Positions 1 through 64,000 of a stretch of DNA of 64,000 nucleotides are shown one piece after another (the first letter of the stretch is position 1; the number at the start of each line of letters is the position of its first letter). The notes beneath the pieces were generated by a model that saw nothing but the letters and a program-made list of their open reading frames with translations, was not told where the DNA came from and did not search any database. The stretch spans positions 124,001 through 188,000 of the forward strand of contig NZ_JAGMWN010000002.1 in the NCBI RefSeq assembly GCF_017963645.1. Reading direction: 5' to 3'. The stretch comes from Marivibrio halodurans. GTDB taxonomy: Bacteria > Pseudomonadota > Alphaproteobacteria > UBA8366 > Aestuariispiraceae. Made by a program: the position numbers and the translations under genes.

Positions 1-497
1 TGCTGATCGGCGGCACCAACGGGGCCTATCGCCTCGACGAGGTGGAGAGCGCGCGCCTCGCCCATCAGCTCAAGGATCTCTCGGCGAAGACACGGGGCAG
101 CCTGTTGGTCACGCCCTCGCGCCGCACGGGCGAGGAAAATATCCGCATCCTGCGCCGCGCGCTTCACGCGGTGCCCAGCAAGGTCTGGGACATGCAGGGG
201 GAGAATCCCTATTTCGGCTGGCTGGGCGCCGCCGACGCGGTGCTGGTGACGGGCGATTCGGTCAATATGGTCTCGGAGGCGACGGCGACCGGCAAGCCGG
301 TCTATCGCCTCGACCTTCCGACCGTGGGCCGGGTCGAGAAGTTCAAGCGCTTCCACGCGGCGATGGAGGAGCTCGACGCCGTCCGCCCCTTCGAGGGCCG
401 GATCGATCTGGACTGGACGCCGGGCACGGTGGATGACACGCCGCGCGCGGCCGCGCGGGTGAAGGCGCTGCTGGCCGAACGCCGGGCCGACGCCTGA
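1..497 (+). CDS. Mitochondrial fission ELM1-like protein (DUF1022), C-terminal part
   Basis: The reading frame is open from base 3 and ends at TGA 495-497, so the start lies outside the window. The visible 164 residues fit the C-terminal half of the ELM1/DUF1022 family, which has a glycosyltransferase-B-like fold: an LIGGTNGAY stretch, a TPSRRT segment, and GAADAVLVTGDSVNMVSEA followed by GKPVY, which resembles a donor-site loop. In bacteria the biochemical role is not settled; a glycosyltransferase-like role in envelope sugar metabolism is inference from the fold. The next gene is on the opposite strand and converges with it 10 bases later, so this gene ends its transcription unit. Confidence 0.8.
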   Translation, partial: LIGGTNGAYRLDEVESARLAHQLKDLSAKTRGSLLVTPSRRTGEENIRILRRALHAVPSKVWDMQGENPYFGWLGAADAVLVTGDSVNMVSEATATGKPVYRLDLPTVGRVEKFKRFHAAMEELDAVRPFEGRIDLDWTPGTVDDTPRAAARVKALLAERRADA

Positions 498-507
498 GCG
501 CCGGCGC

Positions 508-1122
508 CTAAGCCGCGATCAGCGGCTCCCGCGCGCCGGGTCGCAGGACCGCTTCCGCCCAAACGGGCCGGGCGAAGACCTCCCGCACCATCGGCGCGAA
601 ATGGGAAAGCGGCAGCGTCTCGTAATCCGGATCGAAGGATGTCTGGTCCCACCGCTCGCAGAAGGTGACCGCGGCGTCATAATGCGGGCTGTCGGCATAT
701 TTCCGCCGCGCCTGCGGATCGGCGCCGATCTTGTCGCCGTAATAGGCGAGTTGGAAGATGCCGTGATGGCGCACGACCCAAGTCACCTCCTCGCGCACAT
801 AGGGGGCGAGGATATCGGCGGCCAGGCTGTCGTGATTGAAGGGGGCCAGCCCGTCGCCGATATCGTGCAGCAGGGCGGCGACGATCCAGTCGGTATCCGC
901 GCCGTCCCGTTCCGCGCGCGTCGCCGATTGCAGCGAATGGTCCAGCCGGCTGATCCGGTAGCCGGACAAGCCTTCCTCCAAGGTTTCGAGCTGCGTCAGA
1001 AGCCGATCGGCCAGCCCGGCGGCATAGCGTTCCTCCAGCCGGTGCAGCAGGGCGTATTCGGCCTCCGTGCCGTCCTGCATGCGGGTGAAGCCGACGGTCC
1101 CGTCCGCGTTGGGTTCGTTCAT
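508..1122 (-). CDS. HD-domain protein, TmpB/PhnZ-related oxygenase or phosphohydrolase (pair 1)
   Basis: A 204-residue HD-fold protein. Likely metal ligands are His62, His86-Asp87 (LLHDIGD), His97 (FNHD), His119 or His120 (VVRHHGIFQ) and Asp159 (ERWDQ). This H..HD..H..H..D order fits both HD phosphohydrolases and the diiron HD oxygenases PhnZ and TmpB. The YxxE motif ten residues before the first His in PhnZ is not evident, and nor is the HxxxK after the fifth ligand, so the assignment as an oxygenase is weaker than for the gene at 39963. The gene lies 57 bases downstream of a gamma-butyrobetaine-hydroxylase-like gene on the same strand and is probably cotranscribed. By analogy with TmpA/TmpB it could cleave the hydroxylated product of that enzyme. 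A hydrolase role is the alternative. Confidence 0.7.
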   Translation of the reverse strand: MNEPNADGTVGFTRMQDGTEAEYALLHRLEERYAAGLADRLLTQLETLEEGLSGYRISRLDHSLQSATRAERDGADTDWIVAALLHDIGDGLAPFNHDSLAADILAPYVREEVTWVVRHHGIFQLAYYGDKIGADPQARRKYADSPHYDAAVTFCERWDQTSFDPDYETLPLSHFAPMVREVFARPVWAEAVLRPGAREPLIAA

Positions 1123-1179
1123 TCTCCTCGTCTCCCTCGTCTCGTATCGCCTCGCCTTGCCACGTCTTGCCCCATCGGG

Positions 1180-2328
1180 TCACGCGACTTCGCGGCCGAC
1201 CTCCGTCGCCATGCCGCCGCGCGCCAGCACGCGATAGAGGCTTTCCGGCCCGTCATGATCGATATAGCAGCCCTGAAGATGCCGGAAACCGCCGGCGCTG
1301 TCGAAGGCCGTGCGGCCGTGCAGCAGGCGGTGATTGTCCATCATCATCAACATGCCCGGCTCCAGCCGGAATTCGATCCGGAAGGCGGGATCGCGCGCCA
1401 GGTCGTGCAGCCGCCGGCGCCCGCGATAGAACAGCGTCAGTCTTTCCGTCTCCACCGGGGGGACATAGTCGAGGCGCGGGCTGAAGCGCAGGGTCTTGAG
1501 CCGCCCGTCCGGCCAGCGCTCGATCATCGGCACCCGGGTCTCCAGGCTGGAATAGGTGGAATCATAGACGAAGCGCACCGGCATGGTTTCCAGCACGCGG
1601 ACCGCCTCCGGCATCTCCTCCTCCAGCGCCGCGACCAACGCCTCGCCGTCGACCAGGGTGGAGCGCCCGCCCTCGACCGTCGTCTCCAGGCAATGCAGCA
1701 TCTGGATGCCCGGCACCGGCCGGCGATAGGGATTGTCCGCATGCGCGGCCAGCGCGTTTCCGGTATAGGCGAGGTCGATCGGGTCCGGCTTGGTCCTGAC
1801 GTCGAACAGCGGGCCGAAATTCGTCTCGCGCAGGTACCCGAAGCGCGCGGCGATCCGAAGCAGCGACCCCGGCTCGCGCGGGGTTTCGTTCAGGATACAG
1901 AAGCCGGTGCGGAAGAAGCCTTCGAGCATCGTCCTCAACGCCGCCGGATCATCCAGCGAGTCCCATCGCGCATCCGTGCGCGCGACCGTCGCGGCCGTCC
2001 AGGGCTCCGGCGCGGGAACGCGCAACGGGTCGTCCAGCCAGCCCAGTTCGATCGCCAGTTCATAGAGGTCGAGGGCGCGCGCGCCACCATCGCTGAAGCC
2101 GAGGCGCAGGCGTCCGTCATCGCCCAGGCTTGCCTGATGCACGGCCAGATCCTCGGGCAGTTCGCAGGGCTCGAACAGGCGCTGACGGCTGACCGGGTCG
2201 AAATCGGCGGGGTCGTCGCCGCGCTCGCGCAACCACAGGGGATGCAAATCCGTCGCGCGGCCGTGCGCGCCGCGCAGATGGAGGTAGCCCTCCCGTGACA
2301 CGATCGCCGCCTCTATGCCGTGCGTCAT
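1180..2328 (-). CDS. Gamma-butyrobetaine hydroxylase/TmpA-like 2OG-Fe(II) dioxygenase (pair 1)
   Basis: A 382-residue member of the TauD/TfdA superfamily, gamma-butyrobetaine hydroxylase branch. The N-terminal DUF971-like domain (about 10-85) has WLRERGDD where canonical members carry zinc-binding cysteines, so the zinc site looks lost. The catalytic domain (about 120-375) shows the iron triad His196-x-Asp198 (HADNPYRRPVPG) and His337 (LLHGR), with Arg349 as probable 2-oxoglutarate ligand. Family members hydroxylate trimethylammonium substrates: gamma-butyrobetaine, trimethyllysine, or (2-trimethylaminoethyl)phosphonate in TmpA. The downstream HD gene favours a TmpA-type role, but substrate cannot be read from the sequence. 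A divergent LysR gene begins 102 bases upstream and is the likely regulator. Confidence 0.82.
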   Translation of the reverse strand: MTHGIEAAIVSREGYLHLRGAHGRATDLHPLWLRERGDDPADFDPVSRQRLFEPCELPEDLAVHQASLGDDGRLRLGFSDGGARALDLYELAIELGWLDDPLRVPAPEPWTAATVARTDARWDSLDDPAALRTMLEGFFRTGFCILNETPREPGSLLRIAARFGYLRETNFGPLFDVRTKPDPIDLAYTGNALAAHADNPYRRPVPGIQMLHCLETTVEGGRSTLVDGEALVAALEEEMPEAVRVLETMPVRFVYDSTYSSLETRVPMIERWPDGRLKTLRFSPRLDYVPPVETERLTLFYRGRRRLHDLARDPAFRIEFRLEPGMLMMMDNHRLLHGRTAFDSAGGFRHLQGCYIDHDGPESLYRVLARGGMATEVGREVA

Positions 2329-2395
2329 GGCTTCGCGCTCCTCGATTCGCCACGTTGATGCCTTCCCTTACGCCTGATGATGCGCATTGATCCAC

Positions 2396-2424
2396 TTGGA
2401 AAATTCTGATGCATCTCATAACAT
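2396..2424 (+). promoter_or_regulatory. Predicted promoter of the LysR gene at 2431
   Basis: TTGGAA at 2396-2401 and TAACAT at 2419-2424 are separated by exactly 17 bases, close to the sigma-70 consensus. Transcription would start about 7 bases after the -10 box, at the ATG itself (2431), so the message could be leaderless; no ribosome binding site with normal spacing is visible. This is a sequence prediction only. Confidence 0.45.
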
Positions 2425-2432
2425 GAAGTTAT
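2418..2432. promoter_or_regulatory. LysR-type operator (ATAAC-N5-GTTAT) overlapping the regulator start
   Basis: A perfect dyad, ATAAC then five bases then GTTAT, which also satisfies the T-N11-A LysR box. It covers the -10 box and the first two bases of the LysR start codon, and lies between the regulator and the divergent dioxygenase/HD operon. Binding there would repress the regulator and could activate the divergent operon. Role inferred. Confidence 0.5.
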
Positions 2433-3378
2433 GAAAGCACTGCGCCATCGCCTGTTGAATGCCAATGCCTTGCTGGTTTTCGAATGCGCCGCGCGGCTGA
2501 CCAGTTTCACCCGCGCGGCGGAGGAACTGGGGATCAGCCAGCCGGCGGTCACCCGCCATGTGCGTGGGCTGGAGGAGGCGCTGGGCCGGCCCTTGTTCCG
2601 GCGCCGGCACAATCGCCTCGCGCTGACCGAACCGGGGGAGCGTCTGTGGCTCAGTGTCAGTCATGGCTTCCACGATATCGCGGAGACGCTGGAGGCCATT
2701 CGCCAGACCGACAGCCGCCCGCGTGTCGTGGTGGCCTCCCATTCCGGATTCGCCCAGCAATGGCTGATGCCGCGGTTCTCGGCGCTCTGCGCCGAACTGC
2801 GCGATTTCGATGTGCGCCTGATGGTCTCCGACCGGGAGACGGAACTGGATCGCGGCGGCTATGATTTCGCGATCCGCATCGGTGGGCGGCGCGCGCGCGG
2901 CGGCCCGCTGGCCCACGCGCTGGCGGACGAATATGTGTTCCCGATCGCCTCCCCCGCTTTCCTCGCCGCCAATCCCCATTATCGCGATGCGTCGCCGGCG
3001 GATCTGCTGCATGCGCCGCTGCTGCATATGGACGAGGGGGATCAGGCCTGGATGACCTGGTCCGGCTGGTTCCGGGCGAACGGCGTCGCGGGTCGCGTGC
3101 CCCGGCCGGAAGTGCTCTACACCAACTATCCGCTGGTGCTGCAGGAGGTGATGGCCGGGCGCGGCATCGCGCTCGCCTGGCGGCCACTCACCGACCTGCC
3201 GGTCGGCCAGGGGGCGCTGGTGCCGGTCGGGCCGGCGGTTCACAATCCGGAAACCGGCTATTATCTGACATGGCGGGGCGACGGGCCGGCGGCTGAACGC
3301 GCGCCGTCGCTGTGTGCGTGGTTCGATGTGGAAATCGCGGCGACCGCCACGCCCGGGCGGGACCCGGCGGCCGCGTGA
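2431..3378 (+). CDS. LysR-family transcriptional regulator, divergent from dioxygenase pair 1
   Basis: A 315-residue LysR regulator. The N-terminal winged helix-turn-helix (about 8-66) contains the typical FTRAAEELGISQPAVTRHV helix pair, followed by a periplasmic-binding-protein-like effector domain (about 90-300). ATG 2431 leaves the usual short N-terminal lead before the helix-turn-helix. The gene is transcribed away from the dioxygenase/HD operon ending at 508, and the 102-base gap holds a LysR-type dyad, the standard arrangement for a regulator of its divergent neighbour. The inducer is unknown; a quaternary-amine or phosphonate ligand would fit the neighbourhood. The last residues are rich in Ala/Pro and probably dispensable. 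Confidence 0.9.
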   Translation: MKALRHRLLNANALLVFECAARLTSFTRAAEELGISQPAVTRHVRGLEEALGRPLFRRRHNRLALTEPGERLWLSVSHGFHDIAETLEAIRQTDSRPRVVVASHSGFAQQWLMPRFSALCAELRDFDVRLMVSDRETELDRGGYDFAIRIGGRRARGGPLAHALADEYVFPIASPAFLAANPHYRDASPADLLHAPLLHMDEGDQAWMTWSGWFRANGVAGRVPRPEVLYTNYPLVLQEVMAGRGIALAWRPLTDLPVGQGALVPVGPAVHNPETGYYLTWRGDGPAAERAPSLCAWFDVEIAATATPGRDPAAA

Positions 3379-3434
3379 TTTCGCGGGCGCCGTTGCGTTT
3401 GCGAAGGGGCGCTCCGTCGCTTACAAGAAGGTTC

Positions 3435-4076
3435 ATGATGCAGGCGACAGAGCTCTCCACGATCGATATCGCGCGGTTGCGCGCGTGCCCGGTGAATGGG
3501 GACCCGTTCCGGCATATGATCGTACCCGGGTTCCTGCGGGCCGACGCCGCCCCGGCGGTTGATTCCGATTATCCCAAGCTGGATCGCGGCGGTTCCATTC
3601 CGTTGGGCGCGCTCGACTATGGCCCGGCTTTCGCCCGGTTGATCGCGGAGTTGCGCTCGCCCGAGATGACGGCGGCGGTGGCGGAGAAGTTCGATATCGA
3701 CCTCGCCGGCCGGCCGACCATGGTGACCGTGCGCGCGCGCTGCCGGCTCAAGGACGGCCAGATTCATACCGACAGCAAGGGCAAGCTCGTCACCGCGCTG
3801 CTTTATATGAATGGCGGCTGGGAGGCCGATGGCGGGCGGCTGCGGCTGCTGCGCGGGCCGGATTCGCTCGACGATTACGCGGCCGAGGTACCGCCGGACG
3901 CGGGCACCCTGCTGCTCTTCAAATGCACCGAGGACGCCTGGCACGGGCATAAGCCGTTCGAGGGGCCGCGCCGCGCGATCCAGCTCAACTGGGTGGTGGA
4001 CGAGAGTTACCTCAAGCGCGAGCAGCGGCGCCACGGCCTCTCGGCGCTGCTCAAGAAGCTTCCCTTCGCCTCCTGA
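3435..4076 (+). CDS. 2OG-Fe(II) oxygenase (prolyl-4-hydroxylase-like fold)
   Basis: About 213 residues from ATG 3435, chosen because AGAAGG lies just upstream; an in-frame extension to 3312 would overlap the LysR gene and is not protein-like. Iron ligands are visible as His111-x-Asp113 (IHTDSKGK) and His170 (DAWHGH), with Arg179 or Arg180 to hold 2-oxoglutarate. Spacing and length fit the SM-20/prolyl-hydroxylase-like oxygenases of bacterial surface-polysaccharide and modification loci. The substrate is unknown. The next gene, a 640-residue protein of unknown family, starts 41 bases downstream on the same strand, so the two probably form an operon and may act on the same molecule. Confidence 0.8.
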   Translation: MMQATELSTIDIARLRACPVNGDPFRHMIVPGFLRADAAPAVDSDYPKLDRGGSIPLGALDYGPAFARLIAELRSPEMTAAVAEKFDIDLAGRPTMVTVRARCRLKDGQIHTDSKGKLVTALLYMNGGWEADGGRLRLLRGPDSLDDYAAEVPPDAGTLLLFKCTEDAWHGHKPFEGPRRAIQLNWVVDESYLKREQRRHGLSALLKKLPFAS

Positions 4077-4117
4077 AGCGGGGCAATTCCCAAGGACCGG
4101 ATCGGAGGACGCGGACC

Positions 4118-6040
4118 ATGCCGCTCAATATCGAGACCTTCTCTAACAGGATCGGCGGCATCTCGACCTTCAAGGCGCTCGGCCATCCCTTGGCGGTGGC
4201 GCCCGCGCGCGCGCTGATGGAACGGCTGGCGGCGGCGGGGCCCGTCGCGCTCTACGACCCCCTCGGCATGGCGGAGGCGGTGAACGCGATCCACGATCTC
4301 TCCGGCCTCGATCTATGCGGTCTTTACGTCCAGGACATCGAGGCGGTGGGCGCGGTTCATGTGGGCCTGACCGCCCAGCCGGTAACGGACCTGAAGGCCT
4401 CCGGCGCGCGGACGGTGCTGCTGACCGCGTTCGAGGCCGACCGGCTGGCCGATCATGTCCGCCACCTGCTGCCGGAGGGGGCGGAGATCGTCACCCTCGA
4501 CGCCATCCGCATCCCGGAGGCGATGCAGACCAACCGGCGGCGCTATCTCGACAACCTCAACTGGGCCACCAATTTCGCCTTCTTCCGCGACGATGACGAC
4601 GGGCATCACACGCGCCTCGTCACCGCCAATTACTGGGGCGGCTACGGCGCCAAGGATGTCGAGGTCTGGTGTTGCCTGTTCGACGCGGCGGGGGAGGTTC
4701 TGGCCGACTGGCGGGAAGCCCTGGGCCCCGCCAACGGCACCTTCACGGTGGACAGCAAGGCCGTGCGGCGGCGCTTCGGTCTCGGCCCCTTCACCGGCCA
4801 GCTTTTCCTGCATGTGATCGGGGCGGCGGGGCACGACATCGTCAAATACGCCCTCGACACCTATGGCGAGGGGGCGGACGTGCTTTCCTGCACCCATGAC
4901 GCCAATGCCTGGCCGGCCGATCTTTATGCCGGATTGCCGGCACCGGCGTCGGGGGAACGCGTGGTGCTCTGGGTTCAGAACAGCCATCCGACCCCGATCC
5001 CGAAAGGGGCCATCGGCCTCAACCGCATGGGACGGGAGAGGGTCGCCTGGTTGGAGGAGGAGGTGCCGGCCTTCGGGTCACACGCCCTCGACGTCTCGAC
5101 GCTGATGCCCGGGCTTTCCTGGCCGGAGCAGATCGAGATCCAGGCCGGCAAGCATTTCGTGCGCCCGCGCTACGAGATCACCAAGGCCGACGGCCGCCTG
5201 CGCATCAGCCATCCCAATGTCGAACGGGTGGACCTGAAACCCGATCCGAAGATCCCCGACCTCGCCAATCTGATGGGGAAGGGCTATCTGCTGCCCGCGC
5301 CGATCCTGCCCCCCGCGCATTACGAGAGCCTGGTCCTGCCGACGCCGATGTCGACGGCCCAGGACAATCTGCCGATCGCGGTGGTGCTCCTGGACCGGAC
5401 GGGCAACGAGATCGCGCGCCACGGCTTCGGCTGTCTGCCGCGCGATCATGCGGAGCAGCTCGACCTCGGCCGTCTGGCGGTCGATTCGGGCCTCGCGCCG
5501 GAAGATTACGGCCATGCGGAGTTGATCTACGATTTCGCGGACGGGGGCGAGGCCGATGGGTGGCTGCACGGTCTGTTCCGCTATACCGACGCGCGCTCCG
5601 GCCATGCGGCGGAGACCAGCTTCGGCGCGCATATCTTCAACCATATCCTGACATATAGGAACGAGCCGCAGAGCTATGCCGGCCGTCCGCCGGGCCTTTC
5701 GACCCGGCTGTTCCTGCGCATCGGGCCGGACGGCTACGACGCCTTCTGTCATCTGATCTATCCCGCCTCAACCGATTGGCACGCGTCGAGCGATACCAGG
5801 CTCTCGCTGATGAACGCGTCGGGCGTGACGGTCGCGGAGCGCGCGGTCGCCATTCCCTGCGGCGGCAGCTATCGCTTCACCCAGCGCGGCCTGTTCGACG
5901 CGGCGGAGTGCGCGGCCGCGGGCGATGCGGGCTATATCCTGATCCGCGACGTGACCTGCCGCCTTTTCGGCTATCACGGGCTGATGGCGGGAGAGAACGG
6001 CGCGTCCAGCTTCTCGCTCGACCATATGTTCGGGTTCTGA
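4118..6040 (+). CDS. Protein of unknown family, 640 residues, multi-domain
   Basis: I do not recognise this family. Residues about 35-130 look like a Rossmann-type alpha/beta domain (strands around ALYDP, GLYVQD, TVLLTAF, EIVTLDA), similar in style to the small nucleotide- or cofactor-binding domains of sugar-modifying enzymes. The rest, about 140-640, is beta-rich and seems to hold several successive beta-sandwich-like units, each with a strand such as WCCLFDAAGEVL, VVLLDRTGNEI or LSLMNASGVTV followed by a turn and a hydrophobic strand. No signal peptide or membrane segment is evident. GGAG precedes the ATG. It follows the 2OG oxygenase by 41 bases and precedes a GNAT gene by 8 bases, suggesting a three-gene unit. 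No function is assigned. Confidence 0.85.
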   Translation: MPLNIETFSNRIGGISTFKALGHPLAVAPARALMERLAAAGPVALYDPLGMAEAVNAIHDLSGLDLCGLYVQDIEAVGAVHVGLTAQPVTDLKASGARTVLLTAFEADRLADHVRHLLPEGAEIVTLDAIRIPEAMQTNRRRYLDNLNWATNFAFFRDDDDGHHTRLVTANYWGGYGAKDVEVWCCLFDAAGEVLADWREALGPANGTFTVDSKAVRRRFGLGPFTGQLFLHVIGAAGHDIVKYALDTYGEGADVLSCTHDANAWPADLYAGLPAPASGERVVLWVQNSHPTPIPKGAIGLNRMGRERVAWLEEEVPAFGSHALDVSTLMPGLSWPEQIEIQAGKHFVRPRYEITKADGRLRISHPNVERVDLKPDPKIPDLANLMGKGYLLPAPILPPAHYESLVLPTPMSTAQDNLPIAVVLLDRTGNEIARHGFGCLPRDHAEQLDLGRLAVDSGLAPEDYGHAELIYDFADGGEADGWLHGLFRYTDARSGHAAETSFGAHIFNHILTYRNEPQSYAGRPPGLSTRLFLRIGPDGYDAFCHLIYPASTDWHASSDTRLSLMNASGVTVAERAVAIPCGGSYRFTQRGLFDAAECAAAGDAGYILIRDVTCRLFGYHGLMAGENGASSFSLDHMFGF

Positions 6041-6048
6041 GCGCTCCC

Positions 6049-6555
6049 ATGCTCCAAGGCGCCGCCGCGATCCGGGCGGAGCGGCCGGCGGATGGGCCGG
6101 CGATCGCGGCGCTTCATCGTGATGCCTTCGACGGCCCGGACGAGGCCCTTCTCGTCGATCGCCTGCGCGCCGATGGGGATGTCGTCCTTTCGCGCGTCGC
6201 TTGCGCCGGGCCGGCCGTGATCGGGCATATCCTCTTCTCGCGCATGGATGCGCCTTTTCCCGCGCTGGCCCTGGCACCGCTCGCCGTGGCGGCGGATCAT
6301 CGGCGTCAGGGCATCGCGGCCGCCTTGATCGGGGATGGCTTGGCGGCGGCCCGCGTGCGTGGCTGGGTGGCGGTCTTCGTGCTGGGCGATCCGGCCTATT
6401 ACCAGCGATTCGGCTTCTCTCACGAGGCGGCGGCCGGGTTCGAAAGCCCCTATCAAGGCCCCGGTTTCATGATGTGCGCGATCGACCCCGGCGGCTTGCC
6501 GGCAGGGGGGAGGGGCGTCCTGCATCACGCCCCGGCCTTCGCCCGGCTGGGATAG
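6049..6555 (+). CDS. GNAT-family N-acetyltransferase (YhbS-like)
   Basis: A 168-residue GNAT protein. The acetyl-CoA loop is visible as DHRRQGIAAALI at about residue 80-91, followed by the motif DPAYYQRFGF at about 118-127, which is typical of YhbS-type acetyltransferases. ATG 6049 begins 8 bases after the stop of the 640-residue gene, implying cotranscription; the frame is open further upstream but that part is inside the previous gene. The substrate cannot be predicted. Confidence 0.85.
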   Translation: MLQGAAAIRAERPADGPAIAALHRDAFDGPDEALLVDRLRADGDVVLSRVACAGPAVIGHILFSRMDAPFPALALAPLAVAADHRRQGIAAALIGDGLAAARVRGWVAVFVLGDPAYYQRFGFSHEAAAGFESPYQGPGFMMCAIDPGGLPAGGRGVLHHAPAFARLG

Positions 6556-6572
6556 CGCGGGGCGCGGCCCGC

Positions 6573-6812
6573 CTACCGATCGAACCAAAGGCGCAGCGCC
6601 TCGATCTCCCGGCGGTGAATATCCTCCGGCAGTTCCTCCACGCCGATATCGCGGCGCAGATGCGACGGCAACCGGGCGAGGTCGCGGCGGATTCGATGTT
6701 GCCTCACGGCCTCGCGCGTGCCGTCGATCAGCCGCTTCGCGGCCAGATGCAGGCGGCCCGTCGGGCGGCGTTCTTCCGTCTTTTCCGCGCAAGCCGTCAT
6801 CGTGCAGGTCAT
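6573..6812 (-). CDS. DUF1127 (YjiS-like) small protein
   Basis: A 79-residue protein. The start at 6812 is set by a strong AAGGAG placed 7 bases upstream; the frame is open further but without a better signal. The C-terminal half contains the DUF1127 pattern of basic residues followed by LPSHLRRDIGV. DUF1127 proteins are small and Arg-rich; in Agrobacterium and Rhodobacter relatives they bind RNA and affect RNA turnover and phosphate or stress responses. Its role here is unassigned. It converges with the GNAT gene (17 bases apart) and diverges from a LysR gene. Confidence 0.75.
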   Translation of the reverse strand: MTCTMTACAEKTEERRPTGRLHLAAKRLIDGTREAVRQHRIRRDLARLPSHLRRDIGVEELPEDIHRREIEALRLWFDR

Positions 6813-6916
6813 CGTACCGCTCCTTTTTTCGTCTCCGGTCATACCGGTAATCTGGGCCGGGATGACAGCGGCGAAAAACGGCATTATCTTGCATCGATAT
6901 AAGGAAAGCTTGCATC

Positions 6917-7816
6917 TTGACCCGACGCTCCCTGCCGCTGAATGCCTTGCGCGCCTTCGAGGCCGTCGGCCGCCATCGGAACATCTCCCATGCGGCGGAC
7001 GAGCTTGCACTGACCCATGCGGCGGTCAGCCGGCATATCCGCAATCTTGAGAAGGAGTTGGGCGCCGCGCTCTTCCGCCGGACCGCGCGCGGGGTGGAGC
7101 CCCTGCCGCATGCGCGCGCGCTGCTGGAGGCGATGACGGGAAGCCTCGCGGCGATCGGGGAGAGCTATGACGCGCTCGCGGGGCGCAAGACGACGCGGCT
7201 GACGGTCAGTTGCGGGGTCTGTCTCGGCATGCGCTGGTTGCTGCCCCGCTTGAGCGATTTCGAGGCCGAGGCCGGGTTCATCGAGGTCGATGTCGATGCG
7301 ACGCCCGATGTCGTCGATATCGCGCGCCACGAGGCCGATTTCGCCCTGCGTTTCCTGCCCGAGGCGCCGGGCGCGGAGACGGATGGCATCGTGCATGACC
7401 GGCTGTTCGGGTCCGCCATGGTTCCGGTCGCGGCGCCCGCGCTGGCCGCGACACTGGACGGCGGCGGGCCGGAGGCGTTGTTGGAGGCCAAGCTGCTGCA
7501 GGAGGATGACGGCCGGCTCTGGTCCTATTGGTTCGAGGCCCAGGGGTTGAGCTTCGATCGGCCCAAGCGGCGGACGACGAAGGTCACGGGCTCCGTTCTC
7601 TCGATCGAGGCGGCGATGCGCGGTCTCGGCGTGGCCCTGGGGCCGGCGGAACTGATCGGCGATGAGTTCGAGCGGGGAACGCTCGCCGTGCCGCGCGGGA
7701 TGGAGACGATTCCCTTCGGCGCCTATTATCTCGTCCATCTGCCGGAGACGGCGCGGCGCAAGGCCGGGGCCGCGTTTCGCCGGTGGGTCCTGGCGCAGGC
7801 GGCAGCCGCCGGCTGA
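6917..7816 (+). CDS. LysR-family transcriptional regulator (GcvA-like)
   Basis: A 299-residue LysR protein with the GcvA-type opening PLNALRAFEAVGRH and a helix-turn-helix at about 20-45 (ADELALTHAAVSRHIRNLE). It begins at TTG 6917; no ATG lies between this and the conserved N-terminus, and a purine-rich AAGGAAAG lies upstream. The effector-binding domain occupies about 90-295. GcvA-like regulators control diverse metabolic genes. It lies divergent to the DUF1127 gene and 50 bases before another LysR gene in the same direction, so its target is uncertain. Confidence 0.88.
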   Translation: MTRRSLPLNALRAFEAVGRHRNISHAADELALTHAAVSRHIRNLEKELGAALFRRTARGVEPLPHARALLEAMTGSLAAIGESYDALAGRKTTRLTVSCGVCLGMRWLLPRLSDFEAEAGFIEVDVDATPDVVDIARHEADFALRFLPEAPGAETDGIVHDRLFGSAMVPVAAPALAATLDGGGPEALLEAKLLQEDDGRLWSYWFEAQGLSFDRPKRRTTKVTGSVLSIEAAMRGLGVALGPAELIGDEFERGTLAVPRGMETIPFGAYYLVHLPETARRKAGAAFRRWVLAQAAAAG

Positions 7817-7866
7817 AGGGTGCAATGCTCTAGCACCGCTGCGCCGATTCGGCTAACGTCCCGGCC

Positions 7867-8763
7867 ATGCCGATGGATTGGGACAGATTGCGCATTTTTC
7901 ATGCCGTGGCCGAGGCGGGCAGCTTCACGCATGCCGGCGAGCGGCTGAATCTGAGTCAATCCGCCATCAGCCGGCAGATCTCCTCCCTGGAGGAGAGCGT
8001 GAAGGTCCCCCTTTTCCACCGCCATGCGCGCGGCCTGATCCTGACCGAGCAGGGGGATATGCTGTTCCGCACGGTGAAGGACGTCTTCCATAAGCTCTCG
8101 ATGGTGGAGGCGCGGCTGGCGGAATCGAAGGACCGGCCGAGCGGTCCCCTGAAGGTCACGACCACGACCGCCTTCGGTTCGACCTGGCTGACGCCGCAGA
8201 TCAAGGAGTTCATCCATCTCTTCCCCGATGTGGAGGTGAGCCTGATCCTCTCCGACGAGGAACTCGATCTCGGGATGCGTCAGGCGGATGTCGCGATCCG
8301 GATGAGCCCGCCGCGCCAGCCGGACCTCGTCCAGCGGCCCTTGATGAGCTACACGACCAAGGTTTACGGCGCGGTCGCCTATCTCGAAGCCAAGGGCCGC
8401 CCCGGCAAGCCGGAGGAGTTGGACGGCCACGATATCGTCGTCTTCGGGGAGGAGACGCCGATGCCGGTGAAGACGGTCAATTGGTTGCTGGAAGCCGGGG
8501 CGCGGCCGGAGACGCCGCGTCGGCCGATCCTGCGGGTCAATTCCGTCTATGGCGTCTATCGCGCGGTGCGCAGCGGCCTCGGCCTCGCCAGCCTGCCGGA
8601 ATTCATGATGCCGGAGAAGATGGGGTTGGAGCAGGTTCTGCCGGAATTGAGCGGCCCGACCACCCAGGCCTATTTCGTCTATCCGGAGGAACTGCGCCAT
8701 TCCAAGCGCATCGCCGTCTTCCGCGACTTCCTGTTGCGCAAGGTGGCGGAGATGCAGTTCTGA
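7867..8763 (+). CDS. LysR-family transcriptional regulator
   Basis: A 298-residue LysR protein: helix-turn-helix at about 6-65 (GSFTHAGERLNLSQSAISRQ) and an effector domain at about 90-290. It belongs to the subgroup that opens with MDWDRLRIFHAVAEAGSFT, common in alphaproteobacteria. It is not in the same subgroup as the LysR 50 bases upstream, so the two are neighbours rather than a recent duplication. It converges with the small membrane gene and greA. Target unknown. Confidence 0.88.
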   Translation: MPMDWDRLRIFHAVAEAGSFTHAGERLNLSQSAISRQISSLEESVKVPLFHRHARGLILTEQGDMLFRTVKDVFHKLSMVEARLAESKDRPSGPLKVTTTTAFGSTWLTPQIKEFIHLFPDVEVSLILSDEELDLGMRQADVAIRMSPPRQPDLVQRPLMSYTTKVYGAVAYLEAKGRPGKPEELDGHDIVVFGEETPMPVKTVNWLLEAGARPETPRRPILRVNSVYGVYRAVRSGLGLASLPEFMMPEKMGLEQVLPELSGPTTQAYFVYPEELRHSKRIAVFRDFLLRKVAEMQF

Positions 8764-8819
8764 AGCCCCGGCGGGGGCGCACCGCCGCCGCTCCCGGACA
8801 GCCGCTCCCGGACACCGGT

Positions 8820-9050
8820 CTATCGGTCGTCGAACTGACCGGCTTCGCGCGGGGCGCGGCGTGGATCCTGGAAATCGTCGACTTCTTGATCGTGCCCACT
8901 CCGGTGGGAGCGGTGCATGAGCACCATCAGAGCGGCGTAGAGCCCGAAGGAGAAGATCAGCGCCAGCAGCACCGCGATCCAGCCATGGATCGAGAAATTC
9001 AGGCCGGACAACTCATTGAGCCAGACAGCCAAACTGTCGAGGAAATTCAT
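8820..9050 (-). CDS. Small single-pass membrane protein, unknown
   Basis: A 76-residue protein with one hydrophobic segment at about 24-44 (WIAVLLALIFSFGLYAALMV) and a charged, Asp/Arg-rich tail likely in the cytoplasm. It starts 9 bases after the greA stop, so it is probably translated from the same message. I do not recognise a family. Confidence 0.6.
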   Translation of the reverse strand: MNFLDSLAVWLNELSGLNFSIHGWIAVLLALIFSFGLYAALMVLMHRSHRSGHDQEVDDFQDPRRAPREAGQFDDR

Positions 9051-9059
9051 GGCGCCGGA

Positions 9060-9533
9060 TCACTTATAGCTGACGGAAACGACTTCGTAGTCCTTGGTTC
9101 CGCCGGGGGTGGTCAGTTCGAAGCTGTCGCCGACCGACTTGCCGATCAGGGCGCGGGCAAGCGGCGAGGCGATCGAGAGCTTGCCTTCCGAGATATCGGC
9201 CTCCAATTCGCCGACGAGGCGATAGACCGACTCTTCGTCCGTATCGCAATCCGCCACGGTCACGGTCGCGCCGAACTTCACCTGATCGCCGGAGAGCTTC
9301 GAGGGGTCGATCACGTCCGCCCGGCTGATGCTGTCCTCAAGCTGGGCGATGCGCCCTTCCACGAAGGACTGACGCTCGCGCGCGGCATGATATTCGGCAT
9401 TCTCCGACAGATCGCCATGCTCGCGCGCCTCGGCGATCGCCTGGATGATCGCCGGGCGTTCCTGCGTCTTGAGGGTCTTGAGCTCTTCCTGCATGGCCTC
9501 GTAGCCCTGCAGCGTCATCGGCACTTTCTGCAT
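9060..9533 (-). CDS. greA: Transcription elongation factor GreA
   Basis: A 157-residue GreA. The N-terminal coiled coil (about 10-75) carries the tip acidic residues in [13 protein letters not shown], which reach into the RNA polymerase secondary channel and stimulate cleavage of backtracked RNA. The C-terminal FKBP-like domain (about 80-157) has the conserved [11 protein letters not shown]. The start, MQKVPMT, aligns with classical GreA starts. The gene follows carB on the same strand after 238 bases, the carB-greA order common in alphaproteobacteria. Confidence 0.96.
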
Positions 9534-9771
9534 CGACGATTCCGTCCCGCCTGTTTTCGTCCCGTCGCCGCGTCATGCGCCACGGGGTGTCGATCTTCTT
9601 GTTCCGTGCCGGCATCCGGCACCTCGTCCAACCGTCCGCCCGATCGCCCCCCGATACCTTTCGATACCTGACGGGCGCACCGCCGCCGATACCCCCCGTC
9701 AGGAAGCCGGCAGGCGGCGCGACGATCCTTTCGGGACCGGTCGAACCCTTGGCTCTCTCGGGGGGCAGCGA

Positions 9772-12700
9772 CTAGGCAGAGCGTTTAAAGTACGATTGAA
9801 GCGGAGCGACTTCAAGGGTGCCTTCCTTAAGCGCCCGGATCGCCATCGCCGCCGCGCGCACACCGGATACCGTGGTGTAGTAGGGCACCTTCTGTGCCAG
9901 CGCCGCCTGACGCAGACTGGCGCTGTCCTCGATCGCCTTGCGGCCCTCGGTCGTGTTGAAGATCAACTTGACCTCGCCGTTGATGATCGCGTCCACCACA
10001 TGCGGCTGGCCTTCCAGCACCTTGTTGACCCGACGCACCTCCAGGCCGTGTTCGGCCAGGAAGCGCTGGGTTCCGCTGGTGGCGATCAGCGTCAGCCCGG
10101 CCTCCAACAGCATGCGGGCCGGCTCCAGCACCGCTTCCTTGTCGGAATCCTTGACCGATATGAAGGCCGTGCCTTCCGTCGGCAGGTCGGCGCCGCAACC
10201 GATCTGCGCCTTGGCGAAGGCATGCGCGAAATCGCTGTCGAGGCCCATGACCTCGCCGGTCGATTTCATCTCCGGTCCCAGCAGCACATCGACGCCGGGG
10301 AAGCGGTTGAAGGGGAAGACCGCCTCCTTCACCGCGACGCGCGGGGCAAGGGAGCGATTCTCCAGATCGAAGGCTTCCAGCGTCTCGCCCGCCATCACGC
10401 GCGCCGCGATCTTGGCGATCGGCAGGCCGGTGGCCTTGGCGACGAAGGGAACCGTTCGGCTGGCGCGCGGATTGACCTCCAGGATGAAGACCCGGCCCTG
10501 TTGCACCGCATATTGCACGTTCATCAGCCCGACCACGCCGAGCGCGTGGGCCAGCGCCTCGGTCTGGCGCTTCATCTCCTCGACGGTCTCGTCCGGCAGT
10601 GAATAGGGCGGCAGCGAGCAGGCGCTATCGCCGGAATGGATACCGGCCTCCTCGATATGCTCCATGATGCCGGCGACATGGACGCGCGTCCCGTCGCAGA
10701 TCGCATCGACATCCACCTCGATCGCGTCGCGCAGATAGAAGTCGATCAACACCGGGCTCTTGCCGGAAACCAGAACGGCGGTGCGGATGTAGCGCTTCAG
10801 TTCCGCTTCGTCATGGACGATCTCCATCGCCCGGCCGCCCAGCACGTAGGATGGGCGCAGCACCACCGGATAGCCGATATCGGCGGCGATCTTGAGCGCC
10901 TGCTCCTCCGAGGTGGCGATGCCGTTGGGCGGCTGCATCAGCCCCACCTCGTTCAGCAGGCGCTGGAAGCGCTCGCGATCCTCGGCCAGGTCGATGGCAT
11001 CCGGTGGTGTGCCCAGGATCGGGATGCCGGCGGCCTCCAGCGCGCCCGCGAGCTTGAGCGGCGTCTGCCCGCCGAACTGCACGATACAGCCCAGGACCTC
11101 GCCGCGCTCCTGCTCCTTGCGGACGAGCTCGATCACGTCTTCCGCCGTCAGCGGCTCGAAATAGAGCCGGTCGGAGGTGTCGTAGTCGGTCGAGACCGTT
11201 TCCGGGTTGCAGTTGACCATGATGGTTTCGAACCCGGCATCGGACAGCGCATAGGCCGCATGGACGCAGCAGTAATCGAACTCGATCCCCTGGCCGATGC
11301 GGTTCGGCCCGCCGCCCAGGATGACGACCTTACGGCGGTCGGTGACCTCGGCCTCGTCCTCCGGCTCGGTGATGCCGTCACCTTCATAGCAGGAATACAT
11401 ATAGGGGGTCGCGCTCGGGAACTCCCCGGCGCAGGTGTCGATGCGCTTAAAGACCGGTCGCACGGAAAGGGCGTGCCGATGCGCCGCGACCGCGTCCGCG
11501 GTCTTGCCGGTGAGCTGGCCCAGCCGCTCATCCGAGAAGCCGAGCTTCTTGAGGCCCAGCATCGCCTGCCGGTCGTTCGGCAGCCCCTCGGCGCGGACCC
11601 GGCTCTCGGCCGCCAGGATTTCCGCGATACGCTCCAGGAACCAGGGGTCGATGCGGGTGATGCGGTGCGCCTCCTGGACGCTCATCCCCTGGCGCATGGC
11701 CTGCGCGACCTTGAGCAGCCGGTCGGATGTCGGCTTGGCGATCGCCGCGCGCATCGCGTCCGGGTCCTCGCCGATCTCCATGTCGTCCAGGCCGCAGAGT
11801 CCGGTCTCCATCGAGCGATAGGCCTTTTGCAGGCTTTCCGGGAAGGTGCGGCCGATCGCCATGGCCTCGCCCACCGATTTCATCGAGGTGGTGAGATAAG
11901 GGTCGGCGCCCGGGAATTTCTCGAAGGTGAAGCGCGGCATCTTGGTGACGACATAATCGATCGTCGGCTCGAAGCTGGCCGGCGTCACCTTGGTGATGTC
12001 GTTGTCGAGCTCGTCGAGCGTATAGCCGCAGGCGAGCTTGGCCGCGACCTTGGCGATCGGGAAGCCGGTCGCCTTGGAGGCCAGCGCCGAGGAGCGCGAG
12101 ACGCGCGGGTTCATCTCGATCACGACGAGGCGCCCGCTCTCCGGATCGACCGCGAACTGCACGTTCGAGCCGCCGGTATCCACCCCGATCTCCCGCAGGC
12201 AGGCGATCGAGGCGTCGCGCATGATCTGATATTCCTTGTCGGTCAGCGTCAGCGCGGGCGCGACCGTGATCGAATCGCCGGTATGGACCCCCATCGGGTC
12301 CAGGTTCTCGATCGAGCAGATGATGATGCAGTTGTCGTCCTTGTCGCGGACGACCTCCATCTCGTATTCCTTCCAACCGAGCACGGATTCCTCGACCAGC
12401 ACCGTGTGGACCGGCGAGATGGCGAGGCCGTATTTCGCCATCCGCTCGAACTCCTCGCGGTTATAGGCGATGCCGCCGCCGGTGCCGGCGAGCGTGAAGC
12501 TGGGCCGGATGATCGCGGGCAGCCCGACATAGTCGAGCGCGCGCATCGCCTCCTCCATCGAGGAAACCTGCTGCGAGCGCGGGCTCTCCAGGCCGATGGC
12601 GTCCATCGCCTCGCGGAAGCGCTGGCGATCCTCCGCCTTGTCGATGACGTCGGCGTCGGCGCCGATCATCTCCACGCCCAGGCGCTCCAGCGTACCGTCG

Positions 12701-13029
12701 CGGAACAGGTCGAGCGCGGTGTTGAGGCCCGTCTGCCCGCCCATGGTCGGCAGCAGGACGAGCTTCTCGTCCGGATGCTCGGCGCGTTCGCGTTCCAGGA
12801 TACGGGCGACCGTGTCGGGACGGATCGGTTCGACATAGGTGGCGTCGGCCGTCTCCGGATCGGTCATGATGGTGGCCGGGTTGGAGTTGGCGAGGACGAC
12901 GCGGTAGCCCTCCTCCTTCAAGGCCTTGCAGGCCTGAGTCCCGGAATAGTCGAATTCGCAGGCCTGTCCGATCACGATCGGACCGGCGCCGATGATCATG
13001 ACCGCATCGATGTCTGTGCGCTTGGGCAT
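9772..13029 (-). CDS. carB: Carbamoyl-phosphate synthase large subunit
   Basis: A 1085-residue CarB from ATG 13029 ([18 protein letters not shown]); an upstream extension to 13131 lacks family similarity. Two duplicated ATP-grasp halves are present (first about 1-400, second about 555-935), with an oligomerisation segment between them and a C-terminal MGS-like allosteric domain. The enzyme makes carbamoyl phosphate from bicarbonate, ammonia and 2 ATP for arginine and pyrimidine synthesis, taking ammonia from the small subunit CarA. No carA gene is in the window; the gene upstream on this strand is OpgC-like. Confidence 0.97.
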
Positions 13030-13253
13030 GGGGGCGCGGTGCCTCGGTCGGTTTGTCAGCGTTGGCGCGAAAAGGGCGCGCGGTGATTGCGGCCCGCTTT
13101 CGTCGCGTCCCCGCCCGATCCGGCCACGCACGAAGGCGCGGCCGCGCGGCGAGGGGGCCGACCCGCGAACCGGGGCGTGTTTACATCATGGCAGGGGGGG
13201 ACGCCAGCCCCCGCACGCGGGATTCCACGCAGCGCGCGATGCCCCATGGCATG

Positions 13254-14498
13254 TCATTCCGCGCCCGCCGGCCGGACGTGCGTCGCTGTCGGGTCGCCCC
13301 GGCCGGCGGCATTCGACCGCATGTCCGAGGGAGAGACCTTCGTTCGTTCCCGCCAGGGCTGGCGCTTCAGCATCGTGCACCAATAGGCGAAGCCGACCAG
13401 AACCGCCATGCCGCCCAGATTGACCAGCAGGAAGGTGATCCCGTTCCGCCCCATCTGGTCGAGCGCCATGCCGGCGATTCGCGCTAGTCCCATGGAGAGA
13501 AGGAAAATCGGCAGCGAATTGCGGCCCACCGTGATGATCGGCATGGCATAGCGCGAAAGCAGCGCCGCCTCCCGCCCCTCCACGACACGTAGGGCGAGAT
13601 AGGCCAGCGCCAGGAAATGCAGATAGCGCAGGATGCCGAAATCCGTCTTGTCCCGGATTGGCCAGATCACGACGCGCAGCTCGCGCAGCGCCTCGAAATG
13701 CTGTGCCGTCCCCCAATGGGCCGCGGGAATGCAGAGCACGACGAACAGCGCGCAGATCCAGGTCAGGGCGGCGGAACGCGGCGGCGGCGGCAACCAGCCC
13801 CGCGCGAAGGAGAAGCCGGTAAAGAACAGAAGCTGCCAAGCCAGCGGATTGAAGAACCATTCGCGCGTGACGTCCTCCCGCCACGCCTCCGCCGGGAGGT
13901 CCCAGCCGAACCCGGCATTGAGCGCGTAGAGCGTGAAGCTCGCCGCGATCGGCAGCAGCTTATGTACGAGCGAGAGCGCCATGATCGCCGGCACCATGAC
14001 GAGCGCGCCGATATACATCGGCAGAATGTCGAAATAATTCGGGACGTAGGTCAGCGTGAAGAGCCCCATCATGCCCTCCGCCGGGTGCTCCAGGAACCAG
14101 CCGAGATTGAGTCCGTCGATATACTCCCCCTCCGGCAGGAGGTGGGCGCCCGCGACCGTGATCGCGGCGATATAGAAGAACATCCCGATATGGGCGGCAT
14201 AGACCTGCCAGACGCGGAACAGGATGCGCGTGCAGCCATAGCCGAACCCCGCCTTCACGAAGGTACCGCCGAACGCGATGGCGGCGGCGAAACCCGAGCA
14301 GAAGACGAACATCTCCGTCGCGTCCGACCAGCCGAAGCGTGCCGGGATGAACAGCGTCCAGAGATTGCCCGGCACATGCGCGATGAAGATGATCAGCATC
14401 GCGATACCCCGGAAGAAATCCAGGCGTGGGTCGCGGGGCGTCTTGGCCGGAACCGGATTGGGCGCGGGGGTCGGGACGGAGGTCGGGGGTGGGGCCAT
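13254..14498 (-). CDS. OpgC-like multi-pass membrane acyltransferase
   Basis: A 414-residue membrane protein of the OpgC/acyltransferase-3 type. A Pro/Ala-rich cytoplasmic start leads to RDPRLDFFRGIAMLIIFIAHV, the usual first segment with the conserved Arg and His of this family, and about ten further hydrophobic segments are visible. OpgC proteins succinylate osmoregulated periplasmic glucans. No opgG or opgH gene is nearby, so a related acyl transfer to another surface glycan is possible. The C-terminal tail of about 35 residues is polar. Confidence 0.85.
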   Translation of the reverse strand: MAPPPTSVPTPAPNPVPAKTPRDPRLDFFRGIAMLIIFIAHVPGNLWTLFIPARFGWSDATEMFVFCSGFAAAIAFGGTFVKAGFGYGCTRILFRVWQVYAAHIGMFFYIAAITVAGAHLLPEGEYIDGLNLGWFLEHPAEGMMGLFTLTYVPNYFDILPMYIGALVMVPAIMALSLVHKLLPIAASFTLYALNAGFGWDLPAEAWREDVTREWFFNPLAWQLLFFTGFSFARGWLPPPPRSAALTWICALFVVLCIPAAHWGTAQHFEALRELRVVIWPIRDKTDFGILRYLHFLALAYLALRVVEGREAALLSRYAMPIITVGRNSLPIFLLSMGLARIAGMALDQMGRNGITFLLVNLGGMAVLVGFAYWCTMLKRQPWRERTKVSPSDMRSNAAGRGDPTATHVRPAGAE

Positions 14499-14613
14499 TC
14501 GTTTCTCGCAACAAGCTAGGGTCGGACGACACTATCCGCCCGCGTCCGCGACCGCGAGGGCATGGGGTGCTCTCCGGCGCTCACAATGGCGTCATCGCGT
14601 CGGGAGGAAGGGG

Positions 14614-16299
14614 CTATCGCGCCTTAAGCGATGCCTCCCGGATCTGGCTGAGCGATTGGGTCGGGGTCAGCGCCTCCGGGTCGACGACGAGGTGAAGGAG
14701 CGCGGGGCGACCCGACGCGGCCGCCTCCATCGCGCGCTCGAAGGCGGGGGCGAAGGCTTCCGTCGTCTCCACCCGTTCGCCATGGGCGCCGTGGGCCGCG
14801 CCGAGGGCCGCGAAATCCGGGTTGCGCAGCGCCGTGCCGCTTACCCGCGTGGGGTAGGCGCGTTCCTGGTGCATGCGGATCGTGCCGTACATGCCGTTGT
14901 CGATCACGATCACGATGATGCCGAGACCGTGCTGCGCGGCGGTCGCCAGTTCCTGCCCATTCATCAGGAAACAGCCGTCGCCCGCGAAGGCGACGACTGT
15001 CCGCTCCGGATGCAGCATCTTCGCCGCGACCGCCGCCGGCGTGCCGTACCCCATGGAGCCCGAGGTCGGCGCCAATTGCGTGCGCCAGCCACGATAGGGG
15101 AAGAAACGATGGACCCAGGCCGCGTAATTGCCCGCCCCGTTGCACAGGATCGCATCCTCCGGCAGGCGTTCGGCCAGCCACTGCACGATTTCGGGCAGTT
15201 GCAGCGGACCGGGGACCGCGACGGGCTCGATGAACGCCTCGTATGCCGCCCGCGCGTCGGCGCGACGCCCGGCCCAGGGGACGGGCGCCGTGGGCGGCGT
15301 CAGGGTCGCCAACGCCTCCGCGAAGGGTTCCATGCCGGTCGCGATGGCGAGATCCGCGTCATAGACCCGGTTCAATTCGTTCGCGTCCGGATGGGCGTGG
15401 ATCAACATTTGCGCCGGGCGCGGCGGGGCCGGCAGGCTGTAGCCGCCCGTCGTCATCTCCCCCAGGCGCGCGCCGGCGACCAGCAGCAGGTCCGCCTCGC
15501 GAATCCGGGCGGCGAGCGCGGGGTCTATCCCGATACCGACATGGCCGGCATAGCAGGGGTGGCGGTTGTCGAGATAATCCTGACAACGGAAAGACGCGCC
15601 GACCGGCAGGTCCCAGGCTTCCGCGAAGCGGCGCAACCGGTCGAGCGCGTCGGCGTTCCACGTCGCGCCGCCGACGATCATCATCGGCCGTTCGGCGGCG
15701 GAGAGCCGCGCGCGCAGATCGGCCATCGCCGCCGCGCCGGGATGCGCCTGGATGGGGCTGTAGCGTTCCAGCCCGCCGGGGGCTTCGGCCCGTTCGCGCA
15801 GCATATCCTCAGGCAGGGCCAGCACGACCGGCCCCGGCCGCCCGGATGTCGCGGTATGGAAGGCGCGGTTCAGATATTCCGGAATGCGATCGGCGCTGTC
15901 GATCTGCGCCACCCATTTGGCGAGCGGCGCGTACATCGCGCGGTAATCCACCTCCTGAAACGCCTCGCGGTCGGTCTGGTCGCGCGCGACCTGCCCGATC
16001 AACAGGATCATGGGGGACGAATCCTGAAAGGCGATATGAACGCCGGCGGCGGCGTTCGTGGCGCCCGGCCCGCGCGTCACCATGGCGATGCCCGGCCGTC
16101 CCGTCAGCTTGCCATGGGCATCGGCCATCATGGCGGCGCCACCTTCCTGCCGACAGGTGACGAAGCGGATGTTCGTATCCACCAGCGCGTCGAGCAGCGC
16201 CAGATAACTTTCCCCCGGCACGCCGAAGGCCGTTTCGACCCCGTGCAGTTCGAGGTGCCGCGCCAGGATCTCGCCGCCCGTTTTCTCAGCCCCGTTCAC
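14614..16299 (-). CDS. Thiamine diphosphate-dependent enzyme, acetolactate-synthase-like
   Basis: A 561-residue ThDP enzyme of the acetohydroxyacid synthase/oxalyl-CoA decarboxylase superfamily. Glu52 in the CRQEGGAAMMAD stretch is the cofactor-activating Glu. The middle domain spans about 190-330, and the ThDP-binding GDG begins at residue 440 (GDGCFLMNGQ) and ends near VIDNGMYG. No small regulatory subunit gene follows, so it is unlikely to be the biosynthetic IlvB. NCBI-type annotation would be thiamine pyrophosphate-binding protein. A 260-base gap separates it from a divergent AraC gene that may control it. The substrate is probably a 2-oxo acid or an acyl-CoA. Confidence 0.85.
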   Translation of the reverse strand: MNGAEKTGGEILARHLELHGVETAFGVPGESYLALLDALVDTNIRFVTCRQEGGAAMMADAHGKLTGRPGIAMVTRGPGATNAAAGVHIAFQDSSPMILLIGQVARDQTDREAFQEVDYRAMYAPLAKWVAQIDSADRIPEYLNRAFHTATSGRPGPVVLALPEDMLRERAEAPGGLERYSPIQAHPGAAAMADLRARLSAAERPMMIVGGATWNADALDRLRRFAEAWDLPVGASFRCQDYLDNRHPCYAGHVGIGIDPALAARIREADLLLVAGARLGEMTTGGYSLPAPPRPAQMLIHAHPDANELNRVYDADLAIATGMEPFAEALATLTPPTAPVPWAGRRADARAAYEAFIEPVAVPGPLQLPEIVQWLAERLPEDAILCNGAGNYAAWVHRFFPYRGWRTQLAPTSGSMGYGTPAAVAAKMLHPERTVVAFAGDGCFLMNGQELATAAQHGLGIIVIVIDNGMYGTIRMHQERAYPTRVSGTALRNPDFAALGAAHGAHGERVETTEAFAPAFERAMEAAASGRPALLHLVVDPEALTPTQSLSQIREASLKAR

Positions 16300-16559
16300 C
16301 GTTCCGTCAGCCTTCTCGTTGCGTCGCGACCGGCCCCGGGCCTCCGGATGCCGCGCGGCATCCTATGCCGGTGCGCGCGGGTGAGAAAGCGGCCTCGCAT
16401 GGAGGTTTACCGTAAAATCCGATTTTTCGCCTTTCATGCCCCGGAACGCATCCCGGACGTACCCCGAACGCGACATAGTCGGTTAAGATCGCGTCTTCGC
16501 AAGAGGGGAAGGGTAGCACCGGGTCCTCGGCGCGTCGCAGGGGGGCGGACGGCGTCGGC

Positions 16560-17513
16560 ATGACGAGTGTGAAAAACGATTTCCAGGGCCGCTTCGCGCG
16601 GGCCGTGTTGTTTCGCGCGGCTCACGGTGAACCGCCGCGCATCCTGCCGTATTTCCGGATGGTCATGCGGGTCGCGGGCGCGCCCGTGCGGTTTCGCCTC
16701 GGCGGGGGCATGGCGGGCGGGGATATGGTGGATCTAGGCGCCGACGAGGTGCTTCTTATCGACCCCTGGACACCGCACGCCCGGGACCCGTTGGCGGAGA
16801 ACACGGCCGCGACGCTCCTCGTCCTGGAGATGGAGCCGAGTTGGGCGGGCGCGCCGCCGGCCCTTCCGGTCACGGAGGCGCCAGCGCGCGTCGCGCGCGA
16901 GGTTCTGGCGCCGCTCGGCCCCGAAACACGCTCGGCGCGCGACGCGCTCGTGCGGTCCATGCGACGGGACGCGAACCGAATACCCGGCCTTTCTCGCTCG
17001 CCGGCGGATGCTTGGGCGGTGGAGGAGCCGCTGTGCGCGCTTGTTAATTCCATTCTGGCGCGGTGTCTCGATCCGGTGGAAGGCGGTGCCAGATCCCTGC
17101 CCGCCGGGGTGCGGCCGATCGACCATCGCATCTGGCGGGCGATCGAATTGATGCGCCGGACCATCTGCAAGGAGCCGGGGGTGGACGCGATCGCGGTCGC
17201 CGCTGGATTGTCGCGCTCCCGTTTCTTCGAGCAATTTCGGGCCTGTTGCGGCGTCACGCCCCGCTTCTACGCCGATATGCTGATGATCGAGGAGGCGGCT
17301 CGTCGCCTGACCGAGGGGGAAGGCTCGATCGCCGAGATTTCCGATGCGCTCGGCTTCAGCGCGCAGAGTCATTTCACGCGATTCTTCCGGCATAAGACGG
17401 GGGCTTCGCCCAGCCTGTTCCGGCGCGCGACGCGCGGCTATTCGACTCGGGCGCGCCTGTCCCTCGTCGCCTCCGGCGTCGATGGTGGGGCGGATCGGCT
17501 GGCCGGGGCCTGA
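16560..17513 (+). CDS. AraC-family transcriptional regulator
   Basis: A 317-residue protein. Residues about 1-150 form a cupin-like sensor domain; about 205-300 carry the two AraC helix-turn-helix motifs, the first around IAVAAGLSRSRFFEQFRACCG and the second around IAEISDALGFSAQSHFTRFFR, followed by the TGASPSLFRR ending typical of the family. It is divergent from the ThDP enzyme gene, which is the most likely target. The last 20 residues are low in conservation. Confidence 0.88.
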   Translation: MTSVKNDFQGRFARAVLFRAAHGEPPRILPYFRMVMRVAGAPVRFRLGGGMAGGDMVDLGADEVLLIDPWTPHARDPLAENTAATLLVLEMEPSWAGAPPALPVTEAPARVAREVLAPLGPETRSARDALVRSMRRDANRIPGLSRSPADAWAVEEPLCALVNSILARCLDPVEGGARSLPAGVRPIDHRIWRAIELMRRTICKEPGVDAIAVAAGLSRSRFFEQFRACCGVTPRFYADMLMIEEAARRLTEGEGSIAEISDALGFSAQSHFTRFFRHKTGASPSLFRRATRGYSTRARLSLVASGVDGGADRLAGA

Positions 17514-17517
17514 CCGG

Positions 17518-17563
17518 GACTGGCCAAGGGTCTGGCCAAGGGGTTGGCCAAGGGACTGGCAGG
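17518..17563 (+). repeat. 12-bp tandem repeat, about 3.7 copies
   Basis: Units GACTGGCCAAGG, GTCTGGCCAAGG and GGTTGGCCAAGG, then a partial GACTGGCAGG. The array fills half of the 93-base gap between the convergent AraC and WD40-cytochrome genes. It is a minisatellite-like expansion with no visible coding or terminator role. Confidence 0.8.
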
Positions 17564-17606
17564 ACGCGCGTGTCTCGCGGGCGCGCGCCGGTTGCCGCGC
17601 GGCGGT

Positions 17607-19031
17607 TCAGTCGGCCTGCGATTCCCCCTCCTTCCGCGCGGGTTGCGACGCGTCCTCGGTCGCGTGCTTCAGGAAGGTCATCAGATCGGCGCGGGCCTGG
17701 GCATCCGGCATGCGCTGGATCGGCATCTTGGTTCCCGGCAACATGACGTCGGGTCCTTCGGCGAAGAGTTGGGAGACCGTCTCCGGCGTCCAGACGAAAT
17801 CGGCCGCGCGCAGCGCGTCGGAATAGGTATAGCCCCGCAGCCCGCCGACACGCCGGCCGAATATCCCGTCGAGCGTTGGGCCGGAACGGGGCGGCGCCTC
17901 GGCGTCCAGGCTGTGACAGACGGCGCATTTGCGGAATTGGAAACTGCCGCGCTCGACCGGGTCGTCGCTGTCGGCGAGGTCCCGGCTCACCCGCTCGATC
18001 GGCTGGAAGGGCGTGGCCGTGCCCTCGACGGGGCTGCCGTCCGACGCCTTGAAGGCGCGCGTCACGCGATCGATGCCGGAGGCATAGACGGTCGCCCCGT
18101 CCGGCGTGAAGGCGATCGACCAGACCGCGCGGTAATGTTCCAGCGGAACGTCCACCGCCGGTACTTCGCTTTCTCCCGTCCCGACATCGGTCAGATGCCA
18201 AAGGAACAGATGGCCGTCCGTTCCGCCGGTGGCCAGCATATGGCCGTCCGGCGAGGCCGCGACCGTCAGCATCGCGCCGTCATGCGCCGGCACCTCGCGC
18301 AGGTTCTCCCCGCTCTCCATATCCCAAAGGCGCAGGGCGCCGTCGGCCGACGCGGTCGCGGCGCGGCGTCCGTCGGCCAGCAGGGCGATATCGTTGATCG
18401 GGAACCCGACCGTGGCGAAGGTCCCCGCCGGCGCGTCGTTCCCACCGATCGGCCAATGGCGGATGGTACCGTCATAGCCGACGGAGATCAGGGTGCCGCC
18501 GTCGGGCGTGAAGCGGACCGCGTTGACCGGCCCCTCATGGCCTTCAAGTACCGCGCGTTCGACCCCGCCCGCCGCGTCCCACACCCGTATCGTCCGGTCC
18601 CAGGAGGCGGTCGCGATCAATCCACCGTCGGGCGAGACGGCGACATCCACCACCTTTCGTTCATGGCCGGAAAGGACAGCCCGTTCCGTGGCGGTATCGA
18701 GCGACCAGATCCGCGCGGTGCCGTCGTCGCTGACCGTGACCGCGCGCCCTTCCGGCAGGAAGGCGGCCGCGTTGACCGCGGCGTCATGGCCATAGAGGCG
18801 GGCCCGCTGCGTTCCCTCCGGCAATGTCCAAAGGATCGCCACGTCATCGAAGCCGCTGGTTATGGCACGGGCGCCGTCCGGGGCGATGGCGATATCGCGC
18901 ACTGGCGCCCCATGTCCGATCAGATCGCCCGCCCCGGCCGTGCCCGGCGATAGAAGCGGAAGCGGGAGCAGGCAGAGAACCCGCGAAATCCACCCGGCAC
19001 GGGCGGCCAAGACCCGAAAAAACGCCTTCAT
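17607..19031 (-). CDS. WD40-repeat protein fused to a C-terminal cytochrome c domain
   Basis: A 474-residue exported protein. Residues 1-34 form a signal peptide ending in AGAG. Residues about 38-330 hold seven WD40 blades (for example SWDRTIRVWD, GYDGTIRHW, SADGALRLWD), making a beta propeller. The C-terminal class I cytochrome c domain has haem motif CAVCH at 369-373 and a likely Met436 sixth ligand in GTKMPIQ. It should be periplasmic. It follows fdh3B by 53 bases on the same strand, so it may accept electrons from, or help dock, a formate dehydrogenase; that link is inferred from position. Confidence 0.85.
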   Translation of the reverse strand: MKAFFRVLAARAGWISRVLCLLPLPLLSPGTAGAGDLIGHGAPVRDIAIAPDGARAITSGFDDVAILWTLPEGTQRARLYGHDAAVNAAAFLPEGRAVTVSDDGTARIWSLDTATERAVLSGHERKVVDVAVSPDGGLIATASWDRTIRVWDAAGGVERAVLEGHEGPVNAVRFTPDGGTLISVGYDGTIRHWPIGGNDAPAGTFATVGFPINDIALLADGRRAATASADGALRLWDMESGENLREVPAHDGAMLTVAASPDGHMLATGGTDGHLFLWHLTDVGTGESEVPAVDVPLEHYRAVWSIAFTPDGATVYASGIDRVTRAFKASDGSPVEGTATPFQPIERVSRDLADSDDPVERGSFQFRKCAVCHSLDAEAPPRSGPTLDGIFGRRVGGLRGYTYSDALRAADFVWTPETVSQLFAEGPDVMLPGTKMPIQRMPDAQARADLMTFLKHATEDASQPARKEGESQAD

Positions 19032-19084
19032 GCCGTTCGACCCGGTTCCCGATTATGCCCTGCGTTCAATACCACCCGGTTTCA

Positions 19085-19678
19085 TCAAGACCCGGATTTC
19101 TCGTAGGCGGACCCCCACCCCCAGGCGCCGGAGCCGAAGCCGCGCGCCACGACGCGCTCGCGGTAGATGTCGGAGATCATGTCCCCGTCGCCCGCCAGCA
19201 ACGCCTTGGTCGAGCACATCTCCGCGCACAGCGGAAGCTTGCCCTCGGCCAGACGGTTGCGCCCGTACTTCTGGAACTCCGCCTGGGAGTGGTTCTCCTC
19301 CGGGCCGCCCGAGCAGAAGGTGCATTTGTCCATCTTGCCCCGGCTGCCGAAATTGCCCGCCTGCGGATATTGCGGCGCCCCGAACGGACAGGCGTAGAAG
19401 CAGTAGCCGCACCCGATGCACAGATCCTTCGAGTGAAGAACGACCCCTTCCTCCGTCTGGTAGAAGCAATCCACCGGACACACCGCCATGCACGGCGCGT
19501 CCGAGCAATGCATGCACGCGACCGAGATCGACCGCTCCCCAGGCTCCCCGTCGTTGATCGTCACGACACGACGGCGGTTGATCCCCCAGGGTACCTCATG
19601 CTCGTTCTTGCACGCCGTAACGCACGCGTTGCACTCAATGCACCGCTCCGCGTCGCACAGGAACTTCATTCGTGCCAT
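19085..19678 (-). CDS. fdh3B: Formate dehydrogenase FDH3 iron-sulfur subunit
   Basis: A 197-residue ferredoxin-like subunit with four [4Fe-4S] cysteine clusters: CIECNACVTAC at about 13-23, then CMHCSDAPCMAVCPVDC, CIGCGYCFYACPFG and the CTFC...CAEMC set. The opening MARMKFLCDAERCIECNACV and the overall length fit Fdh3B, which carries electrons from the molybdenum formate dehydrogenase subunit to the cytochrome b subunit. ATG 19678 is preceded by GAGGAG. Unusually, neither the catalytic nor the cytochrome b gene is adjacent; the neighbours are the WD40-cytochrome c gene downstream and DUF6505/DUF6352 genes upstream on the other strand. Confidence 0.88.
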   Translation of the reverse strand: MARMKFLCDAERCIECNACVTACKNEHEVPWGINRRRVVTINDGEPGERSISVACMHCSDAPCMAVCPVDCFYQTEEGVVLHSKDLCIGCGYCFYACPFGAPQYPQAGNFGSRGKMDKCTFCSGGPEENHSQAEFQKYGRNRLAEGKLPLCAEMCSTKALLAGDGDMISDIYRERVVARGFGSGAWGWGSAYEKSGS

Positions 19679-19719
19679 TGGTCTCGTCTCCTCGCCTCGG
19701 CCCGCCCGGCCCGCCCAGC

Positions 19720-19730
19720 GGGGGGGGGGG
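19720..19730. repeat. Homopolymer of 11 G upstream of fdh3B
   Basis: An uninterrupted run of 11 G (plus strand), 41 bases upstream of the fdh3B start, inside the likely 5' untranslated or promoter region. Tracts of this length are prone to slippage, so its length may vary between cells or be a sequencing error site. Confidence 0.75.
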
Positions 19731-19920
19731 TATCCCGTGACCGCCTTCGTCCGAGGAAGGGCGGCCGACCGTCGGTTCAACCTGATGGTGGGACGGCGTT
19801 CCCATGCGCTTCGCCGTGATCGCGGTGCCGCTCGATCGCGGTCAATGCCGGTCTGCGCGGGTCCTCTCCGCGCGGCGCGCATGGGGTGGCGGTCATCAAG
19901 ACGATCCCACCTCCCTAAAT

Positions 19921-19953
19921 CCGGTTCGGCTGGTCAAGCTTCGTCCGAACCGG
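19921..19953. repeat. 9-bp inverted repeat in the fdh3B/DUF6505 gap
   Basis: CCGGTTCGG at 19921-19929 and its exact complement CCGAACCGG at 19945-19953 flank 15 bases. It lies in the divergent gap of 487 bases and could be an operator or an RNA hairpin. No T-run follows, so it is not a clear terminator. The rest of this gap shows only the G tract and the GntR-type site. Confidence 0.4.
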
Positions 19954-20068
19954 TTATCCGGGCGCCGTTCCGCGTCTGTCGCGCGGTTTTCCTCGTTGTC
20001 GGCCGGTCGTCGGCCTGGCGCCTCGTCAACTCGCGGCGTAGCGTGCGATGGTTGCAAGCGGGCCGCTT

Positions 20069-20083
20069 ATTGGTCCTACCAAT
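20069..20083. promoter_or_regulatory. GntR/FadR-family operator upstream of the DUF6505-DUF6352 genes
   Basis: ATTGGTCCTACCAAT is a perfect dyad with a three-base centre. It matches the TNGTNNNACNA pattern bound by FadR-subfamily GntR regulators such as LldR and PdhR. It lies 82 bases before the DUF6505 start, a normal operator position. No GntR gene is in the window. Confidence 0.5.
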
Positions 20084-20165
20084 TGAGTATCGCGCTCATC
20101 GCGAACGGTGTCTAGGGTATGTCGCGAGGGTCGGTGATATCCCGGCTTGGCGACGGGAGCGGAGG

Positions 20166-20528
20166 ATGGCCTCGAACGCGGCGAAGCAAGGCGCGGACGA
20201 CGCGCCGGGGTGCCGGATCACGCGGCTGCCCCGGGTGATCCGGCTCGACCGGTCGGACGCGCGGATTTTCGATCCCCCCGCCGCGCCGGGGGAGATCGCG
20301 GTCACCGGCGCCTTCGCCTTCGCCGATGTGCGGGTCGACGCGCTCAAGGGCCGGGATCTGATCGCCTTCGGGCAGGGCTTCCTTGGCCTCGTCAGTTTCG
20401 GGCGCGCGACATTCGTCCAGGTGGCGCGCGTGGAACCGGGGGAGGTGGAGGCGTCGACCCTGGCGCTTGGTGCCGGACGACGATGCCGGCTGAGGCGGCG
20501 CGGGGCGAGGCGGCCGGACAAGGGATAA
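20166..20528 (+). CDS. DUF6505-like protein, probably truncated
   Basis: A 120-residue frame. Residues about 20-90 match the N-terminal half of DUF6505 (LPRVIRLDRSDARIFDPPAA, then PGEIAVTGAFAF and GFLGLVSFGRATFVQV). DUF6505 proteins are usually around 150-170 residues and accompany FDH3-type formate dehydrogenase genes. Here the sequence turns Arg-rich after LALGAG and stops; I find no continuation of the expected C-terminal half in the other frames, so a deletion rather than a single frameshift is likely. GGAG lies before ATG 20166, so it can still be translated. The DUF6352 gene begins 40 bases on. Confidence 0.6.
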   Translation: MASNAAKQGADDAPGCRITRLPRVIRLDRSDARIFDPPAAPGEIAVTGAFAFADVRVDALKGRDLIAFGQGFLGLVSFGRATFVQVARVEPGEVEASTLALGAGRRCRLRRRGARRPDKG

Positions 20529-20568
20529 GGGACGCGGCCGAACCGCGCCCGAACAGCGAGGAGCGGCC

Positions 20569-21594
20569 ATGAACGCCACCATCATTCCCGATTTCTGGGT
20601 CACCGCCGGTCACGGTCTATTGCGCCGCGGAGAGGACGGCCGGCACACCGTCACGGACGCCTTCCTGCGGGCCTATTTCGAGCGGCCGGAGATTCGGCCC
20701 CAGCCGGAAAGCGGCCCGGCCGAACGCGCGCTGCACCAAAGCCTGCTGGACGACCCCCGCCGCCCGGTGGGCGCGGGCGATATCGCGCGGATCGAGGATT
20801 CGGATGGGCGGGAGAATTATCGCATCCTGTTGCCCTTCCGCGATCTGCTGGTCGAGGCGGGGAGTCTGGAGGCGGCCTATCGCCGGTTGGTGACCGAGAG
20901 CCCCTTTCCACTGCCGCAACTCTTCCTCGACCAGATCGTGCACGCCATCCTGCGCGGGATCCTGGACGGGACCGACAACCCGTTGCAGGCGCGCGCCGGC
21001 GAGATATTCTTCCGTCCGCAGCGGATCACCGTCCAGGACGGCCAAATCCTGGCCGGCGACGCGGAGACGGTGGAACGGCTATCGACCACCGGCGGCTTCG
21101 GCGATATCGGGCGCATGCTGAAGGAGAGCAACGCACCGATGAACGCGGTCGACATGGACGTCCTGTCGGAGGAGCACGGCGCCGACTATTGGGCGCGGTC
21201 CGACCGCTTCGACATGGTGCTGGACCTGACCTTCGCGCGGCCGGGTCTCGATGCCCTGTGCCGGGTGATGGAAAAATGGATCGCGCATTTCCTGGCGTTG
21301 GAGACCCGGATTCATCCGGTGCAGTCGATCAGCGACGAGCGTTGGGTCTGGCACAGCGGCCTCGACACGGAATCGAGCGCGCTGCTCAACGCCCTCTATC
21401 GCGGCGAGCCGGTGGCGGAGGCGCGCCAGGGCCGGCTCCTCTCCCTCTTCCGCATGGAGATCAAGGACGAGGCGTCGGTGATCGCGCGCGTGCGCGGCCG
21501 GCCGGTCTATCTCGGGCTCGCCATGTCGGCGGATAACACTGTTCGCATGAAACCGCAGAACCTGCTGGTCAATCTGCCCGTCGAGGGGGCGTGA
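20569..21594 (+). CDS. DUF6352 family protein
   Basis: A 341-residue protein beginning IIPDFWVTAGHGLL, as in DUF6352. It is soluble, with no signal peptide or membrane segment. The family is found next to formate dehydrogenase genes in alpha- and betaproteobacteria, where a role in enzyme maturation or cofactor supply has been assumed but not shown. AGGAG precedes ATG 20569. It probably shares a message with the shortened DUF6505 gene. It converges with ubiG, whose stop lies only 4 bases away. Confidence 0.8.
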   Translation: MNATIIPDFWVTAGHGLLRRGEDGRHTVTDAFLRAYFERPEIRPQPESGPAERALHQSLLDDPRRPVGAGDIARIEDSDGRENYRILLPFRDLLVEAGSLEAAYRRLVTESPFPLPQLFLDQIVHAILRGILDGTDNPLQARAGEIFFRPQRITVQDGQILAGDAETVERLSTTGGFGDIGRMLKESNAPMNAVDMDVLSEEHGADYWARSDRFDMVLDLTFARPGLDALCRVMEKWIAHFLALETRIHPVQSISDERWVWHSGLDTESSALLNALYRGEPVAEARQGRLLSLFRMEIKDEASVIARVRGRPVYLGLAMSADNTVRMKPQNLLVNLPVEGA

Positions 21595-21598
21595 GACG

Positions 21599-22357
21599 CT
21601 ACCGCCTGACCGCGAAGGCCAGGTAGTTGACGGCCAGATCGCGCGCGTCGAGGCGGAAGGCGTCCTTTACCGGGTCGTAGGTCAACCCTTTCAGGTCGCT
21701 CAGCGTCAGCCCGCCCGCGCGCAGCATCGCCGCCAGTTCGGAAGGCTTCACGAACTTGCGCCAGTCATGCGTGCCGCGCGGCAGCCAGCGCATGACATAT
21801 TCCGCCGCCACGACGCCGAGCAGGAAGCCCTTCGGCGAACGGTTGAGGGTGGAAAGCCCCATCGCGCCGCCCGGCCGGACCATGGAGGCGCAGGTGCGGA
21901 TGAAGGCGGCCGGGTCGTTCACATGCTCCACCACCTCCAGCGCGAGGACGGCGTCGAAGCGTTCCCCGGCCGCCGCCAGCGCCTCCGCCGTGTCATGGCG
22001 GTAGTCGATCGCGAGGCCGGTTTCCTCGGCATGAAGGCGGGCGACGGCGATCGATTCCTCCGTCGCGTCGAGGCCGACCACGTCCGCCCCCATCCGTGCC
22101 AGCGGTTCCGTCACCAGGCCGCCGCCGCAGCCGACATCGAGAATCCGCAGACCCGAGAGCGGCGTCAGGCTCCCCGGATCGCGGCCGAAACGTGTCACCA
22201 GATGATCGCGCAGGAACGTAAGGCGGAGCGGGTTCAGCCTATGCAGCGGGCGGAAGTCCCCCTCCGGGTCCCACCATTGGCGGGCGATGCGGGCGAACTT
22301 CTCCACCTCGCCCGCGTCGATCGATCCGGCGGCCGCTGCCTGTCCCCGAATGGGCAT
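21599..22357 (-). CDS. ubiG: Ubiquinone biosynthesis O-methyltransferase UbiG
   Basis: A 252-residue class I SAM-dependent methyltransferase. Motif I is LRILDVGCGGGLVTEPLARM at about 70-89, and ALEVVEHV is the usual post-motif. UbiG carries out both O-methylations of ubiquinone synthesis. The start 22357 (MPIRGQ) is preferred because AAGGA lies 7 bases upstream; a longer frame to 22429 has no such signal. It is divergent from lysC with 117 bases between starts, an order conserved in alphaproteobacteria. Confidence 0.93.
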   Translation of the reverse strand: MPIRGQAAAAGSIDAGEVEKFARIARQWWDPEGDFRPLHRLNPLRLTFLRDHLVTRFGRDPGSLTPLSGLRILDVGCGGGLVTEPLARMGADVVGLDATEESIAVARLHAEETGLAIDYRHDTAEALAAAGERFDAVLALEVVEHVNDPAAFIRTCASMVRPGGAMGLSTLNRSPKGFLLGVVAAEYVMRWLPRGTHDWRKFVKPSELAAMLRAGGLTLSDLKGLTYDPVKDAFRLDARDLAVNYLAFAVRR

Positions 22358-22474
22358 CGATTCGTCCTTGAAGCTTCTATTGCGCGTCAACCACTGCTTG
22401 AGTATGGATACGCCGCGCCGTGTGGACAAGCCGCGCCGGCGCCTTCACCTCAAGACCGACGGACGGCGGACCCG

Positions 22475-23698
22475 ATGGCGCGCATCGTGATGAAATTCGG
22501 CGGAACATCGGTCGCCGACCTGGACCGGATCGCCAACGCGGCCGGACGCGTCAAACGCGCGGTGGAGGCGGGTGACGAGGTCGCCGTCGTGGTTTCCGCC
22601 ATGGCCGGCGTCACCAACCAACTCGTCGGCTATGTCGATAAGACCAGCCGGGTCTATGACGCGCGTGAATATGACGCGGTCGTCGCTTCCGGAGAGCAGG
22701 TGACCGCGGGCTTGATGGCCCTGCGGCTGCAGGAGCTGGGCGTCGCCGCGCGCAGTTGGCACGGCTGGCAGATTCCGATCCGCACCAACGAGGTGCACGG
22801 CAAGGCCCGGATCGAGGAAATCGGCACCGACAATCTCGATCCCCGCCTGAAAAGCGGCGAGGTCGCCGTCATCGCCGGCTTCCAGGGAGTGAGCCCGCGC
22901 GGGCGCATCACCACGCTGGGCCGCGGCGGGTCGGATACCACGGCGGTCGCGCTCGCCGCCGCGCTGAAGGCGGATCGCTGCGACATCTATACCGACGTGG
23001 ACGGTGTCTATACGACCGATCCCCGCATCGTCGCCAAGGCGCGCAAGCTGGAGCGGATCAGTCACGAGGAAATGCTCGAGATGGCCTCGCTGGGCGCCAA
23101 GGTGCTACAGACGCGCTCGGTCGAACTTGCTATGAATCACGGGGTGCGCTTGCAGGTGCTGAGTTCCTTCGAGGACAAGCCCGGTACCCTGGTCGTGGAT
23201 GAGGAAGAGATCGTGGAACAGCAGGTCGTGAGCGGCATCGCCTATTCCCGGGACGAAGCCAAGATCACCCTCGTCAAGGTGGCGGACAAGCCGGGCGTCG
23301 CGGCCTCGATCTTCGGGCCCCTGGCCGATGCGGCGGTCAATGTGGACATGATCGTCCAGTCCGTCTCCAGCGACGGCCAGCGCACGGACATGACCTTCAC
23401 CGTGGCGAAGACCGATCTGGATCGGGCGGTCAAGACGCTGGAGGAGAATCGCGCGGCGATCGAATATGAACAGCTCATCGCCGATCCTGACGTGGTGAAG
23501 ATCTCCGTTATCGGCGTCGGCATGCGCAGCCATGCGGGCGTCGCCCAGACGATGTTCCGCACGTTGGCGGAGAAGGGCATCAATATCCAGGTGATCTCGA
23601 CCTCCGAGATCAAGATTTCGACGCTTGTCGGCGAGGAATATACCGAACTCGCCATCCGTGCCCTGCACAGCGCCTACGGCCTCGACACCGCCGCCTAG
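22475..23698 (+). CDS. lysC: Aspartate kinase
   Basis: A 407-residue aspartokinase from ATG 22475 (MARIVMKFGGTSV). Lys7 in KFGGTS binds ATP and aspartate; the kinase domain spans about 1-245 and includes TTLGRGGSDTTAVALAAAL. Two ACT domains follow (about 265-335 and 345-405), where lysine or threonine would act as feedback inhibitor. It phosphorylates L-aspartate, the first step to lysine, threonine and methionine. The frame is open upstream but overlaps ubiG and is not homologous. Confidence 0.96.
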   Translation: MARIVMKFGGTSVADLDRIANAAGRVKRAVEAGDEVAVVVSAMAGVTNQLVGYVDKTSRVYDAREYDAVVASGEQVTAGLMALRLQELGVAARSWHGWQIPIRTNEVHGKARIEEIGTDNLDPRLKSGEVAVIAGFQGVSPRGRITTLGRGGSDTTAVALAAALKADRCDIYTDVDGVYTTDPRIVAKARKLERISHEEMLEMASLGAKVLQTRSVELAMNHGVRLQVLSSFEDKPGTLVVDEEEIVEQQVVSGIAYSRDEAKITLVKVADKPGVAASIFGPLADAAVNVDMIVQSVSSDGQRTDMTFTVAKTDLDRAVKTLEENRAAIEYEQLIADPDVVKISVIGVGMRSHAGVAQTMFRTLAEKGINIQVISTSEIKISTLVGEEYTELAIRALHSAYGLDTAA

Positions 23699-23834
23699 CG
23701 GCGACGCGCGGTTCCGGGTCGTCTCCGGCCCGGGTTTCGGACGATGGGAGCGGGGCGCGACGTGATCGTGCGCGGCGGCGCGCCGGCCGGTATCCGAAGC
23801 GATGCGCCGCCTTTTCGGGAGATGGAGTGAGGCC

Positions 23835-26105
23835 ATGGGCGTCACCGCGAAATGGGCCGGATCGCGCCTGCTGCTGCGGCGGCTGCGCGATGTCATGGCC
23901 GGCGGTGGCAGCGCCCAGGAACGGCTCGACCGCATCGTCCGGCTGATCGCCAGCGACATGGTGGCGGAGGTCTGTTCGATCTATGTCCGCCGCGCGGGCG
24001 ACGTGTTGGAACTCTTCGCGACCGAAGGGCTGAAGGCCGAGGCGGTGCACCATACCCGCCTGCGCGTGGGCGAGGGCATCGTCGGCGAGATCGCGGCCTA
24101 TAGCCGGGCCACCGCGCTGGCGGACGCGCAGAATCACCCCAATTTCGCCTATCGCCCCGAGACGGGAGAGGAAATCTACAGCTCGCTGATGGGCGTGCCG
24201 ATCCTGCGCGGCGGCCGCGTGCTCGGCGTGCTCGTGGTGCAGAATCGCACCAGCCGCACCTACACCGACGAGGAGGTGGAGGTGATGGAGACGATCGCGA
24301 TGGTGATCGCGGAACTGATCGTCTCCGGCGGGGTCGTGCGGCGCAAGGAGCAGACGCCCGCCGACGGCATCGCCATCGCGCCCCTGCGCATGGAGGCGGT
24401 GAAGCTCAATGCCGGTCTCGCCATGGGGCGCGCGGTGCTGCACCGGCCCTATGTGCCGGTCGGGCGGTTGGTGGCCGAGGACGAGACGCAGGAGCAGGAC
24501 CGCCTGTCCGAGGCGCTGGCGGCCATGCACAAGTCGCTGGACGACATGGTCGATCAGGCGGATAGCGCCGGGTCCGGCGACCATGTCGATATCCTCAAGA
24601 CCTACCGGATGATCGCCCAGGACCGGGGCTGGATCAAACGCATCCGGGAGGCGATCTCCACCGGTCTGACGGCCGAGGGCGCGGTTGTACGCGTACAGGA
24701 CGATACCCGCACCCGCATGAAGAATGTGCAGGACAATTATCTGCGCGAACGGCTGCTCGATCTGGAGGATCTGGCCTATCGCCTGTTGCAGCACCTGGCG
24801 GGTGGCGACGCCGCCGGGACCGGTGGTGCCCTGCCGGAGAACGCGATCCTGGTGGCGCGCAACATGGGGCCGGCGGAGTTGCTGGACTATGACAGTTCCC
24901 GTCTGCGCGGGCTGGTCTTGGAAGAGGGGTCCGCGACCAGCCATGTCGCGATCGTGGCCCGCGCGCTGGATATCCCCGTTCTCGGCCGGGTCAAGGGCAT
25001 CGTGGACCGGGTGGAGGCGCAGGATCATCTGATCGTGGACGCCAATAATGGCGTCTGCTTCGTTCGGCCGGGGGAGGATTTCCGGGCAGCCTTCGCGCTC
25101 TCCATGCGGACCTTCGAGGAGAAACGGGAAGCCCATCGCCGCGCCCGCGACCTGCCGAGCGTGACGCGCGACGGAGTCGCGGTCGACCTCATGATGAACG
25201 CCGGCCTCTTGATCGACATGCCGCATCTGCATGAAAGCGGCGCGGCGGGCATCGGGCTCTATCGCACCGAGGTTCCCTTCATGGTGCGCAACGATTTTCC
25301 GGACGTCGAGGCGCAGATCGATATCTATGCCCGTATCCTCGATCAGGCGGAAGGCAAGGAGGTGGTCTTCCGCACGCTCGATATCGGGGGCGACAAGGTG
25401 CTGCCCTATTTCGAGGCGGCGGAGGAGGAGAACCCCGCCATGGGCTGGCGCGCGATCCGCATCGCGATGGATCAGCCGGGCCTCTTGCGCACCCAGTTGC
25501 GCGCCATGATCCGGGCGGCCGGCGCGCGTCCGCTGACGGTGATGTTTCCGATGGTGGCGGAACTCTCCGAATTCGAATATGCCCGCCGCCTGTTGATGAA
25601 GGAGGTGCGGCGCTGCGCCGATCGTGGCCATCCGACGCCCGCGATGCTCAAGGTCGGCGCGATGCTGGAGGTCCCCTCGCTCGCTTTCCAGATCGAGGCG
25701 CTTTCGGGCCGGGCGGACTTCCTGTCGATCGGCTCCAACGATCTGCTGCAATTCCTGTTCGCTTCCGACCGGGGAAATCCAAGGCTGGATGGACGCTACG
25801 ACCCGCTCTCGCCGCCGGCGTTGGGGTTCCTCAAGCATGTGATCGAGGCTTGCCGGCGCGCCGGTATTCCGCTCTCCGTTTGCGGCGAGATGGCGGGCGA
25901 TCCGTTGCAGGCGATGACGTTGATCGGCCTCGGCATCCGCCGGTTGTCCATGGCGCCGGCTTCGGTCGGGCCGGTGCGCTCGATGGTGCGGTCGCTCGAT
26001 GCCGCGACGACTAGTAGTTTCACGGAGAGCCTGCTCGAGGCACGTGGCCACAGCCTGCGCGCGCGCTTGGCGGGATTCGCGCGGGACCACGGGGTGTCGC
26101 TTTAG
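23835..26105 (+). CDS. ptsP: PTS enzyme I-Ntr, phosphoenolpyruvate-protein phosphotransferase
   Basis: A 756-residue PtsP. An N-terminal GAF sensor domain (about 20-160) is followed by the enzyme I domains; phosphorylated His370 sits in GSATSHVAIVARA, and the C-terminal TIM barrel (about 440-735) has the TLDIGGDK and SVCGEMAGD motifs. It autophosphorylates from PEP and passes phosphate to NPr, linking nitrogen and carbon status to regulation, not sugar import. ATG 23835 is chosen by the preceding GGAG; an in-frame ATG at 23802 lacks one. It follows lysC by 136 bases. Confidence 0.95.
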   Translation: MGVTAKWAGSRLLLRRLRDVMAGGGSAQERLDRIVRLIASDMVAEVCSIYVRRAGDVLELFATEGLKAEAVHHTRLRVGEGIVGEIAAYSRATALADAQNHPNFAYRPETGEEIYSSLMGVPILRGGRVLGVLVVQNRTSRTYTDEEVEVMETIAMVIAELIVSGGVVRRKEQTPADGIAIAPLRMEAVKLNAGLAMGRAVLHRPYVPVGRLVAEDETQEQDRLSEALAAMHKSLDDMVDQADSAGSGDHVDILKTYRMIAQDRGWIKRIREAISTGLTAEGAVVRVQDDTRTRMKNVQDNYLRERLLDLEDLAYRLLQHLAGGDAAGTGGALPENAILVARNMGPAELLDYDSSRLRGLVLEEGSATSHVAIVARALDIPVLGRVKGIVDRVEAQDHLIVDANNGVCFVRPGEDFRAAFALSMRTFEEKREAHRRARDLPSVTRDGVAVDLMMNAGLLIDMPHLHESGAAGIGLYRTEVPFMVRNDFPDVEAQIDIYARILDQAEGKEVVFRTLDIGGDKVLPYFEAAEEENPAMGWRAIRIAMDQPGLLRTQLRAMIRAAGARPLTVMFPMVAELSEFEYARRLLMKEVRRCADRGHPTPAMLKVGAMLEVPSLAFQIEALSGRADFLSIGSNDLLQFLFASDRGNPRLDGRYDPLSPPALGFLKHVIEACRRAGIPLSVCGEMAGDPLQAMTLIGLGIRRLSMAPASVGPVRSMVRSLDAATTSSFTESLLEARGHSLRARLAGFARDHGVSL

Positions 26106-26599
26106 GCTCCGCCGCCGGGGCGGTCGCGATGGTCGGGGCGCATGCGGGCATACGGGTCCGGTTTCGGTCCAGGCTTCTCGATCACTTGATATAACCTTTT
26201 ATGAATGAAGGAATATTCTTGTTGAACCGGCGGGCCGCCGGGGCGCGGATGGTTTCGCGGCGCGTGCCGGCCCGTGCGCCACGAACCGACCGCGACATCA
26301 TGCCGGAAGGGGCGCGTATCGACATTCCGGTTTCCCGCAATGCGCCGGACCACGGCGGTTTCGTGCGTGTTTTTCGTGAGAAGACGCGGAGAATCATATC
26401 CATATCGGGCATTGCGTTTCCGTCGCCCTGCTTCATAATGCCCGTGAATCGTTGGTGTTTTGGGGCATCGGCAAGGAGCCCGTCGCGACATGGACGATCC
26501 CCGAGGGAGGGGGCGCGCCGGGTTCGTGAAAATGGTGGCCGCTAAGGATTTAGGGCTGCCGACCGGCCCCTGTTTCTTCGATAACCCAATCGGATAGTC
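26106..26599. other. 494-base intergenic region without a supported gene
   Basis: Several short frames cross this gap but none shows conserved protein features, codon periodicity or a good ribosome binding site. It includes an AT-rich island at about 26180-26220 (TTGATATAACC and TATGAATGAAGG), unusual against the surrounding GC, which may hold a promoter. No tRNA-like fold was seen. Confidence 0.5.
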
Positions 26600-28330
26600 A
26601 TGGCGCGCATGCCGCACGAGACGATACAGCAGGACTCGACCCAGGACGCCGAGCGCTCCCGCCCCAAGGTCGGTGAGGTGCTGCGCAGCCGCCGCCTTTC
26701 ACGCGATGAGGGGCTTCGGGAGGTCGCGCAGAAATTGCGCATCCGATACCCCTATCTGGAGGCGATCGAGGAAGGACGGCTCAGCGAGTTGCCGGGGCCG
26801 ACCTATGCGATCGGCTTCGTGCGGGCCTATGCCGATTATCTGGGCCTGACCACGGAGGATGTGGTCGCCCGGTTCAAGGCGGAAAGCCGGCAATTGGAAA
26901 GCCGCTCGGAACTGGTCTTTCCCGAACCGCTTCCGGGCAGTCGCGTGCCGGGCTTCGCGCTCCTGCTGGTGGCGATCATGCTCGGTGGCATGGTCTATGG
27001 GGGATGGCTCTATGTCTCCGGCCAGGATCGTCCGATCGCGGAGATCATTCCCGCCGTGCCCGAACGGCTGGCCGCCCTGATCAACGACGTCTCGGGGCAG
27101 ATTTCTGATGTGCCCGCACCGCCGCCCGGGACCGAAACCCCGGCGGAGGACGGGACGGCACCCGCCGATAGCGCGCCGGATGCCGGCACGGGCGCCGATG
27201 TCCGAATGGACGCGGAGACCGGGGCCGGTGCCTCCTCCGGCGCGGGCGGCAATGAATCATGGCCCGGCGCCCAGCCCCAGGCGGACCAAATGGCGGGTCA
27301 GACGGGGGAGACGACCTCCGAGTCGGCGCCGGCCTCCGGGGCGGAGGACGCGGCGCGGCCGACGACGGGGGGGGCGGTCGACGGAAGCGGGACCGCCGCG
27401 CCGCAAGCCGGAACGGGCGAAACCGAAACGACGCGCGCCGACGGGCCCCAGCCCGGCACGACGGAAGGCGTGGCCGCCGACGATGCGGAGGCGCCCGCCT
27501 CCGGTCAGGTCGCGACGGGACAGGCGCCGGCCGCCGAGGCCGCCGCCACCGGCGAGTCGACAGTGGCGCAATCGACGGCACCACAACCGACAACACCACA
27601 ACCGACGATCCGGAGTGGGCAGGAAAACGCGACGGCCGCCGCCAACGGCGAGGCTGCCTCGACGGCGGAGAGCGGCGCGCCGGACGGCCCGGCCCCCCGC
27701 ACCGCCGCGGAGGCGGAGGAGAATGTCGCGGCTATCGCCGAGGTGACGAGCGAACCTCTCGACCCGCCCGCGTCCGCCTCCAACCAGCCCACCTCGAACC
27801 AGCCTGCCGGCACGGCCCCCGATCCCGGTGCGCCGGCCTCGGGCGGTGTTCCGGCAGGCAACACGCCGACACAAGTCACGTCGACACAAGGCACGCCATC
27901 CCAAGACGGTGTGCCCCAGCAGGGCGGGGCCTCCCAAGGCGGGACGACGGAAACCGCTTCGGCCGAATTACCGGCCGTGCCGGAGAATGACAGCGCGGGC
28001 GATCAGATCGCGCCCGCCGCCGGGTCTGGTGGCCAGGTCTATGGCGCCGCCCCGGATCAATCGCGCGTGACCCTCACCGCGCGCGTCGCTTCCTGGGTCG
28101 AGGTCAGCGGCCCGGCCGGTCAGACGCTGATGGCGCGCCTGCTGCGCGCGGGCGAGACCTATCGCGTGCCGGACGAGGCGGGAGTAACATTGGTCACCGG
28201 CAATGCCGGCGGGCTGGAGATCCTGGTGGACGGGGAGCGCGCGCCGGATATCGGGCCGCTCGGCGCGGTGCGGCGCAATGTGGTGCTCGACCCGGCGAAG
28301 TTGAAGGCGGGGGTCGCCGTCGGCGGTTAG
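26600..28330 (+). CDS. RodZ-like membrane protein: HTH, one TM segment, long linker, DUF4115
   Basis: A 576-residue protein. Residues about 24-92 form a Cro-type helix-turn-helix (VGEVLRSRRLSRDEGLREVA), as in RodZ; about 117-137 is a single transmembrane helix; about 165-475 is a very long periplasmic linker rich in Ala, Gly, Pro, Thr and Gln; about 485-570 is the DUF4115 domain (RVTLTARVASWVEVSG). RodZ links MreB filaments to the cell-wall elongation machinery. The linker is several times longer than in E. coli RodZ. The gene precedes ispG, as in many proteobacteria. Confidence 0.85.
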   Translation: MARMPHETIQQDSTQDAERSRPKVGEVLRSRRLSRDEGLREVAQKLRIRYPYLEAIEEGRLSELPGPTYAIGFVRAYADYLGLTTEDVVARFKAESRQLESRSELVFPEPLPGSRVPGFALLLVAIMLGGMVYGGWLYVSGQDRPIAEIIPAVPERLAALINDVSGQISDVPAPPPGTETPAEDGTAPADSAPDAGTGADVRMDAETGAGASSGAGGNESWPGAQPQADQMAGQTGETTSESAPASGAEDAARPTTGGAVDGSGTAAPQAGTGETETTRADGPQPGTTEGVAADDAEAPASGQVATGQAPAAEAAATGESTVAQSTAPQPTTPQPTIRSGQENATAAANGEAASTAESGAPDGPAPRTAAEAEENVAAIAEVTSEPLDPPASASNQPTSNQPAGTAPDPGAPASGGVPAGNTPTQVTSTQGTPSQDGVPQQGGASQGGTTETASAELPAVPENDSAGDQIAPAAGSGGQVYGAAPDQSRVTLTARVASWVEVSGPAGQTLMARLLRAGETYRVPDEAGVTLVTGNAGGLEILVDGERAPDIGPLGAVRRNVVLDPAKLKAGVAVGG

Positions 28331-28473
28331 GTGCCGGGTATCGGCCCGATCCGCATCATGCGCGGGAAAGCGTTACGCCACGGCTTGATTTCCGCCGGCT
28401 CGACCCGCATTTTCAGGATATGGAGAGTCCCCCGGTGACTGGCGCTGGCCGGTACGGAAACGGGGTGTAACCC

Positions 28474-28521
28474 CTGGAACAACCTGGGCTGGGAACAACC
28501 CGGGCCGGGGACAAGCGCGGG
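28474..28521 (+). repeat. 16-bp tandem repeat, 3 copies
   Basis: Units CTGGAACAACCTGGGC, TGGGAACAACCCGGGC and CGGGGACAAGCGCGGG lie head to tail in the 240-base gap between the RodZ-like gene and ispG. The third unit is diverged. The units sit 50-97 bases before the ispG start. Confidence 0.7.
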
Positions 28522-28570
28522 ACGGGCGAGCCCGGCCGAGGCCGCGCCCGAGGAAGATCGAGCACGGACG

Positions 28571-29725
28571 ATGAGCGTCAGGCCCTATCGCGATATCTAT
28601 CGCCGCCCTTCGCGCCGGATCATGGTGGGCGAGGTGCCGGTCGGCGGGGACGCGCCGGTCACCGTTCAGACCATGACCAACACGCTGACCGCCGACGCGG
28701 CGGCTACGATCGCCCAGATCCGGCGTTGCGAGATCGCGGGCGCGGACATCGTGCGCGTCTCCTGCCCCGACGCGGAATCGACCGAGGCGCTGCGCCATAT
28801 CGTGCCCGAGGTGACGGTCCCGATCGTCGCCGATATCCATTTCCATTATAAGCGCGCGATCGAGGCGGCGGAGGCCGGGGCGGCCTGCCTGCGCATCAAT
28901 CCGGGCAATATCGGCAGCGCCGAGCGCGTGCGCGAGGTGGTGCGCGCGGCCAAGGATTACGGCTGCTCCATGCGCATCGGCGTCAATGCCGGCTCGCTGG
29001 AGAAGCATCTGCTGGAGAAATACGGCGAGCCCTGCCCCGAGGCGATGGTGGAGAGCGCACTGGAACATGCCCGTATCCTGGAGGATAACGACTTCCGGGA
29101 GTTCAAGATTTCGGTCAAGGCATCGGACGTCTTCCTGGCGGCGGCGGCCTATCAGCAATTGGCGGAGGCGTGCGACTATCCGCTTCACCTGGGCGTGACC
29201 GAGGCGGGTGGCCTGCGCGCCGGGACGATCAAATCCTCGCTCGGCATCGGGTCGCTGCTCTGGGCGGGTATCGGGGACACGCTGCGCGTCTCTCTCTCGG
29301 CGGAGCCGGAGGAGGAGGTCCGCGTCGGCTTCGATATCCTGAAGTCGCTCAATCTGCGCCATCGCGGCGTCAATGTGATCTCCTGCCCCTCCTGCGCGCG
29401 CCAGCAGTTCGACGTGATCGAGACGGTGAAGGTGCTGGAGGACCGGTTGAGCCATATCACCACGCCGATGACGGTCTCGGTGATCGGATGCGTGGTGAAC
29501 GGCCCGGGCGAGGCGCGGGAGACCGATATCGGCTTCACCGGTGGCGGCAAGGGCACGCATCAGGTCTATATCGCCGGGCAGCCGGCCCATCGGCTCAAGG
29601 ACCGGGATATCGTCGATCATCTGGTCGAACTGGTCGAGGCGAAGGCGGCCGAGATCGAGGCCGAGAAAGCGGCCGCCGAGGAGACCGGCGGTCCCAAGAC
29701 CCAGGCCGCCGACGCCGCCGAATAG
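28571..29725 (+). CDS. ispG: 4-hydroxy-3-methylbut-2-enyl diphosphate synthase IspG
   Basis: A 384-residue IspG (GcpE) of the short bacterial type without the plant insert. The TIM-barrel domain starts with [15 protein letters not shown]; the C-terminal domain holds the [4Fe-4S] ligands in [12 protein letters not shown] and [11 protein letters not shown], with the Glu of GPGEA completing the site. It reduces MEcPP to HMBPP in the MEP isoprenoid pathway. The last 25 residues are a Glu/Ala-rich extension. It precedes hemA by 34 bases. Confidence 0.96.
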
Positions 29726-29759
29726 CTCTTCAACACCCGGCCGAAGGACCGAAACGCCC

Positions 29760-31124
29760 GTGACGGATCACGCTTCCGTCGATCGGCCGGCGGATGCGCG
29801 GCCTTATATCGTCGGCGCGAATCATCGCACCGCGGACGGGCGGCTGCGCGAGGCGTTGTTCGTCGAGGAGGCGCGGCTGGAGGAGACCTATGCCGCGATC
29901 GGCGCGGCGGGGCTCGCCCCGGCGGCGTTGCTCTCCACCTGCGACCGGGTGGAACTGCACGGCATGGCCGCCGATCCGGAAGCGGCGGCCGCGCGGGCGG
30001 AAGCCTTCCTGGCGGACCGGGCGGGCGTTCCGCCCCATCGTTTGGACGGCGCGGTCTATCGGCTCTATGACGCGGATGCGGTCGGGCATCTCTATCGGGT
30101 GGCCTCGGCGCTCGACAGTCACATGGTGGGCGAGGCGCAGATCCTGGGGCAGCTCAAGGCCGCGGCCGCGCGCGCGGCCGCGGCCGGCACGATGTCGGTC
30201 GAACTCGACCGGCTTTATCAATCCGCCTTTCAATTGGCGAAGCGCGTGCGCAGCCAGACCCGGATCGGGGAGGGCGCGGTCTCCGTGGCGGCGGCCGCGG
30301 TGCGGATCGCGGGCGATCTACATGGCGACCTGAGCGACCGGCGCGGGCTTCTGATCGGACTCGGCGATGTCGCGGACGTGATGTTGGAGCAGTTCGAGCG
30401 TGCCGGCCTGACCCGGTTCGACATGACCGGCCCGTCGCGCCGGACCGAACGGGTGGCGGGCCGTGCCGGCCGGAACTTCGTGCCCTTCGACCGGCTGGCC
30501 GAGGCCATCGGCGAAAGCGACGTGGTGGTGACGGCCGGGGGCCTCGGCCGATATCTGGTGACGCCGGAGGTGCTGGAGGCGGCGCTGGACCGTCGGCGGC
30601 GCCGGCCGATCCTGCTGCTCGATTGCGGTGTGCCGCGCGATGTGGAGCCGGCCTGCGACCGGATCGAGGAGGCGTTCCTCTATAGCCTCGCCGATATCGA
30701 GCGGTTGGCCGAGCGCGGCCAACTCGACCGCCGGGCGGAGGCCGAGGAGGCGGGTCGCATGGCGGAGGCCGCGGTAATCGAATGGCGCCGCCACCAGGCG
30801 GAACAGGAAGGGATTCCGGCACTGATCGCGCTGCGCGAGCATTTCGAGACGGCGCGGGCCGACGTCCTCTCCCGCCATCCGCGCGCCGACGCGGAGGAGG
30901 CGACGCGGCTGTTGATGAATCGACTGCTGCACCGGCCAAGCGAGGCGCTGCGCGCCATCGCGGCCGAGGGGGGCGCGGCCGACCTGCGCGACATGGTGAC
31001 CGTCAATCGCGTCCTGGCGCGCCTGTTCGGCGTGGGCGGCGCGGCGGAGGCCGGTGCGGCGGAAAGCGGCGTGGTGGCGGATCAAACCGGACGGGACGAT
31101 CAGGAGGTGAAGGACCGCGAATGA
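29760..31124 (+). CDS. hemA: Glutamyl-tRNA reductase
   Basis: A 454-residue GluTR starting at GTG 29760, which follows AAGGA and matches the N-terminal boundary of the family. The catalytic Cys lies in [12 protein letters not shown] (about 57-68); [14 protein letters not shown] is the other active-site motif; the NADPH-binding loop is [11 protein letters not shown]; the C-terminal helical dimerisation domain begins near residue 310. It reduces glutamyl-tRNA to glutamate-1-semialdehyde, the first step of C5-pathway tetrapyrrole synthesis. Its stop overlaps the prfA start by 4 bases. Presence of the C5 enzyme is notable, since many alphaproteobacteria use ALA synthase (also called HemA). Confidence 0.9.
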
Positions 31125-32203
31125 GTTGGACCGATAATCTGGAACGGGTCCTGGCGCGCCATCGGGAGCTTTCCGATACCATGGCGCGGGGCGATCTGGG
31201 CGCCGACGCGTTCCGAAAATATTCGAAGGAATATGCCGACCTCTCCCCTCTGGTGGAGAAGGCGGAGGCCTTCAAGGCCGCGAGGGCCGAACGCGCGGAC
31301 CTTGCCGGCATGGCCGAGGATGCGAGCGCCGACGCGGAGATGCGCGCGCTGGCGCGCGAGGAATTGGAGACGCTCGACGAACGCCTGCCGGAGATCGAGC
31401 ACGAGTTGAAACTGCTCCTGCTGCCGAAGGACGAGGCCGACGATCGCAGCGCCATCCTGGAAATCCGCGCCGGGACCGGCGGTGACGAGGCGGCGCTCTT
31501 CGCGGGCGATCTGTTCCGGATGTATCAGCGCTACGCCCAGATCCGGGGCTGGCGCCTCGACGTGGTGGAGGCGAGCGAGAACGAGATCGGCGGCTATTCC
31601 CAGATCATCGCCGAGGTGTCGGGCGATGGCGCCTATGGCGCGCTCAAGTATGAATCGGGCGTCCATCGCGTCCAGCGCGTGCCGGAGACGGAATCCGGCG
31701 GCCGCATCCACACCTCCGCCGCGACGGTGGCCGTGCTGCCGGAGGCGCAGGAGGTCGATATCGACATCGACGAGGGCGATCTGCGCGTCGATACCTATCG
31801 CAGCCAGGGTGCCGGCGGTCAGCATGTGAACACCACCGACAGCGCGATTCGCATCACCCACATCCCGACCGGCGTCGTCGTCACCTGCCAGGACGAAAAG
31901 TCGCAGCATAAGAACCGGGCGAAGGCGATGCGGGTCCTTCGTGCGCGCCTGTTCGACGCCGAGCGCGAACGTCAGATGAGCGAGCGGGCGGAGGCCCGCA
32001 AGACCCAGGTTGGCTCCGGCGACCGGTCGGAACGCATCCGCACCTACAATTTCCCGCAAGGCCGCGTCACCGACCATCGCATCAACCTGACGCTCTACAA
32101 GCTGGATAAGGTGATCGCCGGCGAGGCGCTGGGCGAGGTGATCGACGCCCTGGTGCTGGAGGATCGCGCGGCCCGGCTCGCCGTGATCGCCGAGGATGGC
32201 TGA
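31121..32203 (+). CDS. prfA: Peptide chain release factor 1
   Basis: A 360-residue RF1. Gly232-Gly233-Gln234 in the [18 protein letters not shown] segment is the GGQ loop that triggers peptide release at UAG and UAA codons. The start ATG 31121 overlaps the hemA stop (ATGA), indicating coupled translation; a longer in-frame extension lies within hemA. The Gln of GGQ is methylated by PrmC, the product of the next gene. Confidence 0.97.
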
Positions 32204-33098
32204 GACGACCCCGCCTAAAACCCTGGGGGCGCTGCTGACCGCGGCCACGGCCCGCCTTGCCGAAGCGGGGGTGGAGACGCCGGCGCGCGATGCGCGTCTG
32301 TTGCTGGCCGATGCCATGGCGGTTTCCCCGGCGGCGCTGATCGGGGCGGGGCGCGATCCGGTTTCGCCGACCGCCGCCGCGCGGTTCGAGGCTCATATCA
32401 TCCGGCGCGCGGAGCGGGAGCCGGTATCCCGGATCCTGGGACGGCGGGGATTCTGGACGCTCGACCTTGCGGTCGATCCGGCGGTCCTCGATCCGCGCGC
32501 GGACAGCGAAACCTTGGTGGAGGCCGCGCTCGACGCCGCGCCGGACAGGGCGCGGGCTTGGCGGGTGCTCGACCTCGGTGTCGGCAGCGGGTGCCTATTG
32601 CTGGCCGTGCTGTCGGAGCGGCCGGCGGCGATCGGCCTCGGCATCGATCGCTCGGCGGCGGCGGCCGGAATCGCGCGGGCCAACGCGGCGGCGCTCGGCC
32701 TCGATGGCCGGGCATGGATCGCGGTCGGCGACTGGGCGGCGGCGGTGGCTGGGCCGATCGACCTGGTTTTGGCGAATCCACCCTATATCGCGCGCGGCGA
32801 GATCGCGGACCTCGCCCCGGAGGTCGCGGGACATGATCCCCGGCTCGCGCTCGATGGGGGGGCGGACGGTTTGGACGCCTATCGCGCGATTCTCGCGGGA
32901 TTGCCGCGACTCCTCGCGCCGGACGGCCATGCGGTCTTCGAGGTCGGCGCGGGGCAATGGGCCGCGCTCGCCGATCTGGCCCTGGCGGCGGGTTTCGAGG
33001 CGACGGCCTGCCGGCGCGATTCGGCGGGGATCGCACGGGTTCTGAGTGTCCGTCGCATGGGCAAAAAACGGCTTGGAAAGAGCCAACGAACGGGCTAG
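32196..33098 (+). CDS. prmC: Release factor glutamine methyltransferase
   Basis: A 300-residue PrmC (HemK). The N-terminal helical substrate-binding domain spans about 1-85; the SAM-binding motif I is [15 protein letters not shown] at about 125-139; NPPY near residue 192 is the catalytic motif for glutamine N5 methylation. It overlaps prfA by 8 bases, keeping enzyme and substrate coupled. The last 15 residues are basic and probably unstructured. Confidence 0.95.
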
Positions 33099-33524
33099 GG
33101 TCATCCGCGCGTCGGGTACGATGTTGCGGCTGATGCGCGGGCTAATTGCCCCGCGTGCCGCGTGATCGGGGCGACGCTGGCGGACAATCCGGCGAATAGT
33201 AGGCCGCACAGGATGTGCGCGCGGTGCGATCCACGGGATCGCGTCCCGATACGCGCTCGCCCTAGGGAATGGCCATGCATGCCGCCCATAATGGGCGTGG
33301 CCGGGCACCAGCCGAGGCGACGACGAAAGGCTCCCCGCGTGTCGTGACGTGGGGGAGGCCGGACGGAAGCGCGGTCTTGACCGTGCGCGCCGCAGGCTCC
33401 CGCGCCGTCGGGTTGAGAGGGGCCGGACGAAAATCGGCCGGATCGGGGGGACCTATTCGGTCTCACGCATGAGGTCGCCGTCACGGGTCGCGGCCGTCCT
33501 TGATGGACGGGCGGGGGCCATTTC
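33099..33524. other. 426-base intergenic region before the DUF4167 gene
   Basis: No coding frame is supported. Two dyads are visible: GCGATCC-ACG-GGATCGC at 33226-33242, which could end the hemA-prfA-prmC message although no T-run follows, and the near-perfect palindrome CGCCCATAATGGGCG at 33283-33297, which could be an operator. Confidence 0.45.
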
Positions 33525-34418
33525 ATGAATGACGGCGGGAATCGAACGAGGATCGGTGTGAGCAATCAGAATCAAAAGCGCGGCCGTCGTAACAATAACA
33601 ACAATAATAATGGCGGCGGTGGTCGCCGTGGTGGCGGAAATCCGGCACGGCAGAATTATGATTCGAATGGGCCGGGTGTGCGTATTCGCGGCAACGCGAC
33701 GCAGATCCAGGATAAGTATCTGCAATTGGCGCGCGATGCTCAGGGTTCCGGCGACCGGGTTCTGGCCGAGAATATGTTGCAGCATGCGGAGCATTACTAC
33801 CGCATCCTGAACGCCGATTCCGGCGATCGGGGCGGCCGCTCCAACCAGCATCAAGGGCAACCCCAGATGCCGAATGCCGCCGAACTTACCCAGCGCGGCG
33901 ATCAAGACGATGACGCGGGCAATCGGCGCGACGACGCCGATGGATCGCGCCGGGAGCAAGCGTCGGGACGCGATCAGGGCACCGACGGCCGGGACGACGG
34001 CGATACCGCCGAGGGCGATGGCGGCGGCCGTCCCGCGCGCGCGCAACGTGGTCGGGGCCGGGGGCGCCCGCGCCGCGAGGCGAGCGATGAGGGGGCGGGC
34101 GAATCCGGCCCGGTCGCCAAATCCGGGACCGACGCGACGAACGAGGACGGCACGGGCGCTGGCGGCGATTCACCCAAACAGGAAGCGGCCGACGCGACCG
34201 ACACGGGAGGCACCGACGCGGGAGGCACCGAGGCCGGGGCGACAGAGGCGGCAGCGGCTGAAAGCGCGCCGCCCAAGCGTGGTCGCGGCCGCCCCCGCAA
34301 GAACCCGGATGCGCCCCCGCGTCGTCGTCGGACGCCGTCCCGGGATGCGGCCGATAATGCGGCCGACTCGGAGGAGCCGGACGATGCCGGCGTCCGCGCC
34401 ATTCTCGGCGCGGACTGA
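33525..34418 (+). CDS. DUF4167 protein with AT-hook-like tail
   Basis: A 297-residue, very polar protein. A basic, Asn- and Gly-rich start (about 15-40, including a run of seven Asn) leads into the DUF4167 core at about 40-100 (ARQNYDSNGPGVRIRGNA, then YLQLARDAQGSGDRVLAENM). The rest is acidic/Ala-rich linker carrying two AT-hook-like motifs, RGRGRGRPRRE and KRGRGRPRKNP. AT-hooks bind the minor groove of DNA, so a nucleic-acid role is plausible, but the family is uncharacterised. The position after prmC and before clpB is conserved in alphaproteobacteria. Confidence 0.82.
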   Translation: MNDGGNRTRIGVSNQNQKRGRRNNNNNNNGGGGRRGGGNPARQNYDSNGPGVRIRGNATQIQDKYLQLARDAQGSGDRVLAENMLQHAEHYYRILNADSGDRGGRSNQHQGQPQMPNAAELTQRGDQDDDAGNRRDDADGSRREQASGRDQGTDGRDDGDTAEGDGGGRPARAQRGRGRGRPRREASDEGAGESGPVAKSGTDATNEDGTGAGGDSPKQEAADATDTGGTDAGGTEAGATEAAAAESAPPKRGRGRPRKNPDAPPRRRRTPSRDAADNAADSEEPDDAGVRAILGAD

Positions 34419-34425
34419 ACGACGC

Positions 34426-34442
34426 GCCGGCGCCCCGCCGGC
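34426..34442. terminator. Short hairpin between convergent DUF4167 and MOSC genes
   Basis: GCCGGCG-CCC-CGCCGGC forms a 7-bp all-GC stem with a three-base loop, 8 bases after the DUF4167 stop. Only a weak TTT follows on the plus strand, so efficiency is doubtful. Confidence 0.35.
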
Positions 34443-34495
34443 GGCCATTTCCGGCGCTCGTTTCATGTTGTTCCGGTGACGGTCGGGGCGGTCGG

Positions 34496-35257
34496 TCAGG
34501 CGATGCGCGCGCTATCGCCCTTGGCGATCCGGCCGCCTCGAACGACGCGGGCATAGACGCCGCATTCGATATGACCGAAGCCCTTACGCAGGGTGAGCGG
34601 CAGGTTCATGTCGACCGCGCCGGTCGCGGGGTCGACATTGGTGGCGGCGCAGCGCTCGATCGGCTCGACGACCTCCAGCGCGGCCTCGCCGATCTCGATC
34701 ACCTTGCCGACCCAGCCCGATTCGGTCCAGGCCGGCGCGCCGTCGATATAGAAATTGCCTCGGAAGCGCAGCGGATCGACCGGCGCGCGGGCGACGCGCT
34801 CGATATCGCGCACGCTCGCCAGATTGATCAACGAAACCCATGGGTCCGGTACGTCGGTGAATTGCTGGTCCGCCGGTGCCTCGACGATGCGCGGATTGCC
34901 GCGCGGTCCTTCCGGCAGGAAACCGGAGAGGAAGGTTTGCAGCAGCATTCGTCCGGTGACGTCGTCGAGCCGCCCACGGCTGACCTGCTTGCCCTTGCGG
35001 GTGATGGTCAGGGTGTTCGTCTCATCTTCGAAGGAGATGCCGAGTTGGCCGAGCTTCTCGTCCTTCGCCAACATCAGGAATTCCTGCTTCCGCGCCCATT
35101 CCGGGGCGGCGGGGTCGATCTTGCTGGCGGCGTGCGCGATCGCCCACCGGCGGTCGTTGGGCAGCGCGCGGCCGACCGCCAAGGCGACCTCCGACACATG
35201 GTCGGCGCTCAATCCCTTTACCGGATAGCGGCAGATATCGTCGACGCGCATCCCCAT
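34496..35257 (-). CDS. MOSC-domain protein
   Basis: A 253-residue protein. An N-terminal MOSC_N-like beta barrel (about 3-110, opening VDDICRYPVKGLSADHV) is followed by the MOSC domain (about 115-250). The conserved Cys in ERCAATNVDPATG is the presumed sulfur carrier or molybdenum-cofactor ligand. MOSC proteins handle sulfur for metal-sulfur cofactors or detoxify N-hydroxylated bases (YcbX, mARC). Its specific substrate is unknown. It converges with the DUF4167 gene and diverges from a small orphan gene. Confidence 0.85.
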   Translation of the reverse strand: MGMRVDDICRYPVKGLSADHVSEVALAVGRALPNDRRWAIAHAASKIDPAAPEWARKQEFLMLAKDEKLGQLGISFEDETNTLTITRKGKQVSRGRLDDVTGRMLLQTFLSGFLPEGPRGNPRIVEAPADQQFTDVPDPWVSLINLASVRDIERVARAPVDPLRFRGNFYIDGAPAWTESGWVGKVIEIGEAALEVVEPIERCAATNVDPATGAVDMNLPLTLRKGFGHIECGVYARVVRGGRIAKGDSARIA

Positions 35258-35440
35258 GCCTCCGTTTTAGCCACTCCCTTCGGTGTCGCCAAGGCCCGCG
35301 AGGATCTCACCGCGACCACGTGCAATGCGGGCGGAATGGTCGCGGCGTTTCAACTTGCTGTGATTGGGCGGCGCGCCTAGTTTCGCACGCGCGATCTTTC
35401 GTCCACCGTTTCCCCTTAGCGTGGTGTGATTTCAGACTAA

Positions 35441-35848
35441 ATGGCTGATGCCTTTCCCTATGAGGTCTATGCGGTGCGGGCCGGTTCCTCCGCGCCGGTC
35501 TTCGCTCTCGTCTCGCCCGTTCGGGTGTTGCTGGTTCTTCTGGGGCGGGAAGCGCCGCCTCTCGGCACATCGATGGTGACCGCGCTCAAGGAGATCGATT
35601 GCTCTCCGCGCGACGTGCGCGACATCGTCCATGTCGGCGAGGCGCCGGAGGATGGCCCGCGCAGCGTCGCGGCCTTCGCCGATGCTTGGATACATCGCGT
35701 CACGGGAGAAAAGGACCTGCTGGCCGGCATCAGCGCCGTGCGTGACGAGGACGGGCGCCTTACCCTGCGCGTCACCACGCGCGGCGGGCGCCTGATCCTG
35801 CCCGCGCTGGACCAGGTGCCCGCCGGCGCGGCGGTGCGGTTGGATTAG
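35441..35848 (+). CDS. Conserved hypothetical protein, 135 residues
   Basis: I do not recognise this family. It is a soluble alpha/beta-looking protein with no signal peptide or membrane segment; the strands VLLVLL and LTLRVTT and the C-terminal [19 protein letters not shown] are the clearest features. The stop TAG (35846-35848) overlaps the clpB stop on the other strand, so the two genes share bases at their ends. No strong ribosome binding site is seen before ATG 35441. Confidence 0.6.
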
Positions 35849-38463
35849 GCCGCCTCGGCCTTCACCTGCGTGCCGTTGATGACGAGGCCGTCCGCGTCGG
35901 CGGTGACGCGGACCGTGTCGCCGTCCACGATCCCTCCTTCCAGGATCAGCGTGGCCAGCGGGTTCTGCAGGTGCTTCTGGATCACCCGCTTCAACGGCCG
36001 CGCGCCATAGACCGGGTCATAGCCGGTCGCGCCCAGCCAGTGCTTGGCCGCCTCGTCCACCTCCAGCCCGATCCGGCGGTCCGCCAGGAGCTTGGTGAGA
36101 TGGCCGAGCTGGATATCGACGATCCCGGTCATGTTCTCCCGGCCGAGGCGGCGGAACAGCAGGATTTCGTCCAGCCGGTTGAGGAATTCCGGCCGGAAGG
36201 CGCCGCGCACGACGTTCATCACCTGCTGGCGCGCCTCCTCGACATCCTGGCCGTCCTCCTGGGCCGCCAGGAATTCCGCGCCCAGGTTCGAGGTCATGAC
36301 GATCAGCACGTTGCGGAAATCGATCGTCCGGCCCTGGCCGTCCGTCAGGCGCCCCTCGTCCAGTACCTGGAGCAGGACGTTGAAGACATCCGGATGGGCC
36401 TTTTCCACCTCGTCGAACAGCACGACCTGATAGGGTCGGCGGCGCACGGCCTCGGTCAGGGCGCCGCCCTCGTCATAGCCGACATAGCCCGGGGGCGCGC
36501 CGATCAGGCGGCTGACCGAGTGTTTCTCCATGAATTCCGACATGTCGATGCGCACCATGGCGGTGTCGTCGTCGAACAGGAATTCGGCGAGCGCCTTGGT
36601 CAGTTCCGTCTTGCCGACGCCGGTCGGCCCCAGGAACAGGAAGCTGCCGATCGGCCGGTTCGGGTCCTGCAGGCCGGCCCGGCTGCGCCGCACGGCGTTG
36701 GCGACGGCCTTGATGGCCGCGTCCTGGCCGATCACCCGCTTGGCCAGCAGGCTTTCCATGCGGACCAGCTTCTCGCGCTCGCCTTCCAGCATCTTGTCGA
36801 CCGGAATGCCGGTCCAGCGGCTGACGACGCTGGCGATATCCTGGTCGGTGACGGCTTCGTTCAGCATATGGCCCTGGCCCGCGTCCGCCTCGTCGTCGTC
36901 GCGTGCCTCGGCGGTGGCGAGCTTCTTCTCCAGATCGGGGATCACGCCATAGGCGAGCTCGCCCGCCCGGTCGAAACGCCCGTCGCGCTGCGCCTGGGCA
37001 AGCTCGACGCGTGCCGCGTCCAGTTTCTCCTTCAGTTCCTGGGCGGAATGCAGCTTCTCCTTCTCCGCCTGCCAGGCGGCGGTCATGTCGGCGCTTTGCT
37101 TCTCCAGCCCGGTCAGTTCCTCCTCCAGCTTCTCCAGCCGCTCGCGGGAACCCTTGTCGGTCTCCTTCTTGAGGGCCTCGCGCTCGATCTTGAGCTGGAT
37201 GATCCGCCGGTCGAGTTCGTCGATCTCCTCCGGCTTGCTATCGACCTCCATGCGCAGGCGCGAGGCCGCCTCGTCCATCAGGTCGATCGCCTTATCCGGC
37301 AGGAACCGGTCGGTGATGTAGCGGTTGGAGAGCGTCGCGGCCGCAACCAGCGCCGAATCCTGGATGCGCACGCCGTGATGGACCTCGTATTTCTCCTTCA
37401 GACCACGCAGGATCGAAATGGTGTCGGCCACCGTCGGTTCCGCCACGAAGACGGACTGGAATCGCCGGGCCAGCGCCGCGTCCTTCTCGATATGCTTGCG
37501 GTATTCGTCGAGTGTCGTGGCGCCCAGACAGTGCAATTCGCCGCGCGCCAGCGCCGGTTTCAGCATGTTGGAGGCATCCATCGAGCCTTCCGCCGCGCCG
37601 GCGCCCACCAGCGTGTGCAATTCGTCGATGAACAGGATGATACCGCCCTCGTCGGCCGCGACCTCCTCCAGCACGGCCTTCAGCCGTTCCTCGAACTCGC
37701 CGCGGAACTTGGAGCCCGCGACCATCGCGGACAGGTCGAGCACCAGCAGTTTCTTATCGCGCAGCGCCTCCGGCACGTCGCCATTGACGATGCGCAGCGC
37801 CAGCCCCTCGACGATCGCGGTCTTGCCGACGCCGGGCTCGCCGATCAGCACGGGGTTGTTCTTCGTCCGGCGCGAAAGCACCTGGATCGACCGGCGGATT
37901 TCCTCGTCCCGCCCGATGACGGGGTCGAGCTTGCCGTCCCGCGCGGCCTGGGTCAGGTCGCGGGTGTATTTCTTGAGCGCGTCGAACTTGCCTTCCGCGT
38001 TCTGGCTATCGGCCGTGCGGCCCTTGCGCATGTCCTTGATGGCCTTGTTGAGGGCCTGCGGATTGACGCCCGCGTCGGCCAGCGTCTTGGCCGCCCCCGT
38101 TCCCGACGCCATGGCGAGCGCCAGCAGCATCATCTCGGCCGTCACGAAACTGTCGCCGTTGTTCTTGGCGAGGTCCTCCGCCTGGCTCAACAGCTTCGCC
38201 GTCGCGGTGTCGAGATGGAGCGAATTGGCCCCGCCACCCTGAACCTTGGGCTGCTTGACCAGATCCGTCTCGACGAGCGCCAGCGCGCGCTTCGGATCGC
38301 CGCCGGCGGCCCGGATGAGGGTCGCTGCCAGCCCTTCCTCGTCGTCGAGCAGGACCTTGAGCAGATGGTCGGGAACCAGCCGTTGGTGATCCGAATTGAT
38401 CGCCAGCGTCTGGGCGGACTGGATGAAACCGCGACTGCGGTCGGTGAACTTCTCGAAATTCAT
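35845..38463 (-). CDS. clpB: ATP-dependent disaggregase ClpB
   Basis: An 872-residue ClpB from ATG 38463 ([17 protein letters not shown]). An N-terminal Clp_N domain (about 1-145), AAA+ module 1 with Walker A GEPGVGKT near 205, a long coiled-coil middle domain (about 400-540) and AAA+ module 2 with Walker A GPTGVGKT near 608 are all present. The middle domain marks it as ClpB rather than ClpA or ClpC. With DnaK it dissolves aggregated proteins after heat stress. A sigma-32-like promoter lies about 130 bases upstream. Confidence 0.97.
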
Positions 38464-38590
38464 GCCTGTCGATCCTCTTCGTTCGTCCCCCGCATCATGC
38501 AGCGAGACGTCCAAGAACCCGAATGCCACGGGCCGGACTTCCGGCCAGGAGACCCGCTTCGGCGGCGTCCCCGCATTCATCGTACCAGAT

Positions 38591-38619
38591 ATATTGGAAG
38601 CGCGGGGAAGGGCCACAAG
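38591..38619 (-). promoter_or_regulatory. RpoH (sigma-32)-like promoter of clpB
   Basis: On the minus strand CTTG is followed after 18 bases by CCAATAT. This fits the alphaproteobacterial heat-shock consensus CTTG-N17/18-CYTATNT with one mismatch in the -10 element. It lies 128 bases upstream of the clpB start. The other 150 bases of this 306-base gap hold the upstream region of the divergent dioxygenase gene, with nothing else recognised. Confidence 0.5.
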
Positions 38620-38769
38620 ACCGATGATTCGGGCTGCGTGGCGTATCGGCCCCTTGTTCGCGTCTATCCCGCCATTGGGTGAAATCAATGGGGCCGCGGG
38701 CCTCGGGGATTGTTACATGGCTGCAATATAACTGCGCTAACCACCGACCCCTGCTGAAAGGATGACGGC

Positions 38770-39966
38770 ATGGACACCCTGACCCGAGCGACCCCCCATA
38801 CGGACGCCGCCGATCTCGTCGCGGAACTCGCCGGTGTCGAGGACCGGGCGCTGACGCTGCGCTGGCCCGACGGCGCGACCCATCGGTTCGACGCGGTTTG
38901 GCTGCGCGACAATGCGCGCGGCGACGCCCACCGCCATGGCGGCAACGACCAGCGCCTGTTCGATGTCGCCGACCTGCCGGCGGACATTACCATCGCGGCG
39001 GCCGAAATCGCGGCGGACGGAAATCTTCGCCTGACGGTCGAGCCGGAGGGGCTGGATCTCGTCTTCTCGCCCGGATGGCTGCGCGTGAACGCCTATGATG
39101 GCCGGTCCGGCGTGGGAGGTAACGAAGACGGTGAGGGGGGCGCGCCCGCGACCTGGGACGCGCGCCTCGCCGACCGCCTCGTCCGGCACGATTACGCCGC
39201 CGTCACCCGCGATCCGGCCGCCCTGTATGATTGGCTGGACGCGATCCGCGCGGACGGCTTCGCGCTGATGCATAACGTCCCGGCGGAACCGGGCATGGTC
39301 TGCCGGTTGGCCTCCCTCTTCGGTTTCGTGCGCGAGACCAATTACGGGCGCCTGTTCGACGTGCGCAGCGAGGCGCGACCGAACAACATGGCCTTCACCG
39401 CGGCCGGATTGGGTGTGCACACCGATAATCCCTATCGCGACCCGGTGCCGGGGCTGCAACTCCTCCATTGCCTGGCGGCGGAGGAGGATGGCGGTGCCTC
39501 CATCGTCGTGGACGGGTTCGAGGCCGCCCGTCGCCTGGCGGAGAGCGCGCCGGAGGATTTCGCCCTGTTGGCGCGCTGGCGGGTGCCCTTTCGCTACCGT
39601 ACCGGCACGACCGACCTGCGCGCCCGCCGCCGGTTGATCGAGGTGGACGAGGCCGGACGGCCGATCGCGGTCGCCTACAATAACCGCTCCATCGCGCCGC
39701 TGGATCTTCCGGCGGAGGTAATGCCGGCCTATTATCGGGCCTATCGGCGGTTCTCGGAGGTTCTGCGCGACCCGTCTCTCGCCGTGCGCTTCAAGATGGG
39801 ACCGGGCGATCTGTTCGTGGTCGACAATCGCCGGGTGCTGCACGGCCGGGACGGTTTCGCGGGCGGCACCCGCCATCTTCAGGGCTGCTACGCCGATATG
39901 GATTCGCTGTTGAGCCAGCTTCGCGTCATGGAACGCGAGCGCGGCGGCGAGGGGGAACGGGCATGA
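38770..39966 (+). CDS. TmpA-like 2OG-Fe(II) dioxygenase of the gamma-butyrobetaine hydroxylase family (pair 2)
   Basis: A 398-residue TauD/TfdA-superfamily enzyme. The N-terminal DUF971-like domain (about 22-108) has WLRDNARGDAH in place of the zinc-binding Cys cluster. The catalytic domain shows His217-x-Asp219 (VHTDNPYRDPVPG), His358 (VLHGR) and Arg368 as 2-oxoglutarate ligand. AAGGA lies 8 bases before the ATG. The HD-oxygenase gene overlaps its stop by 4 bases, so the two are translationally coupled. With a PhnZ-type partner the best guess is hydroxylation of a trimethylammonium phosphonate (TmpA reaction); carnitine formation from gamma-butyrobetaine is the alternative. Confidence 0.85.
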   Translation: MDTLTRATPHTDAADLVAELAGVEDRALTLRWPDGATHRFDAVWLRDNARGDAHRHGGNDQRLFDVADLPADITIAAAEIAADGNLRLTVEPEGLDLVFSPGWLRVNAYDGRSGVGGNEDGEGGAPATWDARLADRLVRHDYAAVTRDPAALYDWLDAIRADGFALMHNVPAEPGMVCRLASLFGFVRETNYGRLFDVRSEARPNNMAFTAAGLGVHTDNPYRDPVPGLQLLHCLAAEEDGGASIVVDGFEAARRLAESAPEDFALLARWRVPFRYRTGTTDLRARRRLIEVDEAGRPIAVAYNNRSIAPLDLPAEVMPAYYRAYRRFSEVLRDPSLAVRFKMGPGDLFVVDNRRVLHGRDGFAGGTRHLQGCYADMDSLLSQLRVMERERGGEGERA

Positions 39967-40601
39967 CCGCCCCGACGACCAACCGGGAAACCGGCATTCG
40001 GGATACCCTGCCGAGCGACCCCGACCGGGTGACGGCCGTGACGGCGGTGGACTTCATCCTCGCCCTCTTCGCCCAGGCGGGCGGGCGCGACTATCTGGGC
40101 GAGGTGGTGAGCCAGCAGGAGCACGCGCTGCAATGCGCCGTCTGCGCCGATCAGGAGGACGCGCCGCCGCCGCTGGTCGCCGCCAGCCTGCTGCACGATG
40201 TCGGGCATTATCTGCATGATTGCGCGGAGGACGCGGCCGCCCAGGGCCTGGACAGCCGGCACGAGCAGGCGGGCGCCGATTTCCTGGCCCGCTTCTTCCC
40301 GCCGGAGGTCTCGGAGCCGGTGCGCCTGCATGTCGATGCCAAGCGCTATCTCTGCGCGGTGGAGCCGGATTATTTCGACCGTCTGTCGGAGGCGAGCGTC
40401 CATTCGCTCAATCTCCAGGGCGGACCGATGTCCCCGGCGGAGGTCGCGGCCTTCGAGGCCAATCCGCATCATCGCGCCGCCGTGCGGCTGCGCCGTTGGG
40501 ACGAGACCGGCAAGGTCGAGGGGCTGCGCACGCCCGCGCCGGAGGATTTCCGCGCGTTGCTGGCGGGGTTGGTGCGCCCCGTCGGCGCGGACGGCCGCTG
40601 A
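39963..40601 (+). CDS. PhnZ/TmpB-type HD-domain diiron oxygenase (pair 2)
   Basis: A 212-residue protein with the complete PhnZ signature. Tyr44 and Glu47 (YLGE) correspond to PhnZ Tyr24 and Glu27; His54, His78-Asp79, His100, His123 and Asp179 correspond to the iron ligands His34, His58-Asp59, His80, His104 and Asp161; Lys127 corresponds to Lys108. It also shares LLHDVGHY, AKRYL and the later LQGGPM. PhnZ and TmpB use a mixed-valent diiron centre and O2 to cleave the C-P bond of alpha-hydroxyphosphonates, releasing phosphate. The start overlaps the dioxygenase stop. About 20 extra N-terminal residues precede the family core. Confidence 0.87.
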   Translation: MTAPTTNRETGIRDTLPSDPDRVTAVTAVDFILALFAQAGGRDYLGEVVSQQEHALQCAVCADQEDAPPPLVAASLLHDVGHYLHDCAEDAAAQGLDSRHEQAGADFLARFFPPEVSEPVRLHVDAKRYLCAVEPDYFDRLSEASVHSLNLQGGPMSPAEVAAFEANPHHRAAVRLRRWDETGKVEGLRTPAPEDFRALLAGLVRPVGADGR

Positions 40602-40692
40602 CCCTTCGCGTGCTACCCTTCGCGCTTCCTCTCCCCCTTTCCAAGCCTTCCCCGCTCCGCCATAAGGGCTTCGGGGTAAGGACAGGCGGGGA

Positions 40693-41934
40693 ATGGATGC
40701 GATGAGCGAGACGCCACTGCCGCTCGACGGGCTGCGAATCCTGGATATGAGCCGGATTCTGGCGGGGCCGACCTGCACGCAGTATCTGGGTGACCTGGGC
40801 GCCGACGTGATCAAGGTCGAACGGCCCGGCGCCGGCGACGACACGCGCAAATGGGGGCCGCCCTATCTGCGCGACGCCGAGGGCGCGGAGACGGAGGAGA
40901 GCGCCTATTACCTCTCATCCAACCGCTCCAAGCGCTCGGTGGCGATCGACGTCTCCACGCCGGAGGGGCAGGCGCTGATCAAGCGGCTGCTCGTCGGCTG
41001 CGACGTGCTGATCGAGAATTACAAGGTCGGCGGCCTGAAGAAATACGGCCTGTCCCATGACGATCTGAAGGATGATTTCCCGGGGCTCGTCTATTGCTCG
41101 ATCACCGGTTTCGGCCAGACCGGCCCCTATGCGGCGCGCGCGGGCTATGATTTCCTGGCGCAGGGCATGGGCGGCATCATGTCGGTGACCGGCGCGCCGG
41201 AGGGGGAGCCGACGAAGGTCGGCGTCGGCATCGCCGACGTGATGTGCGGCATGTACGCGACCACCGCGATCCTGGCCGCGCTGCGCCACCGCGACCGCAC
41301 CGGCGAGGGCCAGCATATCGACGCCTGCCTGCTCGACACCCAGGTCGCCTGGTTGATCAACGAGGGGTGCAACTATCTGATATCCGGCAAGGTGCCGAAG
41401 CGGATGGGCAACGAGCATCCCAACATCGTCCCCTATAAGGTGTTCGAGGTGAAGGACGGCTTCGTCATCCTGGCCATCGGCAACGACGCGCAGTTCCAGC
41501 GTTGGTGCGGGTTCGCGGGCGCCGGGGATCTGGCGGCCGATCCACGCTTCCAGACCAACAAGGACCGCGTCACCAATCGCGCCGTCCTTTATGCGGAGAT
41601 GCCGCGCTACATGATCGTCCGGACGATCGACGAATGGGTCGATGGGCTTGCCGCCATCGGCGTGCCCTGCAGCCCGGTCAACACGATCGACCGCGTCTTC
41701 GACGACCCACAGGTCCAGGCGCGCGGCATGCGCATCGACCTGCCGCACCATCAGGCGGGCGGCGACGGCACCGTGCCGTTGATCGCCAATCCGATGAAAT
41801 TCTCCCGCACGCCGGTGCGCTATCGGCGTGCCCCGCCGACGCGCGGGCAGCATACGGACGAGATTCTCTCGGAAACGCTCGACCTCGACGCGGCGGAGAT
41901 CGCGCGGCTGCGTGCGGCCGGCGCGATCGAGTAG
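40693..41934 (+). CDS. CaiB/BaiF-family CoA-transferase
   Basis: A 413-residue class III CoA-transferase. The N-terminal PLDGLRILDMSRILAGPTCT and GADVIKVERPGAGDDTR are typical, and Asp182 in VGVGIADVMCG is the probable catalytic Asp that forms the acyl-anhydride. Family members move CoA between carboxylic acids (formyl-CoA:oxalate, succinyl-CoA:mesaconate, crotonobetainyl-CoA:carnitine). It lies 91 bases after the HD-oxygenase gene and before soxB on the same strand. A carnitine CoA-transferase role would support the carnitine reading of the cluster, but this family is too broad to decide. Confidence 0.88.
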   Translation: MDAMSETPLPLDGLRILDMSRILAGPTCTQYLGDLGADVIKVERPGAGDDTRKWGPPYLRDAEGAETEESAYYLSSNRSKRSVAIDVSTPEGQALIKRLLVGCDVLIENYKVGGLKKYGLSHDDLKDDFPGLVYCSITGFGQTGPYAARAGYDFLAQGMGGIMSVTGAPEGEPTKVGVGIADVMCGMYATTAILAALRHRDRTGEGQHIDACLLDTQVAWLINEGCNYLISGKVPKRMGNEHPNIVPYKVFEVKDGFVILAIGNDAQFQRWCGFAGAGDLAADPRFQTNKDRVTNRAVLYAEMPRYMIVRTIDEWVDGLAAIGVPCSPVNTIDRVFDDPQVQARGMRIDLPHHQAGGDGTVPLIANPMKFSRTPVRYRRAPPTRGQHTDEILSETLDLDAAEIARLRAAGAIE

Positions 41935-42011
41935 GATGGCAAGGCGAGGGAAGGGGGAGCTGTTCCGTTTCCGCCGCCGATGTCGCGCTTTGGCCGAAGC
42001 TTGACGGAGAC

Positions 42012-42023
42012 CGGCATATGCCG
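42012..42023. promoter_or_regulatory. Palindrome upstream of soxB
   Basis: CGGCATATGCCG is a perfect 12-bp palindrome 72 bases before the soxB start. It lies in the 161-base gap after the CoA-transferase gene and may be an operator for the sox operon. No matching regulator gene is adjacent. Confidence 0.35.
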
Positions 42024-42063
42024 TGCCCTGTTCCGGGCTATAGACCGTCGGCGTGATTTCAGC

Positions 42064-42078
42064 GGTGCCGGCGGCACC
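42064..42078. promoter_or_regulatory. Second dyad upstream of soxB
   Basis: GGTGCC-GGC-GGCACC, a perfect inverted repeat with a three-base centre, ends 17 bases before ATG 42096. It could be a second operator or a small RNA hairpin affecting soxB translation. Confidence 0.35.
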
Positions 42079-42095
42079 ATCCGTTGGGGTTGTCG

Positions 42096-43352
42096 ATGGG
42101 CGAGTATTCGGTCTGGAGCGTGCTGAAGGGCGGGTTCACCGCCCAACGCCATTGGAAACCCGCCTGGCGCGATCCCGATCCGAAGCCGGCCTATGACGCG
42201 CTGATCGTCGGCGGGGGCGGGCATGGTCTGGCGAGCGCCTTCTATCTCGCCAAGCTGCACGGCATGCGCAATATCGCGGTGCTGGAGAAGGGCTGGCTGG
42301 GCGGCGGCAATACCGGGCGGAACACGACCATCGTGCGCTCCAACTACATGTTGGAGGGCAATGCGCATTTCTATGAGAAGTCGCTGCAACTGTGGGAGGG
42401 GTTGAGCCAGGAACTCGGCTACAACGTCATGTTCTCCCAGCGCGGCGTGATCAATCTGGCGCATTCGGACGCGCAGATGGACGCCTATGCCCGGCGCGGC
42501 AACGCCATGCGCCTCAACGGGATCGATGCCGAACTGCTCTCCCGCGAGGAGGTGCGTGCCCGCGCGCCGATGTGCGATTTCTCCGACAAGGCGCGGTTCC
42601 CGATCCATGGCGGGCTGTTGCAGCCGCGCGGCGGCACGGCGCGGCACGACGCGGTCGCCTGGGGCTTCGCGCACGCGGCCGACCGGCTGGGCGTCGATAT
42701 CATCCAGAATTGCGAGGTGACCGGCATCGATGTCGAGCAGGGCCGCGTCACCGGCGTTCAAACCACGCGCGGTGCGATCAAGGCGCCGAAGATCGGCCTC
42801 GCCGTCGCCGGGCACACGACGCAACTGGCCGAGATGGCCAGCCTGCGCCTGCCGATCGAGAGCCATTTGCTCCAAGCCATGGTGTCGGAGCCGCTGAAGC
42901 CCTGGATCGACACGGTCGTCACCTTCGGCGCCGGGCATTTCTATATCAGCCAGTCGGACAAGGGCGGCCTCGTCTTCGGCGGCGACCTCGACGGCTATAA
43001 TTCCTTCGCCCAGCGCGGCAACATGCCGACGGTGGAACATGTGATCCAATGCGGCGTGGCCCTGATGCCGGGGTTGAAGCGCCTGCGCCTACTGCGCCAT
43101 TGGGGCGGCGTCATGGACATGACCATGGACGGCAGCCCGATCATCGGCCGCACGCCGGTGGAGGGGCTCTATCTCAATGGCGGCTGGTGCTATGGCGGCT
43201 TCAAGGCGACGCCGGGCAGCGGCTGGGTCTTCGCCCATACCATCGCCCAGGACCGGCCGCACAAGCTGAACGAGGCGCTGGGGCTGGAGCGGTTCGAGAC
43301 CGGCGCCCTGCTGGACGAGCGCGGCGCCGGTCCGGTGCCCGGCTGGCATTGA
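42096..43352 (+). CDS. soxB: Sarcosine oxidase beta subunit
   Basis: A 418-residue flavoprotein. The dinucleotide-binding motif LIVGGGGHGLASAFYLAK is at about 34-51, followed by GNTGRNTTIVRSNY, typical of SoxB, which binds FAD noncovalently and FMN covalently. It oxidises sarcosine to glycine, passing the one-carbon unit to tetrahydrofolate on SoxA. ATG 42096 aligns with known SoxB starts (GEYSVWSVLKGG); a TTG at 42084 is a less likely alternative. It is the first gene of soxBDAG. Confidence 0.95.
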   Translation: MGEYSVWSVLKGGFTAQRHWKPAWRDPDPKPAYDALIVGGGGHGLASAFYLAKLHGMRNIAVLEKGWLGGGNTGRNTTIVRSNYMLEGNAHFYEKSLQLWEGLSQELGYNVMFSQRGVINLAHSDAQMDAYARRGNAMRLNGIDAELLSREEVRARAPMCDFSDKARFPIHGGLLQPRGGTARHDAVAWGFAHAADRLGVDIIQNCEVTGIDVEQGRVTGVQTTRGAIKAPKIGLAVAGHTTQLAEMASLRLPIESHLLQAMVSEPLKPWIDTVVTFGAGHFYISQSDKGGLVFGGDLDGYNSFAQRGNMPTVEHVIQCGVALMPGLKRLRLLRHWGGVMDMTMDGSPIIGRTPVEGLYLNGGWCYGGFKATPGSGWVFAHTIAQDRPHKLNEALGLERFETGALLDERGAGPVPGWH

Positions 43353-43400
43353 GCGCGGGCGCGCTCGGGATCGTGATCGAGGGAAAGGTGCGTCGGCGGA

Positions 43401-43715
43401 ATGTTTCGGATTGAATGCCCCTGGTGCGGCACGCGCGACATGGTGGAATTCACCTATGTCGGCGACGGCACGCTGACCCGCCCGGCGCTCGGCGCGCGGA
43501 CAGGTCATTTCGAGCATGTCTATCTGCGCGCCAACCCGAAGGGCACGCATGTCGAGCTTTGGCATCATGTCGCGGGCTGCCGCCAGCATGTGGCGGTGAA
43601 GCGCGATACCCTCACCCATGAGATCCTGGCGACCGGCGGACCGGGCGAGGTGACGGCCGCGCGCGACGACGTGCCGAAGGGCGCGGCAAAAGGCGAGACG
43701 GGGGGCATGGCGTGA
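43401..43715 (+). CDS. soxD: Sarcosine oxidase delta subunit
   Basis: A 104-residue zinc protein. Cys6 and Cys9 (ECPWCGTRD) with His56 and Cys60 (HVAGC) match the four zinc ligands of SoxD. It is a structural subunit of the heterotetramer. Its stop overlaps the GTG start of soxA (GTGA). The C-terminal 20 residues are Lys/Gly/Ala-rich and probably disordered. Confidence 0.94.
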   Translation: MFRIECPWCGTRDMVEFTYVGDGTLTRPALGARTGHFEHVYLRANPKGTHVELWHHVAGCRQHVAVKRDTLTHEILATGGPGEVTAARDDVPKGAAKGETGGMA

Positions 43716-46700
43716 GCGAGTATCGCAAATCCCCCCGCTCCCCCCTGCCCAGCGTCGCGCCGCCGAAGTCGCGGCCCATGCGCGTGGCCGACGGCGGGCG
43801 CATCGACCGCACGCGGCGGCTTAGCTTCACCTTCGATGGTGTCGCGATGACCGGGTTCGAGGGGGATACGCTCGCCTCCGCCCTGTTGGCGAATGGCGTC
43901 GATCTGGTCGGGCGCAGCTTCAAGTATCACCGCCGGCGCGGCATCTTCTCCAACGGGCCGGAGGAGCCGAACGCCCTGGTCCGTCTGCGTGTCGGCGCGC
44001 GGATGGAGCCCAATACGCGCGCCACCATGGTCCCCCTCTATGACGGGCTGGTGGCGGAGAGCCAGAATCGCTGGCCCACGCTGGCCCACGATATCCAGGC
44101 GCTCAATTGGCTGATCGCGCCCTGGATTCCGGCGGGGTTCTACTACAAGACCTTCATGGGCCGCGCGGCCAACACCCGGCTTTGGATGTGGTTCGAGAAA
44201 TCGATCCGCCGGGCCGCCGGCATGGGCACCGGCACGCACGAGGCCGACCCCGACGACTATGACAAGATGACCGCCCATTGCGAGGTGCTGGTGATCGGCG
44301 GCGGGCCGTCGGGCCTGGCCGCGGCGCGGGCGGCGGCGGCCGGCGGCGGCCGCGTGGTCCTGGTCGATGAGCGCGAGGATTTCGGCGGCCGCCTGCTGAT
44401 GGACCGCGAGACGATCGACGGCGAGGAGGGCGCCGCCTGGGCCGCCCGGATGCGCGCGGAATTGGCGGCGCTTTCCAATGTCCGCCTGCTGCCCCGGACC
44501 ACCGCCTTCGGCTATTACGACCATAACCGGATCGGCTGTGTCGAACGGGTGAGCGACCATCTGATCGAGCCCGAGCCGCATCGCCCGCGCCAGCGCCTGT
44601 GGTCGATCCGCGCGGCGGAGGTGGTGCTGGCCACCGGCGCGATCGAACAGCCGCTCGCCTTCGCGGACAACGATCTGCCGGGCGTCATGCTGGCGGGGGC
44701 GGTGCGCGCCTATGCCAACCAATATGGCGTGAAGGTGGGCGAGCGTATCGTGATCGCCACCAACAACGACGACGCCTATCGCACGGCCTGCGATCTGGAC
44801 GATGCCGGCGCCTGGGTGGAGGCGGTCGTCGATATGCGCCCGAAGGGGGCGGAGCCTACGCTGCGCGCGGCGATCAAGGAGCGCGGGATCGACATCCTGC
44901 ATGGTTGGGCGCCGGTGAAGGCGCAAGGCACGAAGCGCGTGCGCGGCCTCGCCATCCTGAAGATCGACGAGACCGGCAAGCCCGTCGGCAATCAACGTGC
45001 GGCCAGTTGCGATATCGTCGCGATATCCGGCGGTTGGCAACCGACGCTCCACCTCTTCAGCCAGACCGGCGCCAAGGCGGTCTGGGACGATGCGAAGGCG
45101 TGCTTCCTGCCCGGCCCGCCGCGCCAGCGCGAACGCTCCGCCGGGGCCTGCGCCGGGCGCTTCACGCTGTCCGAATGCCTGGAGGGCGGGCACGCCGCCG
45201 GCCTGGACGCGGCGGAGAAGGCCGGCGCCGCGCGCCCAACCCTCGCGGCACCCCGGGCCGAGGTCACCCCGCAGAACCCGCCGCGCGCGATCTGGGAGTG
45301 CCCCAAGCCGGTGAACACGCCGGGCAAGCGCTTCGTCGATTTGCAGGACGATGTCGCCGTCTCCGACATTCAACTCGCCCATCGCGAGGGCTATGTCTCG
45401 GTCGAGCATCTGAAGCGCTACACCACCCTCGGCATGGGGACGGACCAGGGCAAGACCTCCAACATCGCGGGCTTCGCCGTGATGGCGGCCGCGCGCGGGG
45501 TCGAAATCGGGCGCACCGGCACCACCACCTTCCGCCCGCCCTATACGCCGGTCGCGCTCGGCGCGCTGGCCGGGCCGGAGGTGGGGGAGCATTACGCCCC
45601 CCTGCGCCGCACGCCGATGGATTCCTGGCATGCGGAACGGGGCTGCACCTGGATCGACGCCGGCCTCTGGCGCCGCCCGCGCACCTATCCCGCCCATGAG
45701 GGGGAGGGGCTGTTCGATGCCTATATCCGCGAGACCAAGGCGGTGCGCGGCTCGCTCGGCCTGTGCGACGTCACCACGCTCGGCAAGATCGACATCCAGG
45801 GGCCGGATGCGGCGGAATTCCTGAACCGCCTCTATATCAACGGCTGGAAGACGCTTCCCGTCGGCAAGGCGCGCTATGGCCTCATGCTGCGCGAGGATGG
45901 GCTCGTCCTCGACGATGGCACGACCTCGCGCCTGGGCGAGACGCATTTCCTGATGACGACGACGACGGCGAACGCCGTGCGCATCATGGCCTGGATCGAG
46001 TACTATCTGCAGGTCGTCTGGCCGGATCTGCGGGTGAAGGCGACCAGCGTGACGGAACAATGGGCGGCGATGGCGATCGCCGGGCCGAAGGCGCGCGAAT
46101 GCCTCGCCACCGTGGTGGACCGCGACCTTTCCAACGAGGCCTTTCCCTTCATGGCCTGTGGGCCGTGCGTGATCGACAAGGGCGTGGCGGGGGCCGAGAT
46201 TCCGGCGCGTCTCTTCCGCATCAGCTTCTCGGGCGAGCTTGCCTATGAACTGAACGTCCCGGCCGATCATGGCCGCGCGGCGTGGGAGCGGCTGATGGCG
46301 GCCGGCGCGCCCTTCGATATCGTGCCCTACGGCATGGAGGCGCTCGGCAATATGCGGATCGAGAAGGGGCATGTCGCGGGGCCGGAACTGGACGGCCGGA
46401 CGACCGCCGAGGATCTGGGGCTGGGCCGCATGATGTCCTCGAAGAAGGATTTCATCGGCGCGCAACTCGCCAGGCGGCCCGACATGACGCGGCCGGACCG
46501 CAAGCAGCTGGTCGGCCTCGTACCGGTGGACGGCAAGACGCGCCTCGGCCAGGGCGCGCAACTCGTCGCCGCCGACGCGCCGGCGCGGGCCGGATCGCTC
46601 GCCGCCGGTGGGGCGCCGGTCGCGATGATCGGTCATGTCACCTCGACCGGCTACAGCCCGGAACTGGACCACCCCATCGCGCTTGGCCTCGTGGAGAATG

Positions 46701-46819
46701 GGCGCGCGCGGCATGAGGAGGTGATCGCGATGCGCGATCCGGTGCGCGGGCGTGAAACGAAGGTGCGCATCGTCGCCCCCGTCTTCGTCGATCCGGAGGG
46801 AGAACGGCTCCATGGCTGA
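43712..46819 (+). CDS. soxA: Sarcosine oxidase alpha subunit
   Basis: A 1035-residue SoxA starting at GTG 43712. In order: an N-terminal ferredoxin-like fold (about 35-110, RSFKYHRRRGIFSNGPEEPN), an NAD-binding FAD/NAD oxidoreductase domain with VIGGGPSGLAAARAA near 192, and a C-terminal aminomethyltransferase/GCV-T-like domain (about 610-1010) that binds tetrahydrofolate and captures formaldehyde as methylene-THF. Length and domain order match heterotetrameric sarcosine oxidase alpha. It overlaps soxD by 4 and soxG by 8 bases. Confidence 0.95.
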   Translation: MSEYRKSPRSPLPSVAPPKSRPMRVADGGRIDRTRRLSFTFDGVAMTGFEGDTLASALLANGVDLVGRSFKYHRRRGIFSNGPEEPNALVRLRVGARMEPNTRATMVPLYDGLVAESQNRWPTLAHDIQALNWLIAPWIPAGFYYKTFMGRAANTRLWMWFEKSIRRAAGMGTGTHEADPDDYDKMTAHCEVLVIGGGPSGLAAARAAAAGGGRVVLVDEREDFGGRLLMDRETIDGEEGAAWAARMRAELAALSNVRLLPRTTAFGYYDHNRIGCVERVSDHLIEPEPHRPRQRLWSIRAAEVVLATGAIEQPLAFADNDLPGVMLAGAVRAYANQYGVKVGERIVIATNNDDAYRTACDLDDAGAWVEAVVDMRPKGAEPTLRAAIKERGIDILHGWAPVKAQGTKRVRGLAILKIDETGKPVGNQRAASCDIVAISGGWQPTLHLFSQTGAKAVWDDAKACFLPGPPRQRERSAGACAGRFTLSECLEGGHAAGLDAAEKAGAARPTLAAPRAEVTPQNPPRAIWECPKPVNTPGKRFVDLQDDVAVSDIQLAHREGYVSVEHLKRYTTLGMGTDQGKTSNIAGFAVMAAARGVEIGRTGTTTFRPPYTPVALGALAGPEVGEHYAPLRRTPMDSWHAERGCTWIDAGLWRRPRTYPAHEGEGLFDAYIRETKAVRGSLGLCDVTTLGKIDIQGPDAAEFLNRLYINGWKTLPVGKARYGLMLREDGLVLDDGTTSRLGETHFLMTTTTANAVRIMAWIEYYLQVVWPDLRVKATSVTEQWAAMAIAGPKARECLATVVDRDLSNEAFPFMACGPCVIDKGVAGAEIPARLFRISFSGELAYELNVPADHGRAAWERLMAAGAPFDIVPYGMEALGNMRIEKGHVAGPELDGRTTAEDLGLGRMMSSKKDFIGAQLARRPDMTRPDRKQLVGLVPVDGKTRLGQGAQLVAADAPARAGSLAAGGAPVAMIGHVTSTGYSPELDHPIALGLVENGRARHEEVIAMRDPVRGRETKVRIVAPVFVDPEGERLHG

Positions 46820-47459
46820 AACGGCATCCCTTCACCCCGCCCGCCGCTCCGCGCTGGAAGGGCATCTCCTGCCCGGCGATGTGGGGGGCATCGGCGCGGA
46901 CGGGCCGGGATTGACGGTGACGGAGCGTCGCGCGCTCGCCATCGCGCAGGTCGAGGCCTGGGGCGAGAGCGTGGAAGAAACCCAGGAGGCCATCGCCAAG
47001 ACGATCGGCATCCGCCCGTCGCGGGAACCGCTGACGGCGGTGAGCGCGGATCGGGCGGTGGCGCTGTGGCTCGGCCCGGAACGCTGGCAGATCGTGGAAC
47101 CGGAGGCCGCCCGTGCCGGAGCCGATGACGGGGCCGGGCTGGTCGGGGTGCTGGCGCGCGCGCTCGGCACCCAGGCCGCCGTGACCGACCAGGGTCATGG
47201 CCGGGTGTGCCTGCGGATCGGTGGGCCGGCGCTTCTTCCGGTGCTGGCGAAGGGCTGCACGCTCGACCTCGATCCGGGGCGCGATCTCGATCCGGGCCGG
47301 GTGGCGAACACCAGCCTCGGCCACATGGCCGCGACCATCCACCGGACCGCGACGGACGGGGCGGATATCTATGTCGCGCGGTCCTTCGCCGTCAGTTTCG
47401 TGGACTGGCTGCTTCATGCGGCGGCCGAATATGGCTGCCGCGTCACCGATCCGGAATAA
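46812..47459 (+). CDS. soxG: Sarcosine oxidase gamma subunit
   Basis: A 215-residue SoxG. The start ATG 46812 (MAETASLHPARRSALEG) lies 8 bases inside soxA; an upstream in-frame extension is not conserved. The protein is GCV-T-like at a distance and completes the heterotetramer; its role is structural. Motifs such as LWLGPERWQIV and the final SFVDWLLHAA are typical. It ends the sox operon, with 86 bases before the next gene. Confidence 0.93.
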   Translation: MAETASLHPARRSALEGHLLPGDVGGIGADGPGLTVTERRALAIAQVEAWGESVEETQEAIAKTIGIRPSREPLTAVSADRAVALWLGPERWQIVEPEAARAGADDGAGLVGVLARALGTQAAVTDQGHGRVCLRIGGPALLPVLAKGCTLDLDPGRDLDPGRVANTSLGHMAATIHRTATDGADIYVARSFAVSFVDWLLHAAAEYGCRVTDPE

Positions 47460-47545
47460 TCCGCGGGTCCCCCCTTTACAAAAGACGTTTCGCTCCTCAT
47501 CTCTCGGACAAGCAAATACTTCGGGAAACGAAGGAGGTTGCCGAG

Positions 47546-47830
47546 ATGGAAACGAAGGACGCGATTCGCACGAAGCTCGAAGCCCGCTTGCAGGAATTGC
47601 GCGCGGAGATCGACAAGCTGGAAGCGAAGGCGAAAGACCGGCAGGCCGACGCGCAGTTGGAGTCCGACAAGACCTTGGACGAGCTGCGCGACAAGCGCAC
47701 CGAGACCGAGCGTAAGTTGGAGGATCTGCGGCGTGCCGGCGAAAGCGCCTGGGACGATACGCGCATGGGCCTCGAACGCGCCGTGGAGGATTTGCGCGGG
47801 GCTCTCGATAAGGCCAAGTCACGCTTCTGA
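47546..47830 (+). CDS. Small coiled-coil protein (sll1863-like)
   Basis: A 94-residue, strongly charged protein that is almost entirely coiled coil, with heptads across METKDAIRTKLEARLQELRA, EIDKLEAKAKDRQADAQ and TERKLEDLRRAGESAWDD. AAGGAGG stands 8 bases before ATG 47546, an excellent ribosome binding site that suggests high expression. Relatives annotated as sll1863-like stress proteins are common in proteobacteria, with no known mechanism. It is downstream of soxG but has its own strong translation signal. Confidence 0.8.
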   Translation: METKDAIRTKLEARLQELRAEIDKLEAKAKDRQADAQLESDKTLDELRDKRTETERKLEDLRRAGESAWDDTRMGLERAVEDLRGALDKAKSRF

Positions 47831-47897
47831 CGGCGTGCACCCCATTCCGGAGCCGACCACGCCTTTGGCGTACTGCCCCTCCCCCGGCTCCGGGAAA

Positions 47898-47934
47898 CCG
47901 CGCGGCGGCACCCGTTATCGGGGCCGCCGCGCGG
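47898..47934. terminator. Strong bidirectional terminator-like hairpin
   Basis: CCGCGCGGCGGC pairs perfectly with GCCGCCGCGCGG, with an inner CCCG/CGGG helix around a TTAT loop and one bulged A. It lies in the 115-base gap between the convergent coiled-coil and hupE genes. On the plus strand it is followed by AAATTCTTTCTTC and on the minus strand by TTTCCC, so it may stop both messages. Confidence 0.65.
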
Positions 47935-47945
47935 AAATTCTTTCT

Positions 47946-48527
47946 TCAGAGAATACCGAAGACGATGGCCAGGCCGGCCGCCGCCGTGGCCGCGCCGCCG
48001 ATGCGCACGACCCGGCGCTGGGTCGAAAGCGCCGTGAAGGCGCCGACGCCCGCCGCATGCAACAGCGCGGTCGCCAGCATGAAGCCGACGGCATAGGTCA
48101 GGCCGGACGCCGCGAGCGGCGCTTCCGTCCCATGGGCATGGCCGTGGAAGATCGCGAAGAACCCGACGATCGCCATGGCGAGCGCCGTCGGCAGTCCCTT
48201 GCCCAAGGCGACGAGACCGCCGATCGCGACCACCGACAGCGCGATGCCGAGTTCGACCATCGGCAGGCCCAGCCCGGCCATCCCGGCCACGCCGCCGACC
48301 GCCATCATGCCGACGAAGCTGGCGGGCACGAGCCAGCGGGCGCGCCCGCCGAGCAGCCCGGCGAAAAGGCCGACCGAGACCATCGCCAGCACATGGTCGA
48401 GACCGCCGATCGGGTGTAGGAAACCGCTGGCGAAGCCGCTGGTGGCGGTGGCTCCGGTATGGGCGAGGGCCGGATCGGCCAGCGTGACCGCGGCGAGTGT
48501 CGCGGCGGCGAGATGGGTCGTGCGCAT
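47946..48527 (-). CDS. hupE: HupE/UreJ-family metal transporter (probable cobalt uptake)
   Basis: A 193-residue membrane protein: signal peptide to about residue 22 (ALAH), then six hydrophobic segments. HPIGGLDHVLAM is the conserved HPxxGxDH motif of HupE/UreJ, and IFHGHAHG adds further His ligands. The family moves nickel or cobalt. A cobalamin riboswitch in its leader marks this copy as probably cobalt-specific and repressed when B12 is sufficient. ATG 48527 follows AAGGAG; the longer frame to 48698 is the riboswitch itself. No hydrogenase or urease genes are nearby, which supports cobalt. Confidence 0.85.
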   Translation of the reverse strand: MRTTHLAAATLAAVTLADPALAHTGATATSGFASGFLHPIGGLDHVLAMVSVGLFAGLLGGRARWLVPASFVGMMAVGGVAGMAGLGLPMVELGIALSVVAIGGLVALGKGLPTALAMAIVGFFAIFHGHAHGTEAPLAASGLTYAVGFMLATALLHAAGVGAFTALSTQRRVVRIGGAATAAAGLAIVFGIL

Positions 48528-48587
48528 GATGTCGTTTTCTCCTTCTGAGGGGCCCTCCGCCCCCGGGTAAGGGATTGCTGCCGAGTG

Positions 48588-48763
48588 CGACGGCCGGTCT
48601 CCTGGCTCGCGATCGCTTCCACGCCCGGCCTTCCCAACGCGGCGCCGATAAGGCGGCGCGTCAGTGACCTCGTCGAGGGGCGCGGCACGGATCGTCACAG
48701 TGGCGGGGGCCGCACCGGATTCTCACCGGTTTCCCGATTATCCCGGAGGGTCCGGGACCGTCG
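48588..48763 (-). ncRNA. Cobalamin (adenosylcobalamin-type) riboswitch
   Basis: On the minus strand, in order: CGACGG (P1 5' strand), GGGAAACCGGTGAGAATCCG with GAATCCGGTGCGGCCCCCGC and GCCACTGTG (the conserved core), and GCCAGGAGACCGGCC then CCGTCG (the P1 3' side). These are the core landmarks of the B12 riboswitch. The aptamer ends about 60 bases before the hupE start. A GGGGGCGGAGGGCCCC hairpin follows and may serve as expression platform, hiding or exposing AAGGAG. Exact ends were set by the P1 pairing. Confidence 0.85.
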
Positions 48764-48853
48764 CGATGCTTTCACCCTGGACGGTAGCGAGCGGCGTACC
48801 GCACCGCAACGGTTTCGTTGGCGAAGCGCCGGCTCCGTCCTAGATTGACGTCC

Positions 48854-49885
48854 ATGATGCGTGCGCGTGGGGCTGACTCCCATCCCGAATCCTGGCTCAG
48901 GGCGACCGACGGTGGCCTTTATTGCGTGCCGGGCGATTTCCATGTCGATCCGCACCGCCCGGCCGAGCGCGCGGTCATCACGCACGGCCATGCCGACCAT
49001 GCCCGGGCGCGCAACGGGAAGGTACTGGCGACCCCGGGGACGCTCGCCATCATGCGGGCGCGTTACGGCGCGGAGGCATGGAGGGAGAGCCAGGCCCTCG
49101 ACCATGGCGAGACGGTGCGGATCGGCGATGTGACCGTCTCCCTCGCCCCGGCCGGGCATGTCCTGGGCAGCGCCCAGGCGGTGCTGGAATATAAAGGCGC
49201 GCGGGTCGTCATCTCCGGCGATTACAAGCGGCGGCGCGATCCGACATGCCCGCCCTTCGAGCCGGTCGCCTGCGATGTCTTCGTGACGGAGGCGACCTTC
49301 GGCCTGCCCGTCTTCCGCCACCCGCCGGATGGGGAGGAGGTGGCGAAGCTGCTGCGCTCGCTGGAGACGTTTCCGGAGCGTACGCATCTCCTCGGCGCCT
49401 ATGCGCTGGGTAAGGCGCAGCGGTTGATTCGCTTGTTGCGGGAGGGTGGCTACGACCGGCCCATTCATCTGCATGGCGCGATGGGCGCGCTCTGCGATCT
49501 TTACGAAGCGCAGGGCGTGCCGCTCGGGCCGTTGCGGGCGGTCGGTGATCGGGACAAGAAGGAATTGGCGGGGGAGATCGTGCTCTGTCCCCCCTCCGCG
49601 CTGTCCGACCGGTGGAGCCGGGGATTTCCCGATCCGCTCACCGTCATGGCTTCCGGCTGGATGCGGGTGCGTCAACGCGCGCGCCAGCGCAATGTGGAAC
49701 TGCCCTTGATCCTTTCCGACCATGCCGATTGGGACGAACTGACCCGCACGCTGGAGGATGTCGGCGCGCCGACCGTCTGGGTCACGCACGGGCGGGAGTA
49801 TGCGCTGGTCCACCATGCGCGCGGGCGCGGCTTCGACGCCAAGGCACTCTCCCTCGTCGGCCGCGAGGAGGAGGACGAGACGTGA
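48854..49885 (+). CDS. Ligase-associated DNA exonuclease (metallo-beta-lactamase fold)
   Basis: About 343 residues from ATG 48854 (or 48857); TTG 48818 is less likely. The HxHxDH metal motif is in AVITHGHADHARA; GHVLGSAQA and VVISGDYKRR with later LSDHADWDEL complete the beta-lactamase/beta-CASP fold. These proteins are annotated as ligase-associated exonucleases, related to mRNA 3'-end processing factors and SNM1. The ligase gene overlaps its end by 4 bases. The cluster partners Lhr-like helicase and PdeM endonuclease are not in the window. Confidence 0.85.
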   Translation: MMRARGADSHPESWLRATDGGLYCVPGDFHVDPHRPAERAVITHGHADHARARNGKVLATPGTLAIMRARYGAEAWRESQALDHGETVRIGDVTVSLAPAGHVLGSAQAVLEYKGARVVISGDYKRRRDPTCPPFEPVACDVFVTEATFGLPVFRHPPDGEEVAKLLRSLETFPERTHLLGAYALGKAQRLIRLLREGGYDRPIHLHGAMGALCDLYEAQGVPLGPLRAVGDRDKKELAGEIVLCPPSALSDRWSRGFPDPLTVMASGWMRVRQRARQRNVELPLILSDHADWDELTRTLEDVGAPTVWVTHGREYALVHHARGRGFDAKALSLVGREEEDET

Positions 49886-51483
49886 AGCCCTTCGCTGGCC
49901 TGCTGGAGCGGCTCGTCTTCACGCCCTCGCGCAACGGCAAGCTGCGCCATCTTCAGCGCTATTTCGCCGAAACGCCGGACCCGGATCGCGGCTGGGCCCT
50001 GGCCGCGCTGACGGACGGGTTCGAGCGGAAATACGCCACCCCCTCCCTTGTCCGCCCCCTGATCGAGGCGCGCGCGGACCCGGTGCTGTTCCGCCTGTCC
50101 CATGATTATGTCGGGGATCTGGCGGAGACGGTATCCCTCATGTGGCCGGGTCCGGCGGAGGCTGCGCGGGAGAACGCGCCGCTCGCCCTCTCCGACGTGA
50201 TCGAGACGGTGCGCGAGGCGCGCCGCAAGGAGGTGCCCGCGCTGATCGCGGGGTGGCTGGACCGCCTCGACCCCAGCGCGCGCTTCGCCTTGCTCAAGCT
50301 TCTGATGGGCGGGATGCGCGTCGGTGTCTCGGCGCGCCTGGCCAAGACCGCGCTGGCCCGGTACGGCGGCATCGACCTCGACCGGATCGAGGAGATGTGG
50401 TTCGGCCTGAGCCCGCCCTATACCGATCTGTTCCGCTGGCTCGACGGCACGGGCCCGGCGCCCGCGGTCGATGACCGGCTGATGTTCCGGCCGATGATGC
50501 TGGCGACGCCCCTGGAGGGCGAGGACGTCGCGAGGCTCGACGCCGGCGCCCATGCCGCCGAATGGAAATGGGACGGCATCCGCGTGCAACTCGCCGCCCA
50601 TGATGGGCAGGCGCGCCTCTATTCCCGCACCGGGGACGAGATCGGGGGAAGCTTCCCGGAAATCGCGGGCGCCGCCGACTTCGACGCGGTGGTCGATGGC
50701 GAATTGCTGGTGGTCGCGGCGGGGGAGGTGCGCCCCTTCAACGACCTGCAACAGCGTCTCGGCCGGAAATCGGTCACGCGTCGGATGTTGGCGGACTATC
50801 CCGCGCACCTGCGCGCCTACGACCTTCTGTTCGAGGGGGGCGAGGATCTGCGCGCCCTGCCGCTGGACGCCCGGCGGGACCGGCTGGCGGCCCTGATCGC
50901 GCGGGAGAACAAGAGTTGGCTCGACCTGTCGCCGGAAGTGCCGTTCGCCTCGTGGGACGATCTGGCCCGGCTGCGCGGCGACGCGCGGGCGGCGGGGATC
51001 GAAGGGCTGATGCTGAAGCGTCGGGATAGCACCTATCAGGCCGGCCGGCCGAAGGGGCCCTGGTTCAAATGGAAACGCGATCCGCTCACCGCCGATTGCG
51101 TGCTGATGTATGCCCAGCGTGGACACGGCAAGCGCTCCAGCTTCTATTCCGACTTCACCTTCGGCGTCTGGCGGGGCGAGGAGGTGGTGCCCGTCGGCAA
51201 GGCCTATTTCGGCTTCACCGACGCGGAGTTGCGCCAACTCGACAAATGGGTGCGCGACCACACGATCGACCGGTTCGGGCCGGTGCGCGCGGTCTCCTTC
51301 GGGTTGGTGCTGGAAATCGCGTTCGATTCGATCCAGCGTTCCAACCGTCATAAATCCGGGCTGGCGATGCGCTTTCCCCGGGTCGCGCGCATCCGCTGGG
51401 ACAAGCCGGTCGCGGAGGCGGAGCGGATCGAGACGCTGGAGGCGCTGGTCGAACGCGCGGCGCCCGATTTGGTGGCGCAATGA
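49882..51483 (+). CDS. ATP-dependent DNA ligase (cisplatin damage response type)
   Basis: A 533-residue ATP ligase starting at GTG 49882. The adenylated Lys229 lies in EWKWDGIRVQ; an N-terminal helical DNA-binding domain (about 1-190) precedes it, and an OB-fold domain follows (about 405-520, including VGKAYFGFTD). It is distinct from the NAD ligase LigA and from LigD. The type is annotated as a cisplatin damage-response ligase and works with the adjacent exonuclease in DNA repair. GTGA overlap with the exonuclease gene implies coupled translation. Confidence 0.88.
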   Translation: MKPFAGLLERLVFTPSRNGKLRHLQRYFAETPDPDRGWALAALTDGFERKYATPSLVRPLIEARADPVLFRLSHDYVGDLAETVSLMWPGPAEAARENAPLALSDVIETVREARRKEVPALIAGWLDRLDPSARFALLKLLMGGMRVGVSARLAKTALARYGGIDLDRIEEMWFGLSPPYTDLFRWLDGTGPAPAVDDRLMFRPMMLATPLEGEDVARLDAGAHAAEWKWDGIRVQLAAHDGQARLYSRTGDEIGGSFPEIAGAADFDAVVDGELLVVAAGEVRPFNDLQQRLGRKSVTRRMLADYPAHLRAYDLLFEGGEDLRALPLDARRDRLAALIARENKSWLDLSPEVPFASWDDLARLRGDARAAGIEGLMLKRRDSTYQAGRPKGPWFKWKRDPLTADCVLMYAQRGHGKRSSFYSDFTFGVWRGEEVVPVGKAYFGFTDAELRQLDKWVRDHTIDRFGPVRAVSFGLVLEIAFDSIQRSNRHKSGLAMRFPRVARIRWDKPVAEAERIETLEALVERAAPDLVAQ

Positions 51484-51505
51484 AGGAAGGAGATTTGCCC
51501 CGGGA

Positions 51506-51952
51506 TCAGAGCAGGTCGCGCAACAGGCCGATCAACGGCTCGTCCGCCGGCGGCATGGCATAGTCGCGCAGGCGCGCGGGATAGGCCCAGGCCAGCGCCT
51601 CATGTTCCAGCGCCCGGGGCTCGCCCTGCCAGACGCGGCAGGCGAAGACCGGCATCAGAAGGTGGAAATCCTCATAGCCATGGCTGGCGAAAGCGATGGG
51701 GGCGAGGCAGCTTCGCCGTGTCTCGATGCCCAGTTCCTCGGTCAATTCGCGGATCAGGGTCGCCTCCGGCGTCTCCCCGTCCTCGACCTTGCCGCCGGGA
51801 AACTCCCATAGGCCGGCCATCGCCTTGCCCTCCGGACGCTTGGCGATCAGCACACGGCCGTCGCCGTCGACCAGCGCGGCCGCGGCCACCAGCACGATCC
51901 GCGCGGTCGTGCCCGCCTCCCGCGCACCGGCCTGCCAGCATCCGCTATCCAT
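51506..51952 (-). CDS. mutT: 8-oxo-dGTP diphosphatase MutT-like Nudix hydrolase
   Basis: A 148-residue Nudix protein. GGKVEDGETPEATLIRELTE followed by ELGIE is a full Nudix box (GX5EX7REUXEEXGU) at about 53-75. RPEGKAMAGLWEFPGGK is typical of MutT, which removes 8-oxo-dGTP. It lies 21 bases downstream of argJ on the same strand, the argJ-mutT order conserved in alphaproteobacteria. Other Nudix substrates are possible. Confidence 0.88.
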   Translation of the reverse strand: MDSGCWQAGAREAGTTARIVLVAAAALVDGDGRVLIAKRPEGKAMAGLWEFPGGKVEDGETPEATLIRELTEELGIETRRSCLAPIAFASHGYEDFHLLMPVFACRVWQGEPRALEHEALAWAYPARLRDYAMPPADEPLIGLLRDLL

Positions 51953-51973
51953 CGTTGGAACGCGCCCCCGTCG

Positions 51974-53203
51974 TCAGGTGCGGTAGTCGGCATTGATGTC
52001 GATATAGCCGTGGGTCAGATCGCAGGTCCACACCCGCGCCTTGCCCCGGCCGATACCGATATCGACGTCGATCTGGATGTCCCGGCCCTTGAGGTGCGCG
52101 GCCACCGGGGCCTCGTCGTAATCGGGCACGCCCTCGCCCTTCTCGGCGATGACGGTGCCGCCGACGGCGACGGTCAGCCGGTCGCGGTCCGCCCGTTCGC
52201 CCGCCTTGCCGACGGCCATGACGATGCGGCCCCAGTTCGCGTCCTCCCCCGCGATGGCGGTCTTCACCAGCGGCGAATTGGCGATGCACAGGCCGATACG
52301 CCGGGCCGCCTTCTCCGAGGCGGCGCCGGTCACGTCGATGGTGATGAACTTGCTGGCGCCCTCGCCATCCTTCGCCACCTGGATCGCGAGGTCGGTCATC
52401 ACCTGTTGAAGCGCCTCCCGGAAGCCCTTGAGCGCCTTGTCGGAGGCCTTCTTCGGCAGCTTGTTTCCCGCCTTGCCGGTCGCCGCGACGAGCAGCGTGT
52501 CGCTGGTCGATGTATCGCCGTCCACCGTCATGCAGTTGAAGCTGCGATCGACCGCCTTGCGGGTGATCTTCTGCAGGATGTCCTTCGGGATGGACGCGTC
52601 GGTGAAGACGAAGGACAGCATGGTCGCCATGTCCGGCGCGATCATGCCGGACCCCTTGGCGAAACCGGCGATGGTGACCGGCACGCCGCCGATCGCGCAG
52701 GTCGCGCTCGCCCCCTTGGGGAAGGTGTCGGTCGTCATGATGGCGCGCGCGGCCTGGGGCCAACCGTCGGACGTCAGCCCCGCGCGCAATTTCGGCACGG
52801 CCTTGGAAATCCGGTCGCCCGGCAGCTTCACGCCGATCACGCCGGTGGAGGCGACCAGTACCTCCTTGCGCGTGCAGCCCACGGCCTCGGCCGCGGCATC
52901 GACCATCACGCGCACCCCCTCCATCCCGGCCTTGCCGGTGAAGGCGTTGGCGTTGCCGGCATTGACCAGGATCGCGCGGGCCGTGCCCTTCTTCAGAACC
53001 TGGGCGCACCAATCGACCGGCGCGGAGCGGGTGAGCGATCGGGTCAGCGCCCCGGCCACCACCGTCCCCGGGTCGAGTTCCGCCATGAAAAGGTCGGGTC
53101 GCCCCTGATACTTCACCCCGGCGGACGCGCCGCCCAGGCGCACGCCATCGATGGGCGGCAGTGTCGGAAAACGCTTCGGCGCGAACGGCGACACGGCGGT
53201 CAT
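51974..53203 (-). CDS. argJ: Bifunctional ornithine acetyltransferase/N-acetylglutamate synthase
   Basis: A 409-residue ArgJ. Thr194 in DMATMLSF is the N-terminal nucleophile created when the protein cleaves itself into alpha and beta chains. KLPGDRI, STGVIG and the final GYIDINADYRT are characteristic. It transfers acetyl from N-acetylornithine to glutamate in the cyclic arginine pathway; whether it also uses acetyl-CoA cannot be read from the sequence. Confidence 0.96.
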   Translation of the reverse strand: MTAVSPFAPKRFPTLPPIDGVRLGGASAGVKYQGRPDLFMAELDPGTVVAGALTRSLTRSAPVDWCAQVLKKGTARAILVNAGNANAFTGKAGMEGVRVMVDAAAEAVGCTRKEVLVASTGVIGVKLPGDRISKAVPKLRAGLTSDGWPQAARAIMTTDTFPKGASATCAIGGVPVTIAGFAKGSGMIAPDMATMLSFVFTDASIPKDILQKITRKAVDRSFNCMTVDGDTSTSDTLLVAATGKAGNKLPKKASDKALKGFREALQQVMTDLAIQVAKDGEGASKFITIDVTGAASEKAARRIGLCIANSPLVKTAIAGEDANWGRIVMAVGKAGERADRDRLTVAVGGTVIAEKGEGVPDYDEAPVAAHLKGRDIQIDVDIGIGRGKARVWTCDLTHGYIDINADYRT

Positions 53204-53242
53204 GACCGGTCCGGCTCCCCTAGAAGTTATATAGAGATATGT

Positions 53243-53274
53243 CCCCGGCCGTCCGCCGGAACGGACGGCCGGGG
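53243..53274 (-). terminator. Strong hairpin between the parvulin gene and argJ
   Basis: A 13-bp perfect inverted repeat (CCCCGGCCGTCCG and CGGACGGCCGGGG) with a six-base loop, lying 7 bases after the parvulin stop on the minus strand. No T-run follows, so it may be a Rho-assisted terminator or an mRNA-stabilising stem. argJ starts 39 bases beyond it. Confidence 0.55.
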
Positions 53275-53281
53275 GGACAGT

Positions 53282-54145
53282 TTACTGGTCCCCGATCGGA
53301 CTTTCCATCGGCTCGCCGTCGAGATTGAAGCGTTGAACGTCGGCCTGTTTCGTCATGTCGTTGGAAACCTTGAAGGCGATCTCCTGGCCCAGGCGTTCGA
53401 CCAGCCGGGGGCGCATTTCCTCGAAAGTCGGCGAGGGGACGGTGCGGCGATCCTCCACCAGGATCACATGCCAGCCGAACTCGGTCTGGATCGGGTCGGC
53501 GGTGAAGGTGTTGGGTTGCAGGCCGAAGGCGGCCTCGGCGAAGGCCGGGACCATCGCGTCGTGGGTGAACCAGCCGAGATCGCCGCCGTTCTCGCCGCTC
53601 GGCCCGGTCGAGGACTCCTTGGCCAGCGTCGCGAAATCGGCGCCGTCGGTGACCTGTTGGATGATGTCGCGGGCCTTGGCCTCGCTATCGACCAGGATAT
53701 GGCGGGCCTTCACCTCCTCGCGCGGGGGATTCTCCGCGATGAAGCGGTCATATTCGGCCCGGAGCTCCTCGTCGGTGATCGCCTCCTCGACCCGGCGGCT
53801 GAGATAGACGTCGTGGATCACCTGATCGCGCAGTTCCTCGACGCGCTCCTCCACCTCCGGATCGTCGGCGAGGCCGGCGTCGCGGCCGCGCTTCATCAGC
53901 ACTTCCTGCTGCACGATCCGCTCCAGCAGTGCCGGATAGACCGCGCCGAAGCCCTGTTGCTGATACTGCCGGGGCAGGTCGCGGAAGGCGCGATGAACCT
54001 CGCCCATGGTGATGGTCTTGCCCTCCACCTCGGCGGCGACGGCATCGGGGTCGAGCGATTGCGCCTCGGCGGTGCGCGGGTGGATCGGCGCGCCGGCGAC
54101 GGCGAGCGCGAGCAGCACGGCCAGCATGGAGAGTATGCGCGTCAT
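53282..54145 (-). CDS. Parvulin-type peptidyl-prolyl isomerase, exported
   Basis: A 287-residue protein. Residues 1-28 are a signal peptide (SMLAVLLALAVAGAP, then AEAQ). A SurA/PrsA-like N-terminal helical region spans about 30-135, and the parvulin domain about 143-240 opens with VKARHILVDSEAKARDII and has GENGGDLGWF and TEFGWHVI. It should act in the periplasm as a foldase for outer-membrane or exported proteins. It is divergent from secA, so an export gene and a folding gene share a control region. Confidence 0.9.
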   Translation of the reverse strand: MTRILSMLAVLLALAVAGAPIHPRTAEAQSLDPDAVAAEVEGKTITMGEVHRAFRDLPRQYQQQGFGAVYPALLERIVQQEVLMKRGRDAGLADDPEVEERVEELRDQVIHDVYLSRRVEEAITDEELRAEYDRFIAENPPREEVKARHILVDSEAKARDIIQQVTDGADFATLAKESSTGPSGENGGDLGWFTHDAMVPAFAEAAFGLQPNTFTADPIQTEFGWHVILVEDRRTVPSPTFEEMRPRLVERLGQEIAFKVSNDMTKQADVQRFNLDGEPMESPIGDQ

Positions 54146-54349
54146 GTCGGGTTAGCCTCCCGGTTCGGAATCGGTCTCGGACTTGAAGGGGGCCGCGCCG
54201 CCATCCTGGGCCGGCGTCGCGGGCGGGCGCACGAAACCACACTCCATCGCCCTTCACAAGCGGCCGCGACCCCATCGCGAGCGGGCGCGGCGAAGCGACG
54301 CGAGCCTCGCATGGCCCGGCATCCCGGGGCTTCCCGTCATCGCCCCGTC

Positions 54350-54378
54350 GTTGACAGGGGCGACCCGGCCCCTTAAGT
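54350..54378 (+). promoter_or_regulatory. Predicted secA promoter
   Basis: TTGACA (54350-54355), a perfect -35 box, and TAAGTC (54373-54378) are 17 bases apart, 120 bases upstream of the secA ATG. This is the best sigma-70-like promoter in the 352-base divergent gap; the remaining part of the gap shows no gene. Confidence 0.45.
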
Positions 54379-54497
54379 CGAAGGTCGATTTGCACGCACC
54401 CCCGGACCGTCTCGGGGACCGCCGCGGGACAAGCGCCGCGGCCGGCCCGGCCTTGGGGGCGCTCTCCAACGCTTCCAGGCGACGGCGGACCCATTTG

Positions 54498-57317
54498 ATG
54501 ATTTCCGGACTGCTCAAATCCGTATTCGGCACGGCGAACGATCGCGTCCTAAAGGGGCTGACCAAGAAGGTCGAGGCGGTCAACGCGCTCGAACCGGAGA
54601 TGGAGGCACTCGACGACGCGGGCCTGCGCGCGCGCACCGACGATTTCCGCAAGCGCCTGGCCGAGGGGGCGACGAAGGACGACCTGCTGGTCGAGGCCTT
54701 CGCCACGGTCCGCGAGGCGGCCAAGCGCACGCTGGGCCAGCGCCATTTCGACGTGCAGCTCATGGGCGGCATGGTGCTGCATGAGGGCAAGATCGCCGAG
54801 ATGAAGACGGGCGAGGGCAAGACCCTCGTCTCGACCCTCGCGGTCTATCTCAACGCGCTCGGCGGCAAGGGCGTCCATGTCGTCACGGTCAACGACTATC
54901 TGGCCAAGCGCGACGCGAGCTGGATGGGCGAGATCTACGAGTTCCTCGGCCTCACCGTCGGCGTCATCGTGCCCGGCCTTTCCGACGTGGAACGGCAGGC
55001 GGCCTATGCCCGCGATATCACCTACGGCACGAACAACGAATTCGGCTTCGACTATCTGCGCGACAATCTGAAATTCCGCCTGGAACAGATGGTGCAGCGC
55101 GATTTCAACTTCGCGATCGTCGACGAGGTGGATTCGATCCTGATCGACGAGGCGCGCACGCCGCTCATCATCTCCGGCCCGACGGAGGACAGCTCGGACA
55201 CCTATCGCACGGTCGACGCGCTGATTCCCGACCTGACGGCGGAGGATTACGAGGTCGACGAGAAGCAGCGCTCTGTCACCCTGACCGAGCAGGGGCAGGA
55301 GCGGATCGAGGCCCTGCTGCGCGAGCGCACGGACCTGTTGGGCGAGGGCGGCCTCTACGATATCGGCAATGTCAGCGTCGTCCATCACGTCAATCAGGCC
55401 CTCAAGGCGCATCGTCTGTTCACGCGCGACACCGACTACATCGTCAAGGACGACAAGGTCGTCATCATCGATGAGTTCACCGGCCGCATGATGGAGGGGC
55501 GACGCTATTCCGACGGCCTGCATCAGGCGTTGGAGGCGAAGGAGCGCGTTTCTGTTCAGATGGAAAACCAGACGCTGGCTTCCATCACCTTCCAGAATTA
55601 CTTCCGCATGTATCCGAAGCTGGCCGGCATGACCGGCACGGCGATGACGGAGGCGGGCGAGTTCGATGAGATCTACGGCCTTCAGGTGGTCGAGATGCCG
55701 ACCAACAAGCCGATGGTCCGCAAGGATTTCGACGACGAGGTTTATCGCACCAGCAAGGAACGCGACGCCGCCGTCCTCGAACAGGTGAAGGACGCGCATT
55801 CGCGGGGCCAGCCGGTGCTGGTCGGCACCGTTTCGATCGAGAAGTCGGAGCAGTTCGCCGATCTTCTCAAGAAGGCCGGGTTGAAGCATCAGGTGCTGAA
55901 CGCCCGCCATCACGAGCACGAGGCCGCGATCATCGGGCAGGCCGGTATTCCGGGCGCGATCACCATCGCGACCAACATGGCCGGGCGCGGCACCGATATC
56001 CAACTCGGCGGCAATTACGAGATGCGGGTCTGGCGCGAGTTGGAGACCGTCACCGACCCGGCCGAACGGGCCAGCCGCGAGAAGGCGATCGCCGACGACA
56101 TCAAGGCCAAGCGCGATACGGTGCTGGAAGCCGGCGGCCTGCTGGTGATCGGGACCGAGCGGCACGAGAGCCGCCGCATCGACAACCAGTTGCGCGGCCG
56201 TTCCGGCCGGCAGGGTGATCCGGGTGCCTCCACCTTCTATGTCAGCCTGGAAGACGACCTGATGCGGATCTTCGGGTCCGAACGCATGGACGGCATGCTC
56301 GGCAAGCTGGGCATCGAGGAGGGCGAGGCCATCGTCCACCCCTGGGTCAACAAGGCCCTGGAAAAGGCGCAGCAGAAGGTCGAGGCGCGGAACTTCGAGG
56401 TGCGCAAGCAGCTTCTCAAGTTCGACGACGTCATGAACGATCAGCGCAAGGTCATCTTCGACCAGCGCAAGGAGTTGATGCGCGCCGACGATGTCTCCGA
56501 CACCATTCAGGACATGCGCGCGGAGACGATCGACGAGTTGATCCATCGCACGATCCCCGCCCAGGCCTTGCCCGATCAGTGGGAAACCGACTCGTTGCAT
56601 GAGGAATGCCTGCGGCTCTTCGCGCTCGACCTGCCGGTCGCGGACTGGGCGGCGGAGGAAGGCGTCGGCCGGGAGGAGATGCGCGAGCGTATCGCCAAGG
56701 CGGTGGACGAGAAGATGGCCCAGAAGGCCGCCCATTACGGCCCCGAGATCATGCGGGTGGCGGAGCGCAGTCTGCTGCTGCAACTCCTCGACCATGCGTG
56801 GAAGGATCATCTGCTGCAACTCGACCATTTGCGCCAGGGTATCGGGCTCAGGGCCTATGCGCAGCGCGATCCGCTCAATGAGTACAAGTCCGAGGCCTTC
56901 GACCTGTTCGAGCAGATGCTCTCCAACCTGCGCAGTCAGGTGACGAGCGTTCTCGCCCATGTCGAATTGCGGGTCGAGGCGACGCCGGAGGAGATCGATC
57001 AGCGTGCCCGCGCGCGTGGCCAGGAAGGCGCGCGGCGCGAATTGCGCCCGGAGGCCGAGGGTGCGCCCGCCGAAGTGCCCGCCGAAGCGCGGCAGCCCGC
57101 GCGCCAGCCGGAGATGGCGGGCGTCGGTGCCGGCGCCTCGCCGCAACGCGCCCAACCGATGACGGCGGAGACCGCGCCCCCCGGCTGGGTCGAGGACGAG
57201 GGCACCGGGCGCTGGCTCGACCCCAAGGACGAGAGCACCTGGGGCAAGGTGCCGCGCAATGCCAAGTGTCCCTGCGGGTCCGGCAAGAAGTACAAGCAGT
57301 GCCACGGCCGGGCGTGA
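54498..57317 (+). CDS. secA: Protein translocase ATPase SecA
   Basis: A 939-residue SecA from ATG 54498. Walker A TGEGKT is at about 104-109, the DEAD-like [12 protein letters not shown] near 208, and the second RecA domain has [10 protein letters not shown] and [11 protein letters not shown]. The helical scaffold and wing follow, then a disordered linker and a C-terminal zinc-binding [13 protein letters not shown] that binds SecB and lipid. It drives preproteins through SecYEG. A start at TTG 54495 is conceivable, but ATG matches the family. The long upstream frame is not part of the gene. Confidence 0.97.
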
Positions 57318-57337
57318 CGCCTCGTCCAAATCTCCCC

Positions 57338-57379
57338 GTGATCGGCACGGCCTGATCGGCGCGACCTGATCGACGCGAC
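57338..57379 (+). repeat. 14-bp tandem repeat, 3 copies
   Basis: Units GTGATCGGCACGGC, CTGATCGGCGCGAC and CTGATCGACGCGAC lie head to tail in the 148-base gap between secA and the cystathionine beta-synthase gene. Confidence 0.75.
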
Positions 57380-57465
57380 GCGCCTTCCGCATGCCGTCTT
57401 GGCAGGGCGGACAATGGGGTTTTAACTGCGGGCGTCGCGTGTTCACCGTCGGCATCGGAGGTCCC

Positions 57466-58857
57466 ATGACCCGCATAGACGCCCGCCCGCCCTATCCCGA
57501 TGTGCTCTCGATGATCGGCAATACCTCGATGGTCGAGGTGACGGGATTCGATACCGGCCCCTGCCGGCTGTTCCTGAAGCTCGAAAGCCAGAATCCCGGC
57601 GGCTCGATCAAGGATCGCATCGCGCTGTCGATGATCGAGGCGGCCGAACGCGAGGGCCGGATAAAACCCGGCGGCACGATCATCGAGGCGACGGCGGGGA
57701 ATACCGGTCTCGGCCTGGCGCTGGTCGCGGCGCAAAAGGGCTACCGGATGAAGCTCGTCATCCCAGACAAGATGAGCCAGGACAAGATATTCCATCTGAA
57801 GGCCCTCGGCGCGGAGGTCGTCATGACCCGCTCCGACGTCGGCAAGGGGCATCCCGATTATTACCAGGACATGGCCGAACGGCTGGAGCGGGAGATTCCC
57901 AACAGCTTCTGGGTCAACCAGTTCGCCAACCCCGCCAATCCGGCCGCGCATGAGAAGACGACCGGGCCCGAGATCTGGGAGCAGATGGGCCACGATCTCG
58001 ACGCGGTGGTCTGCGGCGTCGGCTCCGGCGGCACGATCTCGGGGCTCGGCCGCTATTTCAAGCGGGTGGCGCCGGATGTGCGCATGGTGCTGGCCGACCC
58101 GGAGGGCTCCGTCGTCGGCAAGGCCGCGCTGACGGGCGAGGTCCCGTCCGAGGTCGGCTCCTGGCTGGTCGAGGGCATCGGCGAGGATTTCATCCCGCCC
58201 AATTGCGACCTCTCCCTGATCGCCGACGCGGTCTATGTCTCCGACCGGGAGGGGTTCCATGCCGCGCGCGATCTGGTGGCGCGGACCGGCGTGCTGGGCG
58301 GCAGCTCGACCGGAACGCTCCTCGCCGGCGCGCTGAAATGGTGCCGGCGGCAAACGGAACCGAAGCGGGTCGTCACCTTCGTCTGCGACACCGGCAATAA
58401 ATATCTCTCCAAGGTCTATAACGACGCCTGGATGGTCGATAACGGCCTGATGGAATTGGAGAGCCACGGCGACCTGCGCGATCTGGTCGTGCGCCGGGCG
58501 GATCGCGGGCAACTGGTCACGGCGAAGACCACGGAAACCCTCGGCACCGCCTATGGCCGGATGCGCATGTTCGATGTCAGCCAGATTCCGGTGATGGACG
58601 ACAAGGGACGCCTCGTCGGACTGGTGGATGAGAGCGACGTGATGCTGGCGGCCCAGGAAGGGACCGACCCGTTCGGCCAGTCGGTCGCGGATCACATGGT
58701 CGAGAATCTGGAGATCGTGCATCCCGGCGATTCGCCGGACAGCCTGTTGCCGCTGTTCCGCTCGGACAAGGTTGCTATCGTGATGGAGGACGACCACCTA
58801 TTCGGCCTCATCACCAAGGTCGATTTCATCAACCATCTGCGGCGCCGCGGGCGCTGA
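57466..58857 (+). CDS. cbs: Cystathionine beta-synthase
   Basis: A 463-residue PLP enzyme with C-terminal regulatory domains. Lys49 in NPGGSIKDR binds PLP; EATAGNTGLGLALVAA and GSGGTISGLGRYFK bind substrate and cofactor phosphate. Two CBS domains fill about 340-463. It has no haem domain. It joins homocysteine and serine into cystathionine; cysteine synthase-like activity is possible. CGGAGG precedes ATG 57466. The gamma-lyase gene 29 bases downstream completes reverse transsulfuration. Confidence 0.92.
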   Translation: MTRIDARPPYPDVLSMIGNTSMVEVTGFDTGPCRLFLKLESQNPGGSIKDRIALSMIEAAEREGRIKPGGTIIEATAGNTGLGLALVAAQKGYRMKLVIPDKMSQDKIFHLKALGAEVVMTRSDVGKGHPDYYQDMAERLEREIPNSFWVNQFANPANPAAHEKTTGPEIWEQMGHDLDAVVCGVGSGGTISGLGRYFKRVAPDVRMVLADPEGSVVGKAALTGEVPSEVGSWLVEGIGEDFIPPNCDLSLIADAVYVSDREGFHAARDLVARTGVLGGSSTGTLLAGALKWCRRQTEPKRVVTFVCDTGNKYLSKVYNDAWMVDNGLMELESHGDLRDLVVRRADRGQLVTAKTTETLGTAYGRMRMFDVSQIPVMDDKGRLVGLVDESDVMLAAQEGTDPFGQSVADHMVENLEIVHPGDSPDSLLPLFRSDKVAIVMEDDHLFGLITKVDFINHLRRRGR

Positions 58858-58886
58858 CGGATCGGCGAGGGAAGGGAAGCAACGGC

Positions 58887-60077
58887 ATGGACGGCGCGCC
58901 GAGCGGATCGAAACGCAATCGCAAGCAGGGCCTCTCCACCCGGGGTATCCATGCGGGCCAGGAACCGGACCCGACGACCGGCGCCATCATGGTGCCGATC
59001 TACGCGACCTCGACCTACGTTCAGGAGAGCCCGGGCCGGCACAAGGGCTATGAATATTCGCGCAGCCAGAACCCGACGCGCATGGCGCTGGAGGCCTGCG
59101 TCGCCGATCTGGAGGGCGGCGCGCGCGGCTATGCCTTCGCCAGCGGGCTGGCCGCCATGGGAACCATCCTGGAGACACTGGACAGCGGCGCGCGGGTGCT
59201 GGCGATGGACGATCTCTATGGTGGCAGCTACCGGCTGTTCCATGACGTTCGGCAGCGGTCCAGCGGCCTGCATTTCGATTTCGTCGACATGACCGATCCG
59301 GCGGCCGTGGAGGCCGCGATCACGCCGGAAACGCGGATGATCTGGATCGAGAGCCCGACCAACCCGACGCTGAAGCTGGTCGATCTGGCGGCCATGGCCG
59401 ATATCGGGCGCCGCCACGGCCTCGTCACCGTGTGCGACAACACCTTCGCCTCGCCCATCGTCCAGCGTCCGTTGGAGCATGGCATCGACATCGTCGTCCA
59501 TTCGGCGACGAAATACTTGAACGGTCATTCCGATATGGTCGGCGGCGTGGTCGCGGTGCGCGAGGCGGGCGATATCGCCGACCGGCTCGGCTATCTCCAG
59601 AACGCGGTGGGCGCGATCCTGGGGCCGTTCGACAGCTTCCTGGCGCTGCGGGGGTTGAAGACGCTGGCGCTGCGCATGCGCCAGCATTGCGCCGCCGCCC
59701 AGGCCGTCGCGGAGTATCTGGAGGCCCATCCGAAGATCGAACGGGTGATCTATCCCGGCCTCGCCTCGCACCCGCAGCATGATTTGGCGGCGCGCCAGAT
59801 GACGGGCGGGTATGGCGGCATCGTCACCGCCTTCCTGAAGGGCGGGCTGGAGGAAAGCCGCCGTTTCCTGGAGAGCACAGAGCTTTTCGCCCTCGCCGAG
59901 AGCCTGGGCGGGGTGGAGAGCCTGATCGAGCATCCGGCGATCATGACCCATGCCTCCGTCCCGCCGGAAAACCGCGCGAAGCTGGGTATCTCCGATACGC
60001 TCGTGCGGCTATCCGTCGGGGTGGAGGATACGGCGGATCTGATCGCCGACCTGGAGGCCGCGCTGGAGGCGGTCTGA
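58887..60077 (+). CDS. Cystathionine gamma-lyase/gamma-synthase family PLP enzyme
   Basis: A 396-residue Cys/Met metabolism PLP enzyme. Lys209 in HSATKYLNGHSD is the PLP Lys; the substrate regions YEYSRSQNPTR and CDNTFASP, and the C-terminal HPAIMTHASVPPENR, fit the family. It follows the cystathionine beta-synthase gene, so cystathionine gamma-lyase (homocysteine to cysteine direction) is more likely than gamma-synthase; sequence alone does not separate them firmly. Confidence 0.9.
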   Translation: MDGAPSGSKRNRKQGLSTRGIHAGQEPDPTTGAIMVPIYATSTYVQESPGRHKGYEYSRSQNPTRMALEACVADLEGGARGYAFASGLAAMGTILETLDSGARVLAMDDLYGGSYRLFHDVRQRSSGLHFDFVDMTDPAAVEAAITPETRMIWIESPTNPTLKLVDLAAMADIGRRHGLVTVCDNTFASPIVQRPLEHGIDIVVHSATKYLNGHSDMVGGVVAVREAGDIADRLGYLQNAVGAILGPFDSFLALRGLKTLALRMRQHCAAAQAVAEYLEAHPKIERVIYPGLASHPQHDLAARQMTGGYGGIVTAFLKGGLEESRRFLESTELFALAESLGGVESLIEHPAIMTHASVPPENRAKLGISDTLVRLSVGVEDTADLIADLEAALEAV

Positions 60078-60113
60078 GAACCGCCGCCATCACCCTGTCC
60101 ACCCGTCCTCCGG

Positions 60114-61163
60114 TCAGCAGCCGGCGGTGCAGGTTCCTTCTCCGTCGAAACGCATCGCCCGGCCGCTGAGCGGCAGGTGCGCGGGCACCGTCACCGCGTC
60201 CATGAACTGCTTGGTGCGGGTCCCGTCCTTGACGGCGCCGCCCTCGGTCGCGGGTTCGTTCGCGTGGCTGGGGATGACGGCCTTGGGCTTCACCAGCTCG
60301 TTGACGACGAAGGCGGCTTCCGTCGGGCCGGTCGTGTAGGTGTCGCCGATATTCATGACGGCCAGTTCCGCGCCGTACTGGCGGCGGACGACGGTTTCCT
60401 GTTCCGCCGTCACGCCGGTATCGCCGGAGAGATAGACGACCAGCCCGTTGCTGAAGGTCAGCACGAAGCCTTCCGGCGGGCCGACATAGGCGGTCAGGCC
60501 GGCGGTGGAGAGATGCTCGCCCAGCTCCCCCTCGATGAAGGCGCCGGACAGGCCGTTCGAATGCACCGCGGGCACGGTCGTGACCGTGACCCCGCCGATC
60601 GTCGTCGAGGCGCCGAAGCGCACCAGCCGCACCGTCGCGGGATCGCCGCCCAGCGCCTTCACCTTGTTGGCGAAGAAGCCCGGCATCTCGCCGCCGACGA
60701 CGAAGGCCGCCCCCTTGGCCATGGCGATATCGATGCTGTTGGAATTCGGCGTGGCGTCGACGGGGAATTCCAGATCGGTGCAGGGGCCCTGCTTCACCGC
60801 CTCGATCCGGCGGTCGCCCAGATGGTCGCCATGGACGTGGCTCAGCAGCACGGCGTCGATCGCGCCGAGGCGCGGGTCGTCGGGCCCCGCGACCGTACGG
60901 CCGGCATCATAGAGAATGCGGGTGCCGTCCGGGTCCTCGAAGATCATCGCGCGGTCGAGCTGACAGAACTCGCCCTCGTGACTGCCGAGCGGAGTGACCG
61001 TCACGGTGCCGTCGGAGGCGCCGCCATCCTGGGTACTATCCTGGGCTGCGGCCGAGGGCCCGCCGGGCAGCATGGCAGCGCTCATCATCAGGGAAAGCGC
61101 GGCGAGTGTCCGCGTTCCGGCGCGGAGCGAACTGAACGCGGTCGCGATCGACGTCGAAACCAT
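60114..61163 (-). CDS. Exported metallo-beta-lactamase-fold hydrolase (UlaG-like)
   Basis: About 349 residues from ATG 61163 (AAGGA is 9 bases upstream; a TTG at 61181 is less likely). A signal peptide spans about 1-40 (LAALSLMMSAAM, then AAAQ). The metal motif LSHVHGDHLGD is near residue 103, and LSGDTG and IPSHANE supply further ligands. The sequence resembles UlaG-like and other periplasmic MBL-fold hydrolases. The substrate is unknown. It converges with the cystathionine lyase gene. Confidence 0.8.
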   Translation of the reverse strand: MVSTSIATAFSSLRAGTRTLAALSLMMSAAMLPGGPSAAAQDSTQDGGASDGTVTVTPLGSHEGEFCQLDRAMIFEDPDGTRILYDAGRTVAGPDDPRLGAIDAVLLSHVHGDHLGDRRIEAVKQGPCTDLEFPVDATPNSNSIDIAMAKGAAFVVGGEMPGFFANKVKALGGDPATVRLVRFGASTTIGGVTVTTVPAVHSNGLSGAFIEGELGEHLSTAGLTAYVGPPEGFVLTFSNGLVVYLSGDTGVTAEQETVVRRQYGAELAVMNIGDTYTTGPTEAAFVVNELVKPKAVIPSHANEPATEGGAVKDGTRTKQFMDAVTVPAHLPLSGRAMRFDGEGTCTAGC

Positions 61164-61177
61164 GGGTCCCTGTCCTT

Positions 61178-61209
61178 TCAATGTTCGTGCGGGTCAATGT
61201 TCGTGCGGT
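61178..61209 (+). repeat. 16-bp tandem duplication upstream of the metallo-beta-lactamase gene
   Basis: TCAATGTTCGTGCGGG is followed directly by TCAATGTTCGTGCGGT: two copies differing only in the last base. They lie 15-46 bases before the start codon of the gene on the minus strand, so they may alter its leader. The rest of the 295-base gap up to the kinase gene holds no recognised feature. Confidence 0.85.
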
Positions 61210-61458
61210 CGGGCGGGCCGGCGAAGCCGAACGGCGCCATGATCATCGCTTGGGATTATGTAGAGCGCGCACGGCGGGCGGCCACCCCGGTGTCGCCATG
61301 CCTCCATATCCGTCTGCGAGGCGACACCACCTTGCCGTTAACGAAATCTACACGGGTCCTCGGTTATCGAGGGGAACCATTATTCATGAATGTTGCCATC
61401 CAGCCCCGTAGGCATTGGGTCCATCATGTCGAGATGGGCCGATCCGAGTAGGACATCC

Positions 61459-64000
61459 ATGGACGCGCTGAAAGCACTGCTGCTTCCCCTGATCAACGAT
61501 ATCGGACTGTTGTCCCTCATGGTGCTCGTCGTCGGGGGACTTCGCGCACGCTATGGCATCGATGGCGTGGCGCTTCGGCGGGATATCCTGACGGGGCTCG
61601 CCTTCGGGGCGATGGCATCGCTCGTGATGTTGCAGCCGGTTCCGCTACCGCATGGGGCCGTGGCCGACCCGAGGGCGGGTCCCTTGCTGCTCGCCGGCTA
61701 TTTCGCCGGTCCGTTCGGCGCGGCCGTCACGGCCGCCATGGGGGCGGCCACGCGCTACTATGTGGTGGGTGGTCCCGTCGCCCTGGGAGGCGCGGTCAGT
61801 TTCGCGCTCTATGCGATGGCAGGCCTCGGCGCGGGCTATTTGCTCAAGCGCCGCCGGCGCCCGCTCTCCGCGCCGGTCCTGGTCGGGATCGGGGTCGTCG
61901 GGACCGTGGCGGTCATCCCGTCCTTCTTCATAAGCGTCACGCCCGAGGTGGCGCTGGAAATTCTCGCCGTCGCGGGACCGACCGTGCTCGGCGCGAATAT
62001 CGTCGCGACCCTGCTCGTCGGCCTAGTCCTTACCGAGGCGGCGCGCATGGCCGACAGCCGGCGGCGCGAGATTCAGACCCGCGAGGAACTCCGTAAGCTC
62101 GCCTTGGTCGCCGACCGCACGACCAACGGCGTGATCATCTCCGACCGGTTCGGCATGATCGACTGGGTCAATGAGGGCTTCACCCGAATGACCGGCTATT
62201 CCCTCGACGAGGTGCGCGGCCTGAAACCCGGCGCGTTCCTGCAGGGACCGGGAACCGATCCGGAAACGCGCGCCCATATCAGCGAACAGCTTAACGCCGG
62301 CCTGCCCGTGTCCACGGAAATCCTGAACTATCATAAGTCGGGGGGGGAATATTGGGTGGCCGTCGACATCCAACCCGTGGAGACGGTGGGTGAACTGACA
62401 GGTTTCATCGCTATCCAGTCCGATATCACGCGTCGCAAGAAGCTGGAACTCAATCTTCTTCAGGCGGAAACGGTCGCGCGGACCGGCAATTGGGAATATG
62501 ATCTGCGAACCGGCGCGGCGGTATGGTCGCGCGGTGTCTTCGAGCTGTTCGAGGTGCGCGAGGCGGATGGCGCGCTCGATTTCGATCAGGTTCTCTCCAT
62601 CATCCATTCCGAGGACCGCGACCGGCTGCGCAACAAGATCACGCAGACCCGGAAGACCGGGGCGGCGTTTCGGGTCCGGGTCCGCGCCCTGGTTCACGGC
62701 AGGACGGTGTGGGTCGAACTGGTCGGCGATGCGGATCGCGCCCGTGGCCAGACCCAGCGCGTCTTCGGCATCATACAGGATGTGACGATGATCGCGGAGC
62801 GCGAGGAGCAATTGCTGGCCGCGCGCGAGCAGGCGGAACTCGCCAACCGCTCCAAGAGCCAGTTCCTCGCCAATATGAGCCACGAAATCCGCACCCCCAT
62901 GAATGGGGTGCTCGGCATGGCTTCCTTGCTGTTGCAATCCGATCTGAGTCCGGAGCAGAAGCGTTTCGTGCGCACGATTCATGAATCGGGCACGATTTTG
63001 CTGACGACAATCAACGAGATCCTCGATTTCTCCAAGATCGAGGCGGGGCACGTCGATATCACGCCGGGCCCGTTCGACATCCGCCTCCAGGTCGACAGGG
63101 TCCGGGATCTGTTCATGGTCCAAGCGAGCGAGAAGGGGCTGACCTTCTCCGTCGAGGTCGCTGACGACGTGCCGCGCGCCTTGGTGGGCGACGGCGATCG
63201 TATCCATCAGATCCTGGTCAATCTGCTCGGCAATGCGATCAAGTTCACGGCCGAGGGCGTCGTTCAGCTTTCCGTTTCCGTCGAACGGGAGCGATTGGAC
63301 CAAGCCGCCGGCGATGCGACGCATGTCGTGCGTTTCGACGTGGCCGATACCGGGATCGGGATTGAATCGGAGGCGTGTGAACGACTCTTCTCCAGCTTCA
63401 CCCAGGCGGACAGCAGCATCGCCCGGCGTTATGGCGGCACGGGGCTTGGTCTCGCCATCTCGCGCCATCTGTGTAGCTTGATGGACGGGACGATCGAGGT
63501 CGAGAGCGCGCCGGGCAAGGGCAGTGTCTTCACGCTTCGATTACCGCTCCGCGAGACCGCCGGGACGGGCGGGAACCGGACGGAGGCATGGGGCTCGCCC
63601 ATGGATGTGGGATCGCTCTCCATCCTGCTGGCCGAGGATAATGAGGTGAATCAACTCGTCGTCGGCGCGATGCTCTCCGCGCTGGGTCATCGCTATGAGG
63701 TCGCGAACAACGGCGCGGAAGCGATCCGGGCCTTGCGCGGCGCACGCTATGATCTCGTCCTGATGGATGTCCATATGCCGGAGGTCGACGGCGTGACGGC
63801 GGTGAAATCGATCCGGGCCTCCGATATGGATCAGCGCGACATTCCCGTGATCGCCTTGACCGCGGACGCTCTGGACGGCCGTCGGGAGCATTATCTCTCG
63901 CTCGGCATGAATGACTATCTGACCAAGCCGATCGATATGCGCGCGCTGGCCGCCGCGCTTCGCCGCGCGGTGCCGGGGCGCCGGCCGGCCGTCCTTCGCG
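61459..64000 (+). CDS. Hybrid sensor histidine kinase (5TM-LYT, PAS, HisKA, HATPase, REC), 3' end outside the window
   Basis: The frame is open from ATG 61459 to the end of the window (847 codons seen). Residues about 1-200 contain several membrane segments of the 5TM-LYT type found in LytS-like sensors. Two PAS domains follow (about 215-335, with DRTTNGVIISDRFGMIDWVN, and about 340-445). HisKA has His475 in NMSHEIRTPMNG; the ATPase domain (about 590-700) has DTGIGI and GGTGLGLAIS; the REC domain has Asp770 in LVLMDVHMPE. More domains may follow. No response-regulator gene is visible. AGGA lies before the ATG. Confidence 0.9.
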   Translation, partial: MDALKALLLPLINDIGLLSLMVLVVGGLRARYGIDGVALRRDILTGLAFGAMASLVMLQPVPLPHGAVADPRAGPLLLAGYFAGPFGAAVTAAMGAATRYYVVGGPVALGGAVSFALYAMAGLGAGYLLKRRRRPLSAPVLVGIGVVGTVAVIPSFFISVTPEVALEILAVAGPTVLGANIVATLLVGLVLTEAARMADSRRREIQTREELRKLALVADRTTNGVIISDRFGMIDWVNEGFTRMTGYSLDEVRGLKPGAFLQGPGTDPETRAHISEQLNAGLPVSTEILNYHKSGGEYWVAVDIQPVETVGELTGFIAIQSDITRRKKLELNLLQAETVARTGNWEYDLRTGAAVWSRGVFELFEVREADGALDFDQVLSIIHSEDRDRLRNKITQTRKTGAAFRVRVRALVHGRTVWVELVGDADRARGQTQRVFGIIQDVTMIAEREEQLLAAREQAELANRSKSQFLANMSHEIRTPMNGVLGMASLLLQSDLSPEQKRFVRTIHESGTILLTTINEILDFSKIEAGHVDITPGPFDIRLQVDRVRDLFMVQASEKGLTFSVEVADDVPRALVGDGDRIHQILVNLLGNAIKFTAEGVVQLSVSVERERLDQAAGDATHVVRFDVADTGIGIESEACERLFSSFTQADSSIARRYGGTGLGLAISRHLCSLMDGTIEVESAPGKGSVFTLRLPLRETAGTGGNRTEAWGSPMDVGSLSILLAEDNEVNQLVVGAMLSALGHRYEVANNGAEAIRALRGARYDLVLMDVHMPEVDGVTAVKSIRASDMDQRDIPVIALTADALDGRREHYLSLGMNDYLTKPIDMRALAAALRRAVPGRRPAVLR

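Follow-up and report, generated by a model that had tools for sequence, protein, structure and literature searches.

What do two overlapping genes in the genome of Marivibrio halodurans do, one encoding a relative of γ-butyrobetaine (GBB) dioxygenases and the other an HD-domain protein? In the window, the 64,000-nucleotide stretch of DNA analyzed here, both open reading frames at 38770-40601 are real, and their coordinates and 4-base overlap are as given by the first-pass annotation:

38770-39966, plus strand, gene for a TmpA-type Fe(II)/2-oxoglutarate dioxygenase, 398 aa
39963-40601, plus strand, gene for a PhnZ/TmpB-type HD-domain diiron oxygenase, 212 aa
39963-39966, plus strand, ATGA overlap, the dioxygenase stop and the HD gene start having 4 bases in common

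A scan for promoters and terminators found none, and no transporter or regulator gene was found directly adjoining the pair.

We propose that the pair probably forms a TmpA/TmpB-type pathway, for which the conversion of (2-trimethylaminoethyl)phosphonate to glycine betaine and phosphate is the best single reading. The substrate would be a quaternary aminoethylphosphonate, (2-trimethylaminoethyl)phosphonate being the likeliest, whose carbon adjacent to phosphorus the Fe(II)- and 2-oxoglutarate-dependent dioxygenase would hydroxylate; the HD-domain oxygenase, with a mixed-valent diiron center, would then use O2 to cleave the C-P bond and so release phosphate and glycine betaine. The two genes are presumably co-transcribed and probably translationally coupled. 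This two-enzyme logic, suggested in the first-pass annotation, is backed by the TmpA equivalog model, by the trees, by the pattern of substrate residues, by the gene overlap, and by natural fusions elsewhere. The background on TmpA/TmpB and PhnZ follows passages of PMC8177086, PMC9296572, and PMC10574752; in the last of these, TmpA and TmpB of Leisingera caerulea (6npb and 6npa) are likewise a two-gene operon for the same enzyme types.

The predicted product of the first gene is a canonical TmpA in score and in phosphonate clamp. Its nearest solved relative is the TmpA structure 6npb (E 5.6e-106; 51% identity over the solved stretch), followed by human GBB dioxygenase (E 2.1e-47). It passed the TmpA equivalog model NF049936 of NCBIfam release 20 with 446.3 bits against a cut-off of 400, and the same model had zero matches over 14 control genomes. 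According to passages of PMC9296572, N187, N287, and R288 of TmpA hydrogen-bond the phosphonate, and human BBOX has just two asparagines in this place. Chain and paper numbering differ by a constant 6, and on this mapping the corresponding residues here are N206, N305, and R306, which are conserved in 46, 45, and 47, respectively, of the 47 TmpA proteins with an HD partner (9 from the bacterium's family and 38 from outside it). H217, D219, and H358 are invariant and lie at the expected positions of the iron triad, which they would form. In a quick IQ-TREE phylogeny of 84 dioxygenases, the 57 TmpA rows, among them the window's protein and 6npb, made up one side of a branch with moderate support (SH-aLRT 87).

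A gamma-butyrobetaine dioxygenase for carnitine standing beside an unrelated HD phosphohydrolase would be a more ordinary reading of these genes, and the first protein does fall close below the cut-off of the GBB dioxygenase model TIGR02409 (385.8 bits against 414.75). Pfam likewise gives nothing beyond TauD and GBBH-like_N for this protein, and for the second an HD match just below cut-off. The TmpA model was nevertheless passed, and the clamp arginine is present here, whereas hBBOX has an alanine at the position of R306. The HD protein carries a YxxE motif, K127, and six metal ligands, and at E ≤ 0.1 it matched no solved structures but TmpB and PhnZ; moreover, the adjacency of the two genes is recurrent, and fusions exist. 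We regard the carnitine reading as highly improbable, having ruled it out on the models, the residues, and the coupling. With BBOX, the dioxygenase has in common the protein family and also, if the substrate is the one we infer, the trimethylammonium group. Automatic annotation had been expected to call the two genes carnitine synthesis and HD phosphohydrolase, but NCBIfam release 20 gives other names: TmpA, over cut-off, for the first gene, which falls short as a GBB dioxygenase, and TIGR03276, likewise over cut-off, for the second, so the feared mislabeling is unfounded for these models.

The HD protein aligned with TmpB 6npa at 43% identity over the solved stretch (E 1.9e-46) and with PhnZ 4mlm at 38% (E 9.8e-35); for both proteins of the pair, the similarity to solved relatives goes well past what chance would give. 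Its metal ligands are H54, H78, D79, H100, H123, and D180, accompanied by the lid residues Y44 and E47 and by K127 and R177. All positions named in the first-pass annotation agreed (Tyr44, Glu47, His54, His78-Asp79, His100, His123, and Lys127) except Asp179; the true last iron ligand is Asp180, because its alignment column is invariant across the HD protein, TmpB, and PhnZ. In PhnZ-like HD oxygenases, the lysine and the arginine have a role in gripping the substrate. The pair thus has the N/N/R clamp, the YxxE motif, and the six ligands in common with Leisingera caerulea TmpA/TmpB, and with PhnY*/PhnZ (4mlm, acting on 2-aminoethylphosphonate) an HD diiron oxygenase with all ligands, YxxE, Lys, and Arg.

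Unlike Leisingera TmpB, the HD protein fell below the TmpB equivalog cut-off (NF049941, 207.7 bits against 300). It did better with the general model TIGR03276, "phosphonate degradation HD-domain oxygenase" (217.6 bits, cut-off 214.6). As a calibration, we scored 10 TmpA-partnered HD proteins against the TmpB cut-off: five passed, and five failed at 194-225 bits (L079, L085, L013, L011, and the fused L061), so such a failure is not rare.

The HD protein also lacks the methionine pair of Leisingera TmpB, having Q51 and A55 around the ligand His54. Outside the clade of the bacterium's family, Met51 was present in 33 of 38 TmpA-partnered HD proteins and Met55 in 37 of 38, a signature that was found by scanning for such columns rather than predicted and that is no published criterion. 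Within the family clade, Gln51 occurred in 13/13 and Ala/Gly55 in 12/13, Met55 being left only in L011, a locus of Curvivirga aplysinae that has the pair. HD proteins without a TmpA partner had Gln51 in 40 and Ala/Gly55 in 40 of the 41 compared, a comparison that omits L014, L068, and L075 (which fall in the TmpB clade and for which no neighboring same-strand TmpA was found) and the very divergent L132 and L133, which miss some ligands. Judged from these columns, replacement of the two methionines may leave room for a shifted substrate range of the HD enzyme.

Our counts leave out L126 (taken as the contig of L011, with equal length and tblastn scores) and the duplicates L164 and L182. In a tree of 113 HD proteins, the window's protein fell in a 13-row clade (support 98) that covers 13 of the 14 family genomes. 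This clade is nested in a moderately supported group of 57 rows (SH-aLRT 83) comprising 42 TmpA-partnered proteins, 6npa included, 5 fusions, 1 PhyH-partnered protein, and 9 others; PhnZ 4mlm lies outside the group on a long branch. When 54 TmpA-partnered and allied HD rows were constrained to a single clade, the AU test did not reject the arrangement (p-AU 0.851), and the free quick tree came out 23.8 log units worse than the constrained one; the list of 54 was completed with the tree already seen, so this test was not blind. The tree comparison with TmpB and PhnZ proposed in the first-pass annotation thus sides the protein with TmpB and the TmpA-partnered HD proteins. From alignment and tree position, we conclude that the HD half is a divergent TmpB-like variant common to the bacterium's family.

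Gln51 and Ala55, by resembling HD proteins without a TmpA partner, would also suit a pathway of the PhnY*/PhnZ kind, acting on aminoethylphosphonate or methylphosphonate. PhnY* is a PhyH-type enzyme, but the first enzyme here is of the TauD/GBBH or TmpA type. Among the best 80 loci of our scan of named genomes, an HD gene had a PhyH-type partner in four; all four proteins lie outside the 13-row clade, three of them outside the 57-row group as well and L059 at its unresolved base. The match to the hydroxymethylphosphonate dioxygenase model reached only 174.6 bits against a cut-off of 300. Partner type and tree position led us to rule out a PhnY*/PhnZ identity, to which we attach very little probability.

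A TmpA/TmpB-type pathway, our preferred reading, is also in keeping with how these genes are arranged elsewhere. The scan of named genomes confirmed at least 167 relatives, the best 80 of which were used as loci. In 38 of these 80, a TmpA-like gene and the HD gene were same-strand neighbors no more than 500 bases apart; adjacency was counted from tblastn hits because the gene caller had missed genes in several loci. Many other TmpA loci have a divergent gene, LysR-type by reading, whereas the neighbors here are clpB, a CoA-transferase gene, and soxBDAG. In 5 of the 38 loci, TmpA and HD form a single fused open reading frame, and placing the fusion label on the HD tree requires at least two changes. 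Such TmpA-TmpB fusions argue for a tight coupling of the two steps. The fusion of L061, the only one scanned with NCBIfam, passed the TmpA model and reached 214.7 bits with TIGR03276 against the cut-off of 214.6, staying below that of TmpB. According to passages of PMC10574752, PhoF is a fungal fusion of PhnY and PhnZ. The two-oxygenase logic is common to PhoF and the window's genes, which are separate with a 4-base overlap, and the fusions found in other bacteria are a TmpA-TmpB version of the same arrangement. The fused frames, around locus positions 6650-8550, belong to L038, L048, L061, and L083 (Kitasatospora) and to L024 (a gammaproteobacterial MAG). In our clustering, TmpA and TmpB fell together in a single cluster, probably on account of the fused frames.

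The HD gene is more widespread in the bacterium's family than its partner. TIGR03276 had a match at E ≤ 3.0e-59 in all 14 family genomes, over the cut-off in 4 of them, and a weaker, short second HD match was also present in 14/14; among the 14 control genomes, 3 had a match and none was over the cut-off. TmpA was above its cut-off in nine family genomes, and the HD gene adjoins it in those same nine. The site is marked by a divergent neighbor that is outside the pathway:

35845-38688, minus strand, clpB, named by reading the sequence

In 12/14 family genomes, no more than about 2 kb separates this gene from the pair or from the HD gene; if our reading is right, the HD gene serving TmpA/TmpB-type use of phosphonates would be old in the family. 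Beside clpB in G008, G009, G011, and G013 (L128, L127, L125, and L131), the HD gene stands with no TmpA above cut-off. The best HD protein of G006 falls outside the family clade. In that genome (L130, about 9591-10154), an HD-oxygenase gene lies about 2.7 kb from PhnJ and near a gene for a phosphonate-binding protein, with no TmpA above cut-off.

The same two-step C-P cleavage may operate in the family on a substrate range that is shifted or wider, either on a less methylated aminoethylphosphonate or with the HD enzyme also taking naturally hydroxylated aminophosphonates; we think this alternative rather unlikely. It would fit the Gln51 and Ala/Gly55 of the family clade and the retention of the HD gene, with all ten checked residues intact, in the four genomes where TmpA was not above its cut-off; this retention suggests that the HD enzyme may draw a hydroxyphosphonate from elsewhere. 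The canonical score and clamp of the TmpA half count against it, as do two actinobacterial, TmpA-partnered proteins (L051 and L079) that combine Met55 with Gln51. In addition, TmpA is described as highly substrate-specific in passages of PMC10574752.

We return to the TmpA/TmpB-type reading and its metabolic setting. Downstream of the pair, after 91 bases, the window continues as follows:

40693-41934, plus strand, CoA-transferase family III, the next gene downstream
42084-43352, plus strand, soxB, sarcosine oxidase family
43401-43715, plus strand, soxD, sarcosine oxidase family
43712-46819, plus strand, soxA, sarcosine oxidase family
46752-47459, plus strand, soxG, sarcosine oxidase family, start uncertain

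Both soxD and soxG are below the NCBIfam cut-offs and above those of Pfam. Nothing indicates that the CoA-transferase belongs to the pathway. The glycine betaine formed might be used further by way of SoxBDAG. Our set contains just one more genome of the genus, G007, in which tblastn found neither the CoA-transferase nor SoxBDAG in the stretches examined; because the adjacency was not found there, we gave SoxBDAG less weight as a sign that glycine betaine is the product.

Elsewhere in the bacterium's own genome, phnC, phnD, phnE, and phnE follow in a row on the contig that carries the pair, about 256 kb away from it, each above its curated cut-off, and PhnJ of the C-P lyase is present. There is also a GbcA-GbcB-like pair, at 511 and 381.7 bits below the cut-offs of 670 and 500. 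The genome can thus probably import phosphonates (PhnCDE), demethylate glycine betaine (GbcAB-like), and process sarcosine (SoxBDAG). Across the family, PhnJ is found in 12/14 genomes; G002 and G003 carry the pair and had no PhnJ match. The phosphonate-binding domain PF12974 matched in 14/14 family genomes and also in 12/14 controls, so it carries little weight by itself. TmpA and a GbcA-like protein (>500 bits) occurred together in seven of the 14 family genomes, TmpA only in two, GbcA only in one, and neither in four, an association that is not significant among these related genomes (Fisher p 0.09).

The window's pair is of a known pathway type, recurrently coupled, and its divergent HD half is the new element. 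If this is right, the HD enzyme would be a naturally occurring variant of TmpB, useful for finding out which residues determine specificity. A second pair in the window, with the same gene order as TmpA-TmpB (508-2328), is the more novel lead:

1180-2328, minus strand, TauD2, first gene of the second pair, TmpA-related
508-1122, minus strand, HD2, second gene of the second pair, PhnZ-like predicted fold
2431-3378, plus strand, LysR-type regulator, divergent from the second pair

TauD2 and HD2 fell short of TmpA/TmpB membership on the model cut-offs, and the clamp asparagines and the lid residues are changed. TauD2 reached 337.6 bits with NF049936 (cut-off 400) and HD2 51 bits with TIGR03276, far below 214.6. 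In the numbering of the window's TmpA, TauD2 has D206 and S304-P305-R306-L-D308, as opposed to N206 and N304-N305-R306-S-I. In the dioxygenase tree, 20 TauD2-type rows made up one side of a branch (92), nearly all with D206 and an S-x-R-[LV]-D-like stretch; G061 and G185 have Lys for Arg. HD2 and 15 family relatives keep the six metal ligands in 16/16, with Glu47 and Lys127 in 0/16; neither Tyr44 nor Arg177 ranks among the three most frequent letters, the alignment being loose around 44-47. A predicted model of HD2 (pLDDT 84.5), computed from an alignment of TmpB/PhnZ relatives, matched PhnZ and TmpB first and MIOX weakly (E 0.12).

A class sample of 385 genomes had a TauD2 match at E ≤ 1e-60 in 31 and an HD2 match at E ≤ 1e-20 in 109. 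By motif and coordinates, 17 of the 31 were TauD2-type; HD2 directly followed on the same strand in 9 of these, spanning five families, and did not follow in the other 8. HD2 often occurs without TauD2. Within the bacterium's family, TauD2 stands beside HD2 in 4/14 genomes, and in G007 the two are on separate contigs. Upstream of an HD2-type gene in G109 (L257, 8957-10565, minus strand) lies a gene for a PhyH-family dioxygenase, with a divergent LysR-type gene; from this arrangement, HD2 would seem able to partner 2-oxoglutarate oxygenases of both types.

A narrow search of the open-licence literature found no report of a TauD2-HD2-type pair. Our joint reading, which we offer tentatively, is that the window may hold two parallel two-oxygenase pathways: a TmpA/TmpB variant that has lost the Met pair, perhaps with a shifted substrate, and TauD2-HD2, possibly an unnamed, recurrent pair type that keeps the iron ligands, lacks the PhnZ/TmpB lid and Lys/Arg, and would hydroxylate and then cleave a new substrate. 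For HD oxygenases that cleave after hydroxylation, passages of PMC10574752 give four known versions of the strategy. Judging by the second pair, it may extend past these four, in the class sample even to genomes of only 1.4-1.5 Mb.

The genomic contexts of TauD2-HD2 disagree about its substrate. A phosphonate is favored by the Pho context in G274 and G350, and a grip like that of PhnZ is disfavored by the lack of the lid, Lys, and Arg in HD2. In these two genomes of one genus (L241 and L242), the pair lies between PhoR-like kinase and PstS-like genes, all below cut-off, the kinase having been scanned in G274 only. In G366, a GbcA-like gene (422.4 bits, cut-off 670) lies close to the pair. In the 1.4-Mb genome G347 (L243, about 8100-13340), the pair is near a gene for DMSP demethylase that passed its cut-off (483.2 against 410) and near Rid-like and MFS genes with weak matches. 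In another 1.4-Mb genome, G043 (L245, about 8750-11010), an enolase-superfamily gene replaces HD2 after TauD2.
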